64,000 bases of DNA from Echinarachnius parma. Lineage: Eukaryota; Echinodermata; Echinoidea; Clypeasteroida; Echinarachniidae. The notes under the pieces are model-generated. The model worked only from the letters and a program-made list of their open reading frames with translations, was not told the origin of the DNA and did no database searches. Location of the stretch: assembly GCA_037951105.1 (NCBI GenBank), contig JBAMJV010008120.1, positions 1 through 64,000 of the forward strand, given 5' to 3'. Below are positions 1 to 64,000 of the stretch, piece after piece. The position numbers and the translations under genes are program-made. The first letter of the stretch is position 1, and every line of letters starts with the position of its first letter.

Positions 1-215
1 AAGATTTTATTGAGAGGGAGTAACAGTGAAGATTCTTTCGAAGGGGGGTGGTGGGGGTGTAGGAGAAGATTTTTCGAGGGGGGGGGGGTTGTCGGTGAAT
101 ATTTTTCGACGCGAGGGGGGTGTCGATGAAGATTTTCTCGAGAGGGGGTACTGGTGAAGATTCTTTCAAAAGGGGGCGGGGGTGTCGGTGAAGAATTTGT
201 GAGGGGGGTTCATGG
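1..215. repeat. G-rich minisatellite
   Basis: Imperfect tandem units contain a GGTGAAGATTTTT core followed by TCGA and a run of G. At least five degenerate units are visible and the array probably begins before the window. No gene is visible here. Confidence 0.7.
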
Positions 216-286
216 TGTCCGTGAATATGTTTTTGAGGGGGGGGGAAACCCCAAAACAGCCCTTTTTCATCAAAGTGAAATTTGAA

Positions 287-304
287 CCCCCCCCCCCCCC
301 CCCC
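287..304 (+). repeat. poly-C tract (18 C)
   Basis: Uninterrupted run of C, one of about ten long G/C homopolymers in the window. Confidence 0.95.
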
Positions 305-502
305 GTGTACGCATATGCCTGTGAATATGAGATTGTATTTTTAATTATACACTTATTAAATCATATCATAACCATTCAAACAGAGATTCCATTAATTGAC
401 CAAATGTTTTTTACAGGATAGATACAAAAAATAACAAAATACAAATATACAACATACAACATTATCTTACTCAAAGATCTGGTGACGGGTAATTTGCTAG
501 TA

Positions 503-680
503 ATAATAATAATAATATACTCGATTTATATAGTGCCTAATATGATTGATAATCATCTCTAAGCCCTTTACAATGATATGATTACCCCCGGTCATATGAT
601 ACAATGCAAACCAGCACATCATGTGCACACCATCTCCACTCCCTGGGGAGTATTCCTTCCAAATACCCTTTGTGACTTGA
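503..680 (+). repeat. SINE-like dispersed repeat, copy 1
   Basis: A (TAA)n run is followed by a TTTATATAGTGCC motif, a TTTACAA motif and, further on, CCTGGGGAGTATTCC. The same ordered motifs recur at 1240-1600. A short non-autonomous retroposon is likely, but no Pol III A/B boxes were verified. Confidence 0.45.
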
Positions 681-804
681 ATCAGAAGGAGAATCGACGG
701 GCCTATTACAAGAGGAGCAAACACTTAATTAGGGAGGTGTTGAAAGAGTGTACGGATGATAGAAAATTCAATATTTATTAAATTGGATTGAATTGAATGG
801 ACAA

Positions 805-914
805 GGTCATGCGAGCACACTGGACTTAACGTCACATTCTTTACAGGGTCTGTCAGCACAGCCCGCGAGGGAATTCTCGCGGATCGTCCAGAAAGTACCG
901 TTCTGCGGCTGCAT
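805..914 (+). pseudogene. partial tandem copy of the UBASH3-like terminal exon
   Basis: These 110 bp closely match 970-1079, the middle of the real terminal exon. The copy begins at the catalytic GHAS motif and ends at the equivalent of the YCGC motif. It lacks the acceptor, the strand before the histidine and the C-terminal third, so it is an exon relic about 165 bp upstream of its parent. It reads through in frame into the real exon, which makes one continuous open frame that is not a real gene model. Confidence 0.7.
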
Positions 915-952
915 AATTATTGACTGTATATCGTTTATGTTGTTTTGTACAG

Positions 953-1191
953 GTGATATCTTACTGGTCGGTCATGCAAGCACACTCGATTCAACGTCAC
1001 GCTGTTTACAGGGTCTGTCGGCGCGGCCTGCGATGGAATTCTCGCGGATCGTCCAGAAGGTGCCGTACTGCGGCTGCATCATGCTGGAGGAGTATGCGGA
1101 GTTCGGCATCTGGGATCTCGTGTCGCCGATTATACCGACGTTGACGCACGCGCCGAACGGAAGGTTTGACTGGAGGATCATGCAATCATGA
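953..1191 (+). CDS. UBASH3/TULA-like protein, terminal exon (histidine phosphatase domain, C-terminal end)
   Basis: A polypyrimidine stretch and CAG precede position 953. The exon opens at codon position two, runs about 79 codons and stops with TGA at 1189-1191. It begins GDILLVGHAS: a buried strand followed by a histidine. In the phosphoglycerate-mutase fold of UBASH3A/B (STS-2/STS-1) this is the second active-site histidine. It continues with an LQGLS motif, a KVPYCG motif, an LEE motif, LTHAPNGRFDW and a short tail, the same order as the C-terminus of vertebrate UBASH3 proteins. Those are suppressors of tyrosine-kinase signalling with UBA, SH3 and phosphatase domains; the UBA and SH3 parts would lie left of the window. 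The UBASH3 assignment rests on remembered family motifs. Another member of the histidine phosphatase superfamily is possible but less likely. Confidence 0.7.
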
Positions 1192-1240
1192 GGCGCGATA
1201 GAGTACCGCCGTGGCTCGGGAACTCGGCCATGCTGTTGAA

Positions 1241-1600
1241 TTCGACCACCTAATAATAATTATAATTATTATAATTTTGATTTATATAGCGCCTTATATG
1301 ATTGATCATCATCTTAAAGCGCTTTACAACGTTATTATTACCTCGGTCTTAAGAAACACACACTGTCAACCTGAATTGAATTTGACCACCTAATAATTAA
1401 TCATAATAATAATAAAATAATAATAATAATTTTGATTTATATAGCGCCTAATATGATAGATCATCATCTCTATTAAAGCGCTTTACAACGTTATTATTAC
1501 CTCGGTTATCAGAAACACACACTCATTCAACCCGTACTTGAAGTGCTCTTTTTCAACTCCCGTGGGGAGTATTCCATCCAGGCTACCTAGTACAGGGGCA
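1241..1600 (+). repeat. SINE-like dispersed repeat, two tandem copies
   Basis: Two units each begin with a GACCACCTAATAAT motif and share TTTATATAGCGCC, AAAGCGCTTTACAACG and CCTCGGT. The second also carries a GGGGAGTATTCC motif shared with copy 1 at 503-680. They lie directly after the UBASH3-like stop codon, so they may be part of its 3' UTR. Confidence 0.55.
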
Positions 1601-1632
1601 CACATCCTTCCTTTAACTTTCCAATTATAATA

Positions 1633-2036
1633 TAGGTTTTCCCGCTCAATTTTACACTTTTTTCAATCGAATTCATTAAGGGTCATTCAAATTCACGCAT
1701 TACCGCGTAATCGTTGGTATCGGTCTTTCAAATTCCGAGTAAGTGCAAACGAATTCATGCATACGCATACGGTTTCGTGAATAGACACGATAGTTCATTT
1801 ATGGGCACTCGAATTCGCGAAAGTGCAGTAGCGCCAGCGTGAACAACGTGCGATTTTGAATGACCATTGATGAAAAGGTATGCTCTTTGTTCAATTTCAC
1901 TTGCTCAGACGCGATTTTGAACGACTATTTACGAATTTGAATGCTGCTTTGACACGGCGATCGCAAATCGCGCGAATTCGTTTGCTCCTTATATCAATTT
2001 GATTGTCACAATCGCGAAATTGAGCGGGAAAACCTA
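1633..2036. mobile_element. MITE with ~18-bp terminal inverted repeats, TA target site
   Basis: The left end TAGGTTTTCCCGCTCAATTT is the inverse of the right end AAATTGAGCGGGAAAACCTA. Both ends are flanked by TA, as for Tc1/mariner-type non-autonomous elements. Internal GAATTC/GCGATTTTGAATGA motifs also occur in inverted pairs. There is no coding capacity. Confidence 0.75.
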
Positions 2037-2427
2037 TAATAAAAATACAAATATTTCTATAGCACAGCTGCTATAAATATATACTCTTAAGTACTGCGCT
2101 TATAAAGAGCTCCACCTATTAATGAAAAAAAAAAAAGAACAAGCAACATTATGGAAAGGCTGCTAGCACTTACCATACCATACCATTACAGCACAAGTAC
2201 TATCCGGTGTGCTTCCGCGCACCATATCGCTTACGCATCGCTGTTGTATTAACGCAAGTACTATCGGGCAGAAAGATAATGATTTTGTAGTCCCGTTCCA
2301 ATGTACCGCTATCGCACACTGTACACACTTGCATTGCTGTTGCTATCGAGTTTAAAGGTAATGATCCTGTTGTCACGATCCCTCACAGAATGTTGGCTTT
2401 GAATGTTTGCATGTAGGTGGTTGAATT

Positions 2428-2450
2428 CCCCCCCCCCCCCCCCCCCCCCC
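2428..2450 (+). repeat. poly-C tract (23 C)
   Basis: Uninterrupted C homopolymer. The region 2040-2615 around it holds no recognised gene. Confidence 0.95.
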
Positions 2451-2616
2451 GCTTTACCTCCCACCCCTTGGCCGAGTTCTCCTACCTCTATGGTAATTGT
2501 TTATAAGAGTATTTATTATCATTGAATTATGTACATGAAATGTATACTTTCCAGAACTGTTTTTATTTTGTACTTATACAATATTGAGTTTTTATACAGC
2601 CAGTAGCTATATGCCA

Positions 2617-2915
2617 GGGGGTGATTCACAAAGATTCTAAGTTGGACCTAACAATTATGGAAAGCAGTTAGTTCCCTTGTATAAAATTGTTGGAACAGTT
2701 TTTTTTTAAAGGCATACATTTTGATAAAAAATCAGTGATATTTGTCATTATCAAGGAGCCTTGAAGTTATTGATGTAGATTTTTGTTGCAAGTCTCAAAT
2801 ACTTGCATTTTAGTGCTTTTGAATATGTTTTATTCCAAGGCTACAAATGGCTTACCATTATTTAAAGTTGAACTTAGAATTTAATTTCAACTTAGATTCT
2901 TTGTGAAACACCCCC
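2617..2915. mobile_element. fold-back MITE, copy A
   Basis: The ends GGGGGTGATTCACAAAGAT and ATTCTTTGTGAAACACCCCC are inverted copies, and further inverted motifs (AAGTTGGACCT and ACTTAGAA; TATGGAAAGC and GGCTTACCAT) lie inside. A second copy of the family is at 33127-33420. The flanks share an unusually long direct repeat (2588-2616 and 2920-2948). Confidence 0.75.
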
Positions 2916-2948
2916 AGTAGTTTTATAGAGCCAGTAGCTATTTGCCAG

Positions 2949-4335
2949 TTCTGTGTTATTATATTAAATTCGTAAAGATCTGTCTATAAAGGACCACCGA
3001 AAGGAGACATATAAAAGGGGTCTTGATAATCAGATGGTCTTTACAGACAGGGCCCTTTGCTTGCAAAATGCTTTCAAGAATTGTAAGATACAAAAGCTTT
3101 CTAGACAAGGGATCACAATAAAAGCAGGTTTAAAATGATCCATTAACTTTATGTTTTTCATATACCAATCATATACATGTACCAATATCATTGGAGGATC
3201 CTTGAGAATGAAATGTGAGATTTTCATAGAAGAAGAATGTTTACCTAGTGAAAGAGAGTAAATCAATGTCTGATGTTCTCCCGATCATTTGCGTGGAGTA
3301 TCTATAATCGGATTCTTTTGAGAAATTTAGTCGCCGAATTTGGATACTTTTGACTATGGTCAAAAGCGTCTTCAGACACTTTAGAATTCAATCTTAAATA
3401 TCTCCAAAATTAGGGAGACATTTGAAAAATCAAAACCCATTTCCTTATTCTGTTACCATAAGCCAAACAACAAGGTATAAGAGGAGTGTGTGAGCTCCAA
3501 GTGATATTGGTTGATTTTGACAAAGTTAATGGATCACTTTAACTTAATACGGGAAATGATTTTGAACCCTGAAATATGCCCGATGAACCGTCAACCATTA
3601 TGAGTTATGCAGAAGGAATTATATTAATTCTAAGAGTATTTATTGAAATATCACGCTATCTTCATCAATTTATTGATCATGCAACATCTATTTGGTACTG
3701 TCTAGTTTTGAACTTACTGCAATAGAAGGCAGACTTGATGGGAATAAGACCACGAGGAAGGAAAGCGGATAATGCTCCTTGACTCAGTAACAAGAAGATT
3801 TTAAAGAAAGGAAGTTTAATTTTGGTGAGTTTTAAACCTGCCTGTGTGCAGACTACTGGAATAAGAAGAAGTTTTAACACATTAGTTATGATTCACACGT
3901 TAGTTTATCTGTGTGCAATGTATTGTACAAAGTTCTTTTTCACTATCTAATTCTAATTCTCTTTTTCCAAAGAATTTTTTATGCCAAGCAACTCAGAAAA
4001 GTGTCTTAAAATTTGGCCTAACAGATATAGTGAATATCTGGAAGCTGAAGATTTTAGGAATATGTCTGTTCTCGGTTGTACGGCACAACTCAAATGCACT
4101 GTGTTTACATGTAGTGTACCGAAGTAATGACAACGCATTATTTTGTTAAAACAGTAATTTTTCTAAGTAACTTGTTCTTTGCTTGCCTGACATATGTTCA
4201 GAACCATTACCCATGGCGATAAATAGCTATGACACATTTTTGGGACTCAACATTTAACAACATTAGAGAATAAGTGATATTTGCTTCAGCATTCCTGTAA
4301 TAAAAATTGATATGACACTGAAATAATTTTAAAAA
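2949..4335. other. no recognised gene
   Basis: AT-rich sequence with only short unsupported open frames. It holds one copy of a dispersed repeat (about 3466-3545, AAGCCAAACAACA and following) that recurs at 33713-33803 (inverted) and 50466-50558. Confidence 0.5.
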
Positions 4336-4498
4336 TACAGTCAAACCTTTCTTAGTGGCCACCTGCCTATAGTGGTCATCTTAAGAAATCCCTTGCAGAG
4401 AAGGTCAATGTTATGGAACCTGTCTATAGAGGTAACCTGTCTACAGTGGCCACTTTCTTGTTTCCATTGGGTGGTCACTATACACAGGTTTGACTGTA
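4336..4498. mobile_element. MITE, TACAGTCAAACC family, copy A
   Basis: The ends TACAGTCAAACCT and AGGTTTGACTGTA form terminal inverted repeats with a TA boundary. Internal GTGGCCAC/TATAGTGGTC and CTACAGTGGCC motifs are repeated. Relatives lie at 31880-32065 and 42153-42310. A mariner-type non-autonomous element is likely. Confidence 0.75.
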
Positions 4499-4672
4499 CT
4501 AGTTAATGTATTTTCCAGTAGTGCATTACTTGGACCAAGGTGCTGGTATAAGGAATCTGGACCAAATTATGCTTGAGCTATGAGTTATTAGTGTAAAATG
4601 TCATGAATTAGAGAAATGTTAGTTTTATTCCCTCACTTTAATATTAAATTTACATGTTGCTGATACAGAACA

Positions 4673-4825
4673 GGGCCCCGTTTCATAAAACGTTTCCAAT
4701 TGTTGTAAATGTCCAATTATTGTATTACTAGTAGGTCAACAGCCAATCAGCATGGAGCATTGCCGCCGTTGCCATGGTAGTTACAATCATTGGCCACTTG
4801 CAACGATTGCATAAGATCAGATCAC
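4673..4825. mobile_element. MITE, CCCATTTCATAAA family, degraded copy
   Basis: Shares its order of motifs (TTTCATAAAACG, AATTGTTGTAA, GTCAAC, GCCAATCA, CATGGAGCATT, TTGCCATGGTAGTTACAA) with the intact copy at 7081-7233. Confidence 0.6.
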
Positions 4826-5689
4826 ACAAAGTAGGCCATGTTTTGTTTGTTGGGTATATCAAGAGCTGCATAGTTAACTCTTAACGTGCCAGGGATTTTA
4901 ATGCTCTATGGCATTTGTGTGTATTGTAACTCGCAAAAATGCGAGCTTCCCACTCTGAGTTAAATACATCAACTTAATGAACTTTATACACATGATAAAC
5001 TTTGCTCAAATTAAACCCACCCCATATACAACGTTTCTAGATCATGCAACTACCATGGGTGCACTTTTAATTAAAGGATTATGACTTGATTATTGACAGG
5101 TGCTTTCACTTTATATAGATCTCTTTTTTCATTTTAAACTTCTCTTCTGTGTCTGTGTATCTCACAAGTTTCAACATTTAGAGCCATAATTTGAGCTAAT
5201 TATTAATCTATCCGTTTGTAATATCACCACAAAATATCAGTGAAATAGAAATATACACTTAATAGTCTCAAAATATTTGTACACATGTAAACCATGACAT
5301 TTTATATGAAATTGTGAAAACTTTTCTGAAATATTTGTAGCTAATATGATTTTATAATTTCTCAAATATATTATGCTAGCATTATTGCTGTGATAATTTG
5401 TTAATGCGTGTATGCATGTATCATTGTCCAGATATATATGTAAGTGTTTTGATAATATTTCTATATGAGTAACTGGAAAAGTGTTACGTACCTTCTCAAT
5501 ATACAATAGCCCACCAACTTTTTGCATTGTATTTTAGTCCAAAATGATCTTTTTATAATGTCTGTGCATTATCACAACTAGTTCTTCTTTTATTTGCATG
5601 TTTGTATGTAAAACTCTGTGTGTGTCCACTGTATATAAATGATAGACTTTTACTAAATATTCAATATTGGCACTATATATTTTCGAGTC

Positions 5690-5735
5690 ATGAGGTAAAA
5701 GGTCACAGGTCACAGGGCTCATTATATATGCAAAC
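5690..5735 (+). repeat. fragment of the 151-bp tandem repeat family
   Basis: The motif order TCATGAGGT..AAGGTCACAGG..CTCA..ATATGCAAA matches units of the array at 9305-9803. Confidence 0.5.
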
Positions 5736-5795
5736 AAAAGCTCGTTATCCATTTCAAGAGATCAAATTGTTGATTTATATAAATGTTTTAAAGTA

Positions 5796-6055
5796 ATTAC
5801 TGGAGATAAATTTTAGTAAATATTTTTATAACACACAGAACATGATTCTGAAAATCTAACAACAATGAAATAATGAGAATATTGATAAATAAGACATGTA
5901 GATTTCAATAGATTAATATTTATTTCCTAAGTAATTTCTAGAGATTTATTTCAGTAATTATAACACGAGGAAAACAAAATTCTGATAATCTGACAACAAT
6001 GAAATAACAAGACTATTTAGAAATAAGACATGTACATAGATCAAATCAAATAATA
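5796..6055. repeat. diverged tandem duplication (~135 bp, two copies)
   Basis: Both halves contain AGTAATT, TTTATTTCAGTAA/TTTTAGTAAATA, TCTGAxAATCT, ACAACAATGAAATAA and AATAAGACATGTA in the same order. Non-coding and AT-rich. Confidence 0.6.
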
Positions 6056-6197
6056 ATACAATTTTTTTAAATAAAAGTAAATTATTGTTTTAGGCTATAT
6101 TGATGAACAACTGTACGAAGAATCATACACACATATATATATATGTTTGTTTTTTTTTACATACGAAGTGGATAGTTTAAGTTAACGCAACTCTTAA

Positions 6198-6407
6198 GCC
6201 CGGCGCAGACAGAGCCGACTCGACCCGATCCGACTGGTTTAAATCAGGCTAGAGTTGGGCCCGGTCGGTCGGAGCAGATTTATCGTGTTGAATCGGCCCC
6301 AACTGGCATCCGACTGTCTCTCGACTGGCAAAATGTGTGTCGCGAGGCACTGAAAACTGAGCCGATCGGAATGACAACCAGTCGAGTCGGCTCTGTCTGC
6401 GCCGGGC
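6198..6407. mobile_element. MITE with perfect 27-bp terminal inverted repeats
   Basis: The left end starts GCCCGGCGCAGACAGAGCC and the right end closes GGCTCTGTCTGCGCCGGGC; pairing continues through CGACTCGAC. The flanks are TTA on both sides if one further base is counted into the element, which fits a PIF/Harbinger-type 3-bp target duplication. Much richer in G+C than its surroundings. Confidence 0.8.
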
Positions 6408-6729
6408 ATTAGACATACAGGGTAGTGTATATTATTCATATAGACATTTTCCTTTGAGGAGTGTCGGTAGAAATTGTTTGTTATGAAGATTTTTGTTTGT
6501 TTCATACCATGGATTTTTATTCTCTGAAATCCATAATCATACTAAACCATTGCATACATTATGATTGCATGACTATACACCATACAGCTGAAATGTAACA
6601 TGGTTTTAAATGAGTCCAGGGTAGGAACGAATGATTATAGGTAACTTGTTCCAAAGTTTTGGTACTATTATACATGTACGTCTCTTTAATCTCTTCCTCA
6701 AGGTTCAGTGGAGTAGCTATATGCCCCCT

Positions 6730-6833
6730 CCCCCCCCCCCCCCCCCAATAATTTGTAAAAAAAAAAAAAAAATAAGACAGTCTGTGTAAAAACAAAGAAA
6801 TAAAAACGGTACCCCCCCCCCCCCCCCCCCCCC
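6730..6833 (+). repeat. two poly-C tracts (17 and 22 C) around an A-rich stretch
   Basis: C runs at 6730-6746 and 6812-6833. The short AGTAGCTATATGCCCCC preceding them resembles the ends of elements near the G/C runs at 35677, 46491 and 49111. Confidence 0.9.
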
Positions 6834-7080
6834 TAATAATTTGAAATCTCATCGCCATACCAAAGTAGTCCCAGTACAGGCATTACCGCATAAACCATTC
6901 CAAAATTATCTTGTAAACCTGTTCAGACTGGTCCCCAAAATGTGGTAAATGCATGTTATAGCATAATCTTATCATCTTGGAACAAATTAACTTTACCATT
7001 GAATCAAAGCCTAAATTTGTTTTTGGTATAACACTCAGTCTCCATAGACCCAAGTTTGAGTATATTGATCTAGACCGGTA

Positions 7081-7233
7081 GCCCATTTCATAAACCATTT
7101 GCAATTGTTGTAAGTGTCCAATTATTGTAACTATTTGGTCAACGGCCAATCATCATGGAGCATTACAGTAGTTGCCATGGTAGTTACAACAATTGGACAC
7201 GTACAACAATTGCAAGTGTTTTATGAAATGGGC
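7081..7233. mobile_element. MITE with TIR GCCCATTTCATAAA
   Basis: GCCCATTTCATAAA..TTGCAATTGTTG at the left end is inverted at the right as CAACAATTGCAA..TTTATGAAATGGGC. The element is 153 bp long. A diverged copy lies at 4673-4825. Confidence 0.8.
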
Positions 7234-7239
7234 ACCTGG

Positions 7240-9227
7240 TATGGGTTTGTAAATTTCTTGTTTGTAAAATAATCAGAAAGTGGCCAAATTACATTTCTTT
7301 AGTACAAACCTCATTATTGCAAGCTCGGTTATGAGCAAAAATTCAATGTCATTATGTTCTTTATTTTTGTTGCTCATTTGTAATAAGGTTTTGCTTAAAA
7401 CAGGGTAAAATCAGCGGACCCGCCAACCTTATGATTTTTGTTCTGTATCAGCCTTTTTTTGTTGTATGGTTTTGTACTGCTCCAGATGTGTGTTTTCTTT
7501 CATTTTATTTTGTTAATATTATGTTCAAATAATACGTTCTATGAAGAAAATACATGATTAGTACATGTATGTAAATGTACTTATGTAAAATTGATATATA
7601 TATTTTGTATAATTTTCTTCTCATAGTATCTATGCATGCACATTGTACGAGTTTGCATATGCCATTATATATGTTTGTTTGTGTTTTTAACTCTGTAATA
7701 TTTTGTACTTCCACCTTTTGTGTGTGTTTTTAAAATTTTATTTGATCTGTTCAAATAATACATAAGAAGAAACAACATCATTAGTTTGTAAATTTACTTG
7801 TTCAAAATAGTGAAGTATATTTGGTATAATTGAAGATTTGTGTATATGCATGTTCATGTACAATTATGAATGTGTATAATATAAATATTATGTAGGCTAC
7901 ACTGTTTTGTATATTTCTATTTGTAATTGTTTGTTTTTTTACTTAATTACACATAAACCTCATGTATATGTACATAAAATGTATAGTCAAGATATATTTA
8001 TAAGCCCTATTTTCAAAGTATGCATTGTTATGTTATGTACTCAATCTCGTCATCATAATGTTTAGTAAAAATATACAATTTTGATCATTAGAAACAAACT
8101 TGGAAAATCATGTTGAGATTACAATTGGTGCTGACATATTATTCTTCCAAGAGCCGTTTGAAAATTATGAAGTAGATCAGATTTTGACCAAATTCGTAGA
8201 AAACAAATGTTTATCATTCCCAGTGAGTGATCATGCAAAGCTAATGTTGCAGAAATTGCCTAATAATCTGATTAGTCACAATAAATTTAAAGGAATATAC
8301 ATGTACAAGTATAATAAATGCGCCTCTAAATTCTTTCATTGATGTGCATCTTGGTGATTTAGTCTTGTGTGTGAATTGTTCATGTGTGCTTACAAGTCAG
8401 GGGGGCTAGGGGCCATATAAAAACGGCCATATTCAGGCGAAACCACATCATATTCAGGAAAGCTCTTATTTGTTTATGGGCAGCAAAAATTGTTCTTGTC
8501 TGGTGAAAAACAGGAAGGATTGTTTTCGTACTTCCACCTTTCGTGTGTGTGTTTTTTTAAACTCAGAACAGAAAATAACTTGATTCATGAAATAACCATC
8601 ACTTGGCTTAATATTCTTTATTATAAATTATGATGCACATTTACATAATATAATACAGGATCTTTTAAATTTTCTTTTCGTAATTCTAAGAATTTTTAAA
8701 TTCACATCTCAACTTTTAAGGAGCATGACAGATACATGTACAAATACTCATCATATTATAGGCAAATTATATTGCCTTTACGCCTTATACATAGTTCTAA
8801 CCATGTATTAAGCTTTTGGATTTTCTCTTGTAACATATCTTTTCTAGCTCAAGCACCTAAGAACACTAACGCCTTTCAATCCTGCTCAAAGAATACAATG
8901 ATGACAATACAAATTCATTGTACAAAATTAAATACGGTAGCCAAGTTGTCAAGTAATTCGGATAAATTCTTGATAAATCATCATACATGTATTACCATTA
9001 AACGTTGTGATCTTTTAGATTCCTTGTTGACCATACATTGCGAGACAAACGAATATCACTAGCGATATTATCTCTGATGTATTACCATGTTATATGGTAG
9101 TGTTTGAAATTTATTAGTGAGTTTCTATATTTATACAAATTATCTACAAAACCTGATTTTACAATTCACATAACATGCAGATCTATATGGCTAAGACACT
9201 AGCAAGCCTCCAAAGTAACCTTTTTAT
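7240..9227. other. no recognised gene
   Basis: AT-rich sequence. Positions 7505-7990 include weakly repeated TTCAAATAATAC and CTTCCACCTTTTGTGTG motifs, the latter again near 8531. An open frame at 8100-8342 (80 codons) has ordinary amino-acid composition but no match I recognise, and it lacks clear splice signals. It could be an exon, but I cannot support a function. Confidence 0.4.
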
Positions 9228-9803
9228 GCCTCCGCCAACGAAGTGGCCGGAGGCATTATGTTTTCGGGTTGTCCGTCCGTCCGTACGTACGTCCCGTTTT
9301 CATTCTCGCGATATCTCGAGAACCGGTTGACGGATCAATTTCAAACTTGGTATGAGTGTACATAGTGGGGTGACAATGATCTGATTAGATTTTAGGGGTC
9401 ATGAGGTCAAAGGTCAAGTTCACAGGACTCAATATACATGCAAAAATGCCTCGTTCTCGCGATATGTCAAGAACCGGTTGACGGATCAATTTCAAACTTG
9501 GTATGAGTGTACATATTGGGGTGACAATGATCTGATTAGATTTTAGGGGTCATGAGGTCAAAGGTCAAGGTCACAGGACTCAATATACATGCAAAAATGC
9601 ATCGTTCTCGCGATATCTCAAGAACCGGTTGACGAATCAATTTCAAACTTGGTATGAGTGTACATATTGGGGTGACAATGATCTGATTAGATTTTAGGGG
9701 TCATGAGGTCAAAGGTCAAGGTCACAGGACTCAATATACATGCAAAAATGCCTCGTTCTCGCGATATCTCAAGAACCGGTTGACGAATCAATTTCAAACT
9801 TGT
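9228..9803 (+). repeat. 151-bp tandem repeat array with GC-rich leader
   Basis: The leader (GCCTCCGCCAACGAAGTGG, inverted GGAGGC, and GTCCGTCCGTCCGTACGTAC) is followed by units beginning CTCGCGATATCTC at 9305, 9456, 9607 and 9758, an exact spacing of 151 bp. Each unit contains AACCGGTTGACG, CAATTTCAAACTTGG and GGGGTCATGAGGTCAAAGGTC. The last unit is cut off at about 9803 where another element starts. Confidence 0.9.
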
Positions 9804-10019
9804 TTCTCTACTGGCCCGTTCGGGCAAGTCAAATCATCAATCTTCAAATTCTACTTGCCCTTTTACTTCTTGATGAGATGTACATGTAAGGAGTTACATT
9901 TTCTCTCGTAGTTGACCAATCGAGCAACCAAACTATACCATTTATGAAATTTCCCTTGCCCAACATCAATTTTTACTTGCCCCGGGCAAGCAGGCAAGTG
10001 CTTTAGTGTCAAGCTCTGC
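9803..10019 (-). mobile_element. truncated hAT-type MITE
   Basis: Shares CTGGCCCG, TCGGGCAAGT and the terminal AGTGTCAAGCTCTG with the complete element at 19634-19966, in opposite orientation and missing one end. It interrupts the 151-bp array. Confidence 0.5.
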
Positions 10020-10250
10020 ACCAGTTCATACAACAATTTCTTCATAAAACTAACTTTACTATGTTGTAGAGTTGAGATTTAAAATCCCTATTACAAGTTC
10101 TCTGTAAAACATGATTTTACAGTAGTGTAAAGTTAAGTTGTCTAGTTCCAATACATTAAATAAAACCTTGCAACTTTTGCATCGTTAAGCTAGCCAGTTA
10201 TAAATTCTCCAGAAAACCTGATTTTACAGGTATATATAGATGCAGTTCTG

Positions 10251-10803
10251 TAGTTAGTTAAGAAACCAGTTCCTAATACAAATGTTACATAGAGTTGAGG
10301 TCTCAAGTTCAATATTTAATATAAGTTATCCTTAACATTGCAAACTGGGGTTGTATTTAGAACTTGAACTTGTAATTTGTACTCACATCTCATCTAAACA
10401 ACTGTAAATTTGAGGTTTCATCAACAACTTATAAAGAAACAGGAATAAACATCAGCTCTTTTGGAAGTGGACAACTCATGTATTTTAAAATCATGTTTTA
10501 TGGAAAACTTGTTTTAAATTAGGAAATTGAGATTTCAACTTAGATACAACATTTTTTATTAGGAACTGGTTTAGTAACTTACCACAGAACTGCATTTATA
10601 TTGTAAAATCTGGTTTTGAGGAGGATTTATAACGCGCTAACTCAACCATGCAACAATTGCATGGTTTTATCACTAGCTCTGTTGGCAGTGGACAACTCAT
10701 GTATTTTAAAATCATGTTTTAAGGATAACTTATATTAAATATTGAACTTGAGACCTCAACTCTATGTAACATTTGTATTAGGAACTGGTTTCTTAACTAA
10801 CTA
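10251..10803. repeat. perfect 85-bp inverted repeat with 383-bp spacer
   Basis: 10251-10335 (starts TAGTTAGTTAAGAAACC) and 10719-10803 (ends GGTTTCTTAACTAACTA) are exact inverse copies by eye. The spacer repeats related motifs (CAACTCATGTATTTTAAAATC twice; GGAACTGG; GCAGTTCTG and CAGAACTGC), so this is a fold-back of degenerate tandem units. Confidence 0.8.
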
Positions 10804-11261
10804 AGATGCTATTAAATAATTCCAAATAAAAATTCTTTAAAAACCCTCAATGGTGTATGGCTGAGTTATCCAGTTTTATTTTATTAAAATTAAAAAAACA
10901 TTAAACCATTGTATACATGTAGTTGAGATGCCAGTTCTGAATAAAAGTTCTCAGTAATCTCTATTTGCCAAATTAATTTGCAAAGAATCCACTTGACAAT
11001 AGACAAGTACACATGGATAGCATAATACCCATGTTCATCTATGATGAATAGAATGGATGTTCAGCTTGGAAAGAAATTTTGATCTACACAACACATTCCA
11101 ATATATCTATCGTATGTATTTGGAAACATCATCATCATCATCTGTATGGAAGGATAGGTTGATATCCTGTTCTGCCTGTCTTAAAACAAAATCAATATAT
11201 CTTTTTTCTATTAGTGTTGTGCCTACTGTCGATAATAGCAATAAGAGTTTTAACACTACAC

Positions 11262-11441
11262 TATGCTGGAATCACTTTCAGTGAACATGTGGTTGCTGAG
11301 CATTTGGACATACATGTATCATATATGTTGCTTGTTGACCACTGGTCATCGTCTGGGCTGTTTGTTGACCTGCATTTGTTGGCAACCCTTCTACACTCTC
11401 ACCCAGTCATCCTTTAATTGGTGCCTGAATGTGTGTGTAAG
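11262..11441 (-). pseudogene. duplicated 3' end of the minus-strand PRDM-like gene
   Basis: A diverged copy of 11463-11625 (the last codons of the final zinc finger, the C-terminal tail and the stop region). It shares CTGxAATCACTTTCA, TGACCACTGGTCAT and GTTGGCAACCC in order. It lies just downstream of the gene in the transcription direction and is therefore a tandem partial copy of the gene's end. The plus-strand paralogue has an equivalent relic at 30081-30256. Confidence 0.7.
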
Positions 11442-11480
11442 TTTTGTGCTTTGGAGGATAATACTATGCTGCAATCACTT

Positions 11481-13042
11481 TCATTGAATGTTTGGTTGCT
11501 GGACATTTGGTATCATATGTGTTGGTTGTTGACCACTGGTCATAGTCTGCGATGCTTGTTGGGCAGCATTCGTTGGCAACCCATCTGCGCTCTCCCCCTT
11601 TAATTTGTGCCTGAACATGTGACCGGTGAAGCTATAGTCGAGGCCGAATGTTTTATGACAGATGGGACAGGAGAACGTCCTTTTCTCTTCATGGGTGTTG
11701 CGGAGATGCATCTGAAGGCCATTGTTCGTCGTGAACCCCTTCCCGCAATTCATGCAGACAAAGGGTCGTATCCCCTTGTGCTTTAGCTCGTGCTTCTTCA
11801 GTCCGCTGCGGTCAGGGAATCCCTTGTTGCACGTGGAGCAAAAGAAACGCATGGGGCGCGTGCGATGCATCCGCCTCTTGTGCTGGTTCACCGCTGCCTT
11901 CACTCGGAAGCCCCGCCCGCAAACGTCACATTTGAACGGTTTCAGCCCTGTGTGCTCGCCCATGTGGTTGTTGAGGGCGCTTTCCGATGCGAAGGATCGT
12001 GAACATTCCGTGCAGCGGTAGAACCAGTGGCGCTCGTGATTCTTGAGGTGGTTGACCAACTGCGCCTTGGTTACGAAGACCTTCGTGCAGTCAGTGCACT
12101 TGAACGTCCCCGTTCCCTCGTGCTTTTCCTTCTCGTGCCTGATGACGAGGAGTTTGTACGCGTACCGCTTGGGGCAGTAGCGGCACTTGAAGGGTTTGGG
12201 CTTGATGTAATAATCTGCAGACTTGCCCAACATATCTTTAGGTTCTTCCTGCGGTTTGCGTGTTGCTGCGATCCGACTCCCAATGGACTTCTTATTGAGT
12301 TTATCTGTGTTCTTCAGATTATCTGTGATCTTCTTCATTTCATCAACATTTTGGTCAATGTTTCCACCAATTTCCTCACAAACATTCTTTATGTCTTGAG
12401 CATCATCTTGAGATTCATTGCTTTCCATACTTTCTGTGTCTGATTTAAAATCATCGCTTGTCTCTCCGTGAGTCTTCTCGTGATCCAAGCACTCCTTCTT
12501 TTCATCGAACTTGACACCGCAGAACTTGCAAGTGAAGCCGCGCTCAATGTCTGAGGCGCCGTGCATAGCTCTCTCGTGCCTATCCAGGTTCCCCCTCTTC
12601 TTGAACTCCATATCACACTTTGTGCACTTGTACACCCGAACATCGTGCTCCGCCATGTGCTTGGTGAGCATGAAGGCATTCTTCTGCCGCACCCCACAAA
12701 CTGGACAGACTTCTTCCTGGAAGGTCTCGTGGAACATCGCGTGGGCCTCCAACCGTCCCTCCGACTGGAAGGCTTTTCCGCACACGGTACAGACGAAGTG
12801 CCACTCCAGAGAATCCACCTCGCCCGGCTCTACTCCTTTCACCACAACTTTCTTCCTGACTGTGACGTCGCTGCGGATACTGTTTTTGTCATCCTCTGCT
12901 TTTGATCCTCTTAGCCTCCATGTGACTGCAGGACAGAGTTCATTGTTCGCATAAAGCTCGTGATCTATCTTGTCGTGTCGCAACAAAGCCTTTGCCGATG
13001 AGAATTGTTGGTCACATTTGCTGCACTGGAACGAAGTCATCA
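11481..13042 (-). CDS. gene A zinc-finger exon (12 C2H2 fingers)
   Basis: Acceptor CTTTGCAG precedes 13042. The exon reads MTSFQCSKC and onward to the TGA/TAA region at 11481. Finger 1 lies alone at the start. Fingers 2-5 form one block, ending at FTCKFCGVKF. A spacer of about 70 residues rich in acidic and amide residues follows, then a conserved GKSADYYIKPKPFKCRYC entry into fingers 6-12. Linkers such as HTGLKPFKC and HKGIRPFVC are near-canonical TGEKP types. Finger 3 (CPVCGVRQKNAFMLTKHMAEH) lacks the usual hydrophobic residue after the second cysteine pair. The exon is 1562 bp, close to the 1625 bp of gene B. Confidence 0.9.
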
Positions 13043-16000
13043 CTGCAAAGAGAACAAGGTAATAAGAATAGTGAAAAGGTGACACAGTATGTCATTCGGG
13101 GGATCTACTTCTTCTCTTCCTCTTCTTATTTTGGTTAATCTGCCACCTTCACTCCTAAAATGGCACCCTGAAATTGGTTTATTACTGAACCTTTACAATG
13201 GTTTTTGGGTCAATCCACGTCAAATCAACCAGTGGTGTTCACCCGACCCCCTTCAAATTTGCTAAAATTCGCACCAAATGTTCCCTCAAGTGTCTCATGG
13301 AAAATTCTGAAATATTTTGCCCCAAGGTCAAACGGTTGCTAAGATACGGCCTCACCTAGCAACCAATGCGCGATTCTTAAAAGGTGTTATAAAAAAATCA
13401 GCCATTTTCAACTCCCCCTCACAGCTAAAGTGAATGAGGGAGCAAGCTAAATTTTTGTAAGTTGAAAGAACTTTATTATCTGTAAAAGTAAAACAAACAA
13501 AAAATCGGATACGAAATTTCGTTTTCGCGTACGAGGTCATCAAAATTGACCTTAAGTCATAAAATTTAAATTTTCGGACAGTGTTTAGGGGTCAATAAAA
13601 TTAATATGACAACAAATAAAGCAAAAGTAAGAATGTAAATCAATTTAAAACAACTTTCTCTAAAAGCACACAAAAAATCAGCCCAAAAAATGGTTCCGTT
13701 TTCGTGTAGGGCGCCCTCAAAGTCTGAACATATCAGAAATCAGCAAAGTTGAAGGTCAAAGTTCACCTTTAGTCCAACCTAGTAGAAGCATGAAAATTGG
13801 TGGAATGATAGACATTCATCTATATTTTAGGGTACCACCAGCGAAAATTTGCTTCCGAAATGTTATCTAGCTTAAAAACGCACACGAAAATGAGGTTAAA
13901 CACTGTTACGCAACCATTTATTGCCCTTAAGTGGTTTTCAGGGGTTTTTGAAAGTTTCTGTGAAAAAAACTAATCATGCTGCTAGGCTTATTTTAGCATG
14001 TCTGGTAGTCCTTAATGGGTACTTCGAGAAAATGCATACATTGGGTAGGTTTTCTTACAGGATTGACCTAAAAAATGCATCTGAAAATGGTTAGAAAACA
14101 CGTTTTTTACAATTATTGTCAATTTTCTGGTAACGTGCCTGTATTTACAGGCACTTTCAAACTTCAATATTTGTAAGATGGAAAGTGACATAAAGCTCAT
14201 ATCTTCTAGTCTGGTAGACATTCATCTATATTTTAAGGAACTATCAGTGAAATTTTGCTCCCGAAATGTTATCTGGTAGAAAAATGCTCACAAAAATGGG
14301 GTCAAACACCATTACGCTACCATTACGCTACCATTTATTGCCCTCAAGTGGTTTTCAGAGGATTTTGAAAGCGTCTCTGAAAAAAAGTATTAATGCTGCT
14401 AAGCTCATTTTGGCATGTCTGGTAGTCATTCATGGGTACTTCAAGAAAATGCATATTTTGGGAAGGTCTTTGTACAGCATTGACCTTGAAATTGCATTTG
14501 AAAATGGTTAAAACACATTTTTTTACAATTGGTCTATTTTCTGGTAACGTGCATGTTTTTACAGGCACTTTCAAACTTAAATATTGTTTAGATGGAAAAT
14601 GGTTCATAGCTCATATCTTCAAATCTGTTAGACATCCATCTATATTTTAGTGAACAACTAGTAACATTTTGCTTCCGAAATGTTATCTAGCATAAAAACG
14701 CACACGAAAATGAGGTTAAACACTGTTACGCAACCCTTTATTGCCCTGAAGTGGTTTTCAGGGGTTTTTGAAAGCTTCTGTGAAAAAAATAGACATGCTG
14801 CTAGGCTCATGTTAGCATGTCTGGTAGTCCTTCATGGGTAATTCAAGAAAATGCATACATTGGGTAGGTTTCATACAGCATTGACCCAAAAAATGCATCT
14901 GAAAATGATAAAAAAACGTTTTTTACAAGAAAATAGACAAATAATTGTAAAAAACGTGTTTTTTAACCATTTTCAGATGCATTTTTACAGTCAATGCTGT
15001 AGGCAACCTACCCAATGTATGCATTTTCTTGAAGTACCCATGAAGGACTACCAGACATGCTAAATTGAGCCTAGCAGCATGTCTAGTTTTTTTCACAGAA
15101 GCTTTCAAAAACCCCTGAAAACCACTTCAGGGCAATAAAGGGTTGCGTAACAGTGTTTAACTTCATTTTCATGTGCGTTTTTATGCTAGATAACATTTCA
15201 GAAGCAAAATGTTACTAGTTGTTCACTAAAATATAGATGGATGTCTAACAGATTTGAAGATATGAGCTATGAACCATTTTCCATCTCGAAAATATTTAAG
15301 TTTGAAAGTGCCTGTAAAAACATGCACGTTACCAGAAAATAGACCAATTGTAAAAAAACGTGTTTTTAACCATTTTCGAATGCATTTTCAAGGTCAATGC
15401 CGTACAAAGACCTACCCAACATATGCATTTTCTTGAAGTACCCATGAAGGACTACCAGACATGCCAAAATGAGCTTAGCAGCATTAATACTTTTTTTCAG
15501 AGACGCTTTCAAAATCCTCTGAAAACCACTTGAGGGCAATAAATGGTAGCGTAATGGTAGCGTAATGGTGTTTGACCCCATTTTTGTGAGCATTTTTCTA
15601 CTAGATAACATTTCGGGAGCAAAATTTCACTGATAGTTCCCTAAAATATATATGAATGTCTACCAGATTAGAAGATATGAGCTTTATGTTACTTTCCATC
15701 TTACAAATATTGAAGTTTGAAAGTGCCTGTAAACACAGGCACGTTACCAGAAAATTGACAATAATTGTAAAAAACGTGTTTTCTAACCGTTTTCAGATGC
15801 ATTTTTTAGGTCAATCCTCTAAGAAAACCTACCCAATGTATGCATTTTCTTGAAGTACCCATTAAGGACTACCAGACCTGCTAAAATAAGCCTAGCAGCA
15901 TGATTAGTTTTTTTCACACAAGCTTTCAAAAACCCCTGAAAACCACTTAAGGGCAATAAATGGTTGCGTAACAGTGTTTAACCTCATTTTCGTGTGCGTT

Positions 16001-19000
16001 TTTAAGCTAGATAACATTTCGGAAGCAAATTTTCGCTGGTGGTACCCTAATATATAGATGAATGTCTATCATTCCACCAATTTTCATGCTTCTACTAGGT
16101 TGGACTAAAGGTGAACTTTGACCTTCAACTTTGCTGATTTCTGATATGTTCAGACTTTGAGGGCGCCCTACACGAAAACGGAACCATTTTTTGTGCTGAT
16201 TTTTTGTGTGCTTTTAGAGAAAGTTGTTTTAAATTGATTTACATTCTTACTTTTGCTTTATTTGTTGTCATATTTATTTTATTGACCCCTAAACACTGTC
16301 CGAAAATTTAAATTTTACGACTTAAGGGTCATTCCATGTCAAATCACCCAATGGATTTCATCGCACCCCCTTCAAATTTGTTCATATTTGGTATGTATGA
16401 TATTTCAACCTTTCAAAGTGCAAATATTTAAGTTTTAGCCCAATCCGCCCAACGGTTTTGGCGCTATGGTCGATTCTTCTGGGGTAGTTTTGTCAAAAAT
16501 GGGCGTGGGCACCGTTTTTCAAATCGCCATTGTCCGTTAACCGTTGGGTCAATTTATTTTGCAATGGTGTCATTGGACTGGGGATGTTATATGCAATCCA
16601 TTTATGCCATTTGTTTTCATGCATGAGCGAGTTTGGATATGATAACCTTTGACCTTAGGCTTCAACCTTCCGTTTTACCTCGTGGATCAAATAATTTTGA
16701 GAATTTTTTTGGCTTAAATCTTGGCTTGATATAATATCTACAACATATGAAAGAATTGAAGATGTATTATTTCTTGTTTTTTCTACAGCCTTGTTTTAAG
16801 TTTGCAAATTTCATGTAAAATTGAATTATTTTAGACCTACACCCATGTCCAAGAATTCTATAGGGGTGTATTGTATGAAAAAGACCTTTTCAAAGTCAGG
16901 ATTAGAGCCTATTCACACTCTGGCTCACCACTGTTAAATAGACCTGCTAATCCTCATACAATAGCAATACAGACAAATGACATTCTAATGATACCACATG
17001 TTTCCAACCTGACAATGGCCCTGTTGCAGAAAGAGATAAATCAATTGTGAGTCAGATCAAATGTTCTAAATGCACAAATCTGATTGGTTGAAACGCAGAA
17101 AAAGTCTCTCTCTGCATCAGGGCCTAGGTGGAGATCTTTTCTTGAATAAAATCTTTCAAGTTCAAGTTCAATTTGCAAACTTGTACATCAATTATGAAAG
17201 CAAATATCTACAGGTATCCCTTTTCAATGAATTTAATGTTTCTATGCAACAGAAATTCAAGCAATAGTAACATGATTTGCAATTGTACAAATTCAACCCT
17301 GATTATTTCCAACTAAACCAAACACAAAAACAATGCTGTTTGATATTCCACTCATTTTGATTTTTAATGGCACTTGTTTTTAAATGCATTAATTGCAACT
17401 AAAAAACAGTGCAATTTGAAATTTCACAAACCATAAAAATGCATTAAGCAAATGTGATGTTTCACAGAAATGGACAGGCATGCACAAGTTCTTGTGACTT
17501 TTGAAATTAGGTCATTTTGTCTTTAATCTAAGCTCTTTCAGGCATGAAGAAGTATCTCTGATTTTCATACATAGTGTACAAAACAACTGTAGAAATATTG
17601 TGGTAAGATCACATCACACTCATAACACTCATAAAATTATGAGCAGTTGTCTAGAGGGTAGTTACTGTTTGTGTTTGGTATAGTTGGAAAGAATCAGGTT
17701 TGAATTTGTACAGATTGCAAATCATGTTAATATTGCATGCATTTCTGATGCATAGAAACATTAAATTAATTGAAAAGGGATACCTGTAGATATTTGCTCT
17801 CATAATTGATGTACAAGTTTGCCATTTGAACTTGAACTTGAAAGATTTTATTCAAGAAAAGATCTCCACCTAGGCCCTGTTGCAGAGAGAGACATTTTCT
17901 GTGTTTCAACCAATCAGATCTGTGCATTTAGAACATTTGATCTGACTCACAATTGATTTATCTCTTTCTGCAACAGGGCCATTGTCAGGTTGGAAACATG
18001 TGGTATCATTAGAATGTCATTTGTCTGTATTGCTATTGTATGGGGATTAGCAGGTCTATTTAACAGTGGTGAGCCAGAGTGTGAATAGGCTATAATCCTG
18101 ACTTTGAAAAGGTCTTTTTCATACAATACACCCCTACAGAATTCTTGGACACGAGTGTAGGTCTAAAATAATTTAATTTTACATGAAATTTGCAAACTTA
18201 AAACAAGGCTGTAGAAAAAACAAGAAATAATACATCTCCAATTCTTTCATATGTTGTAGATATTATATCAAGCCAAGATTTAAGCCAAAAAAATTCTCAA
18301 AATTGTTTGATCCACGAGGTAAAACGGAAGGTCGAAGCCTAAGGTCAAAGGTTATCGTATCCAAACTCGCTCATGCATGAAAACAAATGGCATAAATGGA
18401 TTGCATATAACATCCCAAGTCCAATGACGCCATTACAAAATAAATTGACCCAACGGTTAACGGACAATGGCGATTTGAAAAACAGTGCCCACGCCCATTT
18501 TTGACAAAACTACCCCAGAAGAATCGACCATAGCGCCAAAACCGTTGGGCGGATTGGGCTAAAACTTAAATATTTGCGCTTTGAAAGGTTGAAATATCAT
18601 ACATACCAAATATTAGCAAATTTGAAGGGGGTACGATGAAAATTTTCACTTTTTTTGGGTGATTTGACATGGAATGACCCTTAAGGTCATTTTTGATGAC
18701 CTTGTACGCGAAAACGAAATTTCGTAGCAGATTTTTTTTTTTTTTTACTTTTACAGATAATAAGGTTCTTTCAACTTACAAAAATTTAGCTTGCTCCCTC
18801 ATTCACTTTAGCTGTGAGGGGGAGTTGAAAATGGCTGATTTTTTTATAACACCTTTTAAGAATCGCGCATTGGTTGCTAGGTGAGGCCGTATCTTAGCAA
18901 CCGTTTGATCTTGGGGCAAAATATTTCAGAATTTTCCGTGAGACACTTGGGGGAACATTTGGTGCGCATTTTAGCAAAATTGAAGGGGGTCGGGTGAACA

Positions 19001-21633
19001 TTTCTCTGAAAATTGGGTGATTTGACGTGGATTGACCCTTTTATAAGATTTTGGGGGTTACAAACTGTCCAATATTTACATTATTTTCCCTATCTTTTGA
19101 TTTTAAAAAAGTGTATTACTATATTTTCAATTGATTTGAACAATAATTTTGTTTAATCTACCTATTTTATAATTGCAAAATTTGTTTATCCTAGAGAAAA
19201 TCATTATTGGCACCTTCATCTTAGTTTAGCTCTGTGCTAGGTGCAATGTCTTTCGGGACCAGGAAGTAAATTACTTTGGAGATAATACAAAACAAAAAAT
19301 AACAATACCTTCATCATAGTTGAGGTCATTCAGACCCAGCTTGAATCCTACAAGTTCCCTGTAGGCCTCACTGTAGAACACCCTCAGCTCTGTACCAGGT
19401 TCAATGTCTTTCGTGACCCGGAAGTAGATGTCACCCAGTGTCTGGAAGGCCTCAAGGTTCTGCTCTGCCTGGGTTCTGGCACAGCGGATGAAGGACATCA
19501 TGTTGGGGGAGCCCTTCCTTCTGCCATCAACGTACAGGAACACCTTCCCTCTAAGACAGAGCTGCATTGGGGACAACATACCACAAATAAGAATTTTTCT
19601 GCTACTGACTGAATGGGAAAACAAATATGTAGACAGGGCTCGACACTCGCACTGGCCTGCAGGCCCGAGGCCAGTGAAATTGCACTTCGGGCCAGCAAAA
19701 ATGTATAAAAGTCATATTTTGGTGGCCCGATCGGGCAAGTAGATTTTCAACCCAATATTTGTTTTCTTTGTTTTCTTCCATGCTATGCTTTATCTATAAT
19801 AATAGGTTTGATCAGGAAAGAGTGACATTTTGAAAAGTAAAAAGTTTACTCAGGAAATTATATTTTCGGGCCAGTACATTTTTCTTTCGGGCCACCAGAA
19901 ATGGGGAAGAAATTATTTCACTGGCCCAATCGGGCCACTGACAAAATAGGTAAGTGTGGAGCCCTGATGTATACTGCACACACGTTAAGTTCTGGCTCTG
20001 CCTTGGTTAGGGTGCAGCAGATAAAGGACATCATGTTGGGGGAACCTTCCTCCTGCCATTAACGTACAGGAAAACCTTACCTCTTAGACAAAGCTGATAA
20101 AAGATAAGTACAAAGCAAATATGTGTATCATTAAAAACACTATAAATGAGAACTCAACGTGAACAGGGAGAAATATTATTCAATTCCTTTGCAGTTAGCA
20201 AACAAACAACACATTCCATTTTAGACATAAAAAAAAAAAAAATGTTTCTTGTTTTTAACATTAGGTCATTTATCGTACATACCTCCCACGTTGATTCTTT
20301 ACGTGAACCTGCTGCCTCATCCAGGAGATTGCCATCGTAGGGTCCCAAGACAGTCCCTTCCTCCACTGTTCTCTTGGCCTCAACACCACAAATGTTCTCC
20401 TTGTCACCCCCTTCATACCTGAAGGCAAGAAACTCTGGCAGTTCATCCTCTGGCTTTGTCTTCCTTCTCGACTTGCTGTCTTTCGATTTAGACGTCTTCT
20501 TCTTTGGAAGCAACGCAGGATGGAGCGAGCTGTTCAGGTGAGAGAGTCCAGACTCTGTGAGCACATGCTTCCTTGACAGTTGTTGCACTGCCTCCTCTGA
20601 TGGTGCATTTTGTGATGGTACTAGTACACTGCCAAATGTAACGGTTTGGGGGCTTGTCCGGGAGTCCGACAAATTGACCAATGTTTCCGCAACATCATTT
20701 GTGGCTGACTGAGGTCCTCTGGACAGTTGTTTCAGGATGTTGTTGGCACCAGGAATTTGAGTGCTGCCCTGAATGCTTTGGGATAAGTCCACCAGCGTAG
20801 TGCTAGCTGCTTGTTCGGACCTGGAGAGGCTGATGTGATGAGGGAAGGTGGGTGCCTGGCTTGAGGGCTGCTGCAGGTGAGGTGGTTGGTGGTGGGGATC
20901 CCTTTGGGAGAAGCCGAGAGCTTGCTCACTTGATGTGTGCAGAGGGATGTTTGAGCTTTCAGCAACTGGTACGGAACCTGTTTTTACACACAAACACACA
21001 CAAATTAAAGAAGTTACACGAACTAGGATTTACATAACATTTCCGCATAACATTTGGTGGCCCGAAACGATGATTAATTGTCCCCTGAATTGCATTTTAT
21101 TTTGGAACTGTTTACTACTCAAATTATTCTACCTACTAGATAAAAACTGTGATGATGGATGAGGAGTCAAACAGAATAACAGAGAAACAAAAACAACAAA
21201 ATAAAATTGATTTTGGGGACTACTTTTCAAGCCCACTTGCATGAAATAGCTTTGCATTGAACTCTATAGATGCAAGTTACAAGGGTTATTTTGGCATTTC
21301 ATGGGGGGCTAAACTACCCTGAAATCTGAGTATTTTTCACATTTTTCACATGAGCATACCTGGAAAGGCTTGCAGGAGACCCTGGCTTTGCTGCTCACTG
21401 TTGGTGTAATCCTCACGGCTCCTCAGTTGCTCCGACTGATTCAAGATGAAGGGAACCTGCTGCGCGGCGGTCAGAAGAGAAGGGTGGTAGGCAAGCTGGT
21501 GGGGATAGTGGGGCATGTGCTGCGGGTGCTGCTGCTGCTGCATCAATAGTTGCTGATGCCGTTTGCGATCCTCCGACTCTCTCTCTGCGCCATAGTATCC
21601 CTGTTGACTGGCATCTCGATAGTGTTGATCCAT
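11481..21633 (-). CDS. PRDM-type PR/SET domain zinc finger protein (gene A)
   Basis: Four coding exons: 21633-21360, 20977-20283, 19561-19309 and 13042-11481. All junctions have GT/AG and the phases match, giving 927 residues. The start is the ATG at 21633, which opens MDQHYRDA exactly as in gene B. Residues 1-91 are rich in glutamine, histidine and proline. A low-complexity linker and a lysine-rich patch (KKKTSKSKDSKSRRK, probable nuclear signal) precede the PR/SET domain at about 270-405. That domain shows VEAKRTVEEGTVLGPYDG, AEQNLEAFQ, IYFR and PGTELRVFYSEAY; the usual NWM is NMM. Exon 4 encodes 12 C2H2 fingers. PRDM proteins are nuclear DNA-binding regulators, some of them histone methyltransferases. 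The PR domain looks nearest the PRDM10/15/9 group to me, but the subfamily is uncertain. The gene is divergent from gene B, and its last intron (13043-19308) carries nested fold-back transposons. Confidence 0.85.
13809..14927 (+). repeat. ~410-bp tandem repeats in the left arm
   Basis: Units begin TAGACATTCATCTATATTTTA at 13809, 14216 and about 14630 (one base varies). Each contains CCGAAATGTTATCT, GTTACGC, TTTATTGCCCT, AAGTGGTTTTCAG, GGTAGTC and GGTAACGTGC. Two full units and about three quarters of a third are present. Confidence 0.85.
14945..16080 (-). repeat. ~410-bp tandem repeats, mirror set in the right arm
   Basis: The inverse of the 13809-14927 array with the same unit order reversed and only scattered differences, so the tandem array existed before, or was copied into, both arms. 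Confidence 0.85.
16322..18684. mobile_element. nested fold-back transposon with TTAA target duplication
   Basis: The element proper is 16326-18680 (2355 bp). TTAA at 16322-16325 and 18681-18684 flank GGGTCATTCCATGTCAAATC and its inverse. The matching place in the left arm of the outer palindrome (about 13549-13554) has a single uninterrupted CTTAAG, an empty site that fixes the boundaries. Arms run about 16326-17330 and 17676-18680 with a ~345-bp spacer. Each arm also carries a ~105-bp palindromic insert with GGCCCTGTTGCAGA-type ends (left 17023-17130). No transposase frame is visible. TTAA plus GGG ends fit the Kolobok superfamily. Confidence 0.88.
19309..19561 (-). CDS. gene A PR/SET exon (253 bp)
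   Basis: Acceptor CCAATGCAG, donor GAAG|GTATTG. It encodes LCLRGKVFLYVDGRRKG, then the NMMSFIRCARTQAEQNLEAF core and RVFYSEAYRELVG. Length and phase are identical to gene B exon 3 (27698-27950). Confidence 0.9.
19634..19966. mobile_element. hAT-type MITE
   Basis: The ends CAGGGCTCGACACT and AGTGTGGAGCCCTG are inverted with one mismatch, flanked by imperfect direct repeats TATGTAGA and ATGTATAC. A CAGGG-type terminus and an 8-bp target fit hAT. Internal GGCCCGATCGGGC palindromes are present. It lies between the functional PR exon and its relic. Confidence 0.75.
19985..20093 (-). pseudogene. relic copy of the gene A PR exon
   Basis: Read on the minus strand, an AG precedes CTTTGTCTAAGAGG, then GTACGTTAATGGCAGGAGG, CCAACATGATGTCC and GCAGAGCC, matching the start of exon 3. 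A lost base shifts the frame after the GRR equivalent and the exon end and donor are missing. The plus-strand paralogue has a relic in the same place (27487-27552). Confidence 0.75.
20283..20977 (-). CDS. gene A linker and first half of PR/SET domain (exon 2)
   Basis: Acceptor AAAAACAG, donor GGGAG|GTATGT. It opens with SVPVAESSNIPLHTSSEQ and carries serine/glutamine/proline-rich sequence, a DSRTSPQ motif, HVLTESGLSHLNSSLHP, the lysine-rich patch and ELPEFLAFRYEGG. It is 222 bp shorter than exon 2 of gene B. Confidence 0.88.
21360..21633 (-). CDS. gene A first coding exon
   Basis: ATG at 21633; donor TTTCCAG|GTATGC. The Gln/His/Pro-rich N-terminus closely matches gene B exon 1. The context just upstream of the ATG also matches gene B, supporting the start. 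Confidence 0.85.
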
Positions 21634-22985
21634 CTTTTTTCATCTAAGCTTTAAGAGGCTTCTGCTGGTATTTGGCAAAGAAAAAAAAAATTATTATTTG
21701 GGTTAAAGATAAACAAGAGCAAGATCGTATTAAACAAAATTTCACTTGCCTGAATGGGCAATCATTATCCTAGAGACTTTTTATTATCCATTTGTTTGGT
21801 TTGGGACTTTAGGTATATATACAAACTTGTTAGAAATCATGATTTTACTTGCTTGGGAAAGAAAAAGTTAATTTTTGGTTTCAAGCAGGAAATTACAAAT
21901 CATCCAGCTCTGATAGAGGGGGAACAGACATGCATAGATTATTGAAGAAATGTTTATTTAGCACTGTACACGTAAATACATACACTACACTACACTCGAC
22001 CAAACAGTATGAAAATACACCTGCGTAGTGCGTACCAATGCATAATGCATACCATTTTTTACATTTTTTGTTGTGGGAACGACTGGATAGCGCGCAACGA
22101 ACGGTCACATATCATTATTATCGGGAATTTGGCAGAAAGTTTTGCAACGATTACTGAAAAACGGATTAAATGCAACAAAATAAGCGTTAAAAAGACGCTA
22201 ACCATGCAGTGGGGCATCTTGGTGAGTTTATGTATCATAGATTTCTTAAATTTACGTTGAAACGTTGCAAATTACTGCAAAATATGCATATTAATAACGG
22301 GTTATGTAGATGTAGTTCAAAATTACTTCCATTCCGAATTCCTTAAAACAACCTGTACAAGTGGATAACGCTGTTAATGGTGGGCGTGAATTATAGCGTC
22401 TAGCGTTAGAAGGGCCGACAGTCAAATATTGCAATTAAATGTAAAAACGCTAGATATTATGTCGATCTAGTATGCACTCGGTCTCAGCTCAAAATCAAAA
22501 TCAAATCAAACACCATCAAAATATCATCCTAAATTAAATACATGCAATGTCAATATCATTAGTTTATATATGACACATTATTGTACATCCTGCATGACCC
22601 TTTCAAATGAATTATATAGTTTCTCTTCATTTTAATAACTGAAACGAGACTAGATCATCTTTACCGTCACAAGTCTCACCCCATAGAGTATCCGAATTCG
22701 CACACTGTCACAAATTAATACATGCGGGACTGGCCCACATTCGCATCGAAATCAGAGAAGCTCTTACTCTTAGTTCCTTTGATTTCATTCTCTTTACTAA
22801 ATCTGGCATAGTATGATTTAGGTCCTGACAATAATCGATCAGATTGGCGTTGATCTAGTGTTCAGGAGGTTAAATATATCTTACCGATGGTTCCAAATGA
22901 CAATTTTGCTCTCCAACTTTCTTCAATGTTTACCGACTACACAAACAAAACAACAACAGGACTCGGGGGCGCGGCCTCGAGCTCA

Positions 22986-23005
22986 GGGGGGGGGGGGGGG
23001 GGGGG
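22986..23005 (+). repeat. poly-G tract (20 G)
   Basis: Uninterrupted G homopolymer. Confidence 0.95.
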
Positions 23006-23054
23006 TCATTGAGTTAAATATTTTGGTTGAAGGATCATGATTATGGGTGAGTTT

Positions 23055-23465
23055 AAAGGTAAATGACAGTAGTGGGAAACGCCCCACACAAACAAAATTG
23101 AATGTACGCTCTTATTACCAACCATATGAAAGAATATGGGATTATGAAAAATTGGCCAGGAAACCGCCTACTATAAATTGATATATTTGCAAAATTATAA
23201 AACTGATTTACTGCAAATCCTACCGCCAACGCGGAATCGCGCCATACGCTACGTGCAAAATAACTCGTGGTCTCACACCGTGGTTTCCGGTACGCGGGCC
23301 TGTCCCCAGCTTGTCGATATCTCCAGCCCAGCGCTAGCAACGCGGACAGGTGCGAACGGGCAGTGGATTTATAAATTTCACTGGCGGCCATTGGATTTCT
23401 TCCGATATTTCTGCATTTAACGATGCTTAGGTTAAGATTTTACAACACAAGCCCTTTTTACCTAA
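23055..23465 (-). repeat. ~400-bp dispersed repeat, copy 1
   Basis: An inverted copy of 41668-42085. Shared motifs in order include GACAGTAGTGGGAAACGCCCC, AGGAAACCGCCTA, TTTGCAAAATTATAAAACTGA, GTCGATATC, GCCCAGCGCTAGC, TTTCTGCAT and ACAAGCCCTTTTT. No coding frame or inverted ends were identified. Confidence 0.75.
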
Positions 23466-25496
23466 AAAGGTACCCTCAAGTTTTGTGTGTTTTTTTTCTA
23501 ATGAGAGCTGAAAACCAACCCAGGCCTGGCATGCAGCTGTTTGTTAAAAATGCTGAGAAGCTCTATACTCTATACTCTTGATAGAAACCATTACATATAG
23601 GACTATTTGTTTACAGCTTCAATTACATACGAAATGTCTCCTGCATTTTATTGATTTGCCGCTTTGGGGGGAATATGTTTTTGCATACGATTTTTAATTT
23701 TGTTTATTATAGACCAAATACAAAAGTCTGGTTTCAGGATTTTGTCAAAAATCGAACCGCACTGTTAATGTTTATACCCACTGAAATAGTACATCGATCA
23801 TTACATAAAAATCATAAAATTATAAAATTCTATGTCAGTGAATATAATGATATTTTATCATTCATGGAAACATTATCTTTACTTTTCAAACTGAGCCAAT
23901 GTCTGCAATGAAACATGTATGTACGAGCTACCGAGCTACCGACAAGAATAATATTTCTTTATCGGGCAACAATATTTTCTACTAGGCCCTTATTAGGGGA
24001 ACATTTTTGGCAAATTGTCACTCATCACTGTGGAATCATGTTTTTATTTAGGCGGTGCTGGCCCAGAGAGTCTACTATATGTGCTGGCCTAGTCTATAAT
24101 TGTATAGCCTCGGCCGGACCTCGGACACGGACACGGACACCCCCCCCCCCCCCGCCCCCCGCCCCCGCCCCCTCCCCATCCCCCTAATATAATATTGATG
24201 TCCGTCCATAGCTGCTGTAGTTGTTGTTGTTTTGTTTGTGGGGTCGGGATCGGAACCACTGAAATGAAAATTCCTCTTTTGAAAATATTGGTAAGATATT
24301 CAACTTTCATGAATGTATCGAATAATAGCTTGATTGATTGCTGACAATATAACAATGACCTAACTGAACTCAATTGGCAGAAAAATGGAAATTTATCGAG
24401 GATCTCAGATCTGATGTGATGGTAACCCAGTCCCACATGTATTAATGTATGTGAGTGTACGAATTCGGATACGTATTTGAGTGAGATTTTCGACATGTTT
24501 TTGTATCGAATTCTGGCATGAATAATGGCTTTAAACTTATGACAATTTTTCAACAGCGTGATACAGCATTTCTCACGCAGGAACTGATACTAAAATTTAA
24601 TGGATTTTAAGTTTTAATGCATTTTTGAGGGGCATTATGGAATATGGGGACGGGACATTTTCTGAGAATTCTGACTTCTGTGGTGTGACTGTGAGTGTGA
24701 TGTGAGTGAATAATCATCGTCATTGACACAGACTGACGGCAGTCGCGTAGAACATAAACATGCACATGCTCACTCTAGATGAGTTATTTGTGTTTGTGTT
24801 TAGAATTCACACCAGTGTTGCCAACTCCTCTGAACAGAAACTCGCTGCAGCACCTGCCCATGGAAAAACAAGCGACGCGACTTCAAATTCAATCATGCAA
24901 AAACAAGCGGACTCAGAAAAATCACCTTGCAAGTGACGGAATATCATTGATCGACGACGATGCAGAATACATATATGTCTCTTTATCCACACGCACTCTT
25001 AAAATCGTTGTGCGAGCGCGGAAATTACACGTCCCTGTCCACGCCATTCAGTTATTATTTCATAAAACAAAACAAGGAACACCTGAAAACAAGCCCAATA
25101 TAATTATAAGGCAACCCATGACTACAAAATAGCTGTGTTTGTGGCCGCAGCATGTTTTCATGGTGTCTTACAATACAGTACTAAAAATGCCCCCAAATTT
25201 ACTCTAAACAGAGCTAGGCAGAAAAGGGTCCTTTTAAACGGTCCCCCCAAAAAAATTGGGCTAGGGTCTCTGGAGATTACATCTTAAACATAATCAAGCA
25301 GTCCTGAATGGGTTAAAATACTGGACCATTCAATTGCAAATAATCCCAAATGAAATGAAACAATCCTGAAATAGAATGAAGAAAAAAAAAGAACTTCTAA
25401 TTTCTACTTTGCTCTCCTGTATATCTTTTCAGGTGGATTTGTGACTTGGCAAAGAACTAACGGCAGCTTCAAGAAGCTTGAATCTATAACTAAGAG

Positions 25497-28400
25497 ATGG
25501 ATCAACACTATCGAGATGCCAGTCACCAGGGATACTATGGCGCAGAGAGAGAGTCAGACGATCGCAAACGCCAACAGCAACTGTTGCTGCAGCAGCAGCA
25601 GCACTTGCAGCATGTGCCCCACTATCCCCACCAGCTTGGATACCACCCTGCTCTTCTGTCCGCCGCGCAGCAGGTTCCCTTCATCTTGAGCCAGTCGGAC
25701 CAGCTCAGGAATCGTGGAGATTATAGCAGCAGCGATCAACCGAGTCAGGCTCTCCTGCAGTCATCCTTCCAAGGTACGTAAACACTAACCCATTAACCCT
25801 CTGTGTACTGCAAGTCAAGTCACAACACCCCTAAAAATCAGATCTATTGATTTGTACTTAATGCACACAATAGATAAGCTGCGCTATACAAATGTTCATA
25901 TTATTATTATTATTATTATTAGTGGGTTTAACAAACTTCATTGGCACTTGACTCCCACCAAGCTTTTTATTTTATTGAAGATGAATAGAGAGGGGGGGGG
26001 GGGGGGGGGGGGTTAAGCTATTCAGGTGAACTTGTCAAAGTTACAGGAACAAATTGATTCTTCCGATTTAATTAGGTTGCAATTTAGGCCATGCAGAGAT
26101 TTGTTTTCATTTGATAATTTTAATTTAATTGGATTCTGGCTAGTCTCTGATAAAGGAATGCAAAGCAAAAACAATATAATATTGAAAGAAATGAAAGGAA
26201 AATATATACATGTCTACATTTACATTTTAAAATGCTACAATTGTTAATGTTTTAAGTATCAACAAAACATTTGTTATAATGTGAAAACGAATAATTATTC
26301 TAAACAGGTACTGGTCCAGTGGCTGGAGGCTCAAGCATCCCTCTGCACACATCCAGTGAGCAGACTCTTAGCTTCGCCCCAAGGGATCCCCACCACCAAC
26401 CACCGCACCTGCAGCAGCCCTCAAGCCAGGCACCCACCTTCCCTCATCACATCAGTGTGTCCAGGTCAGGGCAGACAGCTACCACTACTCTCGTAGAATT
26501 GTCCCAAAGCAGTCAGAGCAATGCTCAAAATGCTGGTGCTAATGTCATGGAACAAATGTCCAGAGGGCCACAATCAACTCTAAGTTCTGCTGATAACCCA
26601 CAGATGAACTCATCAAAGATCAATGCCTGCTACCCAATCCATCCCGTCACTCAGAAGGATGCCTTCGTTGGGGACTCCAGGACAAGCCCGGAAGATGTTA
26701 CATGTAATAATGTACAGTCGCAACATACAGTTCAAAGCGACGCTTTAGTTCAGAAAGACGTTTTAGTGCAGAAGGATGCTTTATCTCAAAAGGATGCCTT
26801 AAATCAGAAGCGTATGTTACTTCATAAGAGCATTGTAGCAGGAACGTTGGTCAATTTGACTGACTCCCGGACAAGCCCCCAAAATGTTACATGTGACAGT
26901 ATACCATCAGGACAAAGTGTGCGACATCTGTCAAAAAAGCATGTGCTTACAGAGTCTGGACTCTCTCAACTGAACAGCTCTCTCCATCCTGCGTTGATTC
27001 CAAAGAAGAAGACGTCTAAATCGAAAGACAGCAAGTCGAGAAAGAAGACAAAGCCGGAGGATGAACTGCCAGAGTTTCTTGCCTTCAGGTATGAAGCAGG
27101 TGACAAGGAGAACATTCATGGAGTTGAGGCCAAGAGAACAGTGGAGGAGGGGACTGTCTTTGGACCCTACGATGGCAATCTTGTGGATGAGGCTGGTGGG
27201 GCACGTAAAGAATCAACGTGGGAGGTATGTGTGAAGGTTCATTGCCAAACATATTTATGTATTGTAGACCAAAACTGTTTCCAAGAACAATGTTGCATCT
27301 TTATATGCTTAATTTTACATAACTTAAATATGTATGTCTTTAGTTTGACATACTTAACAAAAGCTCTAGGAGTCTAAGTATGAAGGAGAAAGTTATCTCT
27401 ATATTTTGAAGTCAAGGAGAATGGCAGAATCTTTTAGACCTTCTAATCACTCAGTTTGTTAATGTTTTGAACTGATTCAACCACAGCTGTCTTGGAGGGA
27501 AGGTGTTCCTTTAATGCCAGGAAGAAGGGTTCCCCAAAAACATGATGTCTGAGGCAGGCCATTAACATTATTGAATCCTTTTCACAGCTCTCTTTCTGTT
27601 AAGCAAGGTGACTCCATCACAGCTGTTTAAAGAAAGTCTCCAACAATTGAGAATACAAATGTTCTTACAATCTGCTTTATTATATTCTCCACCACAGCTC
27701 TGTCTTAGAGGGATGGTGTTCCTGTACGTTGATGGCAGGAGGAAGGGTTCCCCCAACATGATGTCTTTTATCCGCTGTGCCCGAACCCAGGCAGAGCAGA
27801 ACCTTGAGGCCTTCCAGACACTGGGTGACATCTACTTCCGGGTCACGAAGGAAATTGCACCGGGTACAGAGCTGCGGGTGTTCTACAGTGAGGCTTACAG
27901 GGAACTTATAGGATTCAAGCTGGGGCTGAATGACCTCAACTATGATGAAGGTATTGTTATTGTGTATTTTTTATTATCTCAAAAGTTATTGTTTGGTTTC
28001 TGGGTGACATCTACTTCCGGGATATTTGGGTTCTCGGTTCCAAATTATTATTTTTTTTTTTTTGTCCCAGGCATCCACTGAGTTACCTTGTTTGCTTCAA
28101 TCGTGGGTGGAAAGAGCTGAACAAAAATGAACATACTTTGAATAGATCTGCTAAAAGCTAATCTTATCCATCTCCTTATGCAAGAATGATAGTCCAGCAG
28201 AAAGAGAGAAAACATTAATTTTTAAATGTTTATATTACTGTTAAATGTAAAAAAGGAATATCAAGACATATTCGGGTAACTGAGGCAAATGTAAGGGGTG
28301 CAGATTAAAAGAAGAACATTTGATATGTTTTTTTTGTGTGTGTCTCTAATTATCTTACAATCTTATTTGCTTGTTTTGGTTACAGAGACAGACTCCTTCC

Positions 28401-30010
28401 AGTGCACCAAGTGCAAGAGGAAGTTCTCATCGGCAAAAGCTGCAGTGCGACATCACAAGATAGATCATGAGGCAAACGGGGTCAATGAACTTTGTCCTGT
28501 GGTAACCTGGAAGCTAAGGGGGTCAAAATCAGAGAACACCAAGTTAAGGAAAGCAGAGAAGACTAAAAAAATAAGAACAGAGAACGCAAGAGTGGTAAAA
28601 GCAGAGCTTGACAAGTGCATCAGTGAGAAAATAGATGGGAAGAACGATATGGCAGGGGATTCCGAGGAAGAGGAGTTGGGTGATCAGGATTCCCCCAAAT
28701 GGCACTTTGTCTGTACGGTTTGCGGGAAGGCATTTCCGTCAGAAGGCAGGTTGGAAGCGCACGCGATGTTCCACGAGACTTCGCAGGAACAAGTGTGTCC
28801 TGTTTGCGGGGTTCGGCAGAAAAATGCCCATGCACTCACAAAGCACATGGACGAGCACAGTGTTCGGGCGAATACCTGCGCAAGGTGCGGAAAGGAGTTT
28901 AAGAAGCGGAGTAACCTCTACAGGCACGAACGAGTCATACACGGCATATCCGTTGAGAGAAAGCGATTCACCTGCAAATTCTGTGGCAGCAAGTTTGCTA
29001 AAAAGCGAGAGTGCTCGAATCATGAAAAGACTCACAGTGAGTCCGAAGACAATGTAAAAAATGAGGAAGAAAATGTTGAAATACAAACTGGTGTAAAGGG
29101 AGCATCAGAAGAGACTAATATTAATGTTAATGCAGAGGTTAATGTCAGCATACTTGCCAATGAGGAAAATACTAATGAAATGAAAGACAAAGTGCAGGAC
29201 AAAGTTACTAAGAAATCCACAGGAAGTCGTATCACAGCGCCACGTAAACCTCGAAGACAAATTGAGCCACCACCGCCACCAGAACACAGAGATATGTTGG
29301 GCAAGTCTGCAGACTATTACATCAAGCCCAAACCCTACAAGTGCCGCTACTGCCCCAAGCGCTACGCAGACAAACCGCGCGTCATGACGCACGAGAAGGA
29401 AAAGCACGAGGGAACGGGGACGTTCAAGTGCACGGACTGCACAAGGGTCTTTGTGAACAAGACACGGTTCATCAACCACCTCAAGGACCACGAGCGCAAC
29501 TGGCTCTACCGCTGCTCGCTCTGTTCCCGATCCTTCGCATCGGAAAGCGCCCTCAACAACCACCAGGGCGAACACACGGGGTTGAAGCCATTCAAATGCG
29601 ACGTGTGCGGGCGGGGCTTCCGGGTGAAGAAGGCTGTGTACCAGCACAAGACGCGGATGCACCGCACGCGCCCCATGCGTTTCTTTTGCCCAGTTTGCAA
29701 CAAGGGGTTTCCCGACCGCGGCGGACTGAAGAAGCACGAGTACCGACACAAGGGAATCCGACCCTTCGTGTGCCTGACGTGCGGTAAGGGGTTCACGGTG
29801 AAACACAGCCTGCAGATACACGTCCGAAACGCGCATGGAGAGACGAAGCCCTTCACCTGCCCCATCTGCCACAAGACATTCAGTGTTAATCACAGCTTCA
29901 CTGGACACATGTTCAGGCACCAACTGAAGGGTGAGGGTGTAGAACAGGCCGGGACAAATGTGGTTCAACAACCAGGAGAGTCGGATCCAAGTGCTCTGCA
30001 AGCAATGTAA
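25497..30010 (+). CDS. PRDM-type PR/SET domain zinc finger protein (gene B)
   Basis: Coding exons 25497-25773, 26308-27224, 27698-27950 and 28386-30010 join in frame to 1023 residues. A 5' UTR segment starts at 25433 after TATCTTTTCAG. The start MDQHYRDASHQGYYG is shared with gene A. Domains: Gln-rich N-terminus (1-92), variable linker with a DALxQKD-type repeat, lysine patch KKKTSKSKDSKSRKK, PR/SET at about 345-480 and 12 C2H2 fingers in exon 4. An ATTAAA at 30262 could serve polyadenylation. Introns are short (534, 473 and 435 bp), unlike gene A. Role inferred from family: nuclear sequence-specific chromatin regulator. PR domains vary in methyltransferase activity and activity cannot be judged here. 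Confidence 0.87.
25992..26012 (+). repeat. poly-G tract (21 G) in gene B intron 1
   Basis: Uninterrupted G homopolymer, following a short (ATT)n microsatellite at about 25902-25922. Confidence 0.95.
26308..27224 (+). CDS. gene B linker and first half of PR/SET domain (exon 2)
   Basis: Acceptor TAAACAG, donor GGGAG|GTATGT. Compared with gene A it carries about 74 extra residues, including two DSRTSP blocks and a run of related heptads (VQKDVLVQKDALSQKDAL). The extension looks like internal duplication. Confidence 0.88.
27487..27552 (+). pseudogene. relic copy of the gene B PR exon
   Basis: After CACAG comes CTGTCTTGGAGGGAAGGTG, then TTCCTTTAATGCCAGG and AACATGATGTCT, matching the start of exon 3 with a stop and indels. 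It lies about 210 bp before the functional exon, equivalent to the relic in gene A. Confidence 0.7.
27698..27950 (+). CDS. gene B PR/SET exon (253 bp)
   Basis: Acceptor CACCACAG, donor GAAG|GTATTG. It encodes LCLRGMVFLYVDGRRKG, AEQNLEAFQTLGDIYFRV, then PGTELRVFYSEAYREL. Confidence 0.9.
28386..30010 (+). CDS. gene B zinc-finger exon (12 C2H2 fingers)
   Basis: Acceptor GGTTACAG. The finger order matches gene A: one isolated finger, a spacer, four fingers, a ~75-residue acidic spacer that includes a PPPPPEH stretch, then seven fingers entered by GKSADYYIKPKPYKC. The stop is TAA at 30008-30010. Confidence 0.9.
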
Positions 30011-30080
30011 ACAATACCATATGACCAGCAACCGATGTGCCATTGTATTGATAGAAGGTGTTTCTAAAAGACCACCTGTC

Positions 30081-30256
30081 AGAAGACATTCAGTGTTAAT
30101 CACAGCTTTACTGGACACATGTTCAGGCACCAGCTGAAGGATGAGGGTGTAGAACAGCCAAGGGCAAGTGAAGTTCAACAAATGGGAGAGTCAGATCCAA
30201 GTGGTCTGCAAGCAATTTAAACAATTTAAACAATACCAAATGTCCAGCAACCAAGC
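30081..30256 (+). pseudogene. duplicated 3' end of gene B
   Basis: A copy of about 29872-30050, covering most of finger 12, the C-terminal tail, the stop and the start of the 3' UTR. The reading frame of the tail is kept (for example HSFTGHMFRHQLKDEGVEQ) and ends in TAA, but the first cysteine of the finger is gone. Parallel to the relic downstream of gene A. Confidence 0.8.
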
Positions 30257-30593
30257 ATCTGATTAAAGTGAATGTCCCGGTATCATTATGTAAATTCATG
30301 AATTCATGTTTTCACATGTTAAGACAAACTCACGTGATGTGCCAAAAAGGAGTTTTGTGCCTAAAAGCATTTATTTTCAATTATGACAAATACATTGTAT
30401 TTCTGTTGAATAATGCAAATATAACTATGGGATTAATATTTCAACCATATTCATGTAGGCTGCAAAAGATGTTTGTGAAACTTTACAATGCACTGCCAGA
30501 ACCTTTTTAGTCTCTTATGCAAGATTATGCCTGGGTTCAAGGACAAAAGGCTGATCTGTATGCGTTCTTGGTTGATTACTTTTAAAACCCCTT

Positions 30594-30732
30594 GCCTATA
30601 TGGGAACCGAGTGGGCTATGTACAAAGTCTATGAGGATTTTAGAATCTCGAAGGCAACCGGTTAATACATTGACTACGGGAACCGGGTGAGATGTGTACA
30701 AAGTCAATGGAGATTTCAGAATCTTGTAGTGA
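30594..30732. repeat. dispersed repeat, two tandem copies
   Basis: Both units show GGGAACCGxGTG, TGTACAAAGTC, AGAATCT and AACxGGTTAATACATT. A third copy lies at 40788-40866. Confidence 0.65.
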
Positions 30733-30748
30733 ACGGGTTAATACATTC

Positions 30749-31631
30749 TGTGTATAATTACAGTGAAACCTTGTTATAACGAGTATGTTTGGTCCATTGA
30801 ATTTACCTCGTTATATGAGATATTTTGTTGTATCAGGGCTTGAAAACTTATTATTCCTGTGTATAATTACAGTGAAACCTTGTTATAGCGAGTATGTTAG
30901 GTCCATTGAATGACGGTACCTCGTTATATGAGATATTTTGTTGTATCAGGGCTTGAAAACTTATTATTCCTGTGTATAATTACAGTGAAACCTTGTTATA
31001 GCGAGTATGTTAGGTCCATTGAATGACGGTACCTCGTTATATGAGATATATTGTTATATCAGGGCTTGAAAAACAACAAAATACATAGAACCTGGACCTG
31101 TCAATTTACCTCGCTATAAACTATCAAGTACCTCGTTATATGTGACCTCACACCACAAAACGACCAATAAGTCGGGAAAAATGATTGTGCTAATGTTTAC
31201 ATGATAGTAAAGTAGAAGTCAATACCTTTAAAATGGTATATAATTTGTAAAATTTGGACTAAGCAAACCCTCTCAAAATGAGCAGCCAAAATTTGGAACA
31301 TGGCTGAATCAGTTTTAAAGTTAGAGAGAAAACGGGCCGTTTCAAAGATGGGCGTCCATTCAAGCACTGTAATCTGATCATATTTATTTGATTAAAAATC
31401 ATATTTGAACATGATTTCTGATGCTCAAAATTGCACAGAAGGTAGATTATGATACCCTCATCCAGGAAATACCAAAATCCTGAATTTCATATTTTAAACA
31501 AAATTTGGCTATATCAGCTAATAACAGACAAACTACCACGGCGACATAACGGTCGTTTTGTGGTGTAAGGTCACATATTATAGTTACTCTATGGTTATAA
31601 CAGAGCTCGTAGTAAAGAGGTTCAACTGTAC
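30749..31631. mobile_element. tandemly repeated MITE end, TTACAGTGAAACC family
   Basis: Three units start TGTGTATAATTACAGTG at 30749, 30858 and 30971 (spacing 109 and 113 bp). Each contains CCTTGTTATA, GGTCCATTGAAT and CCTCGTTATATGAGATAT. An inverted GAGGTTCAACTGTA closes at 31631, which makes this a mariner-type element with an internally amplified end. Confidence 0.65.
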
Positions 31632-31879
31632 TTTTAAAATGGCTTCCTCACTGAACTTGAATCGCCTCAAATTGCCATCATATTTGTAAAATATATTATT
31701 TGATTACAAAAACTGTAAATTTTGCCAGCATCAAAATTGAATGATCACTCAGATATTGTAACACTGTCCAACTTAACACTTTGTGCGCTTTGTTCGACTT
31801 TAGTCACAGACAAGGATGCGTGCGGCGCGCGTGCGTGCGGCTCGATCTATTGCACAGCTACAAAGTTTTAAACATTTAT

Positions 31880-32065
31880 AGTCAAACCTGTGTATACTAT
31901 AGTGAACGCAAAAAGCAAGAAAATTGGCCACTATAAAAAGGTAACCTCTAGAGAGAGGTTTCATAACTCTAGGTTCCATGCTTTTTTCTGTAGTGGAACA
32001 CTTGGGTGGCCACTGTTGGCAGGTTGGCTGCTATAGACAGGTGTCCACTATGACGGATTGACTTT
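31880..32065. mobile_element. MITE, TACAGTCAAACC family, copy B (degraded)
   Basis: ATAGTCAAACCTGTG at the start and the internal GTGGCCAC, TATAGACAGGTGTCCAC motifs match 4336-4498. The right end is degraded. Confidence 0.6.
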
Positions 32066-32151
32066 GTGTAATGTATACATTGTGTCCATTAGATTCTGAT
32101 CTAGATTTTGTTTGAATAATGTTATATTGCTTGCAACAAAATAATTTTGCT

Positions 32152-32520
32152 TCAGGATATCAATCACAATATGATGCATAGTTATCTTCATAGTTGCAAA
32201 AGTGTCAGATATTTGAAGTATACATATGATGACATAAATGGTACCCTGGGGTACCAAACGTATATCCGCCATTTTGTTTAATTATTTATTTATTTTTTAG
32301 GGCTGTACCAGGGTATAGCGTGCATACAATCGCACGCTGCACTGCATACACAACGCAATACGGTTGTGCTTCGAGTGGACACAAGATGGCGCTACACAAC
32401 GCGGTACCCCGCGTTGTGTACCCCAGGGTACCATTTATGTCATCATATGTATACTTCAAATATCTGACACTTTTGCAACTATGAAGATAACTATGCATCA
32501 TATTGTGATTGATATCCTGA
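32152..32520. repeat. perfect 103-bp inverted repeat, 163-bp spacer
   Basis: 32152-32254 (starts TCAGGATATCAATCACAAT) and 32418-32520 are exact inverse copies by eye. Both inner ends carry GGTACCCTGGGGTAC or its inverse. The spacer holds further GGTACC-type palindromes (GCGGTACCCCGC). A young fold-back element is likely; the right flank repeats a variant (GGTACCCCGGGGTACC at about 32540). Confidence 0.85.
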
Positions 32521-32579
32521 ACATCAGGGGTACAACGGTACCCCGGGGTACCGCGTGTGTCATCATATTATGCCGTTAA

Positions 32580-33126
32580 ATGCAAGTTGAGTTGCATACA
32601 TGTATAACACGTATGTCGGAGTTACAGTTATGAGCAGAAAAACAAAATTGGATTGTGTTTTTATAAAATACATAATAAATGTATTGTCAGAATTATCATG
32701 CACTCTCTATTATATAAAGCATGTTATTCATAAATAAAAGAATAAATATATAAATAAGTATATAAATAAACATATAAACATATCTACATAAAATATGTTT
32801 CCCAATACAGTTATGAATAGAAACTAAACAACAACTGGATTGGTTTTTATAATTGTTCATGTATTATAAATGTATGTTATTTATAAAACAATTTTAAATA
32901 TTTAAACATGATAATATTTCCCGATATTTGAACATCAATCTTTCTGAAAATTTGCTGAAAAATTAATGAAAGAATTGCAATGAGAATAAAGATGTCTAGG
33001 GATCTCTCTTATCTTATCAAAAAAATGAAAACGTGTGAATATTTATTGTGTATGTGTCTGCTTCATAGCGATTTGTTCTGGTGTCAATTTACATGGGCAT
33101 AGGAGCACATTTTTCTCATGGGAACT
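32580..33126. other. no recognised gene
   Basis: Strongly AT-rich, with (ATAA)n-type stretches near 32735-32790. Confidence 0.5.
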
Positions 33127-33420
33127 GGGGGGTGTTTCACAAAGATCCTAAGTTGAACTTAACTCTTAAGTTGGACTTACAAAGTATGGAAAGCCATTCG
33201 TTTCTTTGAAAAAATGTGTAAAAGTACTTTTAAAAAGCATAAATGTTGTTTCAAATCATTAATATTTGTTCAGTATCATGGAGATTTCATGTTCTTCATG
33301 TAAAATCTATGAAAAGTCTAAAATGCTTGAATTTTTGCTTTTGAATATACATTTATATTGGCTACAAATGGCTTACCATACATTTTAAGTCTAACTTAGG
33401 ATCTTTGTGAAACACCCCCC
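33127..33420. mobile_element. fold-back MITE, copy B
   Basis: Ends GGGGGGTGTTTCACAAAGAT and ATCTTTGTGAAACACCCCCC; same family as 2617-2915. Here the inverted ends are nearly perfect. Confidence 0.8.
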
Positions 33421-33712
33421 TGAGGTCTTTTGCCTAAATAATAGTCCTTCTTGCTTGTTCACCTGACAAACAGAAAGAAAAAGGTCCTCTGCTTTTTTGT
33501 GCCCCCAAAATGATATTTTTTAAAGGTTTAGTCCCACTCTGAAAATAACACAAATTTGCATAAATATGAGACTGCTTTGCCCAAATATGACATGGATTTG
33601 CCCAAATTTGAGGTGCTTTTTGCCTGTATATGGCCATTTTCAAGAATGCCCAATTGATCCGCTATTAATTTGTATAAACCAAGAAAGATATCTAGATCTA
33701 CTGATCTCTTAA

Positions 33713-33803
33713 AGTCATACCTGTAAAGTGTCCAAATCCACGAAAATTTCTTGGAGCTTCCTCGTTTCTCTTCTACCGTGTTGTTTAGCTTATGGTAAGA
33801 GAA
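33713..33803 (-). repeat. dispersed repeat (CATAAGCCAAACAACA family)
   Basis: An inverted relative of 3466-3545 and 50466-50558. All three show TACCATAAGC(CAAA/TAAA)CAACA and AAGTGTC..ACTTTAC-like motifs. Confidence 0.55.
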
Positions 33804-34506
33804 GAATAAAATAGGGTTTGATTTTTTTCAAATGTCCCTTTAGTATGAAGATAATTATCATTGAAAATCATTATTTCTAAAGCGTTAATCAACGCAATTG
33901 AAAAAAAGTACAATGTCTCAGCTGAGAACGTCCGCATGCAGCACCCGTGAGAAACATTCCGGAGATTGAACTTTGAGCCGAGCGAGTTCAAATTCCATGA
34001 ATTATGTACTACGTGTGTAAAAATACAAGGGTGCAAATATCTCAAACGGATCATTCATTACTGTGACAGAAGTATGGCAGACCATCAGTATTCGGTGATA
34101 AAATATGAACTCAATATTCGTTTTTTTCACTAGGTAAACAGTGTTCGTTTTCTTTCAAACTTTCACAAATCTTTCAATTGTATTTTACAATGATATTGAT
34201 ATAGGATTGAAGTCTCAAATGTCATTTTGTGCAATATCTGACACTTTACAGGCATCACTTTAACATTGTCAAAATCGTAAAAAAACTTACCTTATAAACA
34301 AAAGCGGTTCTTACGAACCTTATTTCATTTGTATGATGGAACAGATTAAAGTTATCCAAATTTGTCTTCTGTTTTAAACATATATGATTGAATTGTTCTG
34401 ACTTGAAATTCTCCACTGAAGAATTTAAACTGTCTTCACTCATTACTCAGTCATATGATATTCATTTACCATGAATTTTTTCACACATTACTCGGTGGAT
34501 ATATCT

Positions 34507-34680
34507 GGGGGTGTATTCTGAAAATGATTTAAAGCTAAAATTGATTGTATCTACGTCATATCTACATGTACGTCACTAAAATATTACACTGTACTTAAGG
34601 ATTAGCGATTTGCTAAAATATATTTTAGTGACGTAGATATGACGTAGATAAAATAAATTTTAACTTCAGAATACACCCCC
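34507..34680. mobile_element. MITE with TIR GGGGGTGTATTCTGAA
   Basis: GGGGGTGTATTCTGAAAAT and AACTTCAGAATACACCCCC are inverted ends. Internal TACGTCATATCTAC and GACGTAGATATGACGTAGA are also paired. It sits between the two copies of the tandem duplication. Confidence 0.8.
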
Positions 34681-34776
34681 TGATCTAGTAACATTGTCAA
34701 AATCGTTAAAAACTTACCTTAGAATTAAAGCGGTTCTCATGAACCTTTTTTCATTTGTATGATGGAACAAATTTAA

Positions 34777-35310
34777 AGGGGTAGTTTAGTTTTGGTAGAG
34801 AGGGCGCTGCACATCACAATTTTTTGTGAGATAATGAAAAACTGAGTGTCGAATTTGAGAGAACATGCAATTTTAATGGCAGAATAAACTCTATTTGGTC
34901 AAAATCGGTCCAGAAACGGCTGAAATATCAATAAATATATTTGATCTTATAATTATTTGGGGCCCAAATAATTAGATGATTTTTTCAAAAAATTTAAAAA
35001 ATGCTTACACTTTTTCAAAAATTTTCAAAAGCGTTTTTTAAATAGTTGTTGATGATCTATCTACTTAATCATTATTTCAATAGAACCTCACATGCATTAT
35101 TTTGTATGAAAAATGGTTGAAACCAATGCCTTTTTAGAAAGCGCCCTCTTGTGTTTTAATGGCTCTTTTTGAATGATAACAGGCTTTTTACTTAGTCATT
35201 TGTAATTTTGTATACCTTTCGAGCATGGTGGAGTAATAACTATTAGTTTATAATGTTACTGTCCAGGTTTGGTTACTAAAGTTCAGCCTTACCAAAACTG
35301 TACTACTCCT
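34777..35310. mobile_element. Kolobok-type MITE, copy 1 (TTAA target)
   Basis: TTAA at 34773-34776 and 35311-35314 flanks AGGGGTAGTTTAGTTTTGGTA and its inverse TACCAAAACTGTACTACTCCT. Copy 1 of the host duplication keeps a single TTAA at the same point (GATTAAAGTT). A second copy is at 48160-48698 and an end fragment at 47241-47341. Confidence 0.85.
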
Positions 35311-35676
35311 TTAAGTTTTCCAAATTTGTCTTCTGTTATAAAGATATATGATTTAATTGTTCTGACTTGAAATTCTCTACTGAAGAATTTAAACTGTCTA
35401 CAAAGTCAGTGCAATGAGTTGGCAAATATCATTTTTCATCTTCACTCATTACTCAGTGATATGATTATGATATTCATTTACCATGAATTTTTCACACATT
35501 ACTCGGTGGACATATCAGATTACAGAACTAAACATTGCATTTTTGCACAAAATCCCCTTGCCCTAATCTTACAGTGTGCATGTTTGACCTTTACTGAAAC
35601 AATAATGCCTCGATAATCCCTTGATGCTGGAGCAAATTTGTCATTATTTTCGGAGCATAGTCGGATTGATGGGGGC

Positions 35677-35699
35677 GGGGGGGGGGGGGGGGGGGGGGG
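35677..35699 (+). repeat. poly-G tract (23 G)
   Basis: G run directly after GGGGGC. Confidence 0.95.
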
Positions 35700-36005
35700 C
35701 GAGGGCACACCGTTACATATGTAGCTACGCCTCTGACTTTTTGTGTATGCGTTGCTATTTATTTTGTTACTAAGGGAGTGGGTGGGGGGGGGGGGGTGCA
35801 TGGGCATGGGAGCAGAGTGTTTCTATAAACATGCTCTGCACAGAAAGGCGACCTCAATAATTTGTTTAAATAAAAAACATTTATGCTTTACAAGAATCAC
35901 TTGGGTTCAGATTATTTACATTTATTTCATTGTTTCTATCCGGTTATCCTTGATCAATTAATTTGGGGCTTACAAATTTAAATGTATTCGCCCTCTACGT
36001 CGAAC

Positions 36006-36014
36006 TGCTATATA
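36006..36014 (+). promoter_or_regulatory. possible TATA box of the RIIa gene
   Basis: CTATATAG about 175 bp before the proposed first codon at 36185. Position is plausible if the leader is about 145 bp. Weak evidence. Confidence 0.25.
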
Positions 36015-36184
36015 GTATCCGTTTCCGGTGTCTACGTACGAACTTCACATCTTCTTCAGATCGATGGTAGATTTTTAGTTTTTCGCCGAAAAAATTCACT
36101 TTAAAAATAAAAACTACAGTCAAACGTGGATATATTCATCAACATCTCGTCTGGGTGTCACTGTTCGGTCTACAAACAATCACG

Positions 36185-39100
36185 ATGACGAATGCAATGA
36201 AGGGTAAGAGTAAAAAACTTATTCAGAAGAACAGCAGTGGAGTTAACTGTGATCAGCGCCGTACGTAGTACGGCTACGTACGGCGCCTGGTTAGGTTACA
36301 GTGGAGTGAGTGTGACTGTGAGTTGTAAACTTTTGCCTGGCCTGCGCCAGTGCACAGCCACAGGGGCGGTTATTCTGTGCAGATCTGAGGGTGCATTAGA
36401 TCGACAAATCTATCGCTTTCATGGCCGCCTTTTTGACATTATTATTGTCATGTTCACTGTCGGCATTAGCTAGAATGCCGACAGTGAACATGACAATAAT
36501 AATGTCAAAAAGGCCATGAAAGCGATAGATTTGTCGATCTAACTGGGTGCTAACTCAGGTGAGCGCTACGCTACAGCGTAGCGCTCAGGGTCGGGCTCAT
36601 AGTGCCCCCGATTTTTTGCGGTAATGTGCACAATAAGTGTGCTTAAAATTATAGATATGATACGGTACTTACCACCGTGTAGATGATACATATGTTATGC
36701 AACTATGGGGTGGATCAGAATGATGATTTTTCGCTCCATTTCGCATCAAAATGAGTGATTTATGCACATCATCGACTTCTATCTGTGTTGTATCGCGACT
36801 TCTGAACGATCGATTACCGTACGACCACTAACGCGCGAGTCAGATCTGCCATCTATTCGGCGGGCGCGGTACATGAATGGAGACCGTACCCGCGCGTTCG
36901 CCTGATCATCGCTCGTTCCTAAGTCGCGATACAACACAGATAGAAGTGGAGGAGGTGCATAAATCACTCATTTTGATGCGGAATGGAGCGAAAAATCATC
37001 ATTCTGATCCACCCCATAGTTGCATAACATATGTATCATCTACACGGTGGTAAGTACCGTATCATATCTATAATTTTAAGCACACTTATTGTGCACATTA
37101 CCGCAAAAAATCGGGGGCACTATGAGCCCGACCCTGAGCGGCGTAGCGCTCACCTGAGTTAACTGGGTGCATGCACTGCGCAGCTTGAACTGGAAGTGGA
37201 AGTGCTGAGTAGATTAGTAGATTCTTCTACTTTCTTCTTCTTCTTCTTCTTGATACTGCAAACAAACTCTGCATGATGCGGATATACAGTTGCAGGCACT
37301 TGATGGGTTTAGGTGTGCGCACCTAATTGGGGAGCCCGTGATTTCCACCATCGTGGTAATCAACTCGGTCACATTCTTATCAGTTTCTGACAGTTTTATC
37401 ACTACTGTCAACAATCCCACGCTGTGTTAACTGCCCCTCGACTCTCGAGGACGAGGCCCAGTGCTATCACAGAGAGAGGGGCTAGTGATAAGAAAGTGCC
37501 AACCCTGATAAAAATCTACTGGATGCAGGCTTGAGAGCTCAGATATCACACCGCAGTTCAGGCCCTCAAAGTGAGGTTTTCACCTAACAGCAAAATCTCG
37601 TCATGAGGCCCAGCACCTTATTTGCCTTTGATGCAGTTGTGTTTATGTGGTCTGCCCAGTTCAGTTTTGAGTTAAGCTCTACCCCAAGGTATGAGTGTTT
37701 CGCTATTGAGTGAAGGGATGTTCCATTCATAGAGTATTGGGTTTCTATAGCTCTCCGTTTGTGCATTATGTGCATGACATGACACTTATCATTCAATGTT
37801 AAATTTCATTTGCCACTTGGCCTCCCAGTCGCACAAACTGTTAATGTCCTGTTGTAGTGTCGCACTGTCAGCATCGGATTTGATCTCTCGGTATATAATG
37901 CAGTCGTCCGCGAACAGTCGCACTTGGGAGTCGACTCCCTTCAGTAAATCATTAATGTATAAAATAAATAGTAGTGGACCCAAAACAGTACCCTGTGGAA
38001 CTCCTGATTGTACGTCCACATGTTCGGATATAGCCCCTTCCAGTACGACAGATTGCGTTCTTGTCAAAAAATTATTTATCCAGGTGTGTATAGATCCTGT
38101 TATCCCTGCTTGGTTCAGCTTCAAAAGAAGCCTCTGGTGGGGGACTGTATCAAATGTGATGACGACGTTTGCTTGTCCTTGACAATCTAAGATTTCGGCA
38201 AGTTGTGTTTCGCATGATCTCCCTTTCCTGAAGCCATGTTGTTCTCCATTGAGGACGAAATATGGACGTTATACTTTTTTAGGCTCAGCCGTAGATCTAG
38301 ATCGAGGTTTCTTATTTAGTAGAATATATTTCTTCTTCCAAGAGAAAAGTGCATTCTTATGATAATGTCTGAACATTATTAAAATTTAAATAAGGATTCG
38401 ACTCATCTCACATGAATTTATCTTGGTTGGACTTAACCTACAGCACGGCGCCTGACATACTCGCATTCAAAATCCTTGAATGTCACTGGTAGGATGATAC
38501 AAAACCCCCAAAATGAACAAATGATAATGGGTTTGAACTTACCTAATTTCAAATTTGTGGACTGCTAGTTGATAGCTCCTTCAAAATACTGTACATGATT
38601 CAATTAATAAATACCCAAATTTCGCAAAATAATCCTGAATTTGGATGGACCAGAAAAAACGATACAATCCGCGACCACGACAGTGTTGGAGTCATATATT
38701 ATGCATACAGAATTGACCTTTCTATCTAGGGGCCATCTACAAAGTATGTACGCAATTTTTTGTTCGAAATTGACCTCCCCTCCCCCCCTGTACGCACTTT
38801 TTTTTGCATGTGGTTGAATGCAGCGTACGCATCAGCGTGAACCCCCTCTTGTGCGTACATAATTTGTAGATGGCCCCCTAGCGCACGAGTGATCAGCTTT
38901 CTGGGTCATCATTGCAGCAATCAGTTTGGAATATACATTAATACACGCATCAACTCCAGAAATCATCAATTTTGGGTAAGTTATCCTTCTTTTAAGCAAA
39001 TTATATTCAATGTGCCAATAGTTCATTAACTAAAGGTATAGTTTAGAGCAAAAAAAAAAAAAATCAAACAATTTTGTTGGTAAAGGCGACTTTCAAAGTT

Positions 39101-42100
39101 TTGATCTTGTCGCACATCACCAACAAGCTTTTAAAGCACGAAGCGTTACAGCGGTGTGCTGTTGCACACCCGCTGATTACAGTTAGGTTGGACTCAGTCT
39201 TTCGAATTGGATTTGTAGCAAATCAAGTTTCTAAATAAATTTCTTCAATTACAATTTACATCTCAACTATTTTTTTTCTTAGAAATATTTTCCATCTTAG
39301 AAAAAATACAATCGATGCAATATGGATTCTTTAGACTGCATGTTTCCCTTTAACTTCCAGAACATTATTCGACTCGTCTCATGATTTGTAAGACTAAGAC
39401 TAGAGCAACACAAACAGTTTGTAATCTATTTTCTTGAATTTCATCTCATCCCTTCTCATTGATTTTATTAATTTTCTTTACCTTTCCTATTATTAGACTG
39501 GACATGAGATGACCAGTCAATGAGATATATATGGACTGGCTAGACGGCATGTTCTCCCTGGCTTCTAGAACCTGGTTCGACTCATCTCACAGGAATTACT
39601 AGATATAATCAACACAAAAAGGTTTCAATTTCTTTAATTTCATTGTTGATTTCTTGTTTGATAGAAATAATTTTTTTAATCTTTCCTTTATTCTAGACTG
39701 GACATCAGATTACCAGTCAATGATAAAGACCAGCTTGACTTCATGTTCCCCCTGGCTTTCAGAACCTGAATCGACTTATCTCACATAAATTAATCTAGTA
39801 GTAGGGGGATAACCCTTCTTGTCGTTTAATTGTAATAATTTTCTTTACCTTTCCTTTTTTCTAGACTGGATGTCGGACGACCAGTCGTTGAGATATGGAC
39901 CAGCTAGACTGCATATTCCCCCTGGCTTCCAGAAAGTGAATCGACTTATCTCACACAAATTAATCTAGTAGTAGGGGGACAACCCTTCTTGTCGTTTAAT
40001 TGTAATAATTTTCTTTACCCCTCCTTTTTTCTAGACTGGATGTCGGACGACCAGTCGATGAGATATGGACCAGCTAGACTGCATATACCCCCTGGCTTCC
40101 AGAACGTGAATCGACTTATCTCACACAAATCAATCTGGTACTAGTAGTAGAGGGACATAAGTTCTTAATCAACCCTAATTCTTGATGTTTAAAAAAATTG
40201 TCTTTCCCTTTCGTTTTTTTTAGACTGGATGTCGGACGACCAGTCGATGAGATTTGGACCAGTTAGGCTTTCTGTTCCACCTGGCTTCCAAAACCTGGTT
40301 CGACTCATCTCACATGAAGTTATGAGAGAGCAACCCAAGGACAACATTAAATTCATCGCAGCCTTTCTGCAAGATGTGCTGGCCATCAGAGAAAGTATGT
40401 CATTCTAATTATCCTACCTTATTTACTTGTTTTATTGACCATGTTTAAATTGAAAATATTGTTCTGTTTTTGCTTGTTTTGAGTAAAGGTTTTGTGTTTG
40501 TTTGAATGTTTATTAAAATGACTTTACCGTCAGTGTGTTAAATTTGTTGTTAGATCGTCAATGTAATGAACTATTTCTTTTAGAGCTATATTTGTTCCTA
40601 AATTGTCAATGTAAAGACAATGTCGTTTTTGTGCTAATTTTGATGATGCTTTGTAATCTTGAACATGCAGGTAGGCTACAGGTGATGATCCGGAGCTCCA
40701 GGGAAAGCTGATAGGGCGAGTACAGTCCTACGATACGCTCAGATAACAAAAGAGAATATTTCAGTTAGTCATTAAATTGTCGATGTTAACCTGTTGACTA
40801 CGGGAACCAGGTGGGTTGTGTACAAATTCTATAGAGGTTCCAGAATCTCGAATGGAACGGGTTAAGACTATTTCTTTGGTGTTATATCTGTTAATAAAAT
40901 AAATTGACAAGTTGTAAAGACTATTTTTTTTGGTGCTAATAATGATGTTTCTTTGTAATCTTTGACTTATAGGTACAGGTGATGATCCGGTGCTACAGGG
41001 GGAGCTGATAGGGCGAGTACAGGCCCAGTATGCACAGATCAAGCAAGACAGAGGGGGCCCCGAACCACCAGTGACGTATCCTCCTGTGGACAGAGCCGCC
41101 GATCAAGGGGACTGCGTTCCCGTTGTGGACAAAGATGGTAAGGATAAGGATAATTCACTTCTGTGCGTGTATGAGTGTGCGAGTGTGTTCCTGTAAGGAC
41201 CTTCAATCAGGGATACACACCGGTAAACACAGAATGGCTAGATGCAGGGTAGAAAATACACGGGGCTGAGTGCGACTTTGCCCCCTAATTTTTCAAATAG
41301 CCCCCTGAAATCAGTAGGTAGCCCCTAAAATTAGGTATTATGTGTAATATTTTGTGAAATCCATCAGATTAAAAAAGTAGCCTGCTAAAATAAAAAAATA
41401 ATTCTTTCCTTGGGTCTATGGACAGAGCTGCGCTTTGGGGGACTGTATCTCGGTTGTGGACAAAGATGATGATATGTCAAGGGGAACTTACTTGTTTTTT
41501 TTTATAAGGATGTGTGTTTGGATACAAAATTAAACCATCCTTTACAGAGTTTGATTTTTCAAGTGTACTTTTCAAACTGGTCATTTAATTAAAGATGAAT
41601 TACAGTTTTGGGAAAGTTACAGAAAACATTTATATTGGCCAAAATAATTGATCAATATTGTTGAATAAGTAGCTAAAAAGGGCTTGTGCGGTAAAATCCG
41701 AACCCAAGCATCGTTACATGCAGAAATATCGGGAACAAATCCAATGGCTGCCCGTGAAGTCTATAAATCCACCGCCCGTTCGCATCTGTCCGCGCTGCTA
41801 GCGCTGGGCTGGCGATATCGACAAGCCAGCATATGGGCCGCATACCGGAAAGCATATGCAGACCACGTGGACTTTTGCACGTAGCGTATGCGTAATTCCG
41901 TGTTGGCGATCGATTTACTGTAAATCAGTTTTATAATTTTGCAAATATATCCATTAGTAGGCGGTTTCCTGGCCAAATTTGTAATCGCATATTAGTAAAA
42001 TTATATTCTTTCACATGGTTAGTAATAAGAGCGTACATTTCATTTGTTTGTGTGTGGGGCGTTTCCCACTACTGTCATTTCCCTTTAATTTATAGCTTTA

Positions 42101-43541
42101 AATATGAAAATCTGTTCATATCTTCTGAAGATTACATGGATATTAACCTAGGTACAGCTAAACCTGTCTTAGTGGCCACCTGCCTGTAGTAGCCACCAAA
42201 TGCGATCCCCCACAGAGCAAAATCAACGCTATAGAACTGTCTATAGAGGTCACCTGTCTACAGTGGCCATATTTCTTGTTTCCCTTTGATGGTGTCAATA
42301 CTCAGGTTTTGTTATTATCTCTTTTATTCCCTGAATTCATTCATCAAATCTTCCTCTGTTTTAATATCATTTTCAAATACGTTTTCAGTTTTACTTTTGT
42401 GTATAATTACCATCCCCTAGTGCCAGTCGAGACGATAATGGAGGATAGTTTGGCGGTAATGGTGGACATGGAGGAGATGGAGACACAATCTGAGGTACCG
42501 GCTGAAACAGGTGCAGAACCGGCACCACAGGTCGTTGATTCCGAGGTATTGGCTGAAACAGGTGCAGAACCGGCACCACAGGTCGTTGATTCCGAGGTAC
42601 CGGCTGAAACAGGTGCAGAACCGGCACCACAGGTCGTTGATTCCGAGGTACCGGCTGAAACAGTTGCAGAAACGGCACCACAGGTCGTCGAATCAGAGGT
42701 ACCGGCTGAAACAGGTGCAGAACCGGCACCACAGGTCATCGAATCCGAGGTACCGGCTGAAACAGGTGCAGAACCGGCACCACAGGTCGTTGACTCCGAG
42801 GTACCGGCTGAAACAGTGGCAGAACCGGCACCACAGGTCGTCGAATCAGAGGTACCGGCTGAAACAGGTGCAGAACCGGCACCACAGGTCATTGAATCCG
42901 AGGTACCGGCTGAAACAGTTGCAGAACCGGCACCACAGGTCGTCGAATCCAAGGTACCGGCTGAAACAGGTGCAGAACCGGCACCACAGGTCGTTGATTC
43001 CGAGGTACCGGCTGAAACAGTGGCAGAAACGGCACCACAGGTCGTCGAATCAGAGGTACCGGCTGAAACAGGTGCAGAACCGGCACCACAGGTCATCGAA
43101 TCCGAGGTACCGGCTGAAACAGGTGCAGAACCGGCACCACAGGTCGTTGATTCCGAGGTACCGGCTGAAACAGTGGCAGAACCGGCACCACAGGTCGTCG
43201 AATCAGAGGTACCGGCTGAAACAGGTGCAGAACCGGCACCACAGGTCATCGAATCCGAGGTACCGGCTGAAACAGTTGCAGAACCGGCACCACAGGTCGT
43301 CGAATCCAAGGTACCGGCTGAAACAGGTGCAGAACCGGCACCACAGGTCCTCGAATCAGAGGTACCAGCTGAAACAGGTGCAGAACCGGCACCACAGGTC
43401 CTCGAATCAGAGGTACCGGCTCAAACAGGTGCAGAACCGGCTGAACCCATGGATGAAGGTATTACGGAACCAGCTGAAACGTCAAAGGCACCGCCGGATA
43501 CAGAAGAGAACCCAACTGATGAACAGGAATCTACTGTATAG
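36185..43541 (+). CDS. CABYR/SPA17-like protein with RIIa domain and acidic 17-residue repeats
   Basis: Proposed exons: 36185-36203 (MTNAMK), 40224-40394, 40973-41137 and 42421-43541. All four have GT/AG borders and join in frame to 491 residues. The first exon is the weakest call; translation could instead start at the ATG at 40229. Residues ~24-62 (SVPPGFQNLVRLISHEVMRE and following, ending FLQDVLAIRE) are an RIIa dimerisation/docking fold as in SPA17, CABYR and the PKA regulatory subunit; such domains bind AKAP helices, typically in the sperm flagellum. Residues ~142-460 are 18 and a partial unit of SEVPAETGAEPAPQVVD-type repeats, recalling the PxxP-rich acidic tail of CABYR. An AATAAA lies at 43806. 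A flagellar scaffold role is inferred from the domain. Confidence 0.75.
36396..36542. repeat. near-perfect 147-bp palindrome
   Basis: Arms of about 70 bp starting TTAGATCGACAAATC and ending GATTTGTCGATCTAA, centred on AGCTAG near 36469. One 2-bp difference is visible. It directly abuts the left target duplication of the next element. Confidence 0.85.
36542..37170. mobile_element. Mutator-like fold-back element with 9-bp target duplication
   Basis: The element proper is 36551-37161. ACTGGGTGC at 36542-36550 and 37162-37170 flanks TAACTCAGGTGAGCGCTACG and its inverse CGTAGCGCTCACCTGAGTTA. Inverted arms extend about 245 bp (to ~36800 and from ~36917). A 10-bp insert with its own hairpin is present in the left arm. 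A 9-bp duplication and long inverted ends are typical of MULEs. It lies in intron 1 of the RIIa gene. Confidence 0.8.
37216..37242 (+). repeat. (TTC)n microsatellite
   Basis: Short run of TTC units. Confidence 0.85.
37584..38269 (-). pseudogene. non-LTR retrotransposon reverse transcriptase fragment
   Basis: On the minus strand: HGFRKGRSCETQL-like, FDTVPHQRLL, SGVPQGTVLGPLLFILYIND and LFADDCIIY, the standard order of RT motifs in jockey/CR1-type LINEs, followed by a YLGVELNSKLNWADH block. The frame changes near 37790 and both ends are missing, so this is a dead fragment in intron 1 of the RIIa gene. The clade cannot be settled by eye. Confidence 0.85.
38727..38880. mobile_element. MITE with TIR TAGGGGCCATCTACAAA
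   Basis: TAGGGGCCATCTACAAAGTA with TGTACGCA is inverted at the right end as TGCGTACA and TTTGTAGATGGCCCCCTA. The element is 154 bp. Confidence 0.8.
39865..39968 (+). pseudogene. partial RIIa exon copy with open frame (copy 4)
   Basis: The acceptor TTTTCTAG is retained. In the phase of the real exon it reads DWMSDDQSLRYGPARLHIPP, then GFQKVNRLISHKLI, and stops at TAG 39966-39968. The second helix of the RIIa domain is absent. It could be a dead copy or an alternative terminal exon. Confidence 0.75.
40035..40144 (+). pseudogene. partial RIIa exon copy with open frame (copy 5)
   Basis: Acceptor TTTTCTAG retained. It reads DWMSDDQSMRYGPARLHIPP, then GFQNVNRLISHKSIWY, stopping at TAG 40142-40144. 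It is the closest to the functional exon 80 bp downstream. Confidence 0.75.
40224..40394 (+). CDS. RIIa domain exon
   Basis: Acceptor TTTTTTTAG, donor GAGAAA|GTATGT. It contains the alternative start ATG at 40229 and the whole RIIa fold. Confidence 0.85.
40672..40748 (+). pseudogene. relic copy of RIIa gene exon 3 (5' part)
   Basis: GGCTACAG then GTGATGATCCGGAGCTCCAG, GAAAGCTGATAGGGCGAGTACAG, matching 40979-41023, after which the frame breaks with a stop. Confidence 0.75.
40788..40866. repeat. dispersed repeat copy (GACTACGGGAACC family)
   Basis: Matches the units at 30594-30732: GTTGACTACGGGAACCAGGTG, GTGTACAAATTCTAT, CAGAATCTCGAA, AACGGGTTAA. Confidence 0.65.
40973..41137 (+). CDS. RIIa gene exon 3 (linker)
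   Basis: Encodes DDPVLQGELIGRVQAQYAQI and a proline/aspartate-rich segment; donor AAGATG|GTAAGG. Two in-frame acceptors exist (AG at 40972 and AG at 40978), so two isoforms differing by two residues are possible. Confidence 0.75.
41413..41470 (+). pseudogene. relic copy of RIIa gene exon 3 (3' part)
   Basis: TGGACAGAGCTGCG, GGGGACTGTATCTCGGTTG and TGGACAAAGATG match the end of the exon at 41084-41137. The donor GT is replaced by AT. Confidence 0.7.
41668..42085 (+). repeat. ~400-bp dispersed repeat, copy 2
   Basis: An inverted match to 23055-23465 (AAAAAGGGCTTGTG, TGCAGAAATATCGG, GCTAGCGCTGGGCTGG, AGGCGGTTTCCTGGCCAA, GGGGCGTTTCCCACTACTGTC). Confidence 0.75.
42153..42310. mobile_element. MITE, TACAGTCAAACC family, copy C
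   Basis: TACAGCTAAACCTGTC, TTAGTGGCCACCTGCC, CTATAGAGGTCACCTGTCTA and a degraded right end; relative of 4336-4498. It lies just before the repeat exon. Confidence 0.65.
42421..43541 (+). CDS. RIIa gene repeat exon
   Basis: Acceptor CATCCCCTAG. After VETIMEDSLAVMVDMEE come 18 complete 51-bp units and a partial one from 42489, then PMDEGITEP and an acidic tail ending ESTV. The units differ at few positions and in fixed combinations. Two other frames of the same DNA (one plus, one minus) are also open across the array. These are by-products of a 51-bp period with no stop in three frames. Confidence 0.85.
42489..43445 (+). repeat. 51-bp coding minisatellite with higher-order structure
   Basis: Units alternate ETGAEPAPQVVD, ETVAEPAPQVVE, ETGAEPAPQVIE and ETVAETAPQVVE. 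Units 4-10 and 11-17 have the same order of variants, so a 357-bp block was duplicated. Confidence 0.9.
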
Positions 43542-43805
43542 ATCGCAGCGATTACTATTTAGTTACATCAATGCTCCATATTAATACTGGCTCGCTTGGC
43601 CCAGGAACAATGTAATGTTTTTTTCTTCTTCAGACCAGCAAAACATTTTGAATGCAATTTTGGTGGCCTGATGAGCAAGCTAGCTTCTAGATTTTCATCT
43701 GACAGTGGCATAAGAAGCAATCTTGCATTCCTTTTATTTGTCCATATCAAGCCTCATCTATATAGTAATCTAAATTTTCTCATTAAAGAGAAGGAGGATA
43801 TCAAC

Positions 43806-43811
43806 AATAAA
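43806..43811 (+). terminator. candidate polyadenylation signal AATAAA
   Basis: 265 bp after the RIIa gene stop; an ATTAAA lies slightly upstream. Confidence 0.4.
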
Positions 43812-43859
43812 ATTAACCGTTTGAGCCAACTAGTAAATATTTGTATAGGGCAACCATAA

Positions 43860-44388
43860 ATCGAAAGGAAAACAATTTACTGGCTGCACAGGGCAACCAA
43901 CAAAAGGCTAGGAATAGAGCCCTGTTTGTTCATACATCACTTACCATACCTAGTCAAAACCCTAAAATTGTCTTGTTCTGATCAGATGTACATGTAAATA
44001 ATATACAGTAAGTGAGGAGGTTTGAACCACCTGACATGTTCTTGGTGGTCTTTGCTATTATGTCATAGTGCTTCCATCACAGCTTGCCACGTAACTTGCC
44101 AAGGAAAAAGTTCTGCAGGGAACATTTGGGAACATGAAATGTTCCAAGTTCAAGAATCAAGAACTACACTTTAGCTATGCATTATTCTTCTGCATCATTT
44201 TGTAAATCGACCAATGTAAATATTTTCTAAAGAATATATTGTGGAAAAGTTGCATTAATTGGATGCTTTGTTTACATTTTTTGTAGAAAGTTTAAGAGAT
44301 GTGAAAATAAAAACAATAATAGTTTTTTTTTTATATACTGAAAGGTCTGTGAGAAAACATAACTGATCCTCATACAAATCTGTCCAAC
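43860..44388. other. no recognised gene
   Basis: AT-rich spacer after the RIIa gene. Confidence 0.5.
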
Positions 44389-44828
44389 TTAAAGGGGACC
44401 ACCAGGCAAAGGACAACACATTATTATATGTTTTGGTACCGTTTTGTGATATCAAATAGATACCCACCATTTTGCAAAGGGTTGTGTAATTCATAAACAA
44501 AGCAATTAATTTCCACCACTTACGGAACCACTGCTATTTCCTGGTTCCATACGGGCCAAGCATTTGCGAGTGCGCCAATACTAATCACGCGTACTTCAAT
44601 AGAATCCCGGATGATTTGTTCGCTCTGCACAGAGCGCTCGTGCTCTGCAAACATATAGTCTACGCAATTCAGACCGCATTAACGCATGGTTGAGAATGGT
44701 GATGCGTTTTCCAATTAAATTTTTTTTTTCTGAAAACATATTTTTGTGAACTTGTTGAAGGAATGGAATACTAAAGATGTTATCTTTCTATAATACGAAT
44801 ATTATTTTTGGGTGGTGGTACCCTTTAA
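44389..44828. mobile_element. Kolobok-type MITE, second family (TTAA target)
   Basis: The element proper is 44393-44824. TTAA on both sides flanks AGGGGACCACCA and the inverse TGGTGGTACCCT. The termini begin AGG, as in Kolobok. Confidence 0.75.
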
Positions 44829-45640
44829 GAGACTTTTTTTTTTACAGAGAACTAATTAAACTTAATGCAGCATCGGCTCTTCACTTAATGTGCCTTCTTT
44901 AAAAGGCTTTCCTGTACATATATACTTCCAATATATCGGTATTCATTAGTCTAGGCCTATATATAGCTATAAGCATTTTCAGTTTTCAACCCTCAATTGT
45001 CACATTTCTCATATAAAAAGATGCACTATATGCAAAAAAACAAAAACAAAAATACAAGTATTTAATGAATTGTATGATCTGTAGACATGACTTTTTATAC
45101 CAAATTTCTATTCATTGTACTGTAGATGAATGTAAGAATTTATTTATTCACATAAACTTGCCTAAAAGAACTGGGACAAGGTCAAAGCTGCAATTAAATT
45201 TTACACTCAATCAATACAATTGGAATACCATGCCACGTTTATATAAATGTCCACCTTCTATTTCTATACAATATGTTATATTTATTTAATTCCTTCAGTT
45301 ACTTTAAAAATGTGCATTCAATGTAATTAAAATTGTGTGTGAAAACTATTTCATTGATTGATTACATTTTAAACTGTATTTTGTTTCTTTGTCATGGTAC
45401 AGAGAATGAGATGTAAGGCCGTAAATATGCTTTCTTGTTCAATCCTTTTCACTTGTGAAACTATATGAAATGCATACATATTGTACATATTGTTCTATTC
45501 AATGTTACCATTATTTGATTCCAGCTAATTAAACAGAACATACATTTTAAATATTGCCTTGTGAAGTAATTTCTCCTTCTGTATTGGTCATGTACTAGTA
45601 ATTAAGAATCATAATCAAGTCCATTTTCTCTACACATGTC
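44829..45640. other. no recognised gene
   Basis: AT-rich; only short unsupported frames. Confidence 0.5.
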
Positions 45641-46024
45641 AGAGCTGCCAACCACATTTTTTCCGTAATTGTTACATTTTTTCAATGTAATTACGGCAGT
45701 ACGATTTTTGAAGTTAACTATTTTGTTTTTTTAAACGTTTGAACGTTTAGAGACAATTAAAACACTGTAATATATATGTAATATATGCACGTTATGAGCA
45801 CCAGCGCTGACCCTGTTCAAATATACAATCTTCAAATCGATCGTCCAAACATCAGTATGTATCAAGTTATGAAGATCGCCCCACTCGCGATGTGCAATTA
45901 TTGTGCTTTTCTGTTAAAAATAAGGTAATTTTTTTTGATAATTCATCAAATTCTGTTTTTTCCCTGAAAATTCTGTTTTTTGGGCCATTTCATTCTGTTT
46001 TTTTTTTTTAATGTTGGCAACTCT
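45641..46024. mobile_element. hAT-like MITE (CAGAGCTGCCAAC ends)
   Basis: CAGAGCTGCCAACCACATTTT-type left end and ATGTTGGCAACTCTG right end are inverted. The flanks ACATGT and ATATGT could be a mutated target duplication. Internal TTCTGTTTTTT repeats. Confidence 0.6.
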
Positions 46025-46299
46025 GATATGTTAGCATATTGCGAGGGAGCTAAATTGCATTTTAGGGCATGATATTGTGCGATTTTGGTGCATATCCTGA
46101 AACATAAATTGTACTTGATATGTATATATTATATGTAAGCTCTGGAATCAAACAATATATACTGTATATGAAAAAGTATAAAACGTTGCTCTGCGGCGGT
46201 GTAGGGTCAAAATCACTACCTCGGCACAATTGGTGAAATATTGTGTCGCCAGTGATCCTGCTCTCCGAGTGAAGAGATTTAACTTTACACCATCAAAAT

Positions 46300-46560
46300 T
46301 GTCCTTTTATTTGATCTTTTTTTTTTGCTATTTTGAACCCCCGTAAGTGATTTTTTTCACTTTTTTCACTTTCGTCCACGAGCCGCAAAGCGGCGAATTT
46401 TTTAAAGCTATTTTGAACCCCCATAAGTGATTTTTTTTTCACTTTTTTTTCTCACTTTTTTCACTGATACATTTTCACTTGGCAGCCCAAGGGGGGGGGG
46501 GGGGGGGGTTTAAACCCCCTAAACCCCCCCCCTACCCCCCGTAGATCCGCCACTGGAGTA
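46300..46560. mobile_element. element end with poly-G and tandem GTGATTTTTTTCAC motifs
   Basis: Two units AACCCCCxTAAGTGATTTTTTTC are followed by an 18-G run (46491-46508), a C-rich stretch and GTAGATCCGCCACTGG, whose inverse (CCAGTGGCGGATCTAC) is a common hAT-like terminus. The other end was not found. Confidence 0.45.
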
Positions 46561-47240
46561 CACAGAAGCAGAACAAGTGCGGGTTAATGACAGCAGGACA
46601 AGGTTCCATAAAATGTAATAAAAGTTTAGATGATCCCACTTCATTTGAAATGTTGATACCCATTGGAAATGTGTCGCCAAATCTACTGAAACATATGTTC
46701 CCGTTATTATACTAAATAATAGGACGCTTAGATGCTGACATCTGTACAATTATCTTGTTTTTCTAACAAAGAGAATATTGTATACAAGTAAAAACATGTT
46801 CGAACATCAAGACACAAAACAAATGTGATGGGAACATATGAAACATACAGAATAAAAAGGTAGATTTAAGAGGTGATCCCCTGGACATTTTTAACCCATT
46901 GAAAACCTATTTTTTCACAATTTTTTTGCTATTTTTTTTTCTATTTTCCACTAAATAGATGATTTTTTGACTATTAAAAAAAAAAAAGTATAAAAATAGC
47001 ATGTTTTTCACTATTTTTCAAACTTTAAAATCACATCAACAATTTTTTGGCTATTTTTTTTTCACTCTGAATTCCACATCAACTATTTTTGGGCTATTTT
47101 TGTCTACTTTGTTAGAACAATCAACTATTTATTTCCTATTTTCCCCTTTGTAATTAAAAAAATGTACACACACACAAACACACATACAAAAAAACACGCA
47201 CATACGCACATACACACATACAAACACACACACGTACACA
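46560..47240. other. no recognised gene; low-complexity DNA
   Basis: CTATTTTT-rich repeats at 46900-47120 and an (AC)n-type microsatellite at about 47166-47240. Confidence 0.6.
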
Positions 47241-47341
47241 TACCTTTCGAGCATGGTGGTCTTATAACTATTAGTTTGTAATGTTATTGTGCAGGTTTTG
47301 GTCACTAAAGCTCAGCCTAGTACCAAAGCTGTATTACCCCT
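47241..47341 (+). mobile_element. end fragment of Kolobok-type MITE
   Basis: CCTTTCGAGCATGGTGG, TTTGTAATGTTATTG and ACCCCTTTAA match the right end of 34777-35310. Confidence 0.7.
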
Positions 47342-47367
47342 TTAAAATATAGTTATACTATGCTGAC

Positions 47368-49363
47368 TCATGAACATTCCGCCGATTCCTTGCAGGTAAC
47401 CTTCTTCGACATCAAAATCTCCTCTAACCGAGCATAGAGAGGTTCGCACAGCTTTCGGTAACCCTTCGTTGTGAAGTGCAGGAAATCGCGCATGTCTGTT
47501 TGGTCTATGTGACCGTCTGAGTCCACAAAACTTGCCGGTGTGTCAAGCAGCTCGCAGTCTCCCAACTTTGGAAGAGATGACGCCAGCGCACTGTTGGTTT
47601 TCGTATCCTTCTCGCGAAACATGTTGGGACCGCGACCTTTCGGGGGAATCGCCTGTAAAAAATCATTTAAAAAGAGGAAAGGTTGTGTTAATATAGCTAA
47701 GGCTCGGATGATGACAAGGGCCCCGTTGCAGAAAGAGATACAATCGATTGTAAGTTTGATCATGTTTTCTAAATGCACAAAAAAAAAATTACAATTTGGT
47801 GAGAAAATTGGAAAATGTCGATTATGAGGCCTACAGGCTTGGTAAATTCCTCATTGTAGATGATTTAGCTTTTTTATAACTTGTAGACTGCCAGTTTTCA
47901 GTAGGGGTGGGGCTGCAGTATGCCTGTGTATCACAGAATTACTCAAACATGTCCTGTATAGAAACTCACCATTACAATTATATGGGCTTGAGGCTGCTTC
48001 TTGAAGATGACCTTGACGATGGCTTCAATCCCGATGACGACCTCCTCTGCCGTGTGGCCTATATTATTGGTCCCTACCAGTAGCACTACGACCTATAGGA
48101 GGATAGCAATGGCACACAAAATCAGAGGGGCTTTCTCAAAGAGTTTACATTTAAATTAAAGGGGTAGTTCAGTTTTGGTATAGAGGGCGCTTCAAGAAAT
48201 AATTTTTTCTGAGAGATAATGAAAAACTGAGTCTCAAATTTTAAAGAGCATCAACTTTTATGACAGAATACACTTTATTTGATCAAAGTCGGTTCATAAA
48301 CAGCTGAAATATCAATAAATATATCCAATCAAAATAATTAAACCTGGGGTCCCAGGTTTACTCAATGATTTTTGAAAATAAAATAAAATGCCAACACTTT
48401 AAAAAAAAAAATTACAAAAGAGGTTTAAAATAGCTGCTGATGATCTCTCTATTTAATCGCTTCAACAAAAAATCACATGAACAATTTGTTATAAAAAATT
48501 GTTAAAACCAACGCGTTTTTAGAGAGTGCTCTCTAGTGTTTGAACAGCTCTTTTGAATGATAACAGGCTTTTTAATAATAGTCGTTTGTAATGTTTGTTA
48601 TACCTTTTGAACAGGGTGGAGTTGTAACTATATTAGTTTGTAATGTTGTAGTGCAGGTTTTGGTTACTAAAATCAGTTTGACCAAAACTGTACTATACTT
48701 AAAGTTATGAAAAACAAAAATTATTGGATGCTGCGTAGAAAATTGATTTTGAAATGTACATGTTTTACCTTTGGCCGAATGTTTTCTAGCTCCCCATTCT
48801 CCAGTCTCCACAGGACGTGCTGCGTACATTCCCCTGGTATACCAAAGTTCAGGCAATGGAACCCCGCTATGGTCTTCCTCCAGACCTCTGATTGGCCGAG
48901 CTGCTCGATCAAGGAATCTCCGACAAACAGGACATCCGCCTCGCGCTCTCGCGTCAAAGTCAGAAAGTATTCATGCTGAGAACAGGATCATTAGAAATAT
49001 AAATTGGACTATAGAAAAAATGGAAAAAACAATAGAAAACAAAACATAAGGGGACATTTTTTGAAAAAACAAAGAAATACATAAGGTGTGCCCCCCAATA
49101 ATTTTGTGTGCCCCCCCCCCCCCCCCAATCAATCCGACCACGCTACGCCACTGCTATGAATGATCATGGTTCATGTTTTGCACATGAATGTTCAGACCAT
49201 TTAATGTAATAAGACTGTATCTCTCCAGCCTTCTGACTGTCCGAGCTACTGGATCAAGGAATACCCCTCCCCCCCGCCCCCCCCCCCAAAAATAAATGTC
49301 CACTATTCATCGCTCTCTGAGATTTAAGCCAGTGGCTTTGGGCAATGATCGGTCTTGTTGACG

Positions 49364-49395
<32 letters not shown>

Positions 49396-50746
49396 ATTCC
49401 GCTTACACAGCTCAACCAGTGGTTTTGGCCACGATCGGTCTCGTTTTGATAAATTAGTTGAGCAATTTTTAAAAATTTGTAGCAATAATAATTATTACCA
49501 AATAATTCTTTGTACATTGTTTGGTAGGACTTTTTGTATCATACTAAAAATACAACTACTGGGCTTTCATTTACTTCAGCTACCTTTATTTATGAACATT
49601 GCGTAAAACGCAGCAATCAATTAAAAAAGAATTGTAAATTGGCTCAACTCTCCTGCGGTATACGAGGAGAGTTAATTGTTCCATGTCATTGGGAGAAACC
49701 AGTGTTCCTCGAAAGTTGACAAAGTGGATATATAGCGCCTTTTGGAAGAAAGCTCTTAAATTCCTGAAGATAGAGATATACAAAATTAGTGCATGGTAAA
49801 GCAGACATATACAAATATCTATAGAAAATCGCAAAGTATGAAAATACAGGAATGCCTTACTTTTGTGAATGAACTCTTTCAGCCGTCGGACTAGTAATAG
49901 AAAAAATGCACAATGAAGTTCAAGTTGCATTTATAATTACGTACTCTCTTTTATCCATGCTCTGTCAAACGCGCAATGAATGAGATTTAGGAATCGTATT
50001 TCGTGTATTTGCTATGCCTCATGCATAAAAGAGATATTTAGCATGGCGCAATACAAACAATTTCATTTTGTACACCAGTACTCGGAGGCAGTATTGAAAG
50101 ATAACATTTATACAACATACGAATAACAAAACGCCTACTTATTATACGTATGATATCATTTTGGTATACTTCAGACATGACAGAAAACAAGAATCATCTA
50201 GGGATAAATATGAGGTATGAGAGAACTGCTAGGATTACAATTGGATTTTGAGAATTTGAACAATAATATATAGATCAATTCAAACAATACCACAATACGG
50301 TTAAAAAAGCGACAATTTGCGTCAGCTTTTACAACGAATTACTGTATAACGTGTATGAGGTTTATGACCGTTCATCAACGCTCTTGAGCTGAATGATTAT
50401 CAATGATAGATATCGTCATACTAAAACAAAAAGGGCATTTAAAAAAACCTAACCATATTTTATTATTCTCTTACCATAAGCCAAACAACATGGTAGAAGA
50501 GAAATGTGGGCTCCAGGTAATTTTCGTGGAGTTAGACACTTTACTGGTTTCACTTTAAGCTTGATAATCTAAAAACTGAAACAAATAGTTTTCTCGGTAT
50601 TACACTTCATATTTGAATTGCGGAAAATGAACATGAATCATGAAATTATGATGCAATTATGATATAATTACCAGGCTCATCCAGCGTCCGTTAACTTCAA
50701 CTCCTGTAGTTACGACTGGAACCGGTCTGGCCGCAGAAGTGCTCAT
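47368..50746 (-). CDS. PAFAH1B2: platelet-activating factor acetylhydrolase IB catalytic subunit (alpha2/alpha1 type)
   Basis: Exons 50746-50672, 48975-48769, 48092-47970 and 47652-47368, all phase 0 with GT/AG borders, give 229 residues, the usual length of the mammalian catalytic subunit. The start is the ATG opening MSTSAARPVPVV. Family landmarks: GRWMS before intron 1, DVLFVGDS with the nucleophile Ser46, LNFGIPGECTQHVLWRLENG, VGTNN (~100-104) and DFLH with Asp191 and His194 completing the SGNH triad. The enzyme removes the sn-2 acetyl group of platelet-activating factor; in mammals dimers associate with LIS1. The C-terminal part (MSKKVTCKESAECS) is variable. The substrate loop after exon 3 (AIPPKGRGPN) differs from the vertebrate LLPRG-type sequence. 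PAFAH1B2 and PAFAH1B3 are hard to separate in an invertebrate, so the symbol marks the family. Confidence 0.93.
47721..47785 (+). mobile_element. half MITE (GGGCCCCGTTGCAGAAAGAG)
   Basis: Matches 17023-17085, an insert within the nested fold-back element. It lies in PAFAH intron 3. Confidence 0.6.
48156..48702. mobile_element. Kolobok-type MITE, copy 2
   Basis: TTAA (48156-48159) precedes AGGGGTAGTTCAGTTTTGGTA, and the right end ACCAAAACTGTACTATAC meets TTAA at 48699-48702. It lies in PAFAH intron 2. Collinear with 34777-35310 but diverged. Confidence 0.8.
49111..49395 (+). repeat. cluster of poly-C tracts in PAFAH intron 1
   Basis: C runs at 49111-49126 (16), about 49266-49287 (broken by one G) and 49365-49395 (31). 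GACCACGCTACGCCACTG next to the first resembles a hAT-like terminus. Duplicated AACCAGTGGTTTTGG / GCCAGTGGCTTTGGG and CGATCGGTCT motifs surround the third. Confidence 0.85.
50466..50558 (+). repeat. dispersed repeat (CATAAGCCAAACAACA family)
   Basis: Relative of 3466-3545 and 33713-33803. Confidence 0.6.
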
Positions 50747-50896
50747 CCTTAAATCCTCTCGAGTCTTGATTCAGTTGATTATTATACAAATTCCAAATTG
50801 GCATGACAATTTCAAATTTGTCGAATTGAAGTGTTCTTTTATTTTTTACAGATTTAAACAGAATGGATTGAAGTTAATTTACACACCCCTGCAAAG

Positions 50897-51675
50897 TGTA
50901 GCCGTTTTTGTGCGGTTGCTGAGGCCGCCCGCCGTGGCTATATAAAAATCATAGATATCTTCATAATCATCAACATCGTGCACTCACTCGGTCACTCGAT
51001 AATTATACATAAACGTAACTCACCTAAAAACCGGCTCCTCCGGAGCTCCCGTCTTAACTCGCCCGTCCTCTCGCTCGGCGGACATTAACTTTCACTTCAA
51101 ACTGTTGGAATCCCCGAGATTCCCAATTCCGACATCCTCTTCGGCTCCGCGTGGAGCCATGCTTCTCTCTCGTGTGCCCGACAAACACACAGTTTACGGT
51201 ACAAACAAGACACACAACGTGAAACACATAACACTTAGGTCCTATCCGAAAACCTACTCAAATGGCTTCCCAAAGCCTTCACCCTTTTACCCGTTCGTTC
51301 CCCGTCAATCCGTCTGGAATCCCCGATCCCACACATGCCCAGCCCCAAACCCGTGCCGGAGCGCTACGGCGCCACACCTGCGGCGCACGTCCGCTCCCTC
51401 CGCACATCTCGGATCGACTGGCAACGAAACATGGCGTCTTTTCCCGAGGTGCATCTAGTTCGTGCTTGCGAGCCCAACCAGTTTGAATCGCCCGCGCTTG
51501 CGTCCTGTATTCCCAATACATGACGCCCGCACGGGGGGGACAAAGGTCGGAATCGCCGCTCGAGAGCACCCATTGTCTACCGCCGCTGCGGATATACGGT
51601 CGGGTAGACGCGAGAAAACCGCCGGTCAAGCGCCATTTAACAGGCATAATACCCGTAAAATCAGTGACGGCTACA
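50897..51675 (-). repeat. LTR (3' LTR of the minus-strand element)
   Basis: Compared with the other LTR I noticed one difference (T at 50911, G at 57605). Open frames here are duplicated in the other LTR and are not genes. Confidence 0.9.
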
Positions 51676-51684
51676 TTCCCCCTC
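51676..51684 (-). other. polypurine tract of the LTR element
   Basis: GAGGGGGAA on the minus strand, directly before the TG of the downstream LTR. Confidence 0.65.
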
Positions 51685-52762
51685 GTTTAATAGAGCTGAG
51701 TTCCAGCATGGAAATCAGCTCAAACGGAAGGACTAGCCGCACTGATCTTACGGTATCCATGCCAGCAATTGATTTCCCGAACCCTCAATTGCTGCCAGGA
51801 ACTGCCGAACCTGAAAGGGCCGTGCGAGTGCTGAATTGAACACTCGTTAAGGCCACGACCTAGTTAGTTACTCAATGTGATGAGAGGACCGCAATTTCCG
51901 AAGAGCAATTGCGTGAAAACTCATCAACGGGCTCACCTTTTAAAGGAACCCCTACGAGCCAGGAGTTGTCGTAGTTGACAATATCCTGGAAGGAGTAAAG
52001 GCTCCTGTAAGGATTCGGGAGGACTTCTTAAAGGTACATGTTTTTGTAACCTGAAGATCCTGCCGCTCCGTTTTGCTAATATATTTAGATAGGGATCGGG
52101 TCCCCTATCAACGAGGTCTCGGTCTCTTAGGGGCATAGAGGGGTCCGCACACCTCTGGCTCCTGAAAAGACCACCTGCAAAAACACTTAAAAAACAATAT
52201 GGAGACATGACAGGAAGGCGTGTTGAATTCCAGTGAATTTATTCTGGAATCCAAAACAAATCAACAGAAATTCTTCCCGTCAATCTCTAAAAATTCAAGT
52301 GAGGAAAGAAAAGGCAAAACAAATCCTTCCTTTCCACACCGGAAACCAATTACACGTAGAACGTTTCAGCCTATCACTTATCCTACTGCTTAGCCAAGAT
52401 TCTCCAGAATAATCAAAGTATTCCTGTAGCGAGACTTAAGCGAGCAATAGACCAAACAAACATAATCCAAAGTAGAACGACCAGCATCCTTAATCATCAT
52501 AACTACTACTCCTCAATTTGTATTTGTCGAATAATACAAATGAGAAGCACTCATTAATAATAAATTCTAAATAATCGGCAGACTGCCGGGACTATACACG
52601 CTCAATCGTGGCCAAAGGAGGGTTTCTTCACTGAAGCCTGGTTGCCATTGAGGACAACCCGAGTCCTGTGCCTACAGCCGGTTGAGGAGCCTGTACACCC
52701 CAGCAACTGCGTGTGTTCTTCAGAGCGCAGACAAACTCGAATACTCTGGCGGAAACCCGTCA

Positions 52763-52876
52763 TTCGGGGACAGTATTTTTATCCCCGATGAAACGGCCAG
52801 TTCGGGGACAGTATTTTTATCCCCGATAAAACGACCAGTTCGGGGACAGTATTTGTATCCCCGATGAAACGGCCAG
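52763..52876 (+). repeat. 38-bp tandem repeat, three units
   Basis: Units start TTCGGGGACAGTATTTxTAT at 52763, 52801 and 52839. Each has an inner TCGGGGA/TCCCCGA hairpin and ends GAAACGGCCAG or a variant. Confidence 0.92.
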
Positions 52877-55800
52877 TTGATGCACCGAAGTTGTCCGCTC
52901 CATTAATACAAAATAATTTAAAAGGAACACAACAATTTAAAAAATGGCTTAACCGTCCATTCCCCCTCCTCAAAGAAAAACTCTTTGCCGAGTGAGAATT
53001 TCAGGCAGCCCAGGTTCCTTTTAAATTCCGAACCTGATCTGCTTACAGGGGTGTGTAACTTAATTCTGCCTTAAATCTTTTTACACCAAACATCACCCCT
53101 GTATTCCAAAATATCACTAGAGAGTTTACCCGAAATATTGACTCTCTGTGTAAATAAATTTAACACAAACGGCGCGATTGGGATAAGAAATATTTTCCTT
53201 CCTTATCCAATTATTTTCAAATACCAAAATATATATCGACTAATACCATAAGAAAGGACTTATTTATTGCCTCTCCTACTAACAAATTTCTATCAAAACA
53301 AAGTGAACACTATCTTAAAGTTCACTTACAAAATTAATCCCCTTTTAAAGAAGACCTTTTTCCCTAAACATTTCCACAAAATGAGAAATGCCTCCCCATA
53401 AATCAATTTAAACAAATGTCCCAACAATTCTTTATACCCCAAATTAAGTCCATTAATGAAGGGGGAACATTTGTCTTCTCAACACCAAATTAATATCAGG
53501 AGGAATTTGTCTCCAGAATCAACAAATGTCATCCATCGTCAAAGGGAGTTATTGACCATTATTAATCAAATATTTAACAAAAAGTCATCCCGACTTATGA
53601 AAGAATTTTATGTTTAAAACAAATCAAACCAAAGGGAGAATCATATCCCGACATCAGACATAAAATCTCCCGAATGTCGCACTCATTGAAAGGAATACAA
53701 TAAAGTTCATCCGGAGCAATAAACCGAGGAATCTTCTCCAGGAAGCTATTCACAGTGTATATTTTTCTTTTATTAAATATACAAATATGTGCACCTTTGC
53801 CGTCAATGCGATGGCAGTGTCAAAAATAAGAAGTCACTGCATTTTCAAACTAAAGACTCCACTGGCAACCTTTTAAATTTTAAATCAACACGAGGCCTCC
53901 TATGATGCAACCTTATGTCCAGTGTATAGTCAGCGATATCCAAAATATACAAATTAAGATAAAGGCTCACCTCACCTAGCCGAATGAATCGTGAACATCT
54001 CGGTAGCTCGTCTACTCCTGATCCGTCCTTATACGGGTGGATACCGCAGTGAAGCGTGACCGATGACACTCCACGCACATGATACAATGTATATCATGGC
54101 CGTCATAACAAGTGTTCGTCTGTCGATTGCTTCCCTGTAGTATAGTCCATGGTCAGGACCTAGTGTAGCGCGATCCGGTGTATCGATAGCGATAGTGTGG
54201 GGCTGTTGGTCATGAGTTAGTAATCCCGAAACCGACGATAATTAAGAATGGGCCTTCTGCGTGGCTGGCTGTCCTGTGATGAACTGCTGCAGTAGCGAAT
54301 CCCATTCAGGTGTGTTCCGCGACCTCTGAAGTTATGTATTAACTATGGACGCAAAATCACTCCTACGTAGCGAAGCGCTTTATTTCCATATCGAGAATAA
54401 AGTAATAAACCCTACAAAATATTATCTTTTTGCTGAGCGGCACAGCCTCATATCAGTCCATAAACATATTCTGCGGGTGTACACGGCGTATTATCAGACG
54501 TTAACGGCATCCAGAGTAATTTCAAAACCTGCTGCCCGGGTGCTCCTTATACTAAAGTGTTTCCAAGATTAGCAAAGTCGAACAATCGCCCATTACTAAA
54601 AAGGCATTACTTAATGAAGCGCGATCCTTGGCATTGGGCGTCCTCCAAACCATGATGCAGTCTTCGCTAATAACACAATAATCTTCGCTATTTATCTTCA
54701 CTTTAACTCACAAGTCCAGACTCCTAGAACAACTACACAGTGAGGAGCTAAACCTCTCGAATTTGTCTAAGAGAACGAGAACTCCTTAAATTAAATATGA
54801 ACCAGCTCAACACCTTGCGACCCTATCAACTAAGAATGAACAATAAATTCCCATTAATCGGTCCGCTGGTCGGACAAGTCCGACCTGTGTGCATTCAGGC
54901 TGATCATAGTTATTGGATTGAAGTCGCTCCCGTATCCTGGCCGCTTGCATGTGCCCCGGTAGTGGTACCGGAAATGACGCAAAGACCTCAGACCATGTGA
55001 ACCCGTCGAGTGGGAATCACTCGGTCTACTAGAGTCTGTTTCAATCCCTGTGTGAAGTTATCGCAATTGTATCCAACTTTGAGGCATCGAGCCGAAAAAT
55101 AACCGCGTCCTAACTTATAACAACTTATTAATTCAATAAAGAAACATTACCATAAATTGTTATGGCAATGAGAGTCCTTTCTCTCTAACACCATAACAAA
55201 ATCAAAGGATTCGCTTCCGTTGGTTACACCACTCACAAGGACGTTTCTATCTCCAGTGCACACTAACAACAGAGTCCTGTTGCCCTAACGAAAACCGTAG
55301 GTCCAGCGATGCACCAATCCTCTAGCCGTGAATCCACGAAGTACACAATACCCTATACTATTAACTCTCCGCGAAACAAATGCTACCTATCTCAACTGGA
55401 GTGAACGCTAAATTACTGTGAGCTATTCAAACTATGAATCCACCATAAATAATTCAACTTAATATTCTACCGCGAACTACACATGACGAATTCACTCCAG
55501 CGAAGATAAACTAAATTAAAAGTATTGCCGCCGCGAGGACTCAATGACGAACTCTGGAAACTTTCCTGGACAGAGAAGAAACTTTAGAAAATAGGGTTAA
55601 ACAAATGGCATCAAAAATATCTAGCAGAGAACCAAATTTTCAAAATAAATTTCCCCAGCCAAATACTTTCAACCCACTTTCCTCCCCTTTCCAAAAATTT
55701 ATTTTATAAGAGCTTCAAGTTTTCCTCAAGATTCCCCCCAATAAATTCAAATCCTTCAAAAGCTCTATCAATCCAAAAAAATGACCCAAAGCACGCCCAA

Positions 55801-57572
55801 TTTCGACGTGCCCTAATTTTGAATTCCACCGGTGTGCTTAAAAAACACCAATGACTTTCTATTACTAATTACAAGAAATCCAAAATTAATTCACAAAAAA
55901 AACGCCCAATTTTCTAATGCACTACATAAAATTAATTCACTAACGGCTATCTGCCCTTCAAAAACAATCTAAGGGAGAGAATGCTGAATTCACCCAGTGT
56001 CTACTGGTCGTCCCGTCGGGTGGACTTCCGTCAATGTATAGAACACTAAAGGCAAACTATACAAACTATACCCCTAAATAAATTCACGGCTACTTCGCCT
56101 TTATAACTATACTTGTTTACTTGGAGCGCAGGCCCCAGTAAACATCCACAATTCAATAATTTTCCCGATGCCTTTTATAATAAAAAATTAAGGCATAAAG
56201 AACCCCCGTATATTTACAACATTTCACCGATTTCAACACGATTGTTGTGTTGAAACAATATAAGCATTATATTAATAATCCATATAATGCTCCTCGCACG
56301 AATTTCACAAAGTTCATGCGAGTGATACTAACATTTTATATTTATAAACATAGTCCATGTGAGGCTTCTCACACAAATTTAACGGAATTCATGCGAGTTA
56401 CACTTATATTTACAAACCTCGCATGAATATTTAAGTTCAACTATTTCAGAGAGTTAATCCATATACATCCACGCAACTATCACACACACATGCATACCTG
56501 GTCTCAAACCATTCCCCTCTTGGACACACCGGTCCTCAAGCTAGTTTTCTTGACCTCACAAACCAACACTGACACATCATGATCACACACATGATTATCA
56601 CATTCACAACCCAACACACAAATCTCACAATAACCCGTCACCTACAATCAACAATCAATACTGATCACACACAAAACAATGATCAACTTCCAACACGATT
56701 CCCTACGGGTGGGCAGATGCATTGTCAAATCATCATACTATTTATAAAACATCGCATCAATCCTGCAAACTACACATCAGTGACATCACTTTCACGATAT
56801 GTACTACAACACTCGCTCCAAAATAATCAATTCTCATCAGAATCGAACAAAATACCAGTCTACTTCGACCTTACCTTACAAAACTATCAAAATCTCAGGA
56901 GAAAACATCGACTCTGAGGCATAACAATAACACATACGCTGCACGCAATACAATCTCTCCAACAACATGCATGCATCCGCATCGCGAAAACAAATCATGT
57001 ACAAAGCCAATACAAAACGCCCAGCGACCAAACTCTCACCCGAAGTATTGCGCAATCGTTACCCCCCAAACCAAAGTTGTCTACCCGACCGACTGCATCA
57101 AAAAACAACAATTTACGCCTTTCTCTTTTATAACCCTATATTCACGAAACCCCCAAAACAATAGCCTGCATTGACCCCCGTGCAAAAAGCCACGTTGCCC
57201 AATTTTCACACATTAAATCAATGCCTCAAATCGGCGCTCGCCTCGTGAGCCCTACTAAAACAACAACACGAAATTTACAAACCGAATCCACCGATGCAAT
57301 TGCATCGTATTAAATACCAAAAAAACCCCAATTTCTTTCCCAAAGTCCGCAAAAATCCCAAATAATCCACAAAAATCACTAATTTCACCAAACCAACGGG
57401 GCTTCCCGTACATAATAACAAAGTCCCCCATAACTTCGTAGCAATAAAAACTTGAATGCGATCCAGTGCGCTTTCCCGCACGCGCCACGTGCTTCCAAAA
57501 ATTAATAATTTCAATTTTCATCAATTTTCCAAATAAACACACCTTCCCCCCCATTCAATTTTTTTGTTCTTT

Positions 57573-57590
57573 CGTTTATCGCAGCGCCAA
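57573..57590 (-). other. primer-binding site of the LTR element
   Basis: TTGGCGCTGCGATAAACG on the minus strand; TGG is complementary to the CCA end of a tRNA. Which tRNA is not determined. Confidence 0.6.
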
Positions 57591-58369
57591 TGTAGCCGTT
57601 TTTGGGCGGTTGCTGAGGCCGCCCGCCGTGGCTATATAAAAATCATAGATATCTTCATAATCATCAACATCGTGCACTCACTCGGTCACTCGATAATTAT
57701 ACATAAACGTAACTCACCTAAAAACCGGCTCCTCCGGAGCTCCCGTCTTAACTCGCCCGTCCTCTCGCTCGGCGGACATTAACTTTCACTTCAAACTGTT
57801 GGAATCCCCGAGATTCCCAATTCCGACATCCTCTTCGGCTCCGCGTGGAGCCATGCTTCTCTCTCGTGTGCCCGACAAACACACAGTTTACGGTACAAAC
57901 AAGACACACAACGTGAAACACATAACACTTAGGTCCTATCCGAAAACCTACTCAAATGGCTTCCCAAAGCCTTCACCCTTTTACCCGTTCGTTCCCCGTC
58001 AATCCGTCTGGAATCCCCGATCCCACACATGCCCAGCCCCAAACCCGTGCCGGAGCGCTACGGCGCCACACCTGCGGCGCACGTCCGCTCCCTCCGCACA
58101 TCTCGGATCGACTGGCAACGAAACATGGCGTCTTTTCCCGAGGTGCATCTAGTTCGTGCTTGCGAGCCCAACCAGTTTGAATCGCCCGCGCTTGCGTCCT
58201 GTATTCCCAATACATGACGCCCGCACGGGGGGGACAAAGGTCGGAATCGCCGCTCGAGAGCACCCATTGTCTACCGCCGCTGCGGATATACGGTCGGGTA
58301 GACGCGAGAAAACCGCCGGTCAAGCGCCATTTAACAGGCATAATACCCGTAAAATCAGTGACGGCTACA
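57591..58369 (-). repeat. LTR (5' LTR of the minus-strand element)
   Basis: 779 bp, same length as its partner. A CTATATAAAAAT motif lies 34 bp from the plus-strand start. Confidence 0.9.
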
Positions 58370-58439
58370 AAAGCATGCATGCAAATATATAAATGCACAC
58401 AATGCATATACTATGCATGGTTTTTATCATGGATATAGT

Positions 58440-58488
58440 GTCATCCGGTGGAAGAGTGATAACCCCTTGGTCTCAGCCACCGGATGAC
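58440..58488. repeat. 12-bp stem hairpin
   Basis: GTCATCCGGTGG and CCACCGGATGAC separated by 25 bases, 70 bp beyond the LTR element. Confidence 0.7.
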
Positions 58489-58489
58489 T

Positions 58490-61400
58490 GGTGGTGGTCT
58501 TATCTACTTGGATGTCTGGATCTGGAGCAAGGATGTTTATCTTAGCTTATCCCGAGACACTACCGATAGATACTATCCAGTATCCATGGTTGAATAGTCA
58601 GTCGACAGAGATCTATAGCGCTTGCATTGCATGTTGTTGTGAAATTCACCCCTGTAGCCAGCTGCATCGGTATTGTGCGTTATACGTAGTACACGTACGT
58701 TCACGCACGGTAACTTACGGGCGCGGCCATGTTTATGCACGCAACACGCAATATTTGAATATTCATCTTTTTCCCTTTTTTCTCTTCGCCGTAAAAATAC
58801 AACTTCATTGATGAGCTTAACCAATCAAATATCTTAGAGCTGTTCAAAAATGAATAATTCATAACGTATCTCATACATATGTAAATTATAAAAAAATGCC
58901 AATTTGATTTTAAAATTTACCAAATTATTTCAAATTTTAGCCTCAAAATTGTCTTTGTAATCGATCATAAATCACCAAAAAATACGATAAATGTAAGGCT
59001 ATTTTGTAACTTTCATAAAAATAATTTGGAAGTTTTCCCAGACTAATGTTTGGTATTTTTTTAAAGCTCTGGGTATGAACGAGGGTATTCCGTGTTTACA
59101 TTTTTGCTTCTATTTTTTCCCTGTAAATTTTGAGCTCACAAATTCTACCGAAATCAGGTAATTTTACACTTTTTTTGCAGCGAAATATGCATCGTTGCAT
59201 TTAACCGATAATACGCGACAGCAACGTGACAACATCTTTAATTCCATGGTATTACTAATTTAATTAGGGTTGTAGTTAACTAAAATAATGGTTATTTTAT
59301 TATCTTGCTCGTAACATTTTGAGTTGTACTGATTTCAAGATCACTTCCAAAGCCGCAGAAATTCAATATCATCGGAACGTTCTTCGTTAATGCGCCCAGA
59401 GCGCCCCGTACACAAATGGATCGCACACCGTTACGTTGGAACGATTTTCAGCTGCTTTTGTTCGCGTCAGCTGTTCTGTGGCCAAAAATATCATCAAAGT
59501 GATTCTGAATGGTATTAAATCACTATAAATATGTGAGATATCATTTTGAAATCGGCATGGGTGTGAAAATAATATTATTTAGTTATTATTTGTTTACATA
59601 AATAAAAATTAAAAGTTCTCGAAAATTAAGAAATTAAAAAATTAAATATACATGGCAAATGTTGATTTTTACGTGACTACGACATTGTTTTCTCTATGGC
59701 AATGTACGTGCATTGTGCGTGTCTACAAAATATGACTTTGTTCTGAATGTTGTATGCTGAGAGTAGTAGGATAAGCTTATAATAAGGGTAATTTTCACTG
59801 GTCACATAATATTTTCTGTCATGACTCGAGAAATAGTTCCATTTTGCTATAAAAAAATAAAACAAGCAAGTTCAGAAACACGTGACTTGCTCCGTGCCAC
59901 CACAATTTAGCGACAAATGCTCCACCAACATATGTAAAGCGCTGCTGACAAATCCTTCGCCAACAAATTCAATTTATAGTACTTACAAATACTCTGCCAG
60001 AAATTGCTGTATTCAATTTAAAGACTTGTTGAATTAATTAATAATAATAATAAATTAATTGAAAATTAAATACTTCTCTTCGCAGCGTAATGTGGAAGGG
60101 TTTTTGCTATTTTGTAAAGACTAAAATGTACCGGTATATAATAATTTATGTTTATTCGGATTATGTGATGTCACCGGATAATGTGTTTAAAAGTGTTACC
60201 CTAACAATTCTATTAATCGTAAAAATTCTCCTTTTTTGATGCTGACTGGGTGGGGGCACGTGACTCCCATGATAATATCCATGTAGTTATGCCGTTGTCT
60301 GACGCAGGTCTAAATTAATTAATCAATTAATTAATAATGGGGAGTTCCTTATCTTATACCGGTTGTAACCCTTTGATTTTAATACGTCACGATTCATGAT
60401 TTACATTTAAATACATGTTTAAATGTAAATCATGAGCTGCATAGGACAGTGTAAAACTTTGTTAGCAATTTGTTTCTGTAATATCCCCACTCCAATGATG
60501 AATAATATAGAATGAAACACCACACAACACAAGCATCAATCTGACAATTATTTATTTCAAGCCAAAAAAAATGAAGACAAATTTTATCATAATTATTAAT
60601 ATTTATCATTTTATGTCAAACATATATCAGAAAACTTCATATTTATGTTTCACATTAACATCATAAAATATCAATCTCTCAGTCTATTATAACTATAAAC
60701 TTAAATAGAAACACTAAAAACAATTATAACAAAGTTATTATAGTAATGAAATGGGCCATCCATTCCCGTTTGTCTGGATAGTCATGATAGTGTATTGTCT
60801 AATGCGCAATTCACTACACCGAATACAACGTATGGGACTGGGTAAACGGTAGTGCTATTATGAGCTGTTGTCCAGTTTAAGCCGAAGTTTATGGAAACGT
60901 AACTTTTGCAGAAAAAATAGAAGCAAGACTTTGAATATACAATATGTTCACAGATATATCAAATATTCAGGTAGTATATGTGATTAATCCAGGAAAACTT
61001 CAGATTATTTTAAAAAATGAAATTAATGGGTCGTAATTTTCAGATGACAATGACTCACACGATCACGTCTTTTACTAGAAAGGCCTCGAGAAATACGGTA
61101 ATAAAAAAATGTTTCGATCCCTTATTAGTTAAATCTTTTTCTGATTTTGGAAGAAAAATATATTCCCTACGGAATTCCAAAATGAATTTTATCAATTCAT
61201 CCTTAAACTTTAGAAATATGGGGTAAAACGAACACTTGTAGATTTTATTTTCGTAACAAAATTCATAGTTAAATAGCGCCACGCAGTGTTGGCTCACAGA
61301 ACAGTCCGAAGGAATGGCAGCCACCGTAAGTTAGCGATGTGCGCATTCCGTGAACGTACGTGAGTAGGTGTTGGGGATTTCTCTAGCTAACTGCAGAGAT

Positions 61401-62095
61401 TACGTCATCATGTAGTCAGAAATATAACCACACCCCACACGCTCTAAGCTGATAATAAATGAATACCAGGGTTGGCGCGATCTAAATATTTGATTTAAAT
61501 CGCTTCGAAGTAAAAACAAGACAAAACAACAACAACAACAAAACAAATATCACTGATCAGGGCCCCCATAAGGCCATTATGTGGTATTATTTTACAATTT
61601 AGCACACGTTTACTATATCGTGAATATCTTTCTAACCATTTAAGGTACCCCCTACACACTATACATTGATGGGAAGCTTAGAATATGGGGAATCCAAAAC
61701 ACACAAATTAGAGACCATAAGGCATGTACATTCTACATTTTGAAGATAGATATTCTGATGCTATACAGGCAAATTAATGATGGCTTTTTACATTATTCAG
61801 CTATCTTCATAGTCAAATGGCAATTTTGCAAAAAATCAAAAATGTACATAATATATGAAAATGTAGGTCTTTACATATTTTGGTTTACAATAGGGTTTAC
61901 CTCTATAGTCTATAGAAGCCAACATTAGACTGTTGATCTGCAAACAAGGACTAATACCTCCAAATTTCACTGAATTTTGGTAATTACAAGTTTTTGCAAT
62001 TTTAGTCTAAAAAATCAAAACAAATTGTGGCAAAATGAGCTTGAAAGGTCATACAAAATTGAGGTTTGTTAGATGAATGTAACATGGATACATAA
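58490..62095. other. no recognised gene
   Basis: AT-rich. Contains ATTAAT-rich stretches near 60035-60060 and 60310-60340. At 61313-61324 ATGGCAGCCACC followed by GTAAGT could be a very short first coding exon (MAAT), but nothing downstream in the window supports it. Confidence 0.45.
60395..60434. repeat. 17-bp perfect hairpin
   Basis: CATGATTTACATTTAAA, loop TACATG, TTTAAATGTAAATCATG. Confidence 0.9.
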
Positions 62096-62102
62096 GGACT
62101 AT

Positions 62103-62496
62103 CCCAACTAACAATTGGTCGTTTTCTGAACGTTCTAAAAAGGTTCAAAGTTGGTTATTTGGACGTTATGTTAAAACGTTTTTAAAACGTGTATTTGTGG
62201 AAGGTTGAAAACGTTTTTAGAACGTTCCAAATGGACGTTTTTAAAACGTTGTTTAAACGTTAGAAAAAACAATAAAAAACCTTTCATTAATTTGCTTTCA
62301 AGTGCAAAGACCAGCAGAAAACCTGTCGGACGCTGGAGACGTTTTAAGAACGTTTTTTAAACGTTCATTAAAGACGAAGACCTACGTGACCTAGCTAATA
62401 AAAACGTTTTGTAAACGTTCATTAAAGACGAAGACCTACGTGACCTAATAAAAACGTTTTGTAAACGTTTTGTAAACGTTTTGTGTTTGCTGGGAT
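62103..62496. mobile_element. MITE filled with AACGTTTT motifs
   Basis: CCCAACTAACAA at the left and TTTGTGTTTGCTGGG at the right are rough inverted ends flanked by AT. The interior is dominated by AACGTTTT/AAAACGTT, including GTAAACGTTTTGTAAACG direct repeats and a duplicated ATTAAAGACGAAGACCTACG segment. Confidence 0.65.
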
Positions 62497-62763
62497 AGCT
62501 GGAGAAATAGCAGCAGCTGGTTCAATGGATCACATGTTAAGTTTTATGCATGACAATAATTATGATGCTACTTCACTCTGACAAAAGAGGAACACAATCT
62601 GGATGGTAAAAATGTTGATTTGGGATAATTTTATTTGGACTATTTAGGAAAAGTGGTTATAATTTAAAAATCTCCAATTCAAGCTGAAAAATATTCACTT
62701 CCGGCCCCCAAAATATATAACATTTGATATCTAAATCCTTTGTCCATTTAATAGCTATATATA

Positions 62764-63384
62764 CCCAGATAACAATGCTACGTTGGCCCATCGTTGGCCC
62801 AATGTAGGCGGTCATGTTGGACCAACGTCAAAACGTGACGTTTGGCCCACGTCATTCTTGCCGCTGGGCCCTCGTTGGCCCAACCCCCATAAGCCAACGT
62901 CAATTGCCAATGTTGAGCCAACGTTTGCCCAACCTTTTATTTTGCTATTTCTGACGTCAAGCCAACATTGAGCCGACTAAACCCCAACGTTCATACGACT
63001 ATATAAGTCAATGTTGGCCCAACGTTGGCTTGCCTACCGTCGTAATGTGGTTGTTTATCAAACGTTAGTACGACGTCAACTAGCCAACCAATATCCAACG
63101 TAGTAGGCGAAACGTTGGCCCAACGTTTGCTTTTCGACCATATAAATATGATTGTTCGTCTAACTATTAGCCAACGTTGTTTCAACGTACATTTGCCGAC
63201 CAGTTTGCCAACAGTTAACAGACAACGTCGGCTTAACGTTGTTTTAACGTCAGCTCGCCGACTGCAAAAATATGGTTGTGAATTTACCGTAGGCCAACGT
63301 TTGCTAAACGTTGTTTTTCCAACCGCGACGGTGCCGGTGCCGACTATAGACTACGTTCCGCCAACGTCGCATTGTTACAGTGGG
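62764..63384. mobile_element. MITE filled with CCAACGTTGG-type motifs
   Basis: CCCAGATAACAATGCTACGTTGG-like left end and CCAACGTCGCATTGTTAC..TGGG right end are inverted, flanked by TA. The interior contains more than a dozen TTGGCCCAACGT / GCCAACGTT motifs in both orientations. Confidence 0.75.
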
Positions 63385-63615
63385 TACCCCTACCCCACAA
63401 ATTATGTATTTTTTTAAAGCTTATAATCAGTGGATCATTTTAAGGTAACAATGTCAATTTTTATGAAAAAAATATCCAATACCACACTGGGCTCCTTAAA
63501 TAATATACTTGTGTGTTGTAGAAAATGTTTTTAGATTTGTTGTTCGTTTTTCATGTAGCCTATGTTACAAATATTTCAAAATATATAATATTTTGATACA
63601 TTTGCACTCCAATTC

Positions 63616-63617
<2 letters not shown>

Positions 63618-63651
<34 letters not shown>
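63618..63651 (+). repeat. poly-G tract (34 G)
   Basis: Longest homopolymer in the window. Confidence 0.95.
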
Positions 63652-63652
<1 letters not shown>

Positions 63653-63724
63653 CTGTCCTCGACTCCTCATTGAAAGGGGGTATCATGCGTGACCAATTAA
63701 TTAGGGTGGTTTTTTTACGATCAG

Positions 63725-64000
63725 GCGAGATACTCGAGTATCTCGTTTAGGGTCTCAAAATCACCCAAAATCAGGAAAAAGGGTATCTTTTTTATGCTGA
63801 TGAATTACTCGTTTAGGGTCTCAAAAAGATGAATTACTCGTTAATTTAGGGTCTCAAAAACTCAGCTTACTCGTTTAGGGTCTCAAAAACTCAGCTTACT
63901 TGCTTAGGGTATCAAAAATAGTTATAACTTGCTTTTAATAGGGGTTTACAAAAAAAAGATTACTTGCTTAGGGTATCAAATATAGTTATAACCTGCTTAG
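63725..64000 (+). repeat. minisatellite, TTACTCGTTTAGGGTCTCAAAA units
   Basis: Units of about 28-60 bp share TTACT(C/T)G(C/T)TTAGGGT(C/A)TCAAA. The array runs off the window end. Confidence 0.85.

Follow-up and report, generated by a model that had tools for sequence, protein, structure and literature searches.

Truncated copies of an exon upstream of the intact exon in an Sp17-like gene, very probably a non-functional residue of local tandem duplication

One passage of PMC9013439, citing a 2002 study, states that ~10% of animal genes contain tandemly duplicated exons, and the same source gives 4,027 intronic targets as reported in human genes. Poison exons are a second point of reference, and those of splicing-factor genes are called ultra-conserved in the title of PMC12632421. 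A third is Sp17, to which an excerpt of PMC11276731 ascribes a calmodulin-binding C-terminus. Here we describe an array of truncated copies of a docking-domain exon located in intron 1 of an Sp17-like gene, and we consider it very likely that the array is a non-functional residue of local tandem duplication. Among the papers listed in literature searches, no title or abstract opening dealt with arrays of truncated RIIa or Sp17 exons; a published case is possible.

The window, i.e., the whole stretch of DNA that was analyzed, covers positions 1-64000 of contig C8107; the genome totals 1.2 Gb in 14,790 contigs. Its one cox1 match (contig C14600) translated well under the echinoderm code, with 18 ATA codons compatible with Ile at the positions inspected, 4 AGA read as Ser, 14 TGA read as Trp, and one informative AAA at an Asn position; this result indicates an echinoderm. 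Within it we built a frame-consistent gene model with four exons and 491 residues (Table 1). The product of exons 1 and 2 matched Sp17 structures (phmmer E value of 3e-6 for 7my4) and RII-alpha (E value of 0.003). The RIIa family (PF02197) reached 15.5 bits on the functional exon, below the Pfam curated cutoff of 22.4, and the Pfam RIIa region corresponds to residues 27-54 of the intact protein. The same genome contains a closer SPA17-like exon on contig C1403 (RIIa, 53.2 bits), with which the product of exons 1 and 2 shares 19 of 47 residues. We take the gene to be an Sp17-like paralogue. Its last exon contains a coding minisatellite of 18.7 copies of a 51-bp unit (42487-43441); this exon, which encodes mostly a tail of 17-residue repeats, had no Pfam match at an E value of <=1. 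This exon is equally long in C8107 and in a second contig, C552, despite surroundings rich in length differences, and the two versions differ at 2 positions in 1121 bp and at 1 amino acid. Proposed exon 1 and its donor are identical in C552; the gene could instead start at an ATG within exon 2. The exon 1 donor scored 8.8; this and all other splice-site scores given here were obtained with approximate weights, and only large differences between them are meaningful. Elsewhere in the window, two similar genes form an inverted pair (11481-21639 on the minus strand and 25375-30010 on the plus strand), whose reading frames are of PR/SET-like and C2H2 zinc-finger type and look PRDM-like by eye.

Table 1. 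Exons of the Sp17-like gene model and partial exon copies in the window
Feature	Coordinates	Strand	Remarks
Proposed exon 1	36185..36203	+	MTNAMK + G; donor AGGGTAAGA; predicted only
29-bp scrap of exon 2	38394..38422	+	Profile score, 15.3 bits; absent from the original prediction
Exon 2 copy 1	39309..39381	+	Without acceptor, eroded; 27.9 bits; 74% over 38 nt versus other members
Exon 2 copy 2	39469..39600	+	Acceptor ATTATTAG; exon part from 39497; in-frame TGA at 39505-39507
Exon 2 copy 3	39667..39795	+	Acceptor; exon part from 39697; deletion shifts frame
Exon 2 copy 4	39835..39968	+	Acceptor TTTTTTCTAG; exon part from 39865; TAG at 39966-39968; 40-residue ORF
Exon 2 copy 5	40005..40144	+	Acceptor TTTTTTCTAG; exon part from 40035; TAG at 40142-40144; 42-residue ORF
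Functional exon 2	40224..40394	+	171 bp; RIIa/Sp17-like docking domain; donor AAAGTATGT
Truncated copy of exon 3 5' part	40677..40755	+	77% over 79 nt to 40974-41052
Exon 3	40973..41137	+	Frame-consistent gene model
Short copy of exon 3 3' part, downstream	41438..41468	+	84% over 31 nt to 41107-41137
Exon 4, last exon	42421..43541	+	Contains 51-bp coding minisatellite

The exon 2 repeat family has six members, i.e., five copies and exon 2 itself, at positions 39344, 39552, 39746, 39916, 40086, and 40275 (spacings of 208, 194, 170, 170, and 189, in order). A profile was built from the four clear copies plus exon 2, with 200 dinucleotide shuffles of the intron as a control. These five sequences scored 120 to 144 bits, values that are high by construction, and the best score in the 200 shuffled introns was 6.1. 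Weak antisense matches (3.6 to 8.3 bits) were also recorded at the copies and exon 2 because the start of the exon is palindromic. Each clear copy consists of an acceptor and about 100 bp from the exon's 5' end, followed by intron-like sequence. An acceptor followed by ACTGG marks the starts at 39497, 39697, 39865, and 40035, as it does the functional start at 40224, and exon 2's own donor is absent from every copy. No further place in the genome carried the array among the matches listed, and its interpretation as a spread mobile sequence was rejected for this reason. The repeat family and the comparison of the profile with shuffles confirm the original prediction that five partial RIIa exon copies precede the functional exon. 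Its further statements that the two nearest copies keep acceptor, phase, and frame and are then stopped by TAG also hold at 39865 and 40035, where splicing would yield open reading frames (ORFs) of 40 and 42 residues. The range that it gave for the array, 39335 to 40394, does hold copies, but the functional exon begins at 40224 and an acceptor is missing from the copy near 39335.

A palindrome, GACTGG(11 nt)CCAGTC, begins at the last base of the acceptor in the four acceptor-bearing copies and the exon (39496-39518, 39696-39718, 39864-39886, 40034-40056, and 40223-40245). Its arms are kept while the 11 intervening bases vary. Predicted folds paired the arms in five of the six stretches folded, the exception being the copy at 39865; the profile match of copy 1 begins further in than the palindrome. 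Such an element might fold into a hairpin across the splice site or serve as a hot spot for duplication.

The array was then compared between two contigs, using positions 1-81000 of C552 (141694 bases) and 1-104000 of C8107 (104433 bases). The contigs are collinear between base 577 of C8107, on one side, and base 1 of C552, on the other (C552 running from 50381 down to 1), so that both contig ends are reached; the overlap takes in 62 kb on the window side and about 50 kb on the C552 side, at identities of up to 99.5%. Because an overlap of this kind at contig ends matches the pattern of unmerged haplotypes, C552 is very probably the other haplotype of C8107. Parts of the overlap are only 90 to 92% identical, which would fit a recent segmental duplicate, and copies missing from such a duplicate would be uninformative about alleles. 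The collinear match extending to both contig ends makes that reading very unlikely, and even in a paralogue the gene model would be unchanged, with a frame open to the same end and the array missing.

Only two strong profile matches were found in C552 1-81000, namely, one copy and the functional exon, with nothing else above 9 bits; C8107 has seven. Approximately 2.8 kb of the window, roughly 37150-39996, is without a counterpart in C552. The retained copy, the counterpart of copy 5, carries a 7-bp insertion that repeats CAGCTAG and shifts the frame, which would limit its product to 22 residues, short of the Pfam RIIa region. On its acceptor side this copy is closest to copy 4 (one mismatch in 77) and on its downstream side to copy 5, as if it were a product of unequal exchange; independent substitutions in the window copy might mimic this mixed resemblance. 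Copy 2 differs from exon 2 at 19 of 94 positions, with 3 gaps. Since copies such as this one are about 20% different from the exon and the introns of the two contigs are only 1 to 2% apart, the array probably predates the split of the two contigs, and C552 most likely carries a deletion of four copies.

Other structural differences between the two contigs were observed. A segment of about 10 kb (50896-61357), in two blocks, is without a counterpart in C552, and two reading frames in its first block, 51003-51458 and 57697-58152, have an identical 151-residue product. Intron 1 contains a reverse-transcriptase-like frame on the minus strand (37789-38268; LINE type by eye) that lies inside the portion absent from C552. 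It also contains two foldback (palindromic) elements, at 36396-36541 and 36551-37150. In the window the 600-bp foldback follows the small one, but in C552 it is located upstream; the two versions are about 90% identical and have different flanks, as if the same foldback family had been inserted independently on the two haplotypes.

The retained copy, together with its acceptor, differs between the contigs at 3 of 142 positions plus two indels, a divergence not distinguishable (P = 0.46) from that of introns 2 and 3 (4/266, 5/215, and 16/1282, plus indels; 1.25 to 2.3%). Exon 2 shows no differences in 171 positions; its contrast with the retained copy is not significant (P = 0.09; few changes). 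Exon 3, with 3 differences in 162 positions plus an indel, is as divergent as intron. In this comparison of two contigs of one species, with few changes, the copies were not conserved beyond the neutral expectation.

Comparisons among the copies in the window gave opposing results. Between copies 4 and 5, the exon part (4 differences in 98 positions) is no better conserved than the preceding 70 bp (3/70; P = 1.0), and it is better conserved than the downstream spacer (10/59 and 3 gaps; P = 0.009). Between copies 3 and 4, the contrast is the opposite, with 16 differences in 96 positions of the exon part and 3 in 63 of the downstream spacer. Because the downstream spacer of copy 5 is the flank of the functional exon, we read these patterns as suggesting a mosaic history of repeated exchange, and any single spacer is thus a poor yardstick.

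Relative to exon 2, the differences in the two nearest copies are spread over the three codon positions (6/5/8 and 7/4/8). In the comparison of synonymous and non-synonymous changes proposed with the original prediction, 8 of 14 and 10 of 16 codons changed relative to the exon are non-synonymous (6 synonymous in each copy), both below the random expectation of 0.77 (standard deviation, 0.11); between copies 4 and 5, the ratio is 3 non-synonymous to 1 synonymous, on small numbers. The low share versus exon 2 is expected, because the constrained functional lineage contributes part of the divergence. When 19 random substitutions were introduced (indels were not simulated), the frame remained open in 48 to 59% of simulations, and in introns 2 and 3 a stop was reached at a median of 10 codons and within 37 codons in 90% of draws. 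The open frames of the copies and the positions of their stops are not surprising.

Over its first 34 bp, exon 2 differs from copy 5 at 1 position and from copy 4 at 2, whereas the 30 bp upstream of this block and the 64 bp downstream are 17 to 28% different. For copy 5, Fisher's test gave P values of 0.0025 versus the part after the block and 0.02 versus the part before it, with a boundary chosen post hoc. This block is most simply explained by short-tract gene conversion involving the functional exon; constraint at the start of the exon could also account for it.

Joining exon 1 to each of the four acceptor-bearing copies would lead to a stop after 9, 36, 40, and 42 residues, and the exon's frame is held through the exon part only in copies 4 and 5. 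It was proposed that the products of these two copies act as micro-proteins that contain one RIIa helix and compete for dimerization. The 40- and 42-residue frames are indeed open if spliced from the proposed exon 1. Judged by the Sp17 alignments, however, they finish partway through the first-helix region, without the second helix; a docking fold requires both helices. Neither ORF matched any Pfam family at an E value of <=10, a weak argument given that the intact domain itself reaches only 15.5 bits, also below the cutoff. The codon-position pattern given above also argues against such micro-proteins, as does the C552 copy, whose 22 residues end before the RIIa region, so that a micro-protein would not be common to both contigs. 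We regard this proposal as extremely improbable, and the micro-proteins are not supported.

The strongest functional rival, possible but unlikely as judged from the sequence, is that the copies act as decoy 3' splice sites upstream of the functional acceptor (a poison extension) and that their number tunes the output of the gene. Without the exon's donor, the copies would serve mostly as alternative acceptors running to the donor at 40394. With use of the acceptors at 40035 and 39865, the TAG would lie about 250 and 430 nt before the junction, respectively, which would either send the transcript to degradation or make the copy an upstream ORF. The latter would follow if exon 1 is non-coding, since copies 4 and 5 hold the ATG of exon 2. 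Both acceptors are intact, with approximate scores (9.6 at 39865 and 8.5 at 40035) that come close to that of exon 2 (9.8), and one acceptor-bearing copy, the nearest, is common to both contigs with its acceptor intact (in C552, 9.6 for the copy and 11.0 for the functional exon, on the same approximate weights). Long pyrimidine tracts, AG-free over 49 to 60 nt, precede the sites at 39865, 40035, and the functional exon and both sites in C552. Copy 4 also contains a cryptic donor at 39936 that scores 5.7, compared with 6.7 for the real exon 2 donor, and a 71-bp frame-shifting cassette formed with it is conceivable. For the other acceptor-bearing copies, in contrast, the best GT donors score 1.4, 2.9, and 4.0, compared with 6.7 to 9.3 for the gene's three donors. 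The copies are incomplete and without donors, and mutually exclusive use as exons was rejected. Between 39497 and 40400 there is no AATAAA, and the one ATTAAA, at 40346, is inside exon 2.

The decoy interpretation is countered by the second contig, in which four of the five copies are missing and the retained copy diverges at an intron-like rate. In a further variant, a haplotype-variable ladder of decoy acceptors, each followed by a stop, would set the output of the gene, with one rung on one haplotype and up to four on the other. We consider this very improbable; were it true, the selected trait would be copy number and not sequence. Any true decoy use would make the locus a clear example of how the copy number of a minisatellite-like unit can tune splicing output. 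The suggestion in the original prediction that the copies act as poison exons is weakened by the missing copies, and the intact nearest acceptor on both contigs speaks for it. The alternative raised there, neutral debris from unequal crossing-over, is favored by the loss of copies in C552 and the intron-like divergence.

We therefore return to local tandem duplication without function as the preferred reading. In the founding duplication, one breakpoint would have been located tens of bases before the exon 2 acceptor and the other roughly 100 bp inside exon 2. When such a segment is duplicated head to tail, a truncated copy necessarily ends up upstream of the intact exon, and the stop would fall wherever the joined intron first supplies one. 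The unit would then have been multiplied and shuffled by unequal exchange, most recently as a 170-bp unit, while other copies were eroded by point mutations and indels; on the other haplotype, a deletion would have taken four of the five copies. We infer the breakpoints, the order of events, the haplotype status of C552, and the lack of a fitness effect of the copies. Exon 3 is also preceded by a truncated copy with the same geometry as the exon 2 copies (Table 1). Eight tandem arrays with a period of at least 50 bp and a score of at least 100 were found in the window, two of them in the Sp17-like gene. Along the overlap of the two contigs, nine length differences of >500 bp were counted in a manually selected chain of 20 alignment rows, which excluded rows inside the 51-bp repeat and at 1236-1915 (one), 9271-9802 (two), and 72864-73301 (one). 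Given these nine length differences and eight arrays, duplication and deletion events are commonplace here, and with local duplication so common in this sequence the array needs no function as an explanation. The array illustrates that in-frame partial exons with good acceptors can look functional in one sequence and be discounted once a second haplotype is compared.

Compared with the systems outlined above, the array shares with tandem exon duplication the presence of exon copies in tandem, in an adjoining intron of the same gene. It differs in that the copies are cut short, donor-less, and stop-containing and vary in number between contigs; none is a complete exon with both acceptor and donor, as in the usable, mutually exclusive kind. 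Like poison exons, the copies would include a stop codon in a transcript if their acceptors were used, although these products are hypothetical. In contrast to poison exons, most copies are not common to the two contigs and the exon's donor is missing. Finally, although the docking domain encoded here falls below the Pfam cutoff and the last exon is mostly a tail of 17-residue repeats, the gene resembles SPA17/Sp17 in that exons 1 and 2 match Sp17 structures.
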